In this document: piece by piece, positions 1 through 64,000 of the stretch
Layout: every line of letters begins with the position of its first letter
Numbering within the stretch: the first letter of the stretch is position 1
Source of the DNA: Siphonodentalium dalli
Lineage: Eukaryota; Mollusca; Scaphopoda; Gadilida; Siphonodentaliidae
DNA length: 64,000 nucleotides
Assembly: GCA_032622095.1 (NCBI GenBank)
Contig: CP136069.1
Coordinates: 32,021,194-32,085,193, forward strand
Reading direction: 5' to 3'
Program-made: the position numbers and the translations under genes
Notes under the pieces: model-generated
The model's input: the letters and a program-made list of their open reading frames with translations, nothing else
Databases searched by the model: none
What the model was told of the DNA's origin: nothing

Positions 1-179
1 CATGTTTTTTTTTTAATATTTCACTGTTAGCAGTATGTTTGTAAATATAGTACATATAAAGAATTAACCAATTGTGTATCCACATTTAAGTCAATAATGC
101 GATTATTTAATAAAATAGGTTGGCGCGGAAGGATGCAAAACGAATATGGATTCGATTCTGTTCATTTGCTTCAGTATTG
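1..179. other. AT-rich sequence, nothing recognised
   Basis: T-rich start followed by AT-rich DNA. I see no gene or repeat motif shared with the rest of the window before the TTAA at 180-183. Confidence 0.5.
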
Positions 180-183
180 TTAA

Positions 184-539
184 AGTGATGTGAAACACTC
201 CGGTATGGTGTCCAAATAGAAATGGAGAATAATCTTGTTCAAGTAGTATTTTTTACAAATTGTATTTCCAAATTGACAACATTAACCGTCATTCTTATAT
301 ATGAATTAAATGCAGTGACTCTCGATGGCGAAATCGTTTGTCGCCGATAGATACGTCCCGAATCGAGTAGTAAATATTTACAATTGAGCGTAGTTCTGAA
401 GATGTTTTCTATGGAGTGGTACGGTTGATTTGCTTCTAATTTTCGGCGATTTTGGTAGAATGTTACATTCCCCCAGTTGTCATAGCGCCTGAATACCAAC
501 TCATCAGTTTCACGCACCCGATCAAGTACATAATATGTT
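184..539 (+). mobile_element. MITE-A unit (TTAA-flanked), left half of an inverted pair
   Basis: The unit lies between TTAA at 180-183 and TTAA at 540-543. It begins AGTGATGTGAAACACTCCGG and ends near ACATAATATG. The same roughly 360-bp unit recurs at 544-910 (inverted), 16897-17261 and 45401-45762 (inverted), and incompletely at 7024 and 9503. It has no coding potential; the reverse-strand open frame at 239-517 is chance. Exact TTAA at both ends of several copies suggests TTAA-specific transposition (piggyBac- or Kolobok-like). That superfamily is inferred, because no transposase is present. Confidence 0.8.
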
Positions 540-543
540 TTAA

Positions 544-910
544 AGACATATTATGTACTCGTTCGGGTGCGTGAAACTGAGAAGTTAGTATTCAGGTCCT
601 ATGCCAACTGGGGGAATGTAGCATTCTACTAACATCACCGAAAATCTCATGCAAATCGACCGTGCCACTCCATAAAAAACATCGTCTGAACTACGCTAAA
701 TTGTAAATATTTACTATTCGAATCGGGACGCATCTATCGGCGATAATTTACGATAACGATTTCGCCATCGGCAGTCACTGCATTTAATTAATATATAAGA
801 ATGACAGTGTGTGTTGTCAATTTAGATATAATATTTGTAAAAATAACCACTTTGAACAAGATTATTCTCCATTTCTATTTGATCACCCAACCGGAGTGTT
901 TCACATCACT
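544..910 (-). mobile_element. MITE-A unit, right half of the inverted pair
   Basis: This is the reverse-complement copy of the unit at 184-539. It lies between the shared central TTAA (540-543) and TTAA at 911-914, and ends CACT before the TTAA. Together the halves form a roughly 730-bp imperfect palindrome. The arms differ by many substitutions and small indels, so the pair is not recent. Confidence 0.8.
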
Positions 911-914
911 TTAA

Positions 915-1659
915 GAGTGCAGCGTGGCCGGGCACTGGGATTCGAAATCACACAATTTCCACACAAACCGGGTACTAGCTGATTTGGCAGCGTAAAGTTT
1001 ACCTATAATAGTTAAATAAATACTATAATAGTTTATCCATTATGTGCCAGGCCTGACTGTGTGTGTACTTTACACATATACTTACCGATGAGATATAACG
1101 GATAGAAGGTACTGCATCTAGCGAGTCCGGGACATTCATTGCTCATGTCATAAAACGTCGACCCATCTTCAGAAACTGGCAAGTACCAAGCCGCGCTGAA
1201 CGGAAGCCGCTGGTCACATAGGTGACTTAAGTCCTGCTTCGCTGGTAGCCTGTAGGATATTGCCGACAGATTGTGCGTCGTCTCGCATGGATCGGCGCCT
1301 GTGAATAGATCGATATGTTTAAAAAATCACAGTTAGCAGTCATGTCTAGAATTAGCTATTGGTGACATTCTTCGTCATAAAATTTAGGTCGAGGCAGAAA
1401 TACGTTTCACAAAGCTCGCCAATCGTGTAAAGCCAATTATACATGTATAGGGGTACAACCTGTGGTATATTGTGGGCCTGTGATTGCGATGCTATAAATT
1501 ATCAAATTAACAGATGGAACTTAATAAAAGATCTAAATAACTTGCCCCTTAGCCAAATAACCAATGAAGTAACTGTTATAATAACTTAGGCCGTCAAGGT
1601 TAACATTCTACACAAACAAGTTAAAATAAAAAGTCCTACTCCACTTTAGTTAACCTGTG
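915..1659. other. Unassigned intergenic sequence
   Basis: Mixed-composition DNA without a convincing open frame or a repeat shared with the rest of the window. Around 940-960 there is a short B-box-like string (GGGATTCGAA), but no matching A box, so I do not call a tRNA or SINE. Confidence 0.4.
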
Positions 1660-1847
1660 GCATTAGAAAGTTAATTCGCAAAAGAAAGAGACCGCATCAA
1701 TTGGCCAAGAAAACACAAATTATTTATTAACTGGGCAAAATTCGGAATTATCCGAAATAAAGTTGTAGATGCAATAAGGAAAGATAAAAGGGACTATATA
1801 TCTAAGAATGAAATAATCCTAAATAATGAAAACACCAGCGGTCAGAT
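1660..1847 (+). pseudogene. CR1-like LINE fragment (linker before reverse transcriptase)
   Basis: One forward frame reads like the segment between endonuclease and reverse transcriptase of CR1-like LINEs: an IIRNKVVDAIRKDKRDY stretch followed by a spacer ending near TSGQ. The LINE at 11.4-14.3 kb has the equivalent stretch EVISAVRKAKLDYDKKI. The fragment stops where the inverted-end element at 1840-3625 begins, and LINE coding resumes after it. It is a dead relic without start or stop. The match is by eye from shared motifs. Confidence 0.55.
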
Positions 1848-3625
1848 ACTCATAGCCCGTTTATATATAACCATGGGTATATGCGAGAAATACACAACGA
1901 AGACACACTCCACAGTTTGGATCGATAAGCCTTGCCCTGTGTATTTTGATGTTGCGTTTCTTGACAATCGGTCTATCGTAACATCTCTAAAACACAATTA
2001 TCGTCTCACTTGCAGCACGATGTTACCGTGTGATCGCCATGGAAGCGTTTTCATTCAGAGTATGCAGGCTGGAGTATGGTCAATATATTGCCGCCGGTAC
2101 AGTGTATTCTCGGACAGAAAACAAATAGGCCAATGCCGAAAGCAGAAACTATAGGTCGCGAGGGGCACCCCTGGTTGAGTCTGGGATATTTGGCACTCGG
2201 GACTTTGCTAGAGGGGTTTCGTTGGGGTGGTCGCCACCTTGGAATTTCCAAATGCACCCACCCCATTCAACCACACCAAACTCATAAGTTCGCGAAATTA
2301 AATTTGCACCCCACCCGGTGCTTCGATTTTTCCCAATTCTTCCCTCACAGACTACTAGATGGTAGCCTATTCTAAATGGACCAGTAGAATTGTGGCAATT
2401 GGCCATGCAGGGGGGGGGGGGGGGGGGGTGAAAATGATGGTTTGGCCCAATATGAGATTAAAAAATCCTAACATCTAGTAGTATATCGCCAGACAAATTT
2501 ACACCCCGATTTATTTTTTCTTAAATTAATTAGCAAGTAAATACTGGCAAGGGCACAGAACACACGTGTCGGTCGATGGTTAGGCCCGATGTGAGAACAT
2601 TTTGAAAATCTGAACATGAAAATTTGACAATCCTAGCATCTAGACTGGCCTCAAGCTTTCCAATTTGGGGAAATTGTTAACCTGACACTCACCCTTAGGT
2701 TTGAAAATTGGCAACTGATGGCCATTTCAGTTCACAATTTAGCAAATGAAAGGGAAATATGCAAATGTTCTAAAATCAACAAATTCGTCACTAAGAAATT
2801 GTTGGAAAAACAAACTACGACCTAATTTTCGTGTGAATTTTCCAATTAATGTTGCATTAGGTTTGACTACAGTTTGGGGGGTAAGACCCCTGTACAACCA
2901 CCCATGTCGACACGCACATGCTTGGCACCCCATGCTAAGAGCGCGGTCATGCATTCACTGAAGACGATAAATTATCGATACTAAATTATGTTGGGTGGCA
3001 CTCGGGGAGGAATCAAGGGGCTAGATCTCACCCCTGTCGGGGAAGATGAGATCTGCAATGGTAAACCCGGTAGCTAAAGCCCGGCCCCTGTCGGGGAATC
3101 GTATAGCCCCTGCGTCTGGGATACCTTGGCGCTACCCCTGTTTGAAATCATATAGAACTTTTAAAGGAGAAGAACTCAGGGGGAATGAGCTCTCATAACC
3201 ACAAAACTACACTCAAGACATCCCAAATCGGATGCAGTCGCATATAGTATATATCCTATCGTACTATTGGCCTCTCTAAATCATATAACTACTTTTTCTA
3301 AAAACCCTTAAACCAACTCGACGTGCGATTTCCCCGCGCTCCTGTTGCGCAAATTCTAGTATAAAAAGTGCGTCTATTTCAGACAAAGTTCAAACAGTAA
3401 ATATGACAAGACAAGACATAGAAACGCTAATCTCATATCAATCTAACAAGACCAGTGGAACATGATTACATTTCAAAGCAATAACACCGGGCACCAGGTT
3501 ACGGAGAACCAGAGGCACACACACCATGGATAAATACACGATCAAAAGAACGGCGTTTTTTTTGTACGGTTATATCTGGAATATACCCATGGTTATATAT
3601 AAACGGGCTACGAGCATCAGACTGC
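1840..3625. mobile_element. Inverted-end insertion splitting a LINE relic
   Basis: A roughly 40-bp inverted repeat bounds this segment. AGCCCGTTTATATATAACC followed by ATGGGTATA lies at about 1855-1885, and its reverse complement lies at about 3577-3615. The match extends imperfectly outward through GATrCTCr. LINE-like coding is seen on both sides, so the segment looks like an insertion. I could not define a clean target duplication. Inside are the repeat at 2140-2745 and a TATA-containing stretch (TATAAAAAG at about 3360), but no transposase. Confidence 0.5.
2140..2745. repeat. Diverged copy of the palindrome outer-arm repeat
   Basis: This segment resembles 53830-54375, and the mirror segment at 46930-47450, over several hundred bases. 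Shared landmarks in the same order are CCAAACTCA-AAGTT, CATAGAC/ACAGACTA, GGTAGCCTATT, an intervening poly-G tract (here about 2410-2428), TGTGAGAACATT and CAACTGATGGCC. It is clearly older and more diverged than the two palindrome copies. The family identity is unknown. Confidence 0.6.
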
Positions 3626-4600
3626 GAATCTTCAATATGGTGGAAAACGATAAATACATATATTGTGAATGAAACTCAAACTAATTCCACCACTGCAGTT
3701 GAACGGAAGCTTCACAACAGACAATTTAAATTGAAGCCACAAAATCCAGCAAAGGCAATTGGACACGACTAAATTAATACAAATGTACTCATATATTGTA
3801 CTGAATCACTATATGCACCAGTGTTACATATATTCAAATTATTTCGTGAAAATTCATTTTTTCCAGCTGAGTGGAAACAAGCTAATGTTGACCCTATGTT
3901 TAAGAAAGGTGACCCAGCTATTCCCATTAACTATCTCCAAAAATCGCAATACCATACCATCATATCGTTATGCAACGTTTACAAGACCAAGTCAAATCTA
4001 CCACTGTCGTCTGAGAACCTACTGCAGAAACTTGAAATATGACCTGTGTTGTAATCATCTAAATAATAGTCCATTCTGCCATTGTGGGGAACTGGAGACC
4101 GCCGAACAATTTTGCTTCCCTGTCCGATTTACAAAAAAGAGAGAGATAACTGCTTTGTGGGTCCTACTATGACATTAAATGTGAACATTTTAATTAATGG
4201 ATCGGTTAATTTAACGTACAGTGAAAATACAGTGATGTTCATGTCACTCCAAAAGTTCATATATAGAACCAAACGATTTAACTGAGTACATCACTAACTG
4301 ATATACATATCTCATTTAAAGAGTAGTGAAAATAAATAAGAGCGCCCTCACAGCAAAATTATGTTGTAATGCGGGGGGGGGGGGGGGTCGGACCCGCAGC
4401 GATCAGCCACGGATATGCTCGCGGGTGTTTATGGAGCGGAAAATTCATCACACGAGGCCAAACAATTATGAAGCAATTTTATATCGTGTAAATTGCCACG
4501 AATAAGCCTGGGCTTACTGCCAGATCCCTTTATCTCTTATGTCTGTTTGTGTTTGTTATATTTGTATTTACGTGCCTAAAATAAAATATTGTTTACACTA
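3615..4600 (+). pseudogene. CR1-like LINE relic with internal deletion
   Basis: Fragments of a CR1-like open frame 2 lie in several frames. A stretch with SSIWWKTI follows the insertion at 3615. At 3821-3950 there is reverse-transcriptase N-terminal sequence (FFPAEWKQANVDPMFKKGDP). The text then jumps to the extreme C-terminus at about 3990-4150, with a CHCGELETAEQF zinc-ribbon-like motif; the catalytic core is absent. The 3' region at about 4500-4590 (AATAAGCCTGGGCTTACTG) matches the equivalent position of the LINE at 14237, which supports this as the LINE 3' end. It is non-functional: multiple frames, stops, and a large internal deletion. Confidence 0.7.
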
Positions 4601-4724
4601 ACTACCGACCGGTATCATAACTCAATTGCTTGAGAAGTGCATTTGAAAGATTCATATATAAAGATTCATATATAATAAAGTAATAACATTGATCAATGGA
4701 CAAATTTCAATGGGCAAATTTCAA

Positions 4725-6560
4725 ATTACAGTCTGGCTTCACTGCATGCGATGGCGCGGTATTCCAGTTAACAGGACATATATGACCATATTGGCAACTC
4801 ACTTGACAATATAAAGAAGTTCGGTACACATTCATGGATATAACGCCTTAAATTTGATAAAGTATGGCATAAGGGTTTAATATACAAATCGGAACTTATC
4901 GTAATTGAAGGTAAACTAGTGAGACTGGTGCAAAGAGCAACGTGTAGTGCTAGAAAATACTACATAAGGGTGTGGTAAGATCAATGCTGGGGTCCTACAA
5001 GGATAGTAATTGGGCAGTTACTCTTTATTATTTACATAAATGACATAACACATGATGTTATTAGTAATGTTCGCTTGTTTGCCAAACATACTTCAATATA
5101 TCTTACATTGGAAGACCCAATGTTGAATGCAAGCATATTAAATGATGATGTGAAAAATATTGCAGATTTGGCGAACAAATGGATGGTTACTTTCAATCCT
5201 AAAAAACAGAGACTATGTTAGTTTCCCGTAAAAGGAATGAGACCTACCATACAACTCTTAATCTATCTGGCATGATAATCCAAGAAATAAAAACATCGAA
5301 ACATCTGGCAGTGACACTTACTGATCAGGGTGAGTGGATTAATCATATTGAGGACTTATTTTCCCTGGAATTAGACAAGCTATCATTGTTTGGGACAGTT
5401 CTTCAATTGAGGAATCAAGGAAAAAAGAAACTTAAAAAGGGAAAAACGTCTTGATGAGGCACGGATGGAGACACTTGCAGCCCGTATAAAAATGCCAAAT
5501 TGATACAACTTCTTAAAATGAAAATTTGGAAAGCACCATCCCATCTCTATCAGATATTCTCCAAAACGTCTCGATCAGCAGACAACTATGATATGAGATA
5601 TACCCCTTACGGCTTACCGGTACATCCATATAGTTACAATGCTTACATAGCCACTTTCCTCCTTTCAACTATCGAATTGGAACAGATTGCCTGATAATAA
5701 ATTGTATCACTATTTTTCAAATCACTTATTTACACCGATGCCTCTGAACCAACATCGTATTTTAAAACAAAAACTAGTCGAGAAAGCCAAATTTATCATA
5801 CTAGGATACGAACAAAGTGTAGCAATCTGAATTCACATTTGAAAGATAATTCACTCAATGATGACTAATCATGTGTATGTGGAAGCGTCGAAACTGCAGA
5901 GCACTACCTTTTACACTGCCCACCATTTAACCCTTTACCCAACGGAACGGCCCTGTGCCAATGCATTCTCTTATATATGCGAGTCGACCATAGGTCGCCT
6001 CGCATATATAAGAGAATGCATTGGCTTAACACATTAAAAATTATAAAATTGTTAAAGAATGTAAGAAAAAATGGTAAAAAGTGTTAAAAAAAGATTTTTG
6101 TTAGGCCAATGCATTCTCTTATATATGCGAGGCGACCTATGGTCGACTCGCATATATAAGAGAATGCATTGGCACAGGGCATAACTGTAACTATCACAAT
6201 GTGGTCAAGGAGCCGGTTCCAATGATATCCATATATGTATGGTTCTATTGAGGCAGACCGAAGATATTTTAGGCTGTTGAAGCTTTATTTGGCCGGTTTT
6301 GGCCGGTTTGTTGGGTAAAGGGTTAAGGAGCAAAGAATAAAATGCCTTGTCAATTTACAATATACTCTAACATGTGATATATTACCGAAAGGATCTGATA
6401 ATTTATATGATGAAGAAATTTTTCAACTGTACATTGACAGAACAGGCAGATTTAATATTTACTGCCACTGACAAAAACACCAGCTAGATTTGCTCTGATG
6501 TCTAATTGGATATTAAATATTGGCAACTGTACTGCTAACAAATTCAATTATATATGCACC
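4725..6560 (+). pseudogene. Second CR1-like LINE relic, interrupted by MITE-B
   Basis: A second copy of the same LINE family starts within the reverse transcriptase (a QSGF-like block at about 4728, then a DITKAFD-like block). It continues through a degraded VPQG block at about 4990 and a decayed catalytic loop at about 5070-5090, where the expected FADD reads as FAK-H. Next comes FNPKK-TETMLVSRK at about 5190-5230 and a C-terminal zinc-ribbon-like block (CGSVETAEHY) just before 5927. MITE-B (5931-6322) interrupts it, and coding similarity resumes to about 6500. Frameshifts and stops are frequent. The lost catalytic aspartates mean it cannot be active. Confidence 0.75.
5931..6322 (+). mobile_element. 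MITE-B, TTAA-flanked, carrying two perfect hairpins
   Basis: The ends are CCCTTTACCCAACA and TGTTGGGTAAAGGG, flanked by TTAA at 5927-5930 and 6323-6326. The interior has two hairpins of roughly 70 nt (about 5950-6023 and 6103-6175) separated by an AT-rich spacer and bounded by CCCTGTGCC and GGCACAGGG. The right part is roughly 140 bp of unique sequence ending in a repeated GGCCGGTTT. It has no coding capacity. It is inserted in the LINE relic 4725-6560. TTAA specificity and CCCTTT termini are typical of piggyBac-type elements; the assignment is inference. Confidence 0.85.
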
Positions 6561-7019
6561 ATATATACATACATGTAGCACAATGCAAGTGGGATTTTCT
6601 GTTCTTTTTATTACTATTAAACTATTCTAGTTTCTCTTTACAACATCATATTCATATACTAGTGAATGACAAGACTATCGTATAAATAAAATGTCATTTA
6701 CTATATATATTCGAAATATTTTACCCATTCATGACATTCGTTTATATATGATCATGTGCTAATTCTCACCTCGAACAGACCAAAATATGACACCGCAAAT
6801 ACTAACTGACATAATTATAATCATAATGAAATAATTTCTTATTCAGAAGTAATACACACTGATGGGATAAGTTTAAAAAAGCACCTTGCTTGTTGTCAGA
6901 TCATCCATATCTCAAAAAGAAGAAGAAAATAAACCATTAAAACAAGGAAAATAGGTAATTATAGAGATTCACATAATGTAATTATTATATATTAGCAGGG
7001 TTACCCGGTGTTGCCCAGG
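6561..7019. other. Unassigned AT-rich sequence
   Basis: AT-rich DNA with no open frame or shared repeat that I can identify. It includes the probable decayed LINE 3' tail at its start. Confidence 0.4.
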
Positions 7020-7023
7020 TTAA

Positions 7024-7300
7024 AGTGACGTGAAACCCTCTGTTGCGGATATTTGGTGGGAATAGAGAACAATCTTGCTCAAAGTGTTGCACGTTTCTCA
7101 TAAATTGTATATCCGAATGGCATCACAGAACATCATTCTTATCCAAAGATTATAAGTAGTGGCTAAGCTTGTCGGAGTGATTTTCATTTTGTTTATCCCG
7201 ATTAATTCATCCCACCAATCAAGAAGTTTTTATTTATTTACAACTGAGAGTACTTCAGACGTTATCATGTTTTAAATCGTACAGTCGACGTGGTTGGAAT
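7024..7300 (+). mobile_element. Diverged MITE-A fragment
   Basis: It follows TTAA at 7020-7023 and opens AGTGACGTGAAAC-CTC, then keeps the order of MITE-A landmarks (GAGAACAATCTTG, TCATTCTTAT, AGTGGC). It fades after about 7270, and the far TTAA end cannot be placed. Confidence 0.6.
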
Positions 7301-9260
7301 TGACAATTGTTTTGTTTTCTTTAAAAGTTAAAACGAATTATGGAGATGACTACATATAACTTTGGTGGATATCGGCGACTATACAGTCTTATCAATTTTA
7401 GTGGAAATTTGGTGGAAATTAGTGCTAAACGTATGTGTTTAAGTTTGATGCCCCTCCCCATTCACGAATCGAACGGCGCCACTTTAGACATATTTAAAGC
7501 ACGCCTATTATACTCCTGATATCACGGAGATGATTATGTATAAGTTTGGTGGTAATCGTTAACTACAAAATTCTTATCAAATTAAATGCCCCATCTCTCA
7601 CCCAAACGGCACTAATTTGGCTTTTTTGAATCACACGATTAGATTCTTCGTATCTTGAAGAAGAATATGCATCAAGTTGGTGGAAATTGGCGCTAACAAA
7701 TGTATTTTTAAAATCAATTATGGTACCCCATTCCCCTCCGTCCAACCCTGAGTAGAACGGCGCCATATCATGGTGATGGTTATGTATAAGTTTGGTATAA
7801 ATCACCGACAAAAATATTTCATAATTTTTGCTTCCCCTCCAATTGTGTGTCCCTGACACAACATCGTCAATTTAGAAAATGTTAACCCAAAGCATTATCT
7901 TTCTCGCAAACAGTCACCCATGTTAGACCCATTTGGTGCCATCGTGAAGTTAAATAGAACACAGACAGACACACATACATTCGCAAATATAGGCACCAAA
8001 TATGGCATCTTTAACCCACACGATTTGATTCCTCGTATCATTGGAGCAGAACGTGTTTGAATTTGGATGAAATTGACGCTAAACATATGTTTTATCGGTT
8101 TTGGTGACCCTCCCCTCCCTATCCCTGAATCAAGCGACGCCTCTTTTAACAGCTTTAAACCGCACAATTGATACTTATCATGAAGATGACTATATATAAA
8201 ATTTGTGGAAATAGGCGACTAAACAGATTCATATCAAATTTAGTGCCCCATCTCTCACCCAAACGGAATCAATTTGGTGTATTTAAACCTCACGATTAGA
8301 TTCCTCGTAGAATATGTCTCAATTTTGTTGAAATCGGCGCTATTTTTTTGGCGCTAAAAATATATTTTTTTATCAAGTTTGGTGTCCCTCTCCCCTCCAT
8401 TCACCCCTGATTCGAAATTTGGACTTTTTAAACCCCAAAATTAGACTCCTGATACCACGGCGATTATTATTTATAAGCTCGGTACTAATCGGCGACTGAA
8501 AAAATTCTTATCAAATTTGGTGCTCCCCCAATCTCTCACCCAAACGGCACCAATTTGGCATCTGTAAGTCATGCGATTAGATTCCTCGTACCATGGAGAT
8601 TAATGTATATCAATTTGGTGGAAATCGGCGCTAAAAATATTGTTATCAATTTAGGTGCCCCTCTCCTCTTCGGTGCACCCCTGACTCGAATGACGACACT
8701 CTTGACAGCTTTAAGCCACAAATTTAGACACCTGGTATCATGGAGATGATTAAGTTTGGTGGTAATCGACATCTAAACAAATTCATATCAATATCAAATT
8801 TAGTGCCCACAAACTCCCCCAATCTCTCGCCCAAGCGGCACCAATGCGGCGTATTTATATCACACGTTTAGAATTCCTTGTGTCGTGTGAAAGAATGTGT
8901 ATCAATTGACTGGAAATCGGCACTAAAATATTTTTGAGAAATTTTGGTGCCCCTCTCCCCTTCCGTGCACCCTGACTCGAACGGTGCCACTTATGACACA
9001 GTTAAACCTCACCGTTAGATTCCTCACGTCATGGAGAGCATTATGTATAAGTTTGGTGGAAATCGGCGACAAATTTTGTTTCTGCCCCTCCAATGTTTCT
9101 GCCCCTGACAACAAAAGCGTCACTTTATAAAATTCTCCATTATCATCCACGGAAAAAGTTACCCTTGTTAGACCCCTTGCCCTTGGGTACCATCTAGATT
9201 GCCCCCCCCTGAATTTCTATAGAGCACAGGCAGACAGACATTCGCAAATATTGATATTGA
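7300..9260. repeat. Degenerate satellite, dimeric unit of about 280 bp
   Basis: Two alternating half-units recur about six times. One carries ACACGATTAGATTCCTCGTA then TTTGGTGGAAATCGGCGCTAA. The other carries GGAGATGATTATGTATAAG then TTTGGTGGTAATCGGCGAC and CATCTCTCACCCAAACGGC. Copies are heavily diverged. A larger duplication is hinted at by two similar blocks near 7905-7990 and 9165-9255, each with ACAGACAGACA followed by ATTCGCAAATAT. No gene is seen; the short reverse-strand frames are chance. Confidence 0.7.
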
Positions 9261-9502
9261 TTCATGTATATGTGAGATCTAGAATAAATATTGCTTACAC
9301 CAAGACCCCCACGATAATCACCCAAACGAATGCAACATGTCCTCGTGTGGTAATATGGAGAGCGCAGATCACGCAGTCTACCCATCATACAATCAAATCA
9401 GGGATGACTGTTTTATGTCATTAGAAACAAAATACAGAGACAGTGTCATACTCCTGCATGGCTCGAATTCTCTTCCACTCAGCACTGGGTATAAAATCTT
9501 AA

Positions 9503-9848
9503 AGTGACGTGAAACACTCCGGTAGGATGATCAAATATAAATGGAGAATAATCTTGTTTTTACAAATATTTTATCCAAATTGACAACACCGTCATTCTTC
9601 TATATTAATTAAATGCAGTGAATCGAGGGCGAAGTCGTTTTTGTTAGTTTGTCGCCGATAGATGCGTCCCGAATCGAGTAGTAAATATTTACAATTGAGC
9701 GTAGTTCAGACGATGTTTTCTATGCCGTGATACGGTCGATTTGCTTCAAATTTCGGCATTGTTAGTAGAATGCTACATTTCCCCAGTTGGCATAGCGCCT
9801 GGGTACTAACTGATCACTTTCACGAAGCAGAACAAGTACATAATATGA
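9503..9848 (+). mobile_element. MITE-A unit with a collapsed inverted partner
   Basis: It follows TTAA at 9499-9502 and matches MITE-A from AGTGACGTGAAACACTCCGG to ACAAGTACATAATATG. The right TTAA is lost. Shortly after, about 9872-9917 reads TTAAATCATATCGTATGCTTG and then CGTCACT-TTAA, which looks like the two ends of an inverted second unit with its middle deleted. Confidence 0.75.
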
Positions 9849-10031
9849 GGGTAGAATAAATATTGTTTAAATCATATCGTATGCTTGTTTTGTTGGAGAT
9901 TAACGTCACTTTAACGGTTTGGTTGTATTATGACGAGTATCTGGGTGATAACGTGAGTAATATTCAACAAAAATGGCTAGATATTTGGATCATTTTTCAG
10001 AATGCAGAAGTCAAGTTAGAAAATGGTCAGG

Positions 10032-10130
10032 GTCCGGTGATTTGTTTTGGTGATAACGAAGGTATTTGTTTTGGTGATAATGAAGGTACTTGTTTCCGTA
10101 TTAATGAAGGTAATTGTTTTGGTCATTGTC
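10032..10130. repeat. 24-bp tandem repeat, about 4 copies
   Basis: The unit resembles TTTGGTGATAATGAAGGT plus six bases. In one forward frame it reads as an 8-residue repeat (CFGDNEGI). The surrounding frame is short and has no other coding sign, so I treat it as a minisatellite. Confidence 0.7.
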
Positions 10131-10195
10131 GAAGTCAAATGGCGGGTGTGGTGGTCGCATCAAGAAAAGGTTAAAGATACTTGCAGAATGCAGTC

Positions 10196-10325
10196 CGACC
10201 ATCCTACCCGGCCTTCTACCCGACCATCATACCCGGCCTTCTACTCGACCATCCTACCCGGCCTTCTACTCGACCATCCTACCCGGCCTTCTACTCGACC
10301 ATCCCACCCGGCCTTCGGTCGAATA
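10196..10325. repeat. 25-bp GC-rich minisatellite, about 5 copies
   Basis: The unit is CGACCATCCTACCCGGCCTT followed by CTACT, nearly perfect across five copies. It directly follows the 24-bp repeat. All three forward frames stay open across it simply because of its composition. Confidence 0.85.
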
Positions 10326-11374
10326 TACTCGACCGATTCATGTACGATACGAACGGTGTTTAGTTTTCAATAGAAGTAGAAGCACTTACCTTCCACATAC
10401 GACACAAGACACAGGATCTGTAAAACAAGAAAACACGAAAAAGTAACCATTTTAGTCCCCAAAGTGAACTCAATTTATGACATCCCAGTATGGAGCATCT
10501 TTGTGTATTGACATAGTGCAACCGACAATTGTACAACTTGCACCCATAGACCAACATGGACCAGGAAGAATCTTGTATTTTGTGACGGGCTCTATAATGT
10601 ATTCATATGATTGCGGCGTAATAATTGTATTATATACTGTCTCAAATAAGTGCTGTCATACGCGCGAACGACTCTATTGTAGGCAAACAATGCCTGATTC
10701 AAGAATGGCAGGCAGAATATGAAACGAGCACTTCGGTTTAAATATTTTCTTTCATCAACAATTTGACAGTGGTATCACCCGTCGTTAAGTTGAGTTTCTA
10801 TGATGCTAATAGCGCGAAGCAATGCTGTCAATTTGAACCATTTACTAAGTAGCGAGTTTGCGATACCCGTTCGACGGGAACGGGTACGGGTAAATCTGTG
10901 AACATCGTCACGGTCACTTGGGTACTTTCAATGCAGCACATAAAGCGATAGCGAATTGAAACGGGTAGATTTGTCCCATTGACCGGTAGCCTTTCATTAC
11001 GATTTTCTCACTCAAGGGTCCATGAAATTCCAGTCAGCTATGCGTTAACCTATTTATTGAAAGATTTCATGGGCAAATATTATTGATAAAGTTGTCATTT
11101 TAATCCGGGATTTGTTAATAAATTCTCGAGGCGGCTTCTAGCATTTAGATAAATACGGAAGGCCGATTTTTTTCACTAACAACTTTATTCACTGCATTAA
11201 TGACAGGTTGTGATTAATAGAGTGAGTAGATGGTGCTATAGACGCCCATTGCAGGGACGTGGCTATAGATGGTCTGCGCGTTAGGAAGGGTGTCCACCTT
11301 CGAATTTCTAACTACACATCTCGAACCATATCAAATTCACAAGTTTGCGCGTAAATCCACCCCTCCCCTTGTAA
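10326..11374. other. Unassigned sequence
   Basis: There is no convincing gene. At about 10870-10980 short GC-rich strings (ACGGGAACGGGTACGGG, then GAAACGGGTAGATTTGTCCC) hint at a decayed repeat. The stretch 11240-11370 has CACAAGTTTGCGCG and is loosely similar to the repeat at 2140-2745. Confidence 0.4.
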
Positions 11375-14330
11375 AAATTACACTAAACTTCCACATTGAA
11401 CGTGTGTCAATAATTACTCGACGAATATGGAATTTCGATAGAGCTAACTTCGATGCAATGAATCATACGTTTTCTGCTTGGGATTACCGGGACATTGTCC
11501 TCACCACTTCCGTGTCTGTTCTCGTAACTCACTATACTGGCAAAATCCACCAAGTTTGCCAGGAATCTATACCAAGTAAGGTTGTACATATTAGAAGGGA
11601 TATTCCAGAATAGCTTACTTGCGGTTTAAGACAACTAATGAGACAACGAAATTGATTGCATAAGAATGCTAAAATTAAAAACACACCAAATACATGGAGT
11701 AAATTTCTGGCGAAACGAAACGAAGTTATTAGCGCAGTCCGAAAAGCCAAATTGGATTATGATAAAAAAATTGATGCAATACTTTCTAATGACTCCGACC
11801 ACTCATTGTGGAAACAATTTCAGAAATTAATTTCAAATGGTACGCGGAATTCACTAGCCCATCTCCAACTCAACGATGAGCACATTATTTCTACTGTAGA
11901 TAAAGTTAATGCTTTATATTCATACTTTTGTGATGTATCCTGCATAGATGATTATGTACATGATCTTCCCATACATTCTCTACTAGTAACAGACAACACT
12001 ACGCTGGGTGAGCTCAAAATAACGACAATTGACGTTTGTGATGCCCTAAATGGTATGAAACCCTCTAAGGCTTGCGGTCCAGATATGATAAATCCTAGGG
12101 TTCTAAAAAAATGTGCCACAACACTATGTGAACCTAAAACACTGCAATGCACTTTGTGAAAACTGTTATTATCCTTCAGAGTGGAAGCTGTCTAATGTAT
12201 GTCCAGTTTTTAAAAGTGGAGACCCAAGTATATACTATCGAATTACCGCTCAATTCCATTTGTGGACGTTTCTTGATAAAAACGGGTTACTTTCTATGTA
12301 CCAGTCTGGTTTTAAAAGAGGTGATTCGACTGTGTACCAGTTGACTGAAGTTTATGATTATATATGTAGATCACTTGATGAAGGTAAAGATGTTCGTAGC
12401 GTATTTTGTGATATGAGCAAGGCCTTTGACAAGGTATGACATAAATGGCTTTTTCTCAAACTAAAAATAATTGGCATTACGGAAAATGTATATAATCTTC
12501 TCGTTTCTTTCTTGGAACTTAGAAAGCAGAGGGTATCGGCTGACAATGAACTATCTGAATGGCGTGCAACTACTGCTGGTGTCCCCCAGGGGCTAATTTT
12601 AGGACCCCTGTTATTCTTAATATACATAAATTACATAACTGAAAATCTCGTGAGCAACTTTCGTCTTTTTGCTGATGACACCTCTATATTTCTCACGGTT
12701 GAGAATGCTAATATAGCCGCTGATATAATCAACCGAGATATCGAAACGATAGTCAGTTGGTCTGTAAAATGGCTTGTTAAATTTAACCCTCTTAAGACTG
12801 AAACACTACTAGTTTCGCGCAAGAATGATAAACTTTTTCACCCCATTTTATTTATGGGAAATTCCATAATCACTGATGTGCAAGCTCATAAACATTTAGA
12901 TTTAACCTTTGACGATCGTGGCACATGGAATACACACACATTAATACAATAACCAAGAAAGCCTGGAAAAAATTGAATATGATCAAACGTTTTAAATATA
13001 GGCTGAGCAGAAAGTCTCTCAAAACAATTTATTTCACTTTCATTCGACCACTTTTAGAGTATGCCTCCCCCGTTTGGGATAATTGTCCGGATTACTTACG
13101 GGATGACATTGAAGACATCCAATATGAAATGGCGAGAATAGTTACCGGTGCAACCCGAAGTGTTAGTAATGTCAAGTTGATAGATGATGCCGGTGGGAAT
13201 ATCTTGACGATATACGCAAGCAGCATAAATTAATCCAATTCTTTAAAATGAGAACCGATAGGGCACCACCTTATATTAGTAATATGCTACCACCAGAAAG
13301 TAACCCACTACATGATCACAACACTAGAAATACAATGAAACGCCCCCCTGATAGTAATAATGATTATATATACTAATCCTTTCTTCCGTCGTATGTCCGT
13401 TCGTAGAATGTACTCCCAGACTCTGTTAAAGAATCGACGTCAATAGGCAATTTCAAACGCAATCTTAAACCTGATATATTAAAGCCTAAATACTACTTTA
13501 CCAGCTATTCTAGGACAGCTCAAATATACCACACCAGGCTGAGATTAAGATGTAGCAATCTTAACAGCGATCTAAAAGATAACCACCTCGAAGAGTTGCC
13601 TTATTGCATGTGTGGTTGCATTGAAACTGCCAGACATTTTTTTTCTGGAATGCGCTCAGTATACTTCTCACAGAGAAGAACTTCTTACTACCCTATCTGA
13701 TGTAACATTAACTAGTGAATTATTACTATGGGATCTGATGAATTATCCTATGAAATTAATAAGAAAATCTTCATGACAGCTCAGAAATTTATAATAACAA
13801 GTAATCGCTTTCAATGATTCTTTTCATAAGCTGTTCCAAAACCATTGCAACATTGAACTAACATGGTAGCTCTTAAACCGAGACGCTCTTGATCTTTCCA
13901 ACGTGGGTCGTCCATCGATGGACCACTGCAGATATTCACATTGTTATTTTTCATTCATAAATTATGTATAAATACTTTTATTTCCTTGAAATTTGTTATT
14001 ATATATCTTTTTGGTTTATTTGAAATTAGTCATATGTATGTTCAGATATATAATTACACCTCACACTCTGTACTATCTTATCTTCTCCCTAAATTTTGAC
14101 ATTATATTCTGTCCCTCTGTCTCGCCTCCACCTCATATTTCTTCTTTCTATGGACCCTTTTTATGCCTCTATTATTTACCCCTACTTGACTTGCAGTCAA
14201 GTAGGGCCGCGCCATTATCAAGGGAGAGGGCTTCAAATAAGCATATGGCTTGTTGTCTAATCCCATTTTTCTTCTAAATTTGTATCTATTGTAATTATTT
14301 ATCTGAATGTCCATAGAGGGAAAAATATAT
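11375..14330 (+). pseudogene. 5'-truncated CR1-like LINE, frameshifted
   Basis: This is the best preserved of the three CR1-like copies. It starts after the endonuclease domain with RRIWNFDRANFDAMNHTF, then the linker (RQRN, WSKFLAKRNEVISAVRKAK), then the reverse transcriptase. Visible blocks are KPSKACGPDMINPRVLKKC (about 12060), YQSGFKRGDSTVYQLTEVYD (about 12300), DMSKAFDKV (about 12410), TAGVPQGLILGPLLFLIYIN (about 12570), FADDTS with both catalytic aspartates (about 12668), FNPLKTETLLVSRK (about 12785) and YASPVWD (about 13060). A zinc-ribbon-like C-terminus lies at about 13600 and 3' UTR-like sequence at 14237-14330. Several frameshifts split it. Endonuclease and ORF1 are missing, so it is a dead-on-arrival truncated copy. 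Confidence 0.85.
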
Positions 14331-15119
14331 ACTGTTTAAACTAAGTTGTTGAAACATTCTTTTTGGGATTGGTGCTCACAATAAAAACAACAAACTAAAC
14401 TTTCTTATACTATCAATTCTGAAATATTATCTGTATAAAACAAAATTTAACCCCGACGAACTCTCTCTGAAATTACTCATTCGAGAATTTGAATTACGAT
14501 ATAAATCGTATCGATATATTGCACTGAACTCCGACGATCTGAACAATTTCCAACTCGATTGGGGGGACCTAATGAAAGCCATGCAACAAACAACAGGGCA
14601 CACACATAACTAACTTAGCAGGGAACATAATCATCTTGAATAGTAAATAGTCCGAGTTTACAATCTGACATTCGGCAAACCAGTCCAAAGTTCATGAACA
14701 AATTTGAGACAGAATATAACTGGCATAAATATATATATATATACGTGTATACATGTACGCATACAATGTTATTAATATATCAATGTGTGTGCAAGGAGTG
14801 TGGAAGTTGTGTACGAATGTCGACCCCCCCACCATTCCCGTCTAGATATCTATGCAATCGTTGTTATCAGATATTGTTCTGTACATAATATAAATGTGTA
14901 ATATAATGAAAAAATAAAATATTAAAAAAAAACAAAAAAAAAAACATTTGTTGAAACAGACGATACTATGTGATTGATCATAACTCGAGTGCGTGAACGG
15001 TTAACATCGTATCTCTTTGAGATTATTTAACGGATACCGATAACCACCAATCATGGTGAAATCATATCACCCACATGCAACAACATATCAGTGCACTGCC
15101 TCCATCGGATATGTTCCTG
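14331..15119. other. Unassigned AT-rich sequence
   Basis: A short TA/TG run lies at about 14730-14760 and an A-rich run at about 14915-14945. No gene or shared repeat is recognised. Confidence 0.4.
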
Positions 15120-15350
15120 CATTTTATGATGATTTCTAATTAATATAAATGATATCTTGTCATTTTATGATGATTTATAATTAATATAAACGATATCCTG
15201 TTACATTATGATGATTTATAATTAATATAAACGATATCTTGTCATTTTATGATGATTTCTAATTAATATAAACGATATTTTGTCACATAATGATGATTTC
15301 TAATTAATATAAACGATATATTGTTACATTAATTATGATGATTACTAATT
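15120..15350. repeat. 41-bp AT-rich minisatellite, about 5.5 copies
   Basis: The unit holds ATGATGATTTCTAATTAATA followed by TAAACGATATCTTGTC. Copies start every 41 bp (for example at 15121 and 15162) with few substitutions. Confidence 0.9.
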
Positions 15351-16149
15351 AAAATTTGTATTTTATTTGAGGGGTAAGCGATGTGATATATGAAAAATCT
15401 ATTTTGTGACCTTCTGAAGCGGACAACAAGCACAATCGGAATATAATGACCTATAATTTAATATTTAGAAACCTTTATTACATGGAGGTGGGGGTGCAGC
15501 GAAATTAAAAAAACATATGTTTTGTCCCACGGACTATCAAGTTCTATTGACACGTTCGAAACAAATTACTCACGCAAGTAACCATTAACATATTTATCTC
15601 AGTCATTGAGTCTTAAAACACTTAGTGGACACTAAATCATGTTTCAAGGGTACCACCCATTTATCCAATACAAGTCGAGAAAAGTAGGAAACCCAATTAT
15701 GCTTAACTTAAGTTAAATACGCTTAATTCAAATATTTCATTTTGTTTACGATTAAACATTATTAGGTAATAACGGCCACACTTTCAACGAACACTACACA
15801 TGTATATATAGCTTGGTTATATAGATCAGTTTATGTAATATTTAATTTCGTAAGAAGTATCACGTTCCATTGCTATTATTGTAAAAATATGCCGCTCTTC
15901 CACATTGCACATTGGTCCTTTTATGTCCATAATTGAATTACCGCTCATATTACACTCTGTCTCTACTTACATTATAACTGAGATACTGATGACATACATC
16001 AGACAACAAAGGGATTGCATTTGATCTACTTATTGTGCAAATTTTAGAAACTCATTATTATTTGCGCAGCAATTTTATTTTCATGACTCACCCGGGGAGT
16101 TTTATTGGTGGGGTCCACCTCTAAATAGCTATATGGACCCCAATTTATT
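15351..16149. other. Unassigned sequence
   Basis: AT-rich, no credible open frame and no repeat shared elsewhere in the window. Confidence 0.4.
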
Positions 16150-16730
16150 ATAGGTGCTATGTCTGACGTGACACCACAAATCCATAATCTGTACCACTAT
16201 TTACATGTCCGGCGAGACATCATCAATCCACCATATGTACCCCCATTTATATGTTCCATGCGTGTCCAATGTGACACAATTTATTACATGTGCCATGTCC
16301 AAAGTGACACCATACATCCACCATCTGTACCACCATTTATAGGTTCCATGTCCGAACTGACATCATAAATCCACCATCTGTACCACCATTTATAGGTTCC
16401 ATGTCCGAACTGACACCATAAATCCACAATCTATACTACCATTTATAGGTTCCATGTCCGAACTGACATCATAAATCCACCATCTGTACCACCATTTATA
16501 GGTTCCATGTCCGAATTGACATCATAAATCCACCATCTATACCACCATTTATAGGTTCAATGTCCGAACTGACATAAATCCACCATCGGTACCACCATTT
16601 ATAGGTTCAATGTCCAATGTGACACCATATATCCATGCACCATCTGTATCACCATTTATAGGTTCCATGTCCGAATTGACATCATAAATCAACCATTTGA
16701 ACCTCATTGGACACCATAAATTCACCATGT
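16150..16730. repeat. 53-bp minisatellite, about 11 copies
   Basis: The unit contains ACATCATAAATCCACCATCT, then GTACCACCATTTATAGGTTC, then CATGTCCGAACTG. The spacing is 53 bp (for example 16321 to 16374). Outer copies are more diverged than central ones. Confidence 0.9.
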
Positions 16731-16896
16731 GCATGTTCAATATGCCAGGACTCAGATACATATATAACCCATGAGCCATTGATTGGGGGGTGTTTGGTGG
16801 ACACATATCGAGTTTCAATAATGCAATAGTAGCCTATAGTAAAAAGCGTCCATTTTTCAGTCGTCAATAATATCGGTAGATATATACTACATTTAA

Positions 16897-17261
16897 AGTG
16901 ATGTGAAACACCCCGGCAGGGTGATTAATATAAATGGTGAATAATCTTCCTCAAAGTAGTTATATGTTACAAATATTATATCCAAATCGACAACACTCGC
17001 CGTCATTCTTATGAGGTTCAAATTAATGAAATGCAGTGACTCTTGATGGCAAGATCTGTTTCGTAAGTTTATCTCCGATAGTTGCGTCCCGAATCGAGAA
17101 GTAAATGTTTACAATTGATCTTAGTTCGGACGATGTTTTCTATGATTGATTTGCTTGAGATTTTCGGCGATGTTAGTAGAATCCTGCATTCCCCCAGTTG
17201 GCATAGCGCCTGACTACTAACCTATCGGTTTTACGCACCCGAACAAGTCCATAATATGTCT
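16897..17261 (+). mobile_element. MITE-A, complete single unit
   Basis: Flanked by TTAA at 16893-16896 and 17262-17265. It begins AGTGATGTGAAACACCCCGG and ends CCATAATATGTCT. At 365 bp it fixes the length of one unit and shows that the element at 184-910 is a dimer. Confidence 0.85.
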
Positions 17262-17315
17262 TTAATAAAGAGCGTTCTCAATTAAGAAATTTTATTATCG
17301 TTTTCGACGTATTAC

Positions 17316-17598
17316 TGAGGCTTGTTTCAAACGTCGGATTTTTGTCGACTCGAATCTAATATCAGACCCACAATTGTATTATATGCATCAAGTATGCGAC
17401 ATATGAAACAATTAGATTCGTGTCAGACGCACCATAGACGAATCTCCTTCCAAATCATACAAATCTTCATCGGTGATGCGTGCAATGATATGATAATGAT
17501 ATGATACTGAGGGAGTTCCCCATATCTGCGGACATATACCCACATGACGGCATTTGTCACACGCTCTCGGTGTTAAATAAATAAGCGGACACACACAC
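17316..17598 (+). repeat. Element R, diverged copy holding the empty insertion site
   Basis: It begins GGCTTGTTTCAAACGTCGGA, then TTTTTGTCGACTCGAATCTA. It carries GAAACAATTAGATTCGTGTC uninterrupted at 17404-17423. The neighbouring R copy has exactly this point split by the 9-kb foldback. The far end of this copy is unclear. Confidence 0.7.
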
Positions 17599-17695
17599 TA
17601 AGGCCCGTTCCAAACGACGGATATCTGTCGACTCGAATCTAATACCAGACCCACAATTGTATTAAATGTGTCAAAAATGCGACGTTTGAAACAAT

Positions 17696-18500
17696 TAGAC
17701 TGGTACCCTGTCCCAACTCCAGCTACTCGCCCGTAGGGACAGGGATAGGCTAAACAGAAAGTGGAATTATGAATTGTGTTTCCGGTTTGTGAGACATTGT
17801 TTTAAAATAGAAAAGCACATTTCAACATCGGTACGTTTTTCTTACTTTAATAATACAAGACGCAAGTATATAACTTTGACAACTACTCAATCAAATTGAA
17901 TAGAGTGTTTTTCACAGGAATCGACTAACCACGATCAACGGCAATAAGTTAAATAGTGCGAAATCATGTTTTTGTAGCTTGGATATTTGGAAATTCTGAT
18001 GTCAACAAACACCCCCGGCAACCGGTTACATCAATTTTGTGTCGAAGTTTGCTGCCTCATGTCGCATTTTATTAACTAAATTCGTCGGGGATATATTTAC
18101 GCTCATGTTGATACCAAAATTAACACAAGGGGTCAATGTGATTTGCCTGGGTGCACCTTTTACCATAAATTGCCAAACTTGGCTATACCGTCCCATGCTC
18201 GGACAAGTTGGTCAGTCTGTACAACATACATTTAAGGGGTTTATTTACATTACTGATAAAACAGGTATCTCCTTCACACATAAATGTCAATATAAGTTGA
18301 TGACGATAGTTTTATTTGTTCCAAATAAGTTTCGTGAGGTACTAGTAATCACCCCCCCCTCGTGCACAGTTACATCAACATTGAAGAAGTTTGCTGCCTC
18401 ATGTCTGATTTTTTTATTTCGATGTTTCGGCTATATTGTTGTGGTCATTTTAGTACCAAAATCATCTATATGAGGCAGATATATTTTGTTTGCGTGATGT
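17696..18500 (+). repeat. Left inverted arm of the foldback
   Basis: It pairs with 25914-26726. Within the first roughly 140 bases I see one mismatch. Inside are a short hairpin (CCTGTCCC...GGGACAGG near 17710-17745) and two direct sub-repeats containing GCTGCCTCATGTC. The 144-codon frame at 18039 is repeated in the other arm because of the palindrome; it has no recognisable domain and I do not call it a gene. Confidence 0.85.
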
Positions 18501-18854
18501 CACTCATCTGAAAGAGTTGTCAGCTACAAAGGGGCGATCTAATTAATAAATATGATATTACTTGGTAGATTTGACATTAATTAATTAATTTATTTGTGAC
18601 AGTGACCCCCGCACATGTTTTATTGGTGACACAGTGACACTGCATGTGTTTGACATTCAGTCTCAGGCTGATATCGGACCTGATATAAAACCAACCAAGT
18701 AATATCCTCTAAATTTCAAGCCTAAAATTAAATAAACCTAGTTAACTGCATACCATGTTGTTCTGATAGAAACTTTTGCCTCAAATAAAAAAAATGGGTC
18801 CCTATTTCAGAAAATTAATTGCTTATTTTCTATTGATTAAAAAACTTTTCTGTA
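18501..18854. other. Foldback interior, nothing recognised
   Basis: Sequence between the left arm and MITE-C, without genes or matching repeats. Confidence 0.4.
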
Positions 18855-18858
18855 TTAA

Positions 18859-19099
18859 CCTTTCCATGACTGGAGCTTCCTCAAATTTTGTGAAAACCCT
18901 GTGCCAATGCACTCTCTTATAAATGTGAGGATCCCTTATAAAAGAGAATGCTTTGGCCAAACAATATTTACCTTGATCTTGCAAGACAATGCATTCTCTT
19001 ATATATGCGAGGCGCCCTATGGGAGACTCGCATATATAAGAGAATGCTTTGGAACAGGGTCTTTAATGCTGCACCAGTACGGCTCCCGTCATGAAAGGA
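18859..19099 (+). mobile_element. MITE-C, TTAA-flanked, carrying the shared hairpin cassette
   Basis: Flanked by TTAA at 18855-18858 and 19100-19103. The ends are CCTTTCCATGACTGG and CGTCATGAAAGGA. These termini differ from MITE-B, yet the interior holds the same cassette (CCCTGTGCCAATGC...GGAACAGGG) with one degenerate and one good roughly 70-nt hairpin (18988-19055). Confidence 0.8.
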
Positions 19100-19274
19100 T
19101 TAAAGATTTGCACTCTAATCCTCATCAATTAGTTTTGACTTTTACAATGTAGTACTGGTACTTGATTTACTGAGATTAATGTAGAATGAAATAGAATATT
19201 CTTATGCAGATTTTGAGGTAAATAGTCCAGGTGTCATTTATAAATTTGGTAGACAAATAAACATATTAGGATCC

Positions 19275-19390
19275 GGGTCAAGCCTGGATATAGTGTGTCA
19301 GACATTTGCAGAATGAGGTCCCCAGAGGGTGAATTTAGTGATGCTACCCTGCATCACCAAATTAACACTCTGGGAACCTCATTCTGTTTA
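19275..19390. repeat. Small palindromic repeat, copy 1
   Basis: It contains CAGAATGAGGTCCCCAGAG, an inner palindrome around GGTGATGC/GCATCAC, and a mirrored CTCTGGGAACCTCATTCTG. It is flanked on one side by CAAGCCTGGATATAGTGTGT. An inverted copy lies at 24665-24795, on the other side of the LINE. Confidence 0.7.
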
Positions 19391-19990
19391 GGCTTCATCT
19401 TCTGGAAGTCCATGTACCAGTATCTATAGCCTCAAATTAACATTGATTTTAGTTACTTTTCTGTTCAGTTACTATTTCCCCCCTAATTTGCAGAAAATAA
19501 TTTGCATAATCGAGGTGACTAATGAGTGAACATTATCAACTTCAACTGCGGAATTTCAATCTGATCCTAGGTCTCCCATAGCACGAGACACGAGAACGAG
19601 GCAGCGAGGGACAAACGTAAACAAACAGATCGGTGATATATTTTTCATTAAAAGTTGCTTTCTGGCGATCCAGTTGGAATATTAGACTCTGGAGAACTTT
19701 AAGTTGTTCTGTGTTATGCAGCGATGCTTTGTGATATTATGGACACTGCGATGAAGGCCTGTTCTTGAGGTTTGAACATAAAACTTTTCGTAATTTCTCG
19801 GCCATTGTTAACTGTTTATCGTACACCTGTCCGCACTGCTTGACAGTGTTGGTTGATTGCCTATTGTGTGTGTTGATTATCCACTCACGAATAACCGTTT
19901 GCTGAATAAACTGAGGGTCTGGAAGGTGAACCACGGACCTAGATACTCGTTACACGCTGATTATATTGAGGGTACGCAGGGTGACTCCAA

Positions 19991-20856
19991 ATGGATGCAA
20001 CATCTGATTTACTGAAGCAGTCCAGAGACGTCTTGGCGGATTCGAGTTCGACTACTGCCACACATATCGGGAATGGACTAAGTGCAGATGCCAGTGTATT
20101 CCACCCAGGGACGCTGCAACCAGAATTGGGAACCCAGCTCGGCAATGATTCAGTCATCGCCGTTCCACACCAAACACTACTCACTATGACGTCGGTTCTT
20201 CAGGGTTTAGAGAGAAGACTAACTGCTATCGAAACCAGCGTATCTCGTCTTGATGGTATCGATGCATCTATGTCGTCCATGGCTGGTCAAATGAACGCTC
20301 TCTCATTGGAAGTTGCGAATTCCAAGAAGCGATGCGATGCGATTGAGTCTTCGATTTCGGTAGTGCATAAATCAACTCGCGAAGCTAAAGATGAACTAGA
20401 TGATGTGTCGGTGAAGGTTACTGCGCTCTGTGCTGCTTACCGTGAACTCGAGGAGAGCAATAACACCCTCCATGAACCGTGACTGACTTAAAATGTCGTT
20501 CAATGAAGAATAACTTTTTCTGGAAAGACCGGAGAGATGTGTATAGTGCTGCCGGACAGAAGCTTTCGAAAACTCCCTTCTCGGCCAGCCAGCAATTCCC
20601 AGACGAAGTTAGGAACGAGAGGAAAAATCTAATTCCCAAGATGATAGAGGCCAGGAACGATGGACATAGAGTGAAGCTTATTAACGATAAACTGTTCATC
20701 GACGACAAGATGTATAACTCTACATTTAAAGAGAAGTCTAGGCTGGATTTTTTCCTCCATAGGTACCAATATGACATGAGAGATGGCGAGGTGTGTACAC
20801 CAGTACCCCCACCCGGCGATAGAACGAGACAACGTCGAAATTCAACGCCACAATAG
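19991..20856 (+). pseudogene. LINE C ORF1, coiled coil plus C-terminal domain, middle deleted
   Basis: The start ATG at 19991 opens a 163-residue frame. Residues about 60-160 show heptad-like spacing (LQGLERRLTAIETSVSRLD and onward to about 20470), as expected for trimerising LINE ORF1 proteins. The frame closes with TGA at 20482. A second frame (20479-20856) carries the C-terminal domain typical of L1-type ORF1: a FPDEVRNERKNLIPKM block followed by KLINDKLFIDDKMY. Most of the RRM expected between them is missing, and the frame differs, so a deletion has removed it. ORF1 binds LINE RNA as a chaperone; this copy should not. The C-terminal frame ends in TAG at 20854-20856 and is in the same frame as ORF2. 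Confidence 0.75.
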
Positions 20857-23800
20857 GACACATCAGGAGAACGAGATAAGAGGAGGAAAAATTACATTCA
20901 TAAATATGACTCATTGAAAATTTTGACACTAAACGTGTGTGGTTTGAAAAGACGCTTAAAATGCCCCGAGTTTGTAGAATTTTGTAATGAATTTGACATT
21001 TTATGTTTTTTGGAATCCAAAACCGACGACTGTGATGAACTGATTCTCGAGGGTTTCAAATTTACCGCAAAAAATCGCCAAAAGTTTTCATTTCGAAAAT
21101 CTGGGGGGATTGTCATCGCATATCGTAAGGAACTCGAAAACTACATTAGTCCCATTGCGTCCGACTGTAAGTGTATACATTGGGTCAAAGTCTCGAAAAT
21201 CATTACCAAGTCGAATGGGGATATGATGATAGGGGCCGTATACATTCCACCTGAAAGATCCAAATTTGCTAATAAAGAATTTTTCAATGAAATTGAATGC
21301 GAATATCTCAGCAAAGCATTAGATTGTGAAAAGGTGATAATTACTGGAGATTTCAATGCCCGCACTGCAGAACTGAGTGACTACGATGAGCTTTATACCG
21401 ACAGAGATAATTTAGATACATGTAGTGATAATATAGTGATACAGAAAGATATATCTAGACTAACCGAATTTGGTTTCTCGCTGAAACGGAAAAACAGTGA
21501 TAAAACGGTTAATAGCCACGGCAGGTTACTCATAGACATGTGTCGGAGATCTGATCTATTCATTGTAAATGGCAGATTCGGTGGGGATGCGAAAATCAGT
21601 AAACTCACATGTAAAAACTCATCAGTAGTTGATTATGTAATTTGTAACACCGACTGTCTGCGTTCGTTCAAAACGTTTGTAGTAAGCGAGTTTAGTTCAT
21701 TACGGTCAGACGCACACTGTGCATTAACATTTACATTGACATCGAAGCGAAAACCCCAAAAATATAATGTAGATAATACAGATTCAGGAACACCGAAACC
21801 CGCAAGATGGGACCATTCGCTTTGTAAGGAATACATCGGACATATAAATGATGCTAACATTGATTTAGCGATTCAAATGTTTGATGAAAGCATACAATCC
21901 GAGAATCCTCCGAAAGAAAACGTGAATAACTTGACGGACAAAGTTGTAGAAATTTTAGTTGGTTCAGCCCTAAACACTTTCGGTAGGCGAAATAAGTATT
22001 CCAAGAAAACCGATGATAAACCATACACAAAAACCGACAGACCCTGGCTAACCCCCGAATGCAACAGTATGCGGAAAAATTACAAAAAAAAAATAAGAAT
22101 CTACCTTAATGGCCGCAGTGACAGTAACAGAACAGAACTCCGCCAGAGCGAGAAAGAATATAAAAAGTGCCTGAATAAATCAATTAAAATATACGAAAAT
22201 GAAATGCAGATTAAGATGGAACATCTCTATAAACACGACCCGAAGGCTTTTGGAAATCAGTAAAGGGGCGCGACACTGCGCGAGATATTGGCGTGAATAT
22301 TGATGAGTTCAGTAGACATTTTAAGCAGCTAAATACACCACACGATCCCAATGATCCAGATATATCATTCGACCATGATAATGGGGTACCGACCGATACT
22401 CCCACGGCTACAATCTCGGACAGATCGGATTTACTTAACACACCCATTACTGAGGGTGAAATCGCCACTTGTATAAGCCATTTAAAGTCAGACAAAGCAT
22501 CATCCGATGACGGAATCCGCAACGAATACATAAAAGCTTCAGCGGGAAAACTCATGCCGTTACTGATAAAACTCTTTAACTACGTGCTCGATATAGGGTG
22601 TATTCCGGATTCATGGCTTGTGGGTTCTATTATCCCAATATATAAAAAGAAAGGAAGCAAGCAGGAACCAGGCAATTATAGGGGTATAACATTACTGAGT
22701 TGTTTGGGGAAACTATTTACGTCAATTTTGAATACGAGACTCACACAATTTTCTCATACGTTCAATGTAATTCACGAAAATCAGTCAGGATTTCGAAAAA
22801 AGCACTCGACCATTGACAACATTTTTATAATTAATTCTTTACTTGAAATTGCTAGATATAAGAAAAAGAAGATGTTCTGTGCATGCATAGATTTCGAGAA
22901 AGCTTTTGATAGAGTTTGGAGAGAAGGTATGTGGTATAAACTCAGATTAAACCAAATCACGGGTAAAATATATCGCGTAATTGTGAATATGTATGACAAT
23001 TTTAAGTCGAAAGTATTAGCAAATGGCCAAGAGTCAGAGCCGTTCCCTTCTGCAGTTGGTTTAAAACAGGGTGATAATATCTCCCCTTTTCTTTTTTCCT
23101 TGTACATAAATGACCTGAGCGATTTTTTGGCTAGTGCAGACGTGGAGGGAATGGGAACAGTTTCTAATGAAATGGAGAGAAAACTAGACTGTTATCTGAA
23201 ATTGTGTGTCCTTTTTTACGCTGACGATACCGTTTTATTCGCCGAATCAAAAAAAGATCTGCAGTACCAGTTGAACTGTTTCGAAGACTACTGCCATATA
23301 TGGAAACTAAAGGTTAACATTCCGAAAACCAAGGTAGTTTACTTCTCACGGGGGCGACAACCCAAACATCTTGGCTTTTCATTCAATAATATTAATCTAG
23401 AAGTGGCTAGCTCATTCAACTATTTAGGTATACCTCTTTCCAGAAATGGGTCATTTACAGAAGCTAAACGCGCTGCAGTTAGAAAAGCTACTCATTCAAT
23501 GTATGAAGTCTTCAGAATCGGACGTGTACACAAACTATCGATCAATGCGCATTTGCGATTATTTGACACTATGGTTTTACCCATTCTTATTTATGGTTCA
23601 GAAATATGGGGAGTGGGAGACAACTCCATCATAGAAAGGATGCATTTGAAATTTTGTAAAATGTTGCTACACTTGAGATCCACCACTCCCAGCTTCATGG
23701 TATACGGTGAACTGGGACGATACTCCCTCGATGTCACCATTAAGGTGAGGATAATTAGCTATTGGATCAAGCTTTTGAACGGATCAGTTAATACTCTCGC

Positions 23801-24400
23801 CCAAAAACTATATCAAACTGCCCTCATGATATCCGAAACTGATGGATTTTACACACCCTGGCTGAGAAAAGTGAAGAGTATTTTAAATGATTGTGGGTTA
23901 TCATATATGTGGATCGGACAGAACTCCGCCATAGATTTAAATATAACCATATCGCTGGTGAAACAGAAACTGACTGATCAATATATTCAACAATGGCATG
24001 AATCGTGTAAACGCTCCAGTCGAGGAGAAATATACAGGATATTAAAACCGGAATTTGGTCAGGAATATTACATCTCCGAGTTTCGTGATGACATAAAATT
24101 TACCCTAGCTCGATTCAGAACAAGCAACCACCCATTACCAATAGAAAAGGGTAGGTGGCATAGTACACCCGTGATGATCGAATATGTACACTATGTTACA
24201 ACGGCCAAATCGGTGACGAAATTCACTATATGTTTTACTGTCAATCATTATCAACAGAGCGAAAAATGCTGTTGCACAAGTCATATTGGAATTACCCAAG
24301 TCCAATGAAACTAAGAATCTTGTTCTCCACGAGAAAACCATCGATAGCTAGGAGACTCTGTAAATTTATCAAGATTATGGAGGGTCGACTAGTTACTTGA
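20857..24400 (+). pseudogene. LINE C ORF2, APE endonuclease and reverse transcriptase, two frame breaks
   Basis: The endonuclease begins near 20914 with ILTLNVCGLKRR and shows the catalytic ESK, VYIPPE, GDFNAR, DYV and SDAHCAL blocks in the usual order. The first frame stops at 22261-22263, and the next (22293-24308) continues the same protein, consistent with loss of one T in a T-run near 22250. The reverse transcriptase shows NYRGITLLS (about 22675), NQSGFRKKHSTIDNI (about 22780), CIDFEKAFDRVW (about 22885), GLKQGDNISPFLFSLYINDL (about 23060) and YADD at 23217-23228. A second break near 24160-24180 is followed, in another frame, by a CTLC...H...C zinc-knuckle-like motif ending at TGA 24398-24400. 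There is no in-frame ATG upstream of the endonuclease; the first possible codon near its start is TTG. Confidence 0.85.
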
Positions 24401-24664
24401 TGAGGTCAGGAAGAGGCCGCATACTATGCCTCCCCACGGCTGTGCCTTGGGGTGGTATGGTGTGGGGGTCCTCGTTGGTCTTATCCAGTGACTGGTTTAC
24501 CCTGCCCCTGATAGATTACAGCCAGAACAATATATTTGTATTGAATTGATATATTCCTTATTCGCCCAACACTGCCTCTGATATTATGTATACATATGTA
24601 AACATGTTTCCTTTCAACCATTGATGTATGGTATAAGAAATAAATCTGTCAGCAGTTGAGACCT

Positions 24665-24795
24665 AAGCAGAATGAGGTTCCCAAATGATGAATTTGGTGA
24701 TGCTAGCCTGCTGTGTCTGACAGTGTCAATAAATTCACCCTCTGGGGACATGATTCTGCAAATGTCAGACACACTAAATCCGGGCTTGGTCTGGG
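24665..24795. repeat. Small palindromic repeat, copy 2 (inverted)
   Basis: Inverted relative of 19275-19390. It has CAGAATGAGGTTCCCA, GAATTTGGTGATGC, CACCCTCTGGGGAC and GTCAGACACACTAAATCC. It has diverged from copy 1 mainly in the middle. Confidence 0.7.
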
Positions 24796-24827
24796 TATTT
24801 ATTAAGGTAGGTATGGGGGACCTCAAA

Positions 24828-25035
24828 CAGTACAGTAATGCTCTAAGTAATCGACTTCATAACCACAGCAGAATTATGGGTATAAACTTTTCAGGATTTA
24901 TTTGGAAATATGGCTTGTTGCCATTCATCGGAAAGTTCTCCCCGTGAGCTTTCCGATGAATGGCAACAAGCCATATTTCCGACTAAATCCTGAAAAGTTA
25001 CCCATAATTCTGCTGTGGTTAAGAAGTGGATTACT
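24828..25035. repeat. Palindrome 1 of a tandem pair
   Basis: Near-perfect inverted repeat of about 100-bp arms centred near 24944. From the outside in, the arms read TAATGCTCTAAGTAATC, CCACAGCAGAATTATGGG, AATATGGCTTGTTGCCATTC and ATCGGAAAG. A homologous palindrome follows at 25050-25252. Confidence 0.85.
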
Positions 25036-25049
25036 TAGAGCATTACTGT

Positions 25050-25252
25050 AGTAATTGACTCTTTAGCCACAGCAGAATTATGGGAAATGTTTCAGGATTT
25101 AGTCGGAAATATGGCTTGTTGCTATTCAGTGGAAAGCTCTCACCGAGAGCTATCTGATGAATGGCAGCAAGCCATATCTCCGACTAAATCCTGAAAAATT
25201 ACCCATAATTCTGCTGTGGTTACGGAGTCGATTATTTAGGGCATTACTGTAC
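25050..25252. repeat. Palindrome 2 of a tandem pair
   Basis: Same family as 24828-25035, centred near 25145, with more mismatches between its arms (for example GCTATTCAGTGGAAAG against TATCTGATGAATGGC). The pair looks like two successive insertions or a duplication of one foldback MITE. Confidence 0.85.
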
Positions 25253-25504
25253 ATGTAGGCCTGTACTGTACAAGACATGCTTTTTTCAATATGTCATACA
25301 AACTATTATTAATTTTTAGGTGATGAGCTGAGAAGAGTTATAACCACCTTACCAAGACAGTGGCAAGACTCATACATGTAGATCATAATGTCATGAGGAT
25401 AAAGGTATGATTTCAGAGCTGTTAGCCATTTATTCCAAATATATTATAAAATTGTATTTAAAATAATAACCACTAAAATATGATATGCATTTCAGAAAAC
25501 TTAC

Positions 25505-25635
25505 AGAAAAACTTTGTCTTTTTTTCTCACGGAGTGGTGTTTGTTTGGTCGGGGTGCTGATATCCCGATTTCTTTTTACATTTCTTCTCTTTGTACTGAC
25601 ACTCGTTGATATATAACTTGGTGTACGGTCCATTT
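25505..25635 (-). CDS. Possible internal exon of an unknown gene
   Basis: On the reverse strand a 131-nt open segment is bounded by an acceptor-like AATATTTTGCAG and a donor-like GTAAGTTTT. From the ATG at 25633 it reads as basic and Ser/Thr-rich, with STKRRNVKRNRD and PLREKKRQ, resembling a nuclear localisation segment. It lies between the palindrome pair and the right arm of the foldback, where a gene of the foldback could sit. I recognise no family and see no partner exon on the same strand. It may be a remnant exon of a transposase, a host exon, or chance. Confidence 0.25.
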
Positions 25636-25913
25636 CTGCAAAATATTAAACATATTACGAGTACTTATGCTATAACTATGCTATAATAGCACATGATTTT
25701 TTTTCATCTACTACTATTTTTAATTATTTACATGCAATATAGTACACATTTAGCTGAGACTCAAAATTATTATAAAAAAAATATATACTGGTATTGTCAA
25801 ACATGAATAGCCATACTGACATACAGACAACAACAAATAATATGCACTAGTAATATTAACCCTCAGGCTCCGTTGCTCCCAGACAACTCATATTTTCCCG
25901 TTTGACACAAAAC
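25636..25913. other. Foldback interior, AT-rich
   Basis: AT-rich sequence between the exon-like segment and the right arm, with no recognisable feature. Confidence 0.4.
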
Positions 25914-26726
25914 ACCTCACGCAAACAAAATATATCTGCCTCATATAGATGATTTTGGTACTAAAATGACCACAATAATATAGCCGAAACATCGAAATAA
26001 AAAAATCAGACATGAGGCAGCAAACTTCTTCAATGTTGATGTAACCGTGCACGAGGGGGGGGGGGGGGGGTGATTACTAGTACCTCACGAAACTTATTTG
26101 GAACAAATAAAACTATCGTCATCAACTTATATTGACATATATGTATGAAGGAGATACCTGTTTTATCAGTAATGTAAATAAACCCCTTAAATGTATGTTG
26201 TACAGACTGACCAACTTGTCCGAGCATGGGACGGTATAGCCAAGTTTGGCAATTTATGGTAAAAGGTGCACCCAGGCAAATCACATTGACCCCTTGTGTT
26301 AATTTTGGTATCAACATGAGCGTAAATATATCCCCGATGAATTTAGTTAATAAAATGCGACATGAGGCAGCAAACTTCGACACAAAATTGATGTAACCGG
26401 TTGCCGGGGGTGTTTGTTGACATCAGAGTTTCCAAATATCCAAGCTACAAAAACATGATTTCGCACTATTTAACTTATTGCCGTTGATCGGGGTTAGTCG
26501 ATTCCTGTGAAAAACACTCTATTCAATTTGATTGAGTAGTTGTCAAAGTTATATACTTGCGTCTTGTATTATTAAAGTAAGAAAAACGTACCGATGTTGA
26601 AATGTGCTTTTCTATTTTAAAACAATGTCTCACAAACCGGAAACACAATTCAAAATTCCACTTTCTGTTTAGCCTATCCCTGTCCCTACGGGCGAGTAGC
26701 TGGAGTTGGGACAGGGTACCAGTCTA
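25914..26726 (-). repeat. Right inverted arm of the foldback
   Basis: Reverse complement of 17696-18500, ending in the perfect terminal repeat GGGTACCAGTCTA at 26726. A poly-G tract at about 26057-26070 is longer here than the corresponding poly-C in the left arm (about 18352-18358). Confidence 0.85.
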
Positions 26727-26734
26727 GAAACAAT

Positions 26735-27752
26735 TAGATCCGTGTCAGACGCATCACAGACGAATCTCCGTCCAATTCAGACGAATCTTCGCCGGTGATG
26801 CGTCTAAAATCCGTATTGGTTTCAAACGACGGATTTTTGACGACTCGAATCTAATACATGTGACGAGAAGAGCCGAAAGTTGCCGAAGTAACGAATGCAA
26901 ATGATATGACAATGATACATGTATGATAATGGTATAATAATGAGGGGGTTCCCCTTATCTGCGGAAAACCCCACATGACGTCATTTGTCGCAAGCTCTCT
27001 TTGTTATAAAGAAAGATAATAAGGTGCATTTCCTATCGGAAATACGGGGTATTTATTCATGATCCAGTTTCCACTGGCAATTTGTGGTTTCTAGTTCTGA
27101 ATCTTAGGAGGCTCAATAAGGCGATGTTGTCATCTAAGGATATATACTTCGAGTGCTTGTCTATAAACAAATGATTTTGTAACGTTTTTTATTTTCGTTT
27201 ACATAACAAAGCGTACAAGCGTGACAATAACATGTAATGCAATCTACGCAATATTTATTATTTGCATAAGAACAACATTTGTCTATTATATAATATTCTT
27301 TCTGTTTATGGCAGTTTTAGAAGGTGTGACTATTTTATCAGCTATACCCACGACAAATGCCGCCCGTATCTGTGTGTTATAAAATCAATACAATAAGCAA
27401 CACTACTGGTACCGTACTAACTATATTAAATTTATCTGGCAACTTTTATTATTTTATAGGATTTAATACTATAATACATATATTCGGGCTGCAATCGCGC
27501 ACATATACACATACACATACATAATTTATACTGTATTTTAATATATATGCATAACATACCGGTATATATATATCCCTCTAGCTATGCGTGACCGGGTGCA
27601 CCTTCAAATAAATTGCCGGATGTATTAGATTCGACGCGACGAAGATGCGTCCGTCTGAAACAAAATTGGCCGAAATCGCATCACCCACGGATTTAATACA
27701 ATTAGATTAATGAGATTCAAGTCGACAAAAATCCGTCGTTTGAAACGGGCCT
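26735..27752. repeat. Right-hand part of element R
   Basis: It resumes element R after the foldback (TAGATCCGTGTCAGACGC, as in the uninterrupted copy at 17412). A partial internal copy of the R terminus lies at about 26817-26860. The rest is AT-rich with a TATA/CATA run near 27490-27570. It ends at the inverted terminus at 27752. Confidence 0.6.
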
Positions 27753-27753
27753 T

Positions 27754-28095
27754 ATGGACGATGATGTGCTGTGTATTAATGAAATTTGCGCATTCCATGC
27801 ATGTGTCATACAAATTATGTTGATTGCAATCATTTCAAATTCTCCTTTCCCGGCAAACGGAAATTTGGTTTATGAAATTATTAAAGATGCAGGGTCCGAT
27901 TTGATACCAATATACCGATTTGATTATGATTATTTCCTAAACAATATCCACCTTACCACGCAAAATGAAAAAATACACGTAATCAACACCATTCGTATGG
28001 CACCGCAAAAAGAAACGCAATATTTCAGGGAAAATGGTCATCAAAGATTTAGAACGCTCTTTATTGTCTACTGCCTTTGGACGACGGAAACATAA
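27754..28095 (+). CDS. Unrecognised 113-codon open frame
   Basis: An open frame runs from the right edge of element R to a TAA at 28093. It is rich in Ile, Asn and Tyr, with PFPANGNLVYEIIKDAGSDL in its middle, and has no domain I recognise. The tail overlaps AACGCTCTTTATT (about 28050), a string seen in several repeats of this window, so much of it may be repeat-derived. Coding status is doubtful. Confidence 0.12.
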   Translation: MDDDVLCINEICAFHACVIQIMLIAIISNSPFPANGNLVYEIIKDAGSDLIPIYRFDYDYFLNNIHLTTQNEKIHVINTIRMAPQKETQYFRENGHQRFRTLFIVYCLWTTET

Positions 28096-28371
28096 ATGGT
28101 CTTTATATCATTGTAATTTTTGATGGGCTGACAACAATTCAAAACGTGTCGAAACTTACCCTTTTGAGAGTCGATATCTGGCCATAAAAACATTATAATA
28201 AATGGGACCATGTGTCAGATCTTATTACGTTCTATTATAGAAGACGTACATATTATTATTCTGTTGTGTTAAATCGGACAGAACATCTTTAATTAATTGG
28301 CGTCAAATCTGACTGTGGATCTTTAATGCCAACATTTCAAACTCTGATGAAGGAAACCCGGGGAGGGGACT
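28096..28371. other. Unassigned sequence
   Basis: No recognisable gene or repeat. Confidence 0.4.
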
Positions 28372-28517
28372 AATTAGGTGAGCGGCCAAGAGCCAAAAAG
28401 GGTCACATTTAAGGAGATAAATGGGCCTATGGTACTTAAGGATAAATTTGGTGTCGTTGGAAATCTGAGCATGTATGCTATTCGATGAGGCCTGCTGTGG
28501 AATCTGAAAGTGGTGCG

Positions 28518-28531
28518 GTTGCCATGGAAAC
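28518..28531 (+). promoter_or_regulatory. X-box (RFX-type) palindrome 1
   Basis: GTTGCCATGGAAAC fits the RFX consensus GTHNYYATRRNAAC. It lies in the outermost module of the left arm. Confidence 0.5.
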
Positions 28532-28884
28532 GGTCTCCGAAAAGGGTGTGCAACTTGTATAAAACACCATTTGGATGAATTGGAACTACTCCATTCTGAA
28601 TATTTTTTGAGTCTTGATAATATGGGAAAGTGAAATTCTAAGTATTATCACCGAGTATGGTAATGATAAACACATGACATGGTCACGTGACTTCCTGACC
28701 TAATATACAGGCAGATATTACTGTTTTTGTGTAAAATCATGTGATTTTATGCAAAAATGGGTGATTATTGGAATCACAGTATAACGTGCCATATATATCT
28801 ACCACAGGGGCAAATCATATGTCGATGTAATCGGGAGGATGTGAGCTTTGTGTTCCAATCTGATTTAGAAACAAAAAGTTTGTG

Positions 28885-28898
28885 GTTGCCATGGAAAC
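28885..28898 (+). promoter_or_regulatory. X-box palindrome 2
   Basis: GTTGCCATGGAAAC, identical to the site at 28518, in the second module of the left arm. Confidence 0.5.
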
Positions 28899-29268
28899 GG
28901 CTTTTACGTGAAATATATATAAAATCCTGGGAAAAAACACATCTGAATACATTTGAAACATACCTGTATTGGGTTTTAGGAATTTGAAGTATCTTAGGTA
29001 ACTTTAGTCACAGCAATATCCCATAATTTGTCATGTTAAGAACACGACAAGATCACACACACATAACTATCGAACATAGATACCTTTATTATTAGTTTTC
29101 CACTGGTTTTGGGGCAAATAGAGCGATTTTAGTGAAAAATGGGTGATTTTTGGAATCGGTATATAACATGGCGTATTTTTCAGACACATGGACAACTTAT
29201 ATGTCATTTTAATCGGGATGATTTAGGCTTTTGTGTTTCAACCTATTTTGGAACCCGAACATTGTGTG

Positions 29269-29282
29269 GTTTCCATGGAAAC
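29269..29282 (+). promoter_or_regulatory. X-box palindrome 3
   Basis: GTTTCCATGGAAAC, a perfect palindrome that also fits the RFX consensus, in the third module of the left arm. Confidence 0.45.
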
Positions 29283-29419
29283 GGTTTATACCTTAAATAT
29301 GTTTGATTTCCAGCAAAACGTTGATTTTAGCGAAAAAATGTGTGATTATTTGAAGAAAGGTGTAGGCTATGCGTGGAAACTTGACTGACCCACTCACGAG
29401 CTAGCTCAATGTGATGTTA

Positions 29420-29487
29420 TGACGTCATGGCGTTACGCCATGACATCACATGAACATTCAACTGGTAGTCTCTCAACCGGAAGCAAA
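29420..29487 (+). promoter_or_regulatory. Promoter-like segment with CRE and ETS motifs
   Basis: TGACGTCA (CRE palindrome, 29420-29427) overlaps a 10-bp stem hairpin, GTCATGGCGT...ACGCCATGAC. Then come CCGGAAG (ETS core, 29477-29483) and an AAAATGGC start context resembling YY1-type initiator sites. This cluster just upstream of an exon-like ATG is typical of TATA-less animal promoters. Function is inferred from motif clustering only. Confidence 0.35.
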
Positions 29488-29567
29488 ATGGCCGCCAACG
29501 ATCTGCTTTTTCACGCTGAGTTTTTCTACAGAATGTTGGACCCTCCATTCCATAGGAACACTAGAAG
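29488..29567 (+). CDS. Possible first exon, unknown gene
   Basis: The ATG at 29488 (context CAAAATGGC) opens 26 codons beginning MAANDLLFHAEFFYRML and ending at a donor-like AGAAG|GTAATT. A putative second exon starts at 29982 after TTTCAG, but the simple join is out of phase and meets a stop, so at least one boundary is wrong or the gene is dead. I recognise no family. It lies at the centre of the X-box foldback, so it could be host sequence captured by the element. Confidence 0.3.
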
Positions 29568-29689
29568 GTAATTACCATTATTTATATGACTTATAGTGAA
29601 TATATACACATTAATATGATGCGTCACGGTGTGTCAGTTGAAAAATGAACACTCAGCAAAACATGTATACGACTATATTATTATATTAT

Positions 29690-29960
29690 GTCCATTTTGT
29701 AAGTTTTCCTGTGGGTGGGGCAACCATACTAGCACTGGTCAGTGCACTGGAAGTGCTGTCCAATTTTGTAATTTGTCTGGTGGGTGGGATAACCATATAC
29801 TAGTAAGTACTGGCCAGCGCCTATTAGGGAAGTGCTGTCCATTTTTGTAATTTTCCGGTGGGTGGGCAACCATACTAGTGGTGGCCAGTGCATGTAAGGG
29901 GATTGTCCATTTTTGTAATTTTCTGGTGGGTGGGGAACCATACTGGCAAGCACCTATAAG
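29690..29960. repeat. Degenerate 70-bp tandem repeat, about 4 copies
   Basis: Each copy contains TCCATTTTTGTAATTTTC, GGTGGGTGGG and AACCATACTAG; the AACCATACT starts lie 68-77 bp apart. It fills the putative intron between the two exon-like segments. Confidence 0.75.
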
Positions 29961-29981
29961 TGAATTTTACATTCATTTCAG

Positions 29982-30194
29982 GTAAATTCCAACCGACTAT
30001 AAATATGGATGAGGATGAGCTAGAATGGACCTCAGTCCAGTCGTCCAAAGCTAAACGAAGACGCTTGAATGAAAACGTTGACCACTGCATCATTTGATGA
30101 GAAACTCAGTCTTTTAACTGCCACCGGCCTTGAGTCGTTCAAAAGTGCAGCCCGGTTGCGGAAGTATGGTGTGTTCTATCGCCTTGGTAAACTG
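29982..30194 (+). pseudogene. Possible second exon with a frame break
   Basis: After an acceptor-like CATTCATTTCAG the sequence reads NMDEDELEWTSVQSSKAKRR (acidic, then basic). It reaches a TGA at about 30096. A different frame is then open through SFDEKLSLLTATGLESFKSA and KYGVFYRLGKL to a donor-like CTG|GTTAGT at 30194. The second part has balanced, coding-like composition. A frameshift between the two parts, or an unseen intron, is needed to make one exon. Family unknown. Confidence 0.3.
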
Positions 30195-30429
30195 GTTAGT
30201 ATACGTGTTAGTTAATTAACTGACAACTATATGTTCTATTCTGGTTGTCCCAGTTCCGTATGGGGCATGACAAATTCATTTTAAAGTATGGAATTTTGCC
30301 GAGAACTTGTTTTGTGATTCTGGCCATTTTACTGGAAGGAAGCAGGCAGAACTTTGAGACGGAACCGAGATGAACCATAATCTGTGGCTATTCTGGTCCA
30401 CTATGATAACAAAAAATATCAACTGGATA

Positions 30430-30910
30430 CAGGGTGGATGCCAAGATGGTAGTCAGGGAGTTACTCTATGATCATAGGTGAGGTGAATAGGTATACAGGG
30501 AGTTATTGTATGTCATGAATGATGTGAATAGGTACAAGAAGTGACTATATGGTTATGTGTGGGTTGTCCATGGTAGGATGTATTGGTATACAGGGAGAGG
30601 TCATGGTCATGTGTGAGGTGAATGGAGTGACTGTATGGTGTATGGTTGTGTCTATCCAGTACGGGTACACCCGATGTGCATGTATGGACATTGATGTGGT
30701 GTATGTATATAGCTACATGGTCATATATGTGTTGATTATGTATATATGGAGTGACTGTAAGGTCATGGGTGGGATGTACATGTACAAGTGTTGTCTGTAT
30801 GATCATGGATGGGGTGTGTGGATAAATAGGGAGTTATTTTATGGTTACGGGTAATGTCTATAGGTATACATGGAATGACTGTACGTTCATGATTGTAGTG
30901 TATATGCATA
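30430..30910. repeat. Degenerate G-rich minisatellite
   Basis: Loosely repeated strings of the type GGTATACAGGGAGTTA, TGGTCATGTGTGAGG and GGAGTGACTGTA recur with irregular spacing of roughly 60 bp. The open frames here are chance. Confidence 0.5.
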
Positions 30911-31221
30911 CCTGGACATATAAATTGTCCATGTTTATGGCATATATACCAAGTTATACTGCGATTCCAAAAATCGACCTTTTTTCACTAAAATTGCCAT
31001 ATTTTACCCCAAAATTGGTGGTAAATGGTAGAAGTTATGTATATGTGTTAAATTATTATGTCAGTATGGTCTTCCCACCCCTTGGCATGGCGAATTATCA
31101 GATACTACTTTGACTAATGCCACCAAATATACCTCTTACTCCTAAAACCCAATACAGGTATGTTTCAAATGTATTCAGATGTGTTTTTCATGGGATTTTA
31201 TTTATATTTCACGTGCATGCC

Positions 31222-31235
31222 GTTTCCATGGCAAC
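31222..31235 (-). promoter_or_regulatory. X-box palindrome 4
   Basis: GTTTCCATGGCAAC on the plus strand, the mirror of the left-arm site at 28885, fits the RFX consensus. Confidence 0.5.
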
Positions 31236-31587
31236 CATAAACTTTTGGGTTCTAAATCAGATTGGAACTCAAAGTACACATCCTCCCGATTACAACGACA
31301 TATGCATTGCCCCTGTGGCAGACATATGTGGCCTGATATACTGCGATTCCAAAAATCACCCATTTTTGCATAAAATCACCTGGTTTGACCCACAAATTGT
31401 CAAAACTGTCCGTATATTGGATCCGGAGGTCACATGACCATACCATGTGTTAATCGTTACCATTTTGGTGATAATACCTTGAATTCCGATATTAAAGACT
31501 ACCAAGACTCCAAAAATACTCATTCTGGACCAAATCATATTTATTCATTGGTACCTTCTACGGATTGCACACCTTTTTTCAGAGATT

Positions 31588-31601
31588 GTTTCCATGGCAA
31601 C
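31588..31601 (-). promoter_or_regulatory. X-box palindrome 5
   Basis: GTTTCCATGGCAAC on the plus strand, the mirror of the left-arm site at 28518. Confidence 0.5.
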
Positions 31602-31736
31602 CGCACCACTTTCAGATTCCACAGCAGGCCCCATTGAATAGCATACATTCTCAGGTTTCCAACGACACCAAATTTATCCTTAAGTACCATAGGCCCATTT
31701 ATCCGAAAAAAACTGGGTCTCTGCCGCTCGCCTAAA

Positions 31737-32601
31737 TGTTTTCTATTGTTCAACCATTAACCTGGAACAACGAAAAACTTCTATATGCTGATAAAACCCC
31801 ACCAACAAAAGAAAGACCCATATGCGACTGAAAGTTACTTCTGAAAGTATGATATGATTGGAAAGCGATACACTCCAAACACATTAATCACAACAATCGA
31901 TATGTTTTGTTATCAAGTTCAAAAATACATGAAATTATCGATAAACTGATTTATCACATATTTTAATTTTTTCGCACACTAGTTAGACACACTCGTTGTC
32001 TATATTTAACTAAGTCTGGACATTATGCGCTGTTTAAAAATGAAGAAACACCTGGTCCCGATTTTCTAGCTTAAATTACTTGTGAATATAAAGTCCGCAT
32101 GTAAGCATTTCACATATTTGTCGACATATTTAGATTACCAGAACAGGAAGTATAAGCACGACTAAAGTACAAGTCGGGACTCATACTACCACATGCCTTG
32201 GGTTCGACGCTTGGGGATTTTATCTTACTTTAACTGGTCCAGTGCTGGGAGACCATAATTGGACCCTACGCGTAAGAGTGCTGGAAGCCCAGATCTGGAG
32301 CGGCGTTACTGTATTGTTTGTTTAGTTTAATCATTTAAATCATGTTTGTCAGGTAATATTTATGAAATAGTGTTACATATATAACTAAATTAAATTAAAG
32401 ACATCCAGGCTCATATCCATAACCTAATATGACAATCAGATTACTAACCATAACCTAATCAGACAACCAGACTCATAACCTAATCCAAAATGTACATATG
32501 TGTGGGGCTCAAGTTCGAAAAAAGAGTGCAAATGTAGTAAATTATATACTCCAAGAATAAATTTCAATGATTTTCTGTTTATTGAAATATATATCTATCT
32601 A
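31737..32601. other. Unassigned sequence between foldback and Helitron array
   Basis: AT-rich, with a threefold CATAACCTAAT string at about 32410-32480 and no credible gene. The A at 32601 is the presumed host base at the Helitron 5' junction. Confidence 0.45.
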
Positions 32602-33693
32602 TCTATACTATATATTTTGAGACTTCGTATATATGTGTGTGTGTGTGTGTGTACTTCATAGAATCCAAAACGCGTGTAAAGATTGAGCTCAAACTTTCTA
32701 TGTAAGTGTCAGATCCCACCGACACGACCGTGGTCGCGGTATAGAGAAGCTCAGAGCACCCGTTCTCCAATCTCAAATCACCGCAAAGGCACGGCGTGGG
32801 TTAATCAAGTGATTATTTAATGAGCGTTTGTTTTTTGACGCATCTCTATAAAGAGCGTCTGTTTGCCATTCAACGTTATTTGCATCTGCAGAGAGATATA
32901 CGGAACATACATTAAATTTAAAAAACATTTGTTTCTGACCAACCCTGCGAGCACGGATGGCGCGCTTTGTTTTTACAGTATATAGTTATATACCGAAATC
33001 ATCCCAGATAATCACGAATATAGCATCAGATTTCTCCCCAGATATACCGTTATAAAGCTACTGGAATCTGCCAATCTACGGGAAATTCCAGGGAATGCCG
33101 ATTGAGCTCAAACTTGCTACCCACGGGAAATGTCATATATATGAGTGTGTCCTTTATAGACTCGAACCGATTGAGCTCAAACTTGCTAAATAAGAAAATA
33201 GCCCCCAAGCCGTAAATATCAACAACAACGATATTACTAAATACACGTTTCGGGGAGCCGTGATGCCAACAACAACGACCCGAAGCCCTGAATGCCAACA
33301 ACAGATTCAATGCAATGTTATCTATCATGCAGCGAGATTTCACGACATTACGACGGGTATAATAACGGCAGACTCAAAATATTATGCAGACAGATTTCCC
33401 GACGAGAAGCGTTTGTTTTAAATTCAATGCAATGTTATCGTAGAGAGATTTCACGAAACAAAGAATGCGTTGTCTGTCGTTCCTAGGAAGGGGGGATTTC
33501 TACGGGTAAATTTTTCCGCCAGAAACAAAAAAATTAATAAAAACAATTTACAATTTAATTAAAACAATTTAAAATTAAAAAAAAATTAACAATAAAAAAA
33601 CAATTCAGAAACAAAATATATTAAATTTAAAAAACATTAAATTCATATTCAAAAATAAAAAAACATGCCGCCAGTGGCGGGCTAACCTGCTAG
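32602..33693 (+). mobile_element. Helitron unit 1
   Basis: 1092 bp. The 5' two-thirds match units 7-9 (TGACGCATCTCTATAAAGAG, ATTGAGCTCAAACTTGCTA twice). The 3' third is an A-rich tail ending in hairpin CCGCC-AGT-GGCGG and CTAG. Confidence 0.85.
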
Positions 33694-34851
33694 TCTATAC
33701 TATATATTTTGAGACTTCGTATATATATATGTATGTATGTGTGTACTTCATAGAATCCAAAACGCGTGTACAGATTGAGATCAAATTTCGTATGTAAGTG
33801 TAAAATCACACCGACACCGCCGTAATCGTGTTTTCGAGAAGCTCTGAGCACCCTTTATCCACTCCCAGTCATCGAAATCAGCTCAAACGGCACGGCCGGG
33901 GTTAATAACGTCATTATATATATATATGAAGTCAGAGTCTCCAAAGTTATACCGGAACAAACACGTGTTTACGTCGTCTTGGGGGTCCACGATGGGAGTC
34001 TGACTTCAATGCAATGTTATCGCTCGAAACACGTGTTTACTTCGTGTTGAGGTTCACGATGGGAGTCTGACAATTGTTATCGCTCGAAATAGTACATTAG
34101 GACGGGAACGGCTGGACAGATTGAGCTCAAACTTCCCATCTAAAGGTAAAATACCACGTACGATGTCGTCCACGCGTTTTCCAGAAGCTTCGAGCACCCG
34201 TACTCCACTCCCAGTCATGAAAATCAGCTCAAACGGCACGGCCGGGGTTAATAACGTCATTATATATATATATACGAAGTCAACGTTATTAGCATCTGCA
34301 TTGAGTGCATTTCCTAGAACGCAACACGTGTTTTACGTCGTCTTGAGGTTCACGATGGGAGTCATTTCAATGCAATGTTATCGCTCGAAACACGTGTTTA
34401 CTTCGTGTTGAGGTTCACGATGGGAGTCTGACATTTCAATGCAATGTTATCGCTCGAAATATTATGCAGAAAGGCAGATATCGGAAACGGGTGGAGCTAT
34501 CGACCTGAAATTTGCTATGTGAATGTATCTTGCACCGGGTACAAATTTTATCGGGTCGCAGAGTCCATGCGACGCCCGTGCAGCGCATGCGCAGACGAGA
34601 TCTCGGAAACGGGTGGAGCTATCGACTTGAAATTTGCTATGTGAATGTATCTTGCGCCGGGTACAAATTTTATCGGGTCGCCGAGTCCGTGCGACGCCAG
34701 CTTCGCGCATGCGCAGACCAGATCTCGGAAACGGGTGGAGCTACCGGGTACAAATTTTTCTTATTGAAACGCGTGGAGCTAAAAATTAATAACAAATATT
34801 AAAAAAATGTCATGTTTCGGACAAGCCGCCGGTGGCGGGCTAACCTGCTAG
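33694..34851 (+). mobile_element. Helitron unit 2
   Basis: 1158 bp, founder-like member of the unit 2-5 subfamily. It has two internal roughly 120-bp repeats with GCGCATGCGCAGAC, and the 3' hairpin CCGCC-GGT-GGCGG then CTAG. Confidence 0.88.
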
Positions 34852-36001
34852 TCTATACTATATATTTTGAGACTTCGTATGTGTGTATGTGTGTACTTCA
34901 TAGAATCCAAAACGCGTGTACAGATTGAGATCAAATTTCGTATGTAAGTGTAAAATCCCACCGACACCGCCGTAGATGTGTTTTCGAGAAGCTCTGAGCA
35001 CCCTTTATCCACTCCCAGTCATCGAAATCAGCTCAAACGGCACGGCCGGGGTTAATAACGTCATTATATATATATATGAAGTCAGAGTCTCCAAAGTTAT
35101 ACCGGAACAAACACGTGTTTACGTCGTCTTGGGGGTCCACGATGGGAGTCTGACTTCAATGCAATGTTATCGCTCGAAACACGTGTTTACTTCGTGTTGA
35201 GGTTCACGATGGGAGTCTGACAATTGTTATCGCTCGAAATAGTACATTAGGACGGGAACGGCTGGACAGATTGAGCTCAAACTTCCTATCTAAAGGTAAA
35301 ATACCACGTACGATGTCGTCCACGCGTTTTCCAGAAGCTCCGAGCACCCGTACTCCACTCCCAGTCATAAAAATCAGCTCAAACGGCACGGCCGGGGTTA
35401 ATAACGTCATTATATATATATATACGAAGTCAACGTTATTAGCATCTGCATTGAGTGCATTTCCTAGAACGCAACACGTGTTTTACGTCGTCTTGAGGTT
35501 CACGATGGGAGTCATTTCAATGCAATGTTATCGCTCGAAACACGTGTTTACTTCGTGTTGAGGTTCACGATGGGAGTCTGACATTTCAATGCAATGTTAT
35601 CGCTCGAATTATTATGCAGAAAGGCAGATCTCGGAAACGGGTGGAGCTATCGACCTGAAATTTGCTATGTGAATGTATCTTGCACCGGGTACAAATTTTA
35701 TCGGGTCGCCGAGTCCATGCGACGCCCGTGCAGCGCATGCGCAGACGAGATCTCGGAAACGGGTGGAGCTATCGACTTGAAATTTGCTATGTGAATGTAT
35801 CTTGCGCCGGGTACAAATTTTATCGGGTCGCCGAGTCCGTGCGACGCCAGCTTCGCGCATGCGCAGACCAGATCTCGGAAACGGGTGGAGCTACCGGGTA
35901 CAAATTTTTCTTATTGAAACGCGTGGAGCTAAAAATTAAAAACAAATATTAAAAAAATGTCATGTTTCGGACAAGCCGCCGGTGGCGGGCTAACCTGCTA
36001 G
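34852..36001 (+). mobile_element. Helitron unit 3
   Basis: 1150 bp, nearly identical to unit 2. The main length difference is the TATG/TGTG microsatellite just inside the 5' end. Confidence 0.88.
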
Positions 36002-37163
36002 TCTATACTATATATTTTGAGACTTCGTATATATGTGTGTATATGTGTGTGTGTGTACTTCATAGAATCCAAAACGCGTGTACAGATTGAGATCAAATTT
36101 CGTATGTAAGTGTAAAATCCCACCGACACCGCCGTAGATGTGTTTTCGAGAAGCTATGAGCACCCTTTATCCACTCCCAGTCATCGAAATCAGCTCAAAC
36201 GGCACGGCCGGGGTTAATAACGTCATTATATATATATATGAAGTCAGAGTCTCCAAAGTTATACCGGAACAAACACGTGTTTACGTCGTCTTGGGGGTCC
36301 ACGATGGGAGTCTGACTTCAATGCAATGTTATCGCTCGAAACACGTGTTTACTTCGTGTTGAGGTTCACGATGGGAGTCTGACAATTGTTATCGCTCGAA
36401 ATAGTACATTAGGACGGGAACGGCTGGACAGATTGAGCTCAAACTTCCTATCTAAAGGTAAAATAACACGTACGATGTCGTCCACGCGTTTTCCAGAAGC
36501 TCCGAGCACCCGTACTCCACTCCCAGTCATAAAAATCAGCTCAAACGGCACGGTCGGGGTTAATAACGTCATTATATATATATATACGAAGTCAACGTTA
36601 TTAGCATCTGCATTGAGTGCATTTCCTAGAACGCAACACGTGTTTTACGTCGTCTTGAGGTTCACGATGGGAGTCATTTCAATGCAATGTTATCGCTCGA
36701 AACACGTGTTTACTTCGTGTTGAGGTTCACGATGGGAGTCTGACATTTCAATGCAATGTTATCGCTCGAAATATTATGCAGAAAGGCAGATCTCGGAAAC
36801 GGGTGGAGCAATCGACCTGAAATTTGCTATGTGAATGTATCTTGCACCGGGTACAAATTTTATCGGGTCGCCGAGTCCATGCGACGCCCGTGCAGCGCAT
36901 GCGCAGACGAGATCTCGGAAACGGGTGGAGCTATCGACTTGAAATTTGCTATGTGAATGTATCTTGCGCCGGGTACAAATTTTATCGGGTCGCCGAGTCC
37001 GTGCGACGCCAGCTTCGCGCATGCGCAGACCAGATCTCGGAAACGGGTGGAGCTACCGGGTACAAATTTTTCTTATTGAAACGCGTGGAGCTAAAAATTA
37101 AAAACAAATATTAAAAAAATGTCTTGTTTCGGACAAGCCGCCGGTGGCGGGCTAACCTGCTAG
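36002..37163 (+). mobile_element. Helitron unit 4
   Basis: 1162 bp. Matches unit 5 base for base as far as I can see, including its private changes (AAGCTATGAGCACC, CACGGTCGGGG, ATGTCTTGTTTCGG). Confidence 0.88.
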
Positions 37164-38325
37164 TCTATACTATATATTTTGAGACTTCGTATATATGTGT
37201 GTATATGTGTGTGTGTGTACTTCATAGAATCCAAAACGCGTGTACAGATTGAGATCAAATTTCGTATGTAAGTGTAAAATCCCACCGACACCGCCGTAGA
37301 TGTGTTTTCGAGAAGCTATGAGCACCCTTTATCCACTCCCAGTCATCGAAATCAGCTCAAACGGCACGGCCGGGGTTAATAACGTCATTATATATATATA
37401 TGAAGTCAGAGTCTCCAAAGTTATACCGGAACAAACACGTGTTTACGTCGTCTTGGGGGTCCACGATGGGAGTCTGACTTCAATGCAATGTTATCGCTCG
37501 AAACACGTGTTTACTTCGTGTTGAGGTTCACGATGGGAGTCTGACAATTGTTATCGCTCGAAATAGTACATTAGGACGGGAACGGCTGGACAGATTGAGC
37601 TCAAACTTCCTATCTAAAGGTAAAATAACACGTACGATGTCGTCCACGCGTTTTCCAGAAGCTCCGAGCACCCGTACTCCACTCCCAGTCATAAAAATCA
37701 GCTCAAACGGCACGGTCGGGGTTAATAACGTCATTATATATATATATACGAAGTCAACGTTATTAGCATCTGCATTGAGTGCATTTCCTAGAACGCAACA
37801 CGTGTTTTACGTCGTCTTGAGGTTCACGATGGGAGTCATTTCAATGCAATGTTATCGCTCGAAACACGTGTTTACTTCGTGTTGAGGTTCACGATGGGAG
37901 TCTGACATTTCAATGCAATGTTATCGCTCGAAATATTATGCAGAAAGGCAGATCTCGGAAACGGGTGGAGCAATCGACCTGAAATTTGCTATGTGAATGT
38001 ATCTTGCACCGGGTACAAATTTTATCGGGTCGCCGAGTCCATGCGACGCCCGTGCAGCGCATGCGCAGACGAGATCTCGGAAACGGGTGGAGCTATCGAC
38101 TTGAAATTTGCTATGTGAATGTATCTTGCGCCGGGTACAAATTTTATCGGGTCGCCGAGTCCGTGCGACGCCAGCTTCGCGCATGCGCAGACCAGATCTC
38201 GGAAACGGGTGGAGCTACCGGGTACAAATTTTTCTTATTGAAACGCGTGGAGCTAAAAATTAAAAACAAATATTAAAAAAATGTCTTGTTTCGGACAAGC
38301 CGCCGGTGGCGGGCTAACCTGCTAG
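37164..38325 (+). mobile_element. Helitron unit 5
   Basis: 1162 bp, apparent duplicate of unit 4, pointing to very recent tandem amplification. Confidence 0.88.
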
Positions 38326-39010
38326 TCTTCTATATATTTTGAGAACTCCTTGTATTCGAGAGATAGCCCACACCCTCCGGACCTCAATGATATGATCGTG
38401 AATGAGTATTGATATACCCCACTAAACTTTGACAAACACCAGTAATGGTGTGTAGATCATTTACATATCTCTCCTATATATTTTGATACAATCTATCTAA
38501 TTTACATATCTCTCTTATATATTTATGTTTGTGTGTGTGTTGTACTTCATACAAATCTACGATTCTCGACCGATCGGGACGAAACTTGGTACGTGTGTGT
38601 AGTTTGACCAGGCGGTGGTCGTTGTCGTATTGGCGAGCCCGTGCGACGCCCGTGCAGCGCATGCGCAGACGAGATCTCGGAAACGGGTGGAGCTATCGAC
38701 TTGAAATTTGCTATGTGAATGTATCTTGCGCCGGGTACAAATTTTATCGGGTCGCCGAGCCCGTGCGACGCCCGTGCAGCGCATGCGCAGACGAAATCTC
38801 GGAAACGGGTGGAGCTATCGACTTGAAATTTGGCATGTGAATGTATCTTGCGCCGGGTACAAATTTTCATGCGCAGACCAGATCTCGGAAACTGGTGGAG
38901 CTACCGGGTACAAATTTTTCTTATTGAAACGCGTGGAGCTAAAAATAAAAAAAATATATATATAAATGTCATGTTTCGGACAAGCCGCCGGTGGCGGGCT
39001 AACCTGCTAG
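38326..39010 (+). mobile_element. Helitron unit 6, chimeric
   Basis: 685 bp. The 5' part (TCTTCTATATATTTTGAGAA and about 200 bp after) is unlike any other unit. From about 38560 it joins the ACCGATCGGGACGAAACTTG module of units 7-9 and the common 3' end. One internal repeat is cut short near 38866. Confidence 0.82.
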
Positions 39011-40331
39011 TACTATATATTTTGAGACTTCGTATATATGTGTGTGTGTACTTCATAGAATCCAAAACGCGTGTACAGATTGAGCTCAAACTTCCTATGT
39101 AAGTGTCAAATCCCACCGACACGACCGTGGTCGCAGTTTAGAAAAGCTCAGAGCACCCGTTCTCCAATCTCAAATCACCGTAAAGGCACGGCGTGGGTTA
39201 ATCAAGTGATTATTTAATGAGCGTTTGTTTTTGACGCATCTCTATAAAGAGCGTCTGTTTGCCATTCAACGCTATTTGCATCTGCAGAGAGATATACGGA
39301 ACATACATTAAATTAAAAAAAACATTTGTTTCTGACCAACCCTGCGAGCACGGATGGCGCGCTTTGTTTTTACAGTATATAGTTATATACCGAAATCATC
39401 CCAGATAATCACGAATATAGCATCAGATTTCTCCCCAGATATACCGTTATAAAAAGCTACTGGAATCTGCCAATCTACGGGAAATTCCAGGGAATGCCGA
39501 TTGAGCTCAAACTTGCTACCCACGGGAAGTGTCATATATATGAGTGTGTCCTTTATAGACTCGAACCGATTGAGCTCAAACTTGCTAAATAAGAAAATAG
39601 CCCCCAAGCCGTAAATATCAACAACAACGATATTGCTACCTACGGGGAGCAACGTTATTAGCATCTGCAGAATTATGCAGAGAGAAAATGCTTTCCTATT
39701 TTTAGAACGCAACACATGCTTACGTCGCGTTGGTGATTGAGGTTCACAACGGGGTTAATTGACTGTCCGCTCTTTGCGACGATGAGGTTCACGGCGGGGA
39801 CTATTGACCAACACTCACAATTTCGTCTTTTGCATCAGATACCAACACCTCGACCGATCGGGACGAAACTTGGTACGTGAGTGTAGTTTGACCAGGTGGT
39901 CGTCGCTGTCGTATTGGCGAGCCCGTGCGACGCCCGTGCAGCGCATGCGCAGACGAGATATCGGAAACGGGTGGAGCTATCGACTTGAAATTTGGTATGT
40001 GAATGTATCTTGCGCCGGGTACAAATTTTATCGGGTCGCCGAGCCCGTGCGACGCCCGTGCAGCGCATGCGCAGACGAGATCTCGGAAACGGGTGGAGCT
40101 ATCGACTTGAAATTTGCTATGTGAATGTATCTTGCGCCGGGTACAAATTTTATCGGGTCGCCGAGTCCGTGCGACGCCAGCTTCGCGCATGCGCAGACCA
40201 GATCTCGGAAACGGGTGGAGCTACCGTGTACAAATTTTTCTTATTGAAACGCGTGGAGCTAAAAATTAAAAACAAATATTAAAAAAATGTCATGTTTCGG
40301 ACAAGCCGCCGGTGGCGGGCTAACCTGCTAG
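39011..40331 (+). mobile_element. Helitron unit 7
   Basis: 1321 bp. The first four bases of the usual 5' end are missing (CTAG is followed directly by TACTATATATTTTGAG). It carries three internal roughly 120-bp repeats. Confidence 0.85.
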
Positions 40332-41533
40332 TCTATACTATATATTTTGAGACTTCGTATATATGTGTGTGTGTACTTCATAGAATCCAAAACGCGTGTA
40401 CAGATTGAGCTCAAACTTCCTATGTAAGTGTCAAATCCCACCGACACGACCGTGGTCGCAGTTTAGAAAAGCTCAGAGCACCCGTTCTCCAATCTCAAAT
40501 CACCGTAAAGGCACGGCGTGGGTTAATCAAGTGATTATTTAATGAGCGTTTGTTTTTGACGCATCTCTATAAAGAGCGTCTGTTTGCCTTTCAACGCTAT
40601 TTGCATCTGCAGAGAGATATACGGAACATACATTAAATTAAAAAAACATTTGTTTCTGACCAACCCTGCGAGCACGGATGGCGCGCTTTGTTTTTACAGT
40701 ATATAGTTATATACCGAAATCATCCCAGATAATCACGAATATAGCATCAGATTTCTCCCCAGATATACCGTTATAGAAAGCTACTGGAATCTGCCAATCT
40801 ACGGGAAATTCCAGGGAATGCCGATTGAGCTCAAACTTGCTACCCACGGGAAGTGTCATATATATGAGTGTGTCCTTTATAGACTCGAACCGATTGAGCT
40901 CAAACTTGCTAAATAAGAAAATAGCCCCCAAGCCGTAAATATCAACAACAACGATATTGCTACCTACGGGGAGCAACGTTATTAGCATCTGCAGAATTAT
41001 GCAGAGAGAAAATGCTTTCCTATTTTTAGAACGCAACACATGTTTACGTCGCGTTGGTGATTGAGGTTCACAACGGGGTTAATTGACTGTCCGCTCTTTG
41101 CGACGATGAGGTTCACGGCGGGGACTATTGACCAACACTCACAATTTCGTCTTTTGCATCAGATACCAACACCTCGACCGATCGGGACGAAACTTGGTAC
41201 GTGAGTGTAGTTTGACCAGGTGGTCGTCGCTGTCGTATTGGCGAGCCCGTGCGACGCCCGTGCAGCGCATGCGCAGACGAGATATCGGAAACGGGTGGAG
41301 CTATCGACTTGAAATTTGGTATGTGAATGTATCTTGCGCCGGGTACAAATTGTATCGGGTCGCCGAGTCCGTGCGACGCCAGCTTCGCGCATGCGCAGAC
41401 CAGATCTCGGAAACGGGTGGAGCTACCGTGTACAAATTTTTCTTATTGAAACGCGTGGAGCTAAAAATTAAAAACAAATATTAAAAAAATGTCATGTTTC
41501 GGACAAGCCGCCGGTGGCGGGCTAACCTGCTAG
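40332..41533 (+). mobile_element. Helitron unit 8
   Basis: 1202 bp. Matches units 7 and 9 but lacks one roughly 120-bp internal repeat, as expected from slippage or unequal exchange. Confidence 0.88.
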
Positions 41534-42856
41534 TCTATACTATATATTTTGAGACTTCGTATATATGTGTGTGTGTACTTCATAGAATCCAAAACGCGTG
41601 TACAGATTGAGCTCAAACTTCCTATGTAAGTGTCAAATCCCACCGACACGACCGTGGTCGCAGTTTAGAAAAGCTCAGAGCACCCGTTCTCCAATCTCAA
41701 ATCACCGTAAAGGCACGGCGTGGGTTAATCAAGTGATTATTTAATGAGCGTTTGTTTTTGACGCATCTCTATAAAGAGCGTCTGTTTGCCTTTCAACGCT
41801 ATTTGCATCTGCAGAGAGATATACGGAACATACATTAAATTAAAAAAACATTTGTTTCTGACCAACCCTGCGAGCACGGATGGCGCGCTTTGTTTTTACA
41901 GTATATAGTTATATACCGAAATCATCCCAGATAATCACGAATATAGCATCAGATTTCTCCCCAGATATACCGTTATAGAAAGCTACTGGAATCTGCCAAT
42001 CTACGGGAAATTCCAGGGAATGCCGATTGAGCTCAAACTTGCTACCCACGGGAAGTGTCATATATATGAGTGTGTCCTTTATAGACTCGAACCGATTGAG
42101 CTCAAACTTGCTAAATAAGAAAATAGCCCCCAAGCCGTAAATATCAACAACAACGATATTGCTACCTACGGGGAGCAACGTTATTAGCATCTGCAGAATT
42201 ATGCAGAGAGAAAATGCTTTCCTATTTTTAGAACGCAACACATGTTTACGTCGCGTTGGTGATTGAGGTTCACAACGGGGTTAATTGACTGTCCGCTCTT
42301 TGCGACGATGAGGTTCACGGCGGGGACTATTGACCAACACTCACAATTTCGTCTTTTGCATCAGATACCAACACCTCGACCGATCGGGACGAAACTTGGT
42401 ACGTGAGTGTAGTTTGACCAGGTGGTCGTCGCTGTCGTATTGGCGAGCCCGTGCGACGCCCGTGCAGCGCATGCGCAGACGAGATATCGGAAACGGGTGG
42501 AGCTATCGACTTGAAATTTGGTATGTGAATGTATCTTGCGCCGGGTACAAATTTTATCGGGTCGCCGAGCCCGTGCGACGCCCGTGCAGCGCATGCGCAG
42601 ACGAGATCTCGGAAACGGGTGGAGCTATCGACTTGAAATTTGCTATGTGAATGTATCTTGCGCCGGGTACAAATTTTATCGGGTCGCCGAGTCCGTGCGA
42701 CGCCAGCTTCGCGCATGCGCAGACCAGATCTCGGAAACGGGTGGAGCTACCGTGTACAAATTTTTCTTATTGAAACGCGTGGAGCTAAAAATTAAAAACA
42801 AATATTAAAAAAATGTCATGTTTCGGACAAGCCGCCGTGGCGGGCTAACCTGCTAG
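41534..42856 (+). mobile_element. Helitron unit 9
   Basis: 1323 bp, nearly identical to unit 7, with the full 5' end. One G is lost in the terminal hairpin loop region (GCCGCCGTGGCGGG). Confidence 0.88.
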
Positions 42857-43240
42857 TCTACTATATATTTTGAGACTTCCGTATATATATGTGTGTGTAT
42901 ATATGTGGGTACGTCATGGAATCGAAAACGCCTGGACGGATTGAGCTCAAATTTCGTATATGCGTTGTCTGTCGTTCCTAGGAAGGGGGGATTTCATCGG
43001 GTCAATTAGAATAAAAATTAAATAAATAGGTCAGTTAGAATAAAAATTAAATAAATATTAAAAAATTCAAAAAAACATAAATTAAATTAAAAAAAACATT
43101 AAATTAATATTAAAAAAAAAAAAATTAATATTAAAAAATTAAAAAAATTAAAAATTAAAAAAATATATAAATAAAAACAAAATAATTACAAAAATGTCAT
43201 GTTTCTGACCAACCACGCCAGTGGTGGGCTAACCTGCTAG
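42857..43240 (+). mobile_element. Helitron unit 10, short
   Basis: 384 bp: a 5' end, a TGGACGGATTGAGCTCAAAT module, an A-rich tail and a weaker hairpin (CACGCCAGTGGTGGG) before CTAG. Confidence 0.82.
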
Positions 43241-44095
43241 TCTACTATATATTTTGAGACTTCCGTATATATGTGTGTATATATGTGTGTGTATATACTT
43301 TATAGAGTCGAAAACGGCTGCACCGATCGACACCAAATTTCGTATATAAGGGTAAAAACACACGGGAATGTTCAACGTCGCATTTTGGACATGCTCTGAG
43401 CACTAATTCTCCACTCCCAATCATCAAAATCACCGCAAACGGCACTTCGGGGGTTAAGACATCAACGGTATTTATATTGACCATATTTGGAGTTGTTAAC
43501 CGACTAACGCTCTTTATTGCCATCGGGGTTGCTAAACGGTTACCCATGTGTACGAAACTACGGACGCAAAACGCGAAATGCATTTATCTTGATTAAAAAG
43601 GCAGAATTAACGTGTTGTGTGATTCTCATGTCTGTCGTTCCTAGGAACGGGGGAATTTTTCAATCATACCTCTTTTAGGGACGGGTACTGCGTGTTGTGT
43701 GAAAACAAAAAATGCGTGTTGTGTGATTCTTATGTCTGTCGTTCCTAGGAACGGGGAAAATTTTCATTGGGTCATTTTTTCCGCCAGATGTACCTTAAAT
43801 CATACCTCCTTTAGGGACGGGTACTGCGTGTTGTGTGATTCTTATGTCTTCTTCACCTTAATCGGGTAAAATAAGGGCTAATCGGGTAAAATATTGAAAA
43901 ACCAAAAATTAAATTAAAAAATTAATCAACAAAATTAATTCAAAAGTCCAGTAAATTAAAAATGCACAATTAACTCATGTTATAAACAAAACATTAATAT
44001 TAACTCATTGAAAGAAAAAAATTTAAATTCAAAAATTAATTAAAAAATTAATTTAAATTCTGACAAACGCCGCCAGTGGCGGGCTAACCTGCTAG
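43241..44095 (+). mobile_element. Helitron unit 11
   Basis: 855 bp. It has threefold TCGTTCCTAGGAACGGGG modules (a palindromic TTCCTAGGAA), an A-rich tail, hairpin CCGCC-AGT-GGCGG and CTAG. Confidence 0.82.
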
Positions 44096-45215
44096 TCTAA
44101 TATATATTTTGGGACTTCTGTTTGTCTGTCTGTCTGTTAGCTATGGCCGGGAAAACTGTCGGACGGATTGAGCCCAAACTTCCTATCTAAGGGTAAAATA
44201 CCAGATGGAATGTCATCGCACCGCTTCTGAGAACGTCAGAGCACTCATTCTCCAATCCCCCGCCACCGCAATGGGTAGTTCATGGGTTAATCGCGTGATA
44301 GTTAAAGAGCGTTCGTATCCGCAGTGTCGTTGATAAAGAGCGTTTAGACACTGTTAAACCGTTACGTAGGAAATATGCATGCATTTCCATTGCATAGAAC
44401 TCGCTTCTACGAATCTTCCCAATGCTGGCAATATTGTTAATAAATGCGTTTATGTCTCTTCGATAATTGCCTATTACAATTAAAGCGTGGAGTCTGTCCA
44501 TTTTCCCATGAAAAATCGAATTCTACGACCACCGGGTTCTAGATATGTTATTATTTCCGACATCGTCATTTTTGTCACTCGAAATCACTTCGGCGTCAAT
44601 TCATCCCTTGCGAGGTCATCTAAAATTATGTCTTCACTTCCCAGTTATGCCCCAGGGTGTGGACTATGAGGAGAGATTTATTGCAAGTCATAAGATATTT
44701 TTTATTGCCCGGGAACAATACTTATTAGTTGATTCCATCGATCGTCTTATGTTTCCGTTTTGGACGCATCGAGTAAATAATGTACTTGCACTAAATCGTA
44801 CCTTTTGACTAATCGCCGAGAGGCTTTATCTGTATGACATGATAAGGGTGCTGCTTTGTTCTGGACGGGTCAAAACCGTCAAATCGTTACCCCGACCTGA
44901 CATTGACCTTCAAAATGGTCAATTCCATGTCAAATAGGGTAAAACGCACGGATTTCGACGAATTTTGTTTACCTAGGGGGTACTTTTTTCGGGGACTGTT
45001 TTCGATGGGTCAAATCGTGATCCCGACCAGACCTTGGCCTTAAAAATGGTAAATTCAAGGTCAAATCGGGTAAAACGGACGGATTTCTTTATACCTAGGG
45101 CTACTTTTGTCCGGGGAGTGTTTTGTCCGGGTCAAATCGTTACCCCGACCTGACCTTGACCTTCAAAATGGTCAATTCAAGGTCAAAGCCCGGACGAAGT
45201 CGGGTCACCTGCTAG
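44096..45215 (+). mobile_element. Helitron unit 12, different 3' family
   Basis: 1120 bp. The 5' end is TCTAATATATATTTTGGGAC. The 3' hairpin differs from the other units (CCCGGAC-GAA-GTCGGG) but still ends ACCTGCTAG. It contains about 2.5 tandem copies of a roughly 115-bp repeat (44870-45190) with TGACCTTGACCTTCAAAATG. Confidence 0.85.
44870..45190 (+). repeat. 115-bp repeats with nuclear-receptor-like half-sites
   Basis: Copies contain TGACCTTGA or its complement TCAAGGTCA (about 45137, 45055 and 45175), the extended half-site bound by ERR, SF-1 and FTZ-F1 type receptors. This is a sequence match only. Confidence 0.6.
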
Positions 45216-45400
45216 TACGCATTTAATTATGTGTATGTAGGATATTTACTATCGAACCAGTTAAAACCATCCAGTGGATATCGATGTTTAACCCTGTAAT
45301 GACAGAAGTACGCTGGTGCAAGCATTAACGATCATGACAGCGTCAGTGCATTCTTTGATATATGGGAGTCTCCCATAGCTAGGGAGCTTCGCAAATTTAA

Positions 45401-45762
45401 AGTCATATTATGTACTTGTTCTGGTGCGTGACACTGATAAGTTAGTATGCACTATGTAGGCGCTATACCAACTGGAGGAATGTAACATTCTACTGACATC
45501 GCCTAAAATTTGAAGCAAATTGACCGTACCACTCAGAACTATGCTCAATTGTAAATATTTACTACTCGATTCGGGACGCATCTATCGGCGATAAACTAAC
45601 GAAAAATTATTTCGCCATCGAGATTCACTGCATTTAATTAATATATAAGAAAGACTGTGTATGTTGTCAATTTGGATATATACTCTTTGTAAACATTACT
45701 AATTTGACCAAGATGATTCTCCATTTCTATTTGACCACCATACAGGAGTGTTTCACATCACT
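45401..45762 (-). mobile_element. MITE-A, complete single unit, inverted
   Basis: Flanked by TTAA at 45397-45400 and 45763-45766. It reads AGTCATATTATGTACTTG at one end and GTGTTTCACATCACT at the other. The right TTAA is shared with MITE-B. Confidence 0.85.
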
Positions 45763-45766
45763 TTAA

Positions 45767-46150
45767 CCCTTTACCCAACAGAAGGGCCCTGTGCCAATGC
45801 ATTCTCTTATATATGCGAGTCGACCATAGGTCGCCTCGCATATATAAGAGAATGCATTGGCTTAACACATTAAAAATTATAAAATTGTTAAAGAATGTAA
45901 GAAAAAATGGTAAAAAGTGTTAAAAAAAGATTTTTTTTAGGCCAATGCATTCTCTTATATATGCGAGTCGACCATAGGTCGCCTCGCATATAATGCATTG
46001 GCACAGGGCTAACTGTAACTATCACAATGTGGTCAAGGAGCCGGTTCCAATGATATCCATATTTGTATGGTTCTATTGGGACAGACCGAAGATATTTTAG
46101 GCTGTTGAAGCTTTATTTGGCCGGTTTTGGCCAGTTTGTTGGGTAAAGGG
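45767..46150 (+). mobile_element. MITE-B, second copy, abutting MITE-A
   Basis: Flanked by TTAA at 45763-45766 and 46151-46154, with the same termini as 5931-6322. The second hairpin has lost roughly 9 bases of one arm (CGCATATAATGCATTGG). Confidence 0.87.
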
Positions 46151-46154
46151 TTAA

Positions 46155-46708
46155 GATCTGCAAGGTCAATGTAAATTAATAATAACGAAATCGATTATCA
46201 ATATCCCTGCTCGGAACCGGTTGTGTTGACATATCGCAGGAGTTGGTCCCAGGTTGTATTGTCCCTGATCTGCACTGATAGAAACGATTTTAAGTGGTCC
46301 CATGCTATCGTTCTGTCATACGCAGATTGTTTGATTGCATCGACGCTGGTGTGTGGTATCATGTCATTTGATATATAATAAATCGTGTCTCATCACGAGG
46401 GGTCTAATCTGCGTGCCAGCACACATTAAATTATTCAATTTTAATCCAGCGATTATAGCATAACGTGCCAATACAAAACGACAGCATTTGTTGCGTTTTC
46501 AAAGGCTTCAACCAACCGTGTGGGCATCAATGTGACGTAGCCCTTAACGGACTACAAAGCATGGCACAACTTCCTGGTATAGAACCACATGCGCTATAGT
46601 GAAAACTGTACTGTCAACACGGCAGACAGAAAGTGTGTATTAACAGAGAGGTGCGTGATATTTCATAACGGTTTTATTGCGTTTGTGTTTTCTCGGAAAG
46701 CTCCAGAG
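46155..46708. other. Sequence upstream of the signal-peptide exon
   Basis: No repeat shared with the rest of the window is seen here, which makes it one of the few apparently unique stretches. It may contain the promoter and 5' UTR of the exon at 46709; I cannot identify a TATA box or a clear start site. Confidence 0.4.
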
Positions 46709-46787
46709 ATGGGTTCACTTGTGAACATCCTGCTGTTTCTTTCGATATTTGCATGCAGCGTCTGTTTATCTGATGGTTCCGTGATTG
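46709..46787 (+). CDS. Putative first coding exon with signal peptide
   Basis: The ATG at 46709 (context CAGAGATGG) opens 26 codons. Their N-terminus is a typical secretory signal: a short polar start (MGSLVN), a hydrophobic core (ILLFLSIFACSVCL) and a polar SDGS that would suit signal peptidase cleavage. The segment ends ATTG|GTACGT, a good donor that leaves a phase-1 intron, the usual phase just after signal peptides in secreted proteins. A longer frame starting at 46589 reads into it, but upstream residues look unlike coding sequence. No second exon is found: the next 8 kb is palindrome and satellite, so the gene either has a very long intron or is truncated. Protein family unknown. Confidence 0.45.
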
Positions 46788-46900
46788 GTACGTATATTAA
46801 GTTCAACTTTAGCATGATTCAAATGTCTAGTTGATGTAGTGTAAGCGAGATACCTTATATTTGTATAATTTTGCAATCATTGACTATGATTTGGGCGCCT

Positions 46901-47685
46901 GTCACCGGGGACGTGGCGACACGGTGGGGGCCACCAGTTGTTGGAAATATTCCAACCTTAGGGGGGTATCAGGTTGGAAATTTCTAACAAATGGAAAGCT
47001 AGAGGCCAGGATTTAGCAATTTTCAATCTCAGATTTCAGAATTTCTAAACGATGGTCAGCTCGGTGTGTCCTGGTCTTTCTCAATGCAGTGGCCAGTACA
47101 AAAACGCTATTTAATTTAGGAAAAACAAATGGGTATTGGAATTTGCCTGGCGTCAGAGCATTACATGTTATGGGAAGTTGCAAATGTCAGGTTCATGTGT
47201 CATAATGTTCTCACACTGGGCCGAACGCGGTGGATTCTGCCCCCCCCTGGTCAGTGGCAACAAGACTACTGATCAATATATTATAATAGGCTACCAGGTC
47301 TATGAGAGAACAGTTGAGACAAATCAGAGCACAATGAGGGGGTGGATGCATATGGCAAATGGAATTACGAAAACTTGTGAGTTTGGTTTAGTGGCGGGCG
47401 GGGCAGTTCCAATGCGTATACACCACGCCCAAAACGGAGAACACGTCCCGTAAGTCATTTTCCCCAATGGCACGTGAACCCTATTAGGTTAGTTTTAAAA
47501 TGTCCTATTTAAAACCATAACTCCACCATATACATGTTCGTGTTCTATACCAAACCATAATTATATTTTATAAGACACAAGCACGCGCCCATTAATATGG
47601 GGTATCAACATTCAGAAAATGTTATAAGTTCTAACACATGCATTTTTGTCAACTTAGAAATCATCCCAAAACCACACAATCGGTT
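46901..47685 (+). repeat. Outer segment of the left arm
   Basis: It mirrors about 53610-54403 and resembles the older copy at 2140-2745. A 105-codon frame (47136) is open in both arms except around a poly-G/C tract that differs in length. I do not regard it as a gene. Confidence 0.7.
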
Positions 47686-48110
47686 AATAATAAAGAGCGT
47701 TCGTGATTTCGCCGCCCAAATCGGTTAATAATAAAGAGCGGTCATGCTTTCGCCGCACACAATCGGTTAATAATAAAGAGCGTTCGTGATTTCGCCGCCC
47801 AAATCGGTTAATAATAAAGAGCGTTCATTCTTCCGCCGCCCAAAATCGGTTAAATATAAAGAGCGTTCATGCTTCCGCCGCCCAAAATCGGTTAAATATA
47901 AAGAACATTCATGCTTCCGCCGCACACAATCGGTTAATAATAAAGAGCGTTCGTGATTTCGCCGCCCAAATCGGTTAATAATAAAGAGCGTTCATGCTTC
48001 CGCCGCCCAAAATCGGTTAAATATAAAGAGCATTCATGCTTCCGCCGTTCAAAACTGATTAATAATAAAGAGCGTTAATGCTTCCGCCGTCCAAAACTGG
48101 TTAATAATAC
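47686..48110 (+). repeat. 43-bp satellite, short array (left arm)
   Basis: About 10 copies of a unit containing CGGTTAATAATAAAGAGCG, then TTCATGCTTCCGCCGCCCAA. Variants alternate GTGATTTCGCCG and ATGCTTCCGCCG. A few isolated units recur at about 48470-48525. Confidence 0.9.
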
Positions 48111-48300
48111 ATAGATAGAACCGCATGAGTGTCTGGATTTCGACAAAATTATCGCACGAGATTTGTTGGCGGAGCGACACCTCGAGTGTGGGACGCAGTC
48201 GCGCACGAGAGGTATCGCGTTCCGCCAACAAATCGAGTGCGATAATTCGTCAAAATCCAGACACTCATACGGTTCTATTTTTATTACATATCTCCGTATC
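48111..48300. repeat. Hairpin flanking the satellite (left arm)
   Basis: An inverted repeat of about 75-bp arms (AACCGCATGAGTGTCTGGAT ... ATCCAGACACTCATACGGTT) has its centre near 48185. It mirrors 52330-52510 in the right arm. Confidence 0.75.
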
Positions 48301-48635
48301 ATAGTAAATTGACTCACAATCGTACATCTCCGGTACAGAAAATGTGAATTTAATTGAGTTTTAACACTGAATGAAATAGTTCCGTCGACAGATTGCACTA
48401 GTGCGATTCTGAGAATTAACACACGCCTGGAAACTCGTGCAATCATGCAAATTACGTTGATAGATATATAATAAAGAGCGTTCATGCTTCCGCCGCCCAA
48501 AACTGGTTAATAATAACGAGCGTTCTCAATTGTGATGTTTTGCTATTGTTTTTTATGTAATACTTATGAACGCTTTTGTGGATTTTCGCGACGCCGGTGC
48601 GATATGATTAAAACTTGCAAGTTTGCAGACATTAA

Positions 48636-48999
48636 CCCTTTACGCAACAGAACGGCCCTGTGCCAATGCATTCTCTTATATATGCGAGTCGACCATAGGT
48701 CGCCTCGCATATATAAGAGAATGCATTGGCTTAACATATTAAAAATTATAAAATTGTTAAAGAATGTAAGAACAAAATGGTAAAAAGTGTTAGGCCAATG
48801 CATTCTCTTATATATGCGAGGCGACCTATGGTCGACTCGCATATATAAGAGAATGCATTGGCACAGGGCATAACTGTAACTATCACAATGTGGTCAAGGA
48901 GCCGGTTCCAATGATATCCATATTTGTATGGTTTTATTGAGACAGACCGAAGATATTTTAGGCTGTTGAAGCTTTATTTGGCCGGTTTTGGGTAAAGGG
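48636..48999 (+). mobile_element. MITE-B in the left arm
   Basis: TTAA at 48632-48635 and 49000-49003, and a repeated GGG-TTAA just after. It has two roughly 70-nt hairpins. It is present at the mirror position in the right arm, so it inserted before the arm duplication. Confidence 0.85.
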
Positions 49000-49003
49000 T
49001 TAA

Positions 49004-49930
49004 AGGGTTAAAAATGTTCGTCGCAGAAAACGGCATATATGTTGTCAGAATATGAACGGAAATATGCACATAAAAATAAAATGCATTTGTACCACAGCTA
49101 ACAACATGAGAAGTAAACTATCTGTAGTTCCACCGGCAGCAATTCTAAAAAAAAAATGCCTGTTAATATCATGCAGTTATATCGAAGGCAATGCAAAAAA
49201 CACCGTTACATGTAGAACTACAGAGAAGTTACTTCTCATGTTGACAGTTTTGATAAAGATGCAATGTACATGTTTAGGCATTTTTCCGTTCATAGTCTGG
49301 CAAACTTGCGAGCGTGTTATTATACCTTTAGGGTACGTTCATACACTGGTAAGTTTGCACGGTATGGGTTGCAGGCATTTTGTCCTAGAAAACGATATGG
49401 TGCTATAATATGAATGGAAACATGCACAAAATGTGCATCTGTGCTACAGCTAACTACGTGCGAAGTAAAATCTCTGTAGTTCCACTGGTAACGATGCTAC
49501 CATAATTTGCCTGTAAATAGCATGCAATTATCTCGCAAGAACAAATCATACAGGTATTTGAAGGCAAAATCCAGTATCACTGTTACAAGTGGAACTAAAT
49601 AAATGTTACTTCTCATGTCTTTCGCTTTGGTAAAGTTGCATGCTGTGTGCACGTTTCCGTTCATATTCTGGCACCATGTGGTTTTCTATGACGAATTGTC
49701 GGATTAATGCCCGCAAAAACATACCGTGTAAACTTGCCGGCGTATGAACGTACCCTTATATAGGGTACCTGCATCCACTGGCAAGTCAGCGCGGTATGTT
49801 TTTGCAGGCATTTGCTCATATAAAACCCTATGGTGCCATTATATGACGGCAACATGGATATAAGATGCATATTTACCAAAGCTAACGACGTAACACTTTG
49901 CCTTAAAAAAACCTGCATGATTGATTCTTG
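49004..49930. repeat. Inner segment of the left arm
   Basis: Built from repeated modules with TATGAACGGAAA, GCAAACTTGCCAG or ACTGGTAAGTTTGC, and GTATGAACGTACCC. The modules themselves form small inverted repeats (for example around 49730-49800). No gene. Confidence 0.65.
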
Positions 49931-49936
49931 CGAGGA

Positions 49937-50685
49937 AATTGCATGTTATATTCAATGTACAGGCAAACTGAGATAAAATTGTTACTTATGGAACTACACC
50001 GTTCTTTTACCTTTAACCCTTTCAGTGCCAGGGGCCGATCTTATCGGCCCTAATTTACGGTCTGTAAAATCGGCCCTAAAACCTAAAAATATAAAAAAAA
50101 AATAGTTTTTTTTTTTAGATTTGTTTTGTTTTGGGTTGAATTTTTTTCGGCATGTTATAACTCAAAACTATCACCAAGTATTCATAGTAATAATTTTGAT
50201 GCCCATGAAAAACGTGAGATTCCCTGGCACTAAACCTACAAAATAAGTCTGGCACTGAAAGAGTTAAAGAATATAAGAAAAAATTATTAAAATTGTAAAC
50301 AATTGTAAAAAATAATAACAAATGATGAAAAATTGTTAGGCCAATGCATTCTCTTATATATGCGAGGCGACCTATGGTAGACTCGCATATATAAGATAAT
50401 GCATTGGCACAGGGTATATGGGTTGATACAAAAATCGGACCTGGCACTCAAAGGGTTAATGTAGTTAGATGTGGTATAGGTACATTTTATAAGAATTTTT
50501 GCATTGGGTTTCTGTCACAATGCAGCTTTCAATACCGAAATACCTGCACAAGAATGCCTGGAAAATTTGCGAGTGCTTGGACGTACCCTATAATAGGCGG
50601 AATCAATTCGCTTAGAACATTCTGGATCATTTGGAACGTACATGTAGATCTTTAAATTAATAATTGCTGCAATTCGGCTTAACAA
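49937..50685 (+). repeat. Spacer segment S, first copy
   Basis: 749 bp from AATTGCATGTTATATTC to CGGCTTAACAA. It is repeated in direct orientation at 54404-55153. It contains MITE-D. Confidence 0.88.
50017..50455 (+). mobile_element. MITE-D, TTAA-flanked, with one hairpin
   Basis: TTAA at 50013-50016 and 50456-50459. The ends are CCCTTTCAGTGCCAGGGG and CCTGGCACTCAAAGGG. An inner copy of the terminus (CTGGCACTGAAAGAG-TTAA, about 50250-50268) suggests a shorter element plus an added 3' piece. That piece brings the AT-rich spacer, one roughly 70-nt hairpin (50338-50408) and GGCACAGGG seen in MITE-B. Confidence 0.82.
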
Positions 50686-51602
50686 GAATCAATCATGCAG
50701 GTTTTTTTTAAGGCAAAGTGTTACGTCGTTAGCTTTGGTAAATATGCATCTTATATCCATGTTGCCGTCATATAATGGCACCATAGGGTTTTATATGAGC
50801 AAATGCCTGCAAAAACATACCGCGCTGACTTGCCAGTGGATGCAGGTACCCTATATAAGGGTACGTTCATACGCCGGCAAGTTTACACGGTATGTTTTTG
50901 CGGGCATTAATCCGGCAATTCGTCATAGAAAATCACATGGTGCCAGAATATGAACGGAAACGTGCACACAGCATGCAACTTTACCAAAGCGAAAGACATG
51001 AGAAGTAACATTGATTTAGTTCCACTTGTAACAGTGATACTGGATTTTGCCTTCAAATACCTGTATGATTTATTCTTGCGAGATAATTGCATGCTATTTA
51101 CAGGCAAATTATGGTAGCATCGTTACCAGTGGAACTACAGAGATTTTACTTCGCACGTAGTTAGCTGTAGCACAGATGCACATTATGTGCATGTTTCCAT
51201 TCATATTATAGCACCATATCGTTTTCTAGGACAAAATGCCTGCAACCCATACCGTGCAAACTTACCAGTGTATGAACGTACCCTAAAGGTATAATAACAC
51301 GCTCGCAAGTTTGCCAGACTATGAACGGAAAAATGCCTAAACATGTACATTGCATCTTTATCAAAACTGACAACATGAGAAGTAACTTCTCTGTAGTTCT
51401 ACATGTAACGGTGTTTTTTGCATTGCCTTCGATATAACTGCATGATATTAACAGGCATTTTTTTTTTAGAATTGCTGCCGGTGGAACTACAGATAGTTTA
51501 CTTCTCATGTTGTTAGCTGTGGTACAAATGCATTTTATTTTTATGTGCATATTTCCGTTCATATTCTGACAACATATATGCCGTTTTCTGCGACGAACAT
51601 TT
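50683..51602. repeat. Inner segment of the right arm
   Basis: Mirror of 49004-49930 with only scattered differences. Confidence 0.8.
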
Positions 51603-51614
51603 TTAACCCTTTAA

Positions 51615-51977
51615 CCCTTTACCCAAAACCGGCCAAATAAAGCTTCAACAGCCTAAAATATCTTCGGTCTGTCTCAATAAAACCATACAAATATGGATAT
51701 CATTGGAACCGGCTCCTTGACCACATTGTGATAGTTACAGTTATGCCCTGTGCCAATGCATTCTCTTATATATGCGAGTCGACCATAGGTCGCCTCGCAT
51801 ATATAAGAGAATGCATTGGCCTAACACTTTTACCATTTTGTTCTTACATTCTTTAACAATTTTATAATTTTTAATATGTTAAGCCAATGCATTCTCTTAT
51901 ATATGCGAGGCGACCTATGGTCGACTCGCATATATAAGAGAATGCATTGGCACAGGGCCGTTCTGTTGGGTAAAGGG
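51615..51977 (-). mobile_element. MITE-B in the right arm
   Basis: Mirror of 48636-48999, with TTAA at 51611-51614 and 51978-51981 and two roughly 70-nt hairpins. Confidence 0.85.
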
Positions 51978-52329
51978 TTAATGTCTGCAAACTTGCAAGT
52001 TTTAATCATATCGCACCGGCGTCGCGAAAATCCACTAAAGCGTTCATAAGTATTACATAAAAAGCAATAGCAAAACATCACAATTGAGAACGCTCGTTAT
52101 TATTAACCAGTTTTGGGCGGCGGAAGCATGAACGCTCTTTATTACATATCTATCAACGTAATTTGCATGATTGCACGAGTTTCCAGGCGTGTGTTAATTC
52201 TCAGAATCGCACTAGTGCAATCTGTCGACGGAACTATTTCATTCAGTGTTAAAACTCAATTAAATTCACATTTTCTGTACCATAGATGTACGATTGTGAG
52301 TCAATTTACTATGATACGGAGATATGTAA

Positions 52330-52510
52330 TAAAAATAGAACCGTATGAGTGTCTGGATTTTGACGAATTATCGCACTCGATTTGTTGGCGGAACGCGATA
52401 CCTCTCGTGCGGGACTGCGTCCCACACTCGAGGTATCGCTCCGCCAACAAATCTCGTGCGATAATTTTGTCGAAATCCAGACACTCATGCGGTTCTATCT
52501 ATGTATTATT
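52330..52510. repeat. Hairpin flanking the satellite (right arm)
   Basis: Mirror of 48111-48300: ACCGTATGAGTGTCTGGAT ... ATCCAGACACTCATGCGGT. Confidence 0.75.
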
Positions 52511-53545
52511 ACCCAGTTTTGGACGGCGGAAGCATTAACGCTCTTTATTATTAATCAGTTTTGAACGGCGGAAGCATGAATGCTCTTTATATTTAACCGA
52601 TTTTGGGCGGCGGAAGCATGAACGCTCTTTATTATTAACCGATTTGGGTGGCGAAATCACGAACGCTCTTTATTATTAACCGATTGTGTGCGGCGGAAGC
52701 ATGAATGTTCTTTATATTTAACCGATTTTGGGCGGCGGAAGCATGAACGCTCTTTATTATTAACCGATTTGGGCGGCGAAATCACGAACGCTCTTTATTA
52801 TTAACCGATTGTGTGCTGCGAAAGCATGACCGCTCTTTATTATTAACCGATTTTGGGCGGCGGAAGCATGAACGATCTTTATATTTAACCGATTTTGGGC
52901 GGCGGAAGCATGAACGCTCTTTATTATTAACCGATTTGGGCGGCGAAATCACGAACGCTCTTTATTATTAACCGATTGTGTGCTGCGAAAGCATGACCGC
53001 TCTTTATTATTAACCGATTTTGGGCGGCGGAAGCATGAACGCTCTTTATATTTAACCGATTTTGGGCGGCGGAAGAATGAACGCTCTTTATTATTAACCG
53101 ATTTGGGCGGCGAAATCACGAACGCTCTTTATTATTAACCGATTGTGTGCGGCGGAAGCATGAATGTTCTTTATATTTAACCGATTTTGGGCGGCGGAAG
53201 CATGAACGCTCTTTATTATTAACCGATTTGGGCGGCGAAATCACGAACGCTCTTTATTATTAACCGATTGTGTGCTGCGAAAGCATGACCGCTCTTTATT
53301 ATTAACCGATTTTGGGCGGCGGAAGCATGAACGCTCTTTATATTTAACCGATTTTGGGCGGCGGAAGAATGAACGCTCTTTATTATTAACCGATTTGGGC
53401 GGCGAAATCACGAACGCTCTTTATTATTAACCGATTGTGTGCGGCGAAAGCATGACCGCTCTTTATTATTAACCGATTTTGGTCAGCGGAAGCATGAACG
53501 CTCTTTATTATTAACCGGTTTTTGGTGGCGGAAGCATGCACGCCC
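52511..53545 (-). repeat. 43-bp satellite, expanded array (right arm)
   Basis: About 24 copies of the 43-bp unit, with one unit beyond the hairpin at about 52095-52140. Higher-order blocks are visible: the variant GTGTGCTGCGAAAGCATGAC recurs near 52810, 52977 and 53265, spaced about 4 and 7 units. The left arm has only about 10 copies. Confidence 0.9.
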
Positions 53546-54403
53546 TTCGTGTTATAGGAGGCCATCATTTTTGGTACAGGTTCCCTGGTGCGACAACCCA
53601 CCATGAGTATGGACCTGTGGTTTTGGGATGATTTCTAAGTTGACAAAAATGCATGTGTTAGAACTTATAACATTTTCTGAATGTTGATACCCCATATTAA
53701 TGGGCGCGTGCTTGTTTCTTATAAAATCTAATTATGGTTTGGTATAGAACACGAACATGTATATGGTGGAGTTATGGTTTTAAATAGGACATTTTAAAAC
53801 TAACCTAATAGGGTTCACGTGCCATTGGGGAAAATGACTTACGGGACGTGTTCTCCGTTTTGGGCGTGGTGTATACGCATTGGAACTGCCCCGCCCGCCA
53901 CTAAACCAAACTCACAAGTTTTCGTAATTCCATTTGCCATATGCATCCACCCCCTCATTGTGCTCTGATTTGTCTCAACTGTTCTCTCATAGACCTGGTA
54001 GCCTATTATAATATATTGATCAGTAGTCTTGTTGCCACTGACCAGGGGGGGGGGGGGGGGGGGGCAGAATCCACCGCGTTCGGCCCTGTGTGAGAACATT
54101 ATGACACATGAACCTGACATTTGCAACTTCCCATAACATGTAATGCTCTGACGCCAGGCAAATTCCAATACCCATTTGTTTTTCCTAAATTAAATAGCGT
54201 TTTTGTACTGGCCACTGCATTGAGAAAGACCAGGACACACCGAGCTGACCATCGTTTAGAAATTCTGAAATCTGAGATTGAAAATTGCTAAATCCTGGCC
54301 TCTAGCTTTCCATTTGTTAGAAATTTCCAACCTGATACCCCCCTAAGGTTGGAATATTTCCAACAACTGATGGCCCCCACCGTGTCGCCACGTCCCTGGT
54401 GAC
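53546..54403. repeat. Outer segment of the right arm
   Basis: Mirror of the left outer segment. An extra roughly 90 bp at about 53546-53620, next to the satellite, has no left-arm counterpart. A 20-base G tract lies near 54043-54062. Confidence 0.75.
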
Positions 54404-55153
54404 AATTGCATGTTATATTCAATGTACAGGCAAACTGAGATACAATTGTTACTTATGGAACTACACCGTTCTTTTACCTTTAACCCTTTCAGTGCCAGGG
54501 GCCGATCTCATCGGCCCTAATTTACGGTCTGTAAAATCGGCCCTAAAACCTAAAAATATTAAAAAAAAATTAGTTTTTTTTTTTAGATTTGTTTTGTTTT
54601 GGGTTGAATTTTTTTCGGCATGTTATAACTCAAAACTATAACCAAGTATTCATAGTAATAATTTTGATGCCCATGAAAAACGTGAGATTCCCTGGCACTA
54701 AACCTACAAAATAAGTCTGGCACTGAAAGAGTTAAAGAATTTAAGAAAAAATTATTAAAATTGTAAAAAATTGTAAAAAATAATAACAAATGATGAAAAA
54801 TTGTTAGGCCAATGCATTCTCTTATATATGCGAGGCGACCTATGGTAGACTCGCATATATAAGATAATGCATTGGCACAGGGTATATGGGTTTATACAAA
54901 AATCGGACCTGGCACTCAAAGGGTTAATGTAGTTAGATGTGGTATAGGTACATTTTATAAGAATTTTTGCATTGGGTTTCTGTCACAATGCAGCTTTCAA
55001 TACCGAAATACCTGCACAAGAATGCCTGGAAAATTTGCGAGTGCTTGGACGTACCCTATAATAGGCGGAATCAATTCGCTTAGAACATTCTGGATCATTT
55101 GGAACGTACATGTAGATCTTTAAATTAATAATTGCTGCAATTCGGCTTAACAA
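54404..55153 (+). repeat. Segment S, second copy (direct)
   Basis: 750 bp, nearly identical to 49937-50685 and in the same orientation, starting at the exact outer edge of arm A'. Confidence 0.88.
54484..54923 (+). mobile_element. MITE-D within the second S copy
   Basis: TTAA at 54480-54483 and 54924-54927. Same structure as 50017-50455, with a few substitutions. Confidence 0.82.
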
Positions 55154-55246
55154 ATTAAAGATGCTCTGTCCGATTCGACACAAAAACCATAAATATGTAC
55201 GTCGTATAATACAACATAATATATGTACGTCGTCTATACAAGAACA

Positions 55247-58200
55247 CAATTAGATTGTACCCGTGCATGAGCCAATTAGTAAGAGGTTTTGATGGTCAGA
55301 TTGTACCCGTGCATGCGCCCATTAGTAAGAGGTTTTGATGGTCAGATTGTACCCGTGCATGCGCCCATTAGTAAGAGGTTTTGATGGTCACATTGTACCC
55401 GTGCATGAGCCCATTAGTAAGAGGTTTTGATGGTCAGATTGTACCCATACATGAGCCCATTAGTAAGAGGTTTTGATGGTCAGATTTTACCCGTGCATGA
55501 GCCCATTAGTAAGAGGTTTTGATGGTCAGATTGTACCCGTGCATGAGCCCATTAGTAAGAGGTTTTGATGGTCATATTGTACCCGTGCATGAGCCCATTA
55601 GTAAGAGGTTTTAATGGTCATATTGTACCCGTGCATGAGCCCATTAGTAAGAGGTTTTAATGGTCAGATTGTACTCGTGCATGAGCCCATTAGTAAGAGG
55701 TTTTGATGGTCAGATTGTACCCGTGCATGAGCCCATTAGTAAGAGGTTTTGATGGTCAGATTGTACCCGTGCATGAGCCCATTAGTAAGAGGTTTTGATG
55801 GTCAGATTGTACCCGTGCATGAGCCCATTAGTATGAGGTTTTGATGGTCAGATTGTACCCGTGCATGAGCCCATTAGTAAGAGGTTTTGATGGTCAGATT
55901 GTACCCATACATGAGCCAATTAGTAAGAGGTTTTGATGGTCAGATTGTACCCGTGCATGAGCCCATTAGTAAGAGGTTTTGATGGTCATATTGTACCCGT
56001 GCATGAGCCCATTAGTAAGAGGTTTTGATGGTCAGATTGTACCCATGCATGAGCCCATTAGTAAGAGGTTTTGATGGTCAGATTGTACCCGTGCATGAGC
56101 CCATTAGTAAGAGGTTTTGATGGTCAGATTGTACCCGTGCATGAGCCCATTAGTAAGAGGTTTTGATAGTCAGATTGTACCCGTGCATGAGCCCATTAGT
56201 AAGATGTTTTGATGGTCAGATTGTACCCGTGCATGAGCCCATTAGTAAGAGGTTTTGATGGTCAGATTGTACCCGTGCATGAGCCCATTAGTAAGAGGTT
56301 TTGATGGTCATATTGTACCCGTGCATGAGCCCATTAGTAAGAGGTTTTGATGGTCAGATTGTACCCGTGCATGAGCCCATTAGTAAGAGGTTTTGATGGT
56401 CATATTGTACCCGTGCATGAGCCCATTAGTAAGAGGTTTTGATGGTCAGATTGTACCCGTGCATGAGCCCATTAGTAAGAGGTTTTGATGGTCATATTGT
56501 ACCCGTGCATGAGCCCATTAGTAAGAGGTTTTGATGGTCAGATTGTATCCGTGCATGAGCCCATTAGTAAGAGGTTTTGATGGTCATATTGTACCCGTGC
56601 ATGAGCCCATTAGTAAGAGGTTTTGATGGTCATATTGTACCCGTGCATGAGCCCATTAGTAAGAGGTTTTGATGGTCAGATTGTACCCGTGCATGAGCCC
56701 ATTAGTAAGAGGTTTTGATGGTCATATTGTACCCGTGCATGATCCCATTAGTAAGAGGTTTTGATGGTCAGATTGTACCCGTGTATGAGCCCATTAGTAA
56801 GAGGTTTTGATGGTCAGATTGTACCCGTGCATGAGCCCATTAGTAAGAGGTTTTGATGGTCAGATTGTACCCGTGCATGAGCCCATTAGTAAGAGGTTTT
56901 GATAGTCAGATTGTACCCGTGCATGAGCCCATTAGTAAGATGTTTTGATGGTCAGATTGTACCCGTGCATGAGCCCATTAGTAAGAGGTTTTGATGGTCA
57001 GATTGTACCCGTGCATGAGCCCATTAGTAAGAGGTTTTGATGGTCAGATTGTACCCGTGCATGAGCCCATTAGTAAGAGGTTTTGATGGTCAGATTGTAC
57101 CCATACATGAGCCAATTAGTAAGAGGTTTTGATGGTCAGATTGTACCCGTGCATGAGCCCATTAGTAAGAGGTTTTGATGGTCATATTGTACCCGTGCAT
57201 GAGCCCATTAGTAAGAGGTTTTGATGGTCAGATTGTACCCATGCATGAGCCCATTAGTAAGAGGTTTTGATGGTCAGATTGTACCCGTGCATGAGCCCAT
57301 TAGTAAGAGGTTTTGATGGTCAGATTGTACCCGTGCATGAGCCCATTAGTAAGAGGTTTTGATAGTCAGATTGTACCCGTGCATGAGCCCATTAGTAAGA
57401 TGTTTTGATGGTCAGATTGTACCCGTGCATGAGCCCATTAGTAAGAGGTTTTGATGGTCAGATTGTACCCGTGCATGAGCCCATTAGTAAGAGGTTTTGA
57501 TGGTCATATTGTACCCGTGCATGAGCCCATTAGTAAGAGGTTTTGATGGTCAGATTGTACCCGTGCATGAGCCCATTCGTAAGAGGTTTTGATGGTCAGA
57601 TTGTACCCGTGCATGAGCCCATTAGTAAGAGGTTTTGATGGTCAGATTGTACCCGTGCATGAGCCCATTAGTAAGAGGTTTTGATAGTCAGATTGTACCC
57701 GTGCATGAGCCCATTAGTAAGATGTTTTGATGGTCAGATTGTACCCGTGCATGAGCCCATTAGTAAGAGGTTTTGATGGTCAGATTGTACCCGTGCATGA
57801 GCCCATTAGTAAGAGGTTTTGATGGTCAGATTGTACCCGTGCATGAGCCCATTAGTAAGAGGTTTTGATGGTCAGATTGTACCCGTTTATGAGCCCATTA
57901 GTAAGAGGTTTTGATAGTCAGATTGTACCCGTGCATGAGCCCATTAGTAAGATGTTTTGATGGTCAGATTGTACCCGTGCATGAGCCCATTAGTAAGAGG
58001 TTTTGATGGTCAGATGGTACCCGTGCATGAGCCCATTAGTAAGAGGTTTTGATGGTCAGATTGTACCCGTGCATGAGCCCATTAGTAAGAGGTTTTGATG
58101 GTCAGATTGTACCCGTGCATGAGCCCATTAGTAAGATGTTTTGATGGTCAGATTGTACCCGTGCATGAGCCCATTAGTAAGAGGTTTTGATAGTCAGATT

Positions 58201-59664
58201 GTACCCGTGCATGAGCCCATTAGTAAGATGTTTTGATGGTCAGATTGTACCCGTGCATGAGCCCATTAGTAAGAGGTTTTGATGGTCAGATTGTACCCAT
58301 ACATGAGCCCATTAGTAAGAGGTTTTGATGGTCAGATTGTACCCGTGCATGAGCCCATTAGTAAGATGTTTTTATGGTCAGATTGTACCCGTACTTGAGC
58401 CCATTAGTAAGAGGTTTTGATGGTCAGATTGTACCCGTGCATGAGCCCATTAGTAAGAGGTTTTGATGGTCAGATTGTACCCGTGCATGAGCCCATTAGT
58501 AAGAGGTTTTAATGGTCATATTGTACCCGTGCATGAGCCCATTAGTAAGAGGTTTTGATGGTCAGATTGTACCCGTGCATGAGCCCATTAGTAAGAGGTT
58601 TTGATGGTCAGATTGTACCCGTGCATGAGCCCATTAGTAAGAGGTTTTGATGGTCAGATTGTACCCATACATGCGCCCATTAGTAAGAGGTTTTGATGGT
58701 CAGATTGTACCCGTGCATGCGCCCATTAGTAAGAGGTTTTGATGGTCAGATTGTACCCGTGCATGAGCCCATTAGTAAGAGGTTTTGATGGTCAGATTGT
58801 ACCCATACATGAGCCCATTAGTAAGATGTTTTGATGGTCAGATTGTACCCGTGCATGAGCCCATTAGTAAGAGGTTTTGATGGTCAGATTGTACCCGTGC
58901 ATGAGCCCATTAGTAAGAGGTTTTGATGGTCAGATTGTACCCATACATGAGCCCATTAGTAAGAGGTTTTGATAGTCAGATTGTACCCGTGCATGAGCCC
59001 ATTAGTAAGAGGTTTTGATGGTCAGATTGTACCCGTGCATGAGCCCATTAGTAAGAGGTTTTGATGGTCAGATTGTACCCATACATGAGCCCATTAGTAA
59101 GATGTTTTGATGGTCAGATTGTACCCGTGCATGAGCCCATTAGTAAGAGGTTTTAATGGTCATATTGTACCCGTGCATGAGCCCATTAGTAAGAGGTTTT
59201 AATGGTCATATTGTACCCGTGCATGAGCCCATTAGTAAGAGGTTTTGATGGTCAGATTGTACCCGTGCATGAGCCCATTAGTAAGAGGTTTTGATGGTCA
59301 GATTGTACCCGTGCTTGAGCCCATTAGTAAGAGGTTTTGATGGTCAGATTGTACCCGTGCATGAGCCCATTAGTAAGATGTTTTGATGGTCAGATTGTAC
59401 CCGTGCATGAGCCCATTAGTAAGAGGTTTTAATGGTCATATTTTACCCGTGCATGAGCCCATTAGTAAGAGGTTTTAATGGTCATATTGTACCCGTGCAT
59501 GAGCCCATTAGTAAGAGGTTTTGATGGTCAGATTGTACCCGTGCATGAGCCCATTAGTAAGAGGTTTTGATGGTCAGATTGTACCCATACATGAGCCCAT
59601 TAGTAAGAGGTTTTAATGGTCAGATTGTACCCGTGCATTAGTAAGAGGTTTTGATGGTCAGATA
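55247..59664. repeat. 46-bp minisatellite, about 96 copies
   Basis: The unit is AGATTGTACCCGTGCATGAG, then CCCATTAGTAAGAGGTTTTG, then ATGGTC. The period is exactly 46 bp through the array with very few indels. Variant positions (GTGCATG/CATACATG, GGTC/AGTC, AGAGG/AGATG, CAGATT/CATATT) are shared between distant units, showing higher-order duplication. The last unit is cut short near 59640. Confidence 0.97.
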
Positions 59665-60289
59665 TTGACTTTTAAGGTCCACTTAATTTTCGAGTCACCG
59701 ATTATTTTTTTATAGCGCCTTGATATACGGTTTTAATAACAAACTATGCCATAAAATTTGATTAAAATACTTTAATTCATCACCAGGCCCATAGAGTAAT
59801 AGAAAATAGCTGGAATCATAAAATAATTTCCCCCGTTATAGCTCCCAGAATGCAAACTGTAGTTTATGTTTAATGGAAGGAGTATAACTCTATATCTAAA
59901 TATTTATTCAAGACTTTGTGCAGAAACTTTAGCACATAACAGACATCTCAACAAAAACAACATGTTCACAATTTATTTCATCGAATAAGTTGAAAATACA
60001 TTGTTTTGGAGCTTCTTTTTGTGTGAAATCGGCTCGCAAAGTAGCCTAAATCATGGAATATCGTGTTGGGACCTTCCATCTTCGTCCACTGTGAAATACA
60101 TTATAAGGAGCATGTATTAATTAAGAAATAATATATATTACTAGCGTTATGTTTTCAGTGTTAAAATTCCCCGTAAAAACTTAAAAAAGTTTCAAGGTTT
60201 TGAACTGATCGATGGAATGTAGTGAGATTCATGGCACGAATCCCACTATAGCTACACCCGCATACACTCTAAATAGTGTTGGGTAAATT
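59665..60289. other. Unassigned AT-rich sequence
   Basis: No gene or repeat recognised. Confidence 0.4.
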
Positions 60290-60600
60290 TTAACACAATG
60301 GTGCACATAGCACCATACGAACGTTGTGTACATTTTAACCAACACAATGGTGCCCATAGCACCATACGAACGTTGTGTAAATTTTAAGCAACACAATGGT
60401 GCCCATAGCACCACGCGAACGTTGTGTAAATTTTAACCAAACACAATGGTGCACATAGAACCATACGAACGTTGTGTACATTTTAACCAATACAATGGTG
60501 CACATAGAACCATACGAACGTTGTGTAAATTTTAACCAACACAATGGTGCACATAGCACCATACGAAGGCTGTGTAAATTTTAACCAACACAATGGTGCA
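60290..60600. repeat. 49-bp minisatellite, about 6 copies
   Basis: The unit is ACACAATGGTGCACATAGCA, then CCATACGAACGTTGTGTAAA, then TTTTAACCA. GGTGC-ACATA-GCACC forms a small palindrome in most units. Confidence 0.9.
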
Positions 60601-61100
60601 ACAAAATATGATCATTTGTTATGTTTGTATTCCAGGGCGCACCAGAATTTGTGTAATAGTGTAGAAATATGCAAAAATCTGCGAAGACAATATTTATCGA
60701 AAGTGCCCAGCTGAGCGGTTCCACGTTATTCGATAGATATCGTCTCAAAACTCGTTTTAAAAGATGTACTAAGAAAAACCCTTTAGAATGTAATTAAAAA
60801 CATGGTCACTTATTATGTTACAACATGTAAACATCCTTGTATTGATGCATAGAATTAGAAAATAGCCAAAAATGAGCGAAAACTGAGTGAAAATTAGCGA
60901 AAATTTACTTCGGTCATCCGTCGATGCTTCGGTCTGTAATATTCGCTCCGAAAGTTTTCTGATGGCCAGTTTTCGGGATATTCGCAAAGAAATATATATA
61001 TTAGTTGCCCACAAGTAATAATCAATCACTATTGCGTCCAAAATATCATTTAATTTGGAGTTTACTCTAATACCAGCTGGGCTTTTATACTATTTTTTCA
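60601..61100. other. Unassigned sequence
   Basis: A 90-codon reverse frame (60769-61041) has no recognisable domain, and I do not call it a gene. Confidence 0.35.
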
Positions 61101-61145
61101 AAATCGCCCAGCTGGGCTGCCCAGCTGGGCTGCCCAGCTGGGCTT
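61101..61145. repeat. Tandem CCCAGCTGGG palindromes
   Basis: Three copies of GCCCAGCTGGGCT in a row, with related single sites at about 60707 and 61072. The core CAGCTG is an E-box. Confidence 0.8.
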
Positions 61146-63213
61146 TTATAGGGTCTCACGAAACATAGCCTCGCAGTAATCGTCAAGCTAGAAGTGCACA
61201 ATGAATCCAGTCGCCAAAAAAGTTATCTATTTGGGTAGCGAAAACGTCTCAGCGTGGTGCAAATCGCGCCGACTTTGGTTCAATTTGATAGAACCAAATC
61301 AGAAGTGATGCCCATCAGCGACCACATCAACCGTTTGTCGCATTTCATAAATCCAAGGGGGTGATAGGCCTGTGAAACCGAAATCGCATTCAAATAAAAT
61401 CGCGGACTTGAAGGGGTTTTGAAATGATATAGCGTCGTGGTTAGCTCACATCCAAATCTGGGAACCCCTCTTCCACCAACAGCATTACAGCTACCAGATC
61501 ATCCATGATAACAACGGACTGCACCATCCCGGGTCGTACGTTGTGACTGGTCATATATAGTATTGACAATAAACATGTCATGATTATCGTATTGTTGGAA
61601 AGGAGACGACAAACGAAGTTTTAAGGGACTGTACACCAAACACGCGCGCTTTTAGTTTTAAAATTGGTACGAAATAATGATGGTGCGTTTTCGTCAAGAC
61701 TCTTATCCGTAGCCGTTTTGCGAAAGGTTTTTTTTTGGCCATACGGATAGACTTACGTCTACCAATAGCTATCCGTATTCGTAACCGTAATTGTAAGGAA
61801 CCGAACGGTCTCTATTGTTATTGTCGAATGTCGCGTAAGGATTTCTGACACAACACGATTTGTCAGGAAATAAGTGCACAACCATTATTTCAACTATGTA
61901 CGCCATCCAACAATACAGTGTACACATGTGCCGCTAACTGTCTGGAAAACACCCAACAAATAATTTCTTTATACCTATAACACATGCACCGCGCGACAAA
62001 TAACTACATTATAACACATTATGCATAAGAATGATGTAGTTAGCTAGCGATAACCCCGCCAATTTTGTTCCCGGTTGGAAACAAGTCGACCATTTAAAAT
62101 CAGAACACGATTACCTATCTTCCATCCGATTGGATACCTAGCTAGACACTTACTATAAGTGGGCCAATTAAATTGAAAAAAAAAAACACCAACTTGGCGT
62201 CAGCTATATGACGATATATATCCACTGGATAATGCAGTGTTCCGAAGAATGACTTTGGGTTCTCAACTGTGAATTACTGTGTTTAATTAGTTTCAATTGT
62301 GTATTGACGAGCGCCTTGCGTACATATTACACCACGCGCATCCGAATGCGAGCCACCCCACCCCAATGATTATAGTGGTAATGTAGCTTGGTAAACCCAC
62401 GTTGGCCACATGTGTTATATAGAAACAATTAAGAGGTGACAGGCCCAATTCCGATGAGAAGGCAGACAAATACATTGTGGTCATATATGCATGACCGCTT
62501 ATGGTTAAATAGAAACGTCACACTAATATCTGAGAACTCTCGAACCAGCCATTAATTGTCTAATTTGTACCAATATGCGATATATGTATATTCGATCATA
62601 TTACTCCGTTCCATTGTCGAGTAGAAACTACTAGAAAGTGTGTAAACAAATCACGACTATATATAACAAACAGTTGAAACTCTACAAACCCCAATTCGGT
62701 TAACACTAAATAAATATCCGGTTGGATACATGTACACATGAACGACAACATTAACGTTCGTGTGATCAAGGCATTACATTATCATTCATTCGCGGTTTTG
62801 AATGAGCAAATTTGAATGCTCAGATGAAAGTTCAATTAATTTAAATTAAAATACATTCATAATAGATGTGTACACAATGTTTCGGAAATAGTATGGATTA
62901 TTATTTCCGATTAGAATCGTAGTCCAACGGATCAGTCTCAGATACACACGAAAACACACTCATCAGAACATAAGTGCTATTTACTGCACAGAATAACGAT
63001 GTTAGCGAATTCTTCATCCGCGACTTTGGCATCTATTTGGGCCGACCATATCGCGCGAATATCGCGCGTTGATGTGGTTTGATGTGTTTAGATGATAGCT
63101 GCTACGGTGCCACCGTTGGAGAGTTAGCCTGTCTTCAGATCTTATAAATACATCACAATTCTATGTTGTCAATTATCCAAGTGAGTCGTGCGACTTGCAA
63201 CACAGCAAACTTT
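61146..63213. other. Longest repeat-free stretch, no gene recognised
   Basis: About 2 kb without a repeat shared with the window. It has short features only: an inverted CATACGGATAG...CTATCCGTAT pair near 61740-61775 and an A run near 62177. No frame has a recognisable domain. It may be true host intergenic DNA. Confidence 0.4.
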
Positions 63214-63285
63214 ACGCAGTACCACCACCATCATTATCATCATCGTCGTCATCATCCTGATCATCATCATCATCATCATCAGCAT

Positions 63286-63317
<32 letters not shown>

Positions 63318-63408
63318 ATTCACCGTTTTCATCATCATTATATACTCCGTTTTCATCATCATCATTATCATCAACGTCATCATCATCATCATCATCTTCG
63401 TCGTCATT

Positions 63409-63454
<46 letters not shown>

Positions 63455-63467
63455 CCACCACCACAAC

Positions 63468-63518
<51 letters not shown>

Positions 63519-63658
63519 TATCATTACAACTATGTGCGTTGTCCAGGTGATCACCACCAGCACCATAATAATCATCATCATTATCAGCACAAATCATCAT
63601 TAACAATTGCTTTCATCATCATCACCATCATCGCTATCATCATCGTCATCACCACCAC

Positions 63659-63693
<35 letters not shown>

Positions 63694-64000
63694 CCATCAT
63701 CATCAACATCATCATCTGCACCACTACCATCATCATCATCATCATCATAATAATCATCATCATCATCATCGTTAACAACAGTTATCACCATCATCACCAT
63801 CATCACCACTACCACCACCACCACCACCACCACCACCACCACCACCACCACCACCACCACCATAACCACCATTACCACCACCACCACTACCACCACCATC
63901 ACCATCATCATCATCATCATCATCATCATTGTTATCACCGCCGTCATTATAATCAACATCACCATCATCACCATCATCACCACTACCACCACCACCACCA
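63214..64000. repeat. Compound (CAT)n/(CAC)n microsatellite
   Basis: Trinucleotide runs of CAT/ATC with interruptions at about 63520-63610, then CAC/ACC-rich runs from about 63800, continuing past the window end. The 100-146-codon frames of Ile, Ser, His, Met, Asp or Val runs on both strands come from the repeat and are not genes. Confidence 0.97.

Follow-up and report, generated by a model that had tools for sequence, protein, structure and literature searches.

How did twelve non-autonomous Helitron copies, belonging to several subfamilies, come to stand head to tail at positions 32602 to 45215 of the window, that is, of the whole 64,000-nucleotide stretch of Siphonodentalium dalli DNA analysed here? 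A preliminary description of this locus had offered two answers, either one rolling-circle event that failed to terminate or repeated integration at the same end. The second gains support from a paralogous empty A|T site (the bar marks the point of insertion or joining) and from four-base TCTA footprints that tend to lie 5′ of the units from which they are missing. We conclude that the array very probably grew mainly through repeated, independent Helitron insertion into the 5′ ends of resident Helitrons.

The boundaries of all twelve units (Table 1) are the same as those first described. Internal junctions read CTAG|T in 11 of 11 cases and CTAG|TC in 10 of 11; unit 7, which begins TACTATATATT, is indeed 4 bases short. 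Units 4 and 5, which had appeared identical, are so by pairwise alignment (100% across 1,162 bp). Mutual identity is 98.4-100% among units 2-5 and 99.7-99.9% among units 7-9, while units 10-12 are other subfamilies, and clearly unlike units meet at six junctions (1/2, 5/6, 6/7, 9/10, 10/11, and 11/12). The hexamer CTAGTC occurs in the window at chance level (12 observed vs. 12.87 expected), and 10 of the 12 occurrences are the array junctions, where it lies within longer conserved ends. Except for one weak 38-nt match, no further copies of the array units were found elsewhere in the window. An Rfam scan of the window at gathering thresholds gave no matches, and neither did a search of viral contigs with the two ends.

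Table 1. Features of the Helitron array (positions in the window)
Feature	Position	Strand	Length (bp)	Remarks
Host A of A|T target, left	32593..32593	+		From the empty-site alignment
Putative displaced-end footprint (read as not host)	32594..32601	+		TCTATCTA, two extra copies of a Helitron's four opening 5′ bases, left of unit 1
Unit 1	32602..33693	+	1,092	Chimera: first ~640 bp resemble units 7-9, 3′ half different
Unit 2	33694..34851	+	1,158	Group A
Unit 3	34852..36001	+	1,150	Group A
Unit 4	36002..37163	+	1,162	Group A; same as unit 5
Unit 5	37164..38325	+	1,162	Group A; same as unit 4
Unit 6	38326..39010	+	685	Starts TCTTC; would have landed at TCTA|TAC of unit 7
Unit 7	39011..40331	+	1,321	Group B; lacks first four bases TCTA
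Unit 8	40332..41533	+	1,202	Group B; one fewer 122-bp internal repeat
Unit 9	41534..42856	+	1,323	Group B; 3′ stem minus one base
Unit 10	42857..43240	+	384	Starts TCTAC
Unit 11	43241..44095	+	855	Starts TCTAC
Unit 12	44096..45215	+	1,120	Different subfamily; rightmost; probably the first arrival
Host T of A|T target, right	45216..45216	+		From the empty-site alignment

The ends are those of canonical Helitron1-type elements (5′ TC, 3′ CTRR): 11 of the 12 units start with TC, the stripped unit 7 being the other one, and all 12 end in CTAG. Insertion at A|T without target-site duplication is seen both in the paralogous empty sites of the array and in an insertion into a group A unit. For the 3′ palindrome, expected ~10 bp before the 3′ end, stems such as CCGCC/GGCGG can be picked out by eye, and four folded 3′ ends do not clearly outperform shuffled sequences (z-scores of -0.6 to -1.6). 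Candidates for an autonomous partner come from the Pfam domain Helitron_like_N, with 151 matches from the 150 scored of 457 candidates and none in 14 control genomes. Several of these matches lie within open frames of >1,600 aa, and one (C1:13743912-13744451) lies in a large array, between two listed 3′ ends of the family 9.5 kb apart. Helentrons or DINEs (Helitron2 type) have ends other than TC...CTRR and a target other than A|T; the TC...CTAG ends and the A|T target rule them out here. A plant-type array of truncated Helitrons, in which several 5′ ends share one 3′ end, is ruled out by the CTAG end that each of the 12 units has of its own.

Where does the insertion begin and end? The two flanks of the array, when joined, match a dispersed repeat, and 37 of the 38 non-self matches listed first span the join, with 82-86% identity. 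We fetched 20 of these 37 copies. At the join, 16 of the 20 read ATA|TAC, 2 have substitutions, and 2 carry an insertion containing CCGG. The TCTATCTA that precedes unit 1 is absent at the join from all 20 of these paralogous copies, so the insertion would be 32594-45215, its left 8 bases being foreign to the site. As background, outside the array, 62 of 5,400 A|T sites have TCTA before the T. Judged from sequence comparison, the 8 bases at 32594-32601 most likely belong to the insertion, and its left edge is not 32602. Thus, the empty A-T site that the preliminary description proposed to look for does exist as a paralogous repeat, except that 32594-32601 is missing from it. Of the two outer host bases then claimed, the right T stands, and the left edge has to be moved so that the host A is at 32593.

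These observations suggest a sequence of steps. The first element would have entered the A|T of a copy of the dispersed repeat, without duplication or loss (the empty sites being paralogous, not allelic). Because a Helitron, once inserted, reads A|TC, its edge recreates an AT target. As the established target choice of Helitrons and the junctions both suggest, the next element would land there, its CTAG abutting the older TC, such that the site is renewed at each insertion and the host A and T stay on the outside only. In this family, the 5′ end TCTATAC also offers a second AT, four bases in. An insertion at TCTA|TAC would leave the older unit beginning with TAC, and the displaced TCTA to the left of the newcomer, and it is this step that the footprints support. 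In the present array, unit 6 would have stripped TCTA from unit 7, and units 5 to 1 would later have inserted to the right of the displaced TCTA, each in front of the then-leftmost unit, which would bring the TCTA to the left border. That border has two extra TCTA vs. one stripped unit (unit 7); the second must come either from a unit arriving with TCTATCTA or from slippage.

As an example of such a displacement, on C4 there is a two-unit insertion at a known site inside a group A unit, which reads A|TCTA-TCTTC...CTAG|TAC...CTAG|T. When empty, this site lacks TCTA (84 exact uninterrupted copies in the fetched regions). In the double insertion, TCTA is on the left edge and is missing from the right unit; another copy has just one unit inserted at this site, with one TCTA.

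The genome (2.23 Gb in 9 contigs) has thousands of CTAG|T joins. The joined ends GGGCTAACCTGCTAG N{0,30} TATATTTTGAGA occur 5,313 times, and the reversed-pattern control 0 times. For one family, the genome totals are 2,472 CTAG|TCTATAC (whole) vs. 2,117 CTAG|TACTATA (cut). Among the first 100 junctions listed, T directly follows CTAG in 99; 34 have TCTATAC whole and 29 have it cut after TCTA, with 3 more cut ones showing TAT for TAC, no other offset, and other leaders making up the remainder. Among the first 100 listed 5′ ends (first base not T), 29 without TCTA stand directly behind CTAG; another 7 lack TCTA, 6 with altered-looking leaders and 1 against host DNA. Starts that are not behind CTAG are preceded by A in 13 of 15 cases in one listed set (2 follow TCT), in 16 of 18 in a second (1 follows T, 1 an altered CTAG), and in 8 of 12 in a third (3 follow TCT, 1 follows G). 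Genome-wide, 985 starts of the family have at least 2 TCTA and 261 at least 3, which is fewer than the 2,117 stripped units.

The displaced TCTA should also have a direction. In C1:0-125 Mb, we sampled 44 starts with extra TCTA. Within 10 kb of them, a stripped unit is found downstream only in 20 cases, upstream only in 0, on both sides in 7, and on neither in 17 (20 vs. 0, sign test 9.5e-7), so that 17 of the 44 have no stripped unit of the same family within that distance. Within 1.4 kb, the same counts are 14, 1, 1, and 28, and within 2.6 kb, 2 of the starts have a stripped unit upstream only. For 18 of the 27 starts with a downstream stripped unit, extras equal stripped units in 13 and are off by one in 5, but the choice of those 18 biases this equality, and we do not use it as a test.

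An ordering test used 20 regions and 191 parsed starts, leaving out two TAT leaders that were not parsed and reverse-strand inserts at C4:239.69. These regions have 48 extra TCTA copies vs. 53 stripped units. Extras exceed the deficits on their right at 21 positions; mirror order gives 96, and shuffles give 56.0, with 1 of 20,000 shuffles as low. By a second measure, the summed peak excess, the values are 16, 33, and 24.1 (71 of 20,000). Several regions are cut at their ends, and in 9 of the 20 the extras somewhere outnumber the stripped units to the right. There are 8 internal pairs in which a start with extra TCTA is immediately followed by a stripped one. Simple adjacency (11 extra-zero pairs vs. 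8 zero-extra) is weak because repeats alternate. Some units with two TCTA have multiplied locally, with a 1,116-bp period near C1:158.16 Mb, hence TCTA counts are not independent events.

Is all growth at the left edge? Strict left-edge growth predicts an even right-to-left age gradient, which was not found: the nearest listed relatives of leftmost unit 1 (93-95%) are no closer than those of unit 12 (94%), and units 3-5 have relatives at 99.8-99.9%. In particular, unit 1 has relatives elsewhere of at best 93% at full length and 95% over 1-1061 (40 scored among 1,301 candidates), full-length relatives of unit 12 whose ends match reach at most 94% (39 scored among 5,791 candidates), unit 3 is 99.83% identical to a C6 unit, its nearest units being those of other arrays, unit 5 is 99.91% identical to a C2 unit, and unit 2 is about as close to C4 units as to unit 3. 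The 8 internal pairs above indicate growth at internal 5′ ends, so growth need not have been strictly at the left edge. The claim that new units were gained at the ends has to be restricted, since the footprints point to 5′ ends, at the left edge and internally, and none of the observations suggested growth at the right (3′) edge.

Local duplication occurs too, as had been claimed, units 4 and 5 being identical. When 72 group A units, drawn from 18 regions, are placed in a tree, the region label has to change 30 times, between the minimum of 17 and the shuffled mean of 55.9 (0 of 200 as low), which implies both local copies and independent arrivals. Near-identical local copies are present in many regions, some as two- or three-unit repeats. 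At C2:213, a higher-order repeat of (816+1162) occurs twice in succession with a third 816-bp unit ahead, and at C2:102 a 1,725-bp period occurs three times. As a last step, rolling-circle multimers or unequal exchange may have made the identical runs (4-5, perhaps 7-9).

Could one of these processes have made the arrays without repeated insertion? Multimers from one or a few non-terminating rolling-circle events, inserted whole, would produce identical units 4 and 5, nearly identical units 7-9, and the near-identical local copies, including the two- or three-unit repeats, of many other regions; and a bat Helitron is known to form circles in which CTAG meets TC, according to the available text of PMC4778049. 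On the other hand, six junctions here link clearly different units, unit 3 is nearest to units of other arrays, and multimers neither strip TCTA nor put it upstream. We regard this origin as unlikely. As the sole cause, failed termination is not tenable in view of the subfamily mixing, the stripping of unit 7, and the TCTA on the left flank, and the part of the earlier suggestion that remains is a possible role in the identical runs. Tandem duplication with unequal exchange between arrays, without new insertions, fits the higher-order repeats at C2:213 and C2:102, but does not explain why different subfamilies meet at exact CTAG|TC joins, why cuts fall precisely at TCTA|TAC, or why extras and deficits are ordered, and exact insertions with empty sites exist; we find it very unlikely.

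TCTA runs are simple repeats, and it could be that the transposase sometimes nicks four bases inside the 5′ end, giving TAC starts, while microsatellite slippage gives the runs. The two TCTA vs. one stripped unit here, with a similar excess in 9 of 20 regions, would agree with that. However, TAC starts would then be expected against host DNA too, which is so for 1 of 30 clear cases listed, and neither the runs 5′ of stripped units nor the one-for-one TCTA match at the C4 double insertion, with its known empty site, would have a reason. This makes the combination highly improbable. That the array is an assembly artefact, which the identity of units 4 and 5 might suggest, is hardly credible: joined ends are counted in thousands genome-wide (the places listed are on C1), the listing of unit copies includes all nine contigs, the units are mutually different, and the empty site exists.

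We return to repeated insertion into 5′ ends, and ask whether those ends are actively preferred. The TCTA|TAC site was used 53 times among 173 junctions (46 distinct). Starts inside unit bodies number 8, or about 16 by weaker criteria, and the bodies hold 16,238 AT sites. Insertions are thus far more common at 5′ ends than at other AT sites of the same units, which may mean that the 5′ end is preferred as a target. Local duplication, and a search that started from intact ends, inflate this excess. We propose tentatively, at somewhat less than even confidence, that Helitrons are actively steered, perhaps via bound transposase, to resident 5′ ends as their preferred landing sites, which would be the reverse of target immunity, that mixed subfamilies accrete with one polarity, and that the displaced TCTA are a readable, roughly balanced ledger of insertion order. 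If so, composite units keep TC...CTAG ends and may move as one. With such a ledger, the direction of insertion and a partial order can be read from sequence alone, and array growth, preferred targeting, and the birth of satellites become testable in other genomes with similar ends.

Tandem Helitrons have been reported before, and we compare with those reports as far as their available text goes. In Myotis bats, one Helitron inserted directly beside another (Grabundzija et al. 2016, PMC4778049). The TC and CTAG ends and the A|T target are common to both systems, and the bat element also forms circles joining CTAG to TC. New 3′ ends are traced there to three sources, adjoining insertion among them; unlike here, the text available describes no long mixed arrays or displaced-end footprints. 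The triple tandem Helitron of Metarhizium acridum and the self-insertion in Fusarium (PMC5148889) have Helitron2-type ends and targets, and the single tandem case is described with its mechanism left open. Helitrons also stand in tandem in centromeric arrays of 27 plant genomes (Xiong et al. 2016, following the account in the review PMC12628747). Those copies are truncated, many of the arrays combine several 5′ ends with only one 3′ end, and replication without a terminator is the explanation given, whereas every unit here has a 3′ end of its own and different subfamilies stand side by side. In Drosophila, TE dimers arise via insertion-site preference (McGurk and Barbash, as described in PMC12628747), and there too like elements that repeatedly insert at one site end up in tandem; the review's account does not place them on Helitron 5′ ends or describe a polarity of growth. 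An Arabidopsis tRNA-Cys cluster, interpreted as an array of short Helitrons (PMC10701932), shares tandem units with CTAG followed by T or C, found by manual search; it is ascribed to termination failure, and prediction tools gave no reliable Helitron. Finally, Helitrons in tandem have been cited in favour of rolling-circle transposition (in the part of PMC5876387 available). In this genome, the exact head-to-tail joins are better explained by a self-renewing target at the 5′ end, and thus tandem joins alone are no proof of rolling-circle multimers.

The preliminary description had claimed a spacer-free, head-to-tail array of twelve units drawn from differing subfamilies, and both parts of the claim are borne out. 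Twelve non-autonomous Helitron copies (units 1-12, left to right) follow one another with zero bases between them; all 12 end in CTAG and 11 of 12 start with TC, the exception being unit 7, which begins TACTATATATT. Units 2-5 (group A) are 98.4-100% identical, units 7-9 (group B) 99.7-99.9%, and units 10-12 belong to other subfamilies. The 5′ part of unit 1 (~640 bp) is group B-like and its 3′ half is of other origin, and unit 6 joins a 5′ part of its own to a 3′ part common to other units; thus, 5′ and 3′ halves have been shuffled among subfamilies. The internal repeats of units 2-9 are a possible seed of a satellite, and the Helitron_like_N frame in contig C1 is possibly an autonomous element within an array.

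Features of the window and of contig C1
Feature	Position	Strand	Observation
Partial second reverse transcriptase	12440-12952		
LINE-like element	20857-24308		Two open frames that overlap, with a reverse transcriptase (PF00078, 8.6e-40) and a LINE-like endonuclease scoring under the Pfam cut-off
Dispersed repeat hosting the array	32399-32601 and 45216-45265		Broken by the array ~50 bp from its right end; has a tandem motif of its own
Left-edge segment	32594-32601		
Helitron array	32602-45215	+	12 units
Internal tandem repeats	34476-42725		122 bp, in units 2-9, copy number variable
Inverted repeat right of array	46900-54404		Large, near-perfect; main pieces 99-100% complementary, centre 791 nt
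Mixed cluster of family 3′ ends	C1:13715578-13757750		~42 kb; encloses a 1,614-aa Helitron_like_N open frame

For the empty site, the left and right flanks were joined (250 + 250 bases) and compared with the genome (2.23 Gb, 9 contigs), in which the window occupies C9:32021194-32085193. The joined flanks match dispersed copies of another repeat, which are paralogues and not alleles, and 37 of the 38 non-self matches among those listed cross the join. We read the join in 20 of these copies: 16 have ATA/TAC (a slash marks a junction), 2 have substitutions, and 2 have a short CCGG-containing insertion. Because the paralogues mostly read ATA/TAC, the first Helitron most likely entered at A/T with nothing lost or duplicated. 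And since none of the 20 has TCTATCTA at the join, the left-edge segment is most likely foreign to the insertion site. The empty A-T site suggested as a check in the preliminary description has its counterpart in paralogous copies, with that segment set apart from the host flank.

The array is best explained by self-insertion, in which a later Helitron lands in the 5′ end of a resident one. A Helitron inserted into A/T has A/TC at its left edge, so the AT target is retained, and the next Helitron can land on it, leaving zero host bases between units. The 5′ end of this family, TCTATAC, holds a second AT four bases in. Landing there would leave the older unit starting with TAC (a stripped unit) and move its TCTA left of the newcomer. 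If so, 5′ ends should be cut at these two points only, CTAG should directly precede stripped units, extra TCTA copies should lie to their left, and the numbers of the two should be roughly equal.

Genome pattern counts are whole counts, with positions known for 100 among the matches listed. T comes first in 99 of the 100 junctions listed; 34 retain TCTATAC in full, in 29 the cut falls behind TCTA, and 3 more have TAT in place of TAC, with no cut at any other offset (the remainder are other leaders or runs). Among the 100 5′ ends listed, 29 are stripped, all directly behind CTAG, and 7 more lack an intact TCTA (6 altered-looking leaders, 1 against host sequence). As for direction, 44 starts in C1:0-125 Mb have at least two TCTA. 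A stripped unit lies within 10 kb downstream only in 20, upstream only in 0, on both sides in 7, and on neither in 17; within 1.4 kb, the figures are 14, 1, 1, and 28.

A cumulative order test covers 20 regions, several of them truncated at the ends: the window, 16 picked for group A similarity, and 3 taken from the C1 listing. Excess positions number 21 (mirror order 96, mean of shuffles 56.0, as low in 1/20,000), and the summed peak excess is 16 (mirror 33, shuffles 24.1, 71/20,000). For junctions alone, the values are 4 (42, 21.6, 16/20,000) and 5 (16, 10.4, 226/20,000). Some excess of extra TCTA is present in 9 of the 20 regions, which together hold 48 extra copies vs. 53 stripped units. 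Genome-wide the balance is looser: one family has 985 starts with at least two TCTA, 261 with at least three, and 2,117 stripped units.

The left edge of the window array has two TCTA copies vs. one stripped unit, unit 7. Unit 6, directly to its left, has no extra TCTA, so the TCTA of unit 7 would have been passed further left, with later units landing between it and the then-leftmost unit and carrying it to the edge. One copy is accounted for in this way; candidates for the second are a unit arriving with TCTATCTA, or slippage. On C4, two units, A/TCTA-TCTTCTCTTC...CTAG/TACTATA...CTAG/T, break a group A unit at GACTTCA/TATATATA; the regions retrieved hold 84 unbroken copies of this site. Another copy holds a single unit at the same GACTTCA site, A/TCTATAC...CTAG/T. 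As the interrupted site has no TCTA, the left-edge TCTA is best attributed to the right-hand unit.

Other observations speak against self-insertion. The leftmost unit is not young by relatedness: among the matches listed, unit 1 is 93-95% identical to its nearest relatives (unit 12, 94%), and nearest-relative identity gives no even age gradient across the window array. The 17 of 44 C1 starts with extra TCTA and no stripped unit within 10 kb also count against it, as does the finding that not every start outside junctions is preceded by A (13/15, 16/18, and 8/12 in three samples). Local duplication has shaped the array as well. For 72 group A units sampled from 18 regions, the tree requires 30 changes of region label (lowest possible 17; shuffled labels average 55.9 and need as few in 0/200), which indicates near-identical local copies, such as units 4 and 5, beside independent arrivals. 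Unit 3 is nearest to units of other arrays, and unit 2 is about equally near C4 units and unit 3. Either multimer circles or unequal exchange may underlie such duplication. In C2, the pair TCTA-(816)-TAC(1162) occurs twice in succession, which suggests that nested units were amplified jointly.

Self-insertion could also reflect an active preference for the resident 5′ end as a landing pad, and the ground for this reading is a large per-site gap. The inner AT of the 5′ end is used in 53 of 173 junctions (46 distinct by sequence); unit bodies have 16,238 AT sites and 8 starts by the main criterion, or ~16 with 6 weaker cases and 2 starts missed by the search pattern. The excess is roughly 300- to 600-fold per site, a figure inflated by junction duplication and by a search built on intact ends. 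The Helitron 5′ end may thus be a preferred insertion target.

Helitron joins are frequent in this genome. Whole counts give 10,268 occurrences of GGCGGGCTAACCTGCTAG directly before T plus a non-T base, 5,313 of Helitron ends joined at ≤30 bases, and, for the TCTATAC family, 2,472 of the junction CTAG/TCTATAC and 2,117 of CTAG/TACTATA; the reversed-pattern control for each was 0. In the accessible text of the open-licence literature searched, we found no report of displaced 5′ ends as a readout of the direction of array growth. What that literature does describe are related arrangements: one Helitron inserted beside another in bats (PMC4778049), a fungal Helitron triplet for which insertion into the 5′ end was proposed (PMC5148889), and fly transposable element dimers, for which an insertion-site preference was proposed (described in PMC12628747). 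The plant Helitron arrays described in PMC12628747 often combine several 5′ ends with a single 3′ end, and in this they differ from the window array.
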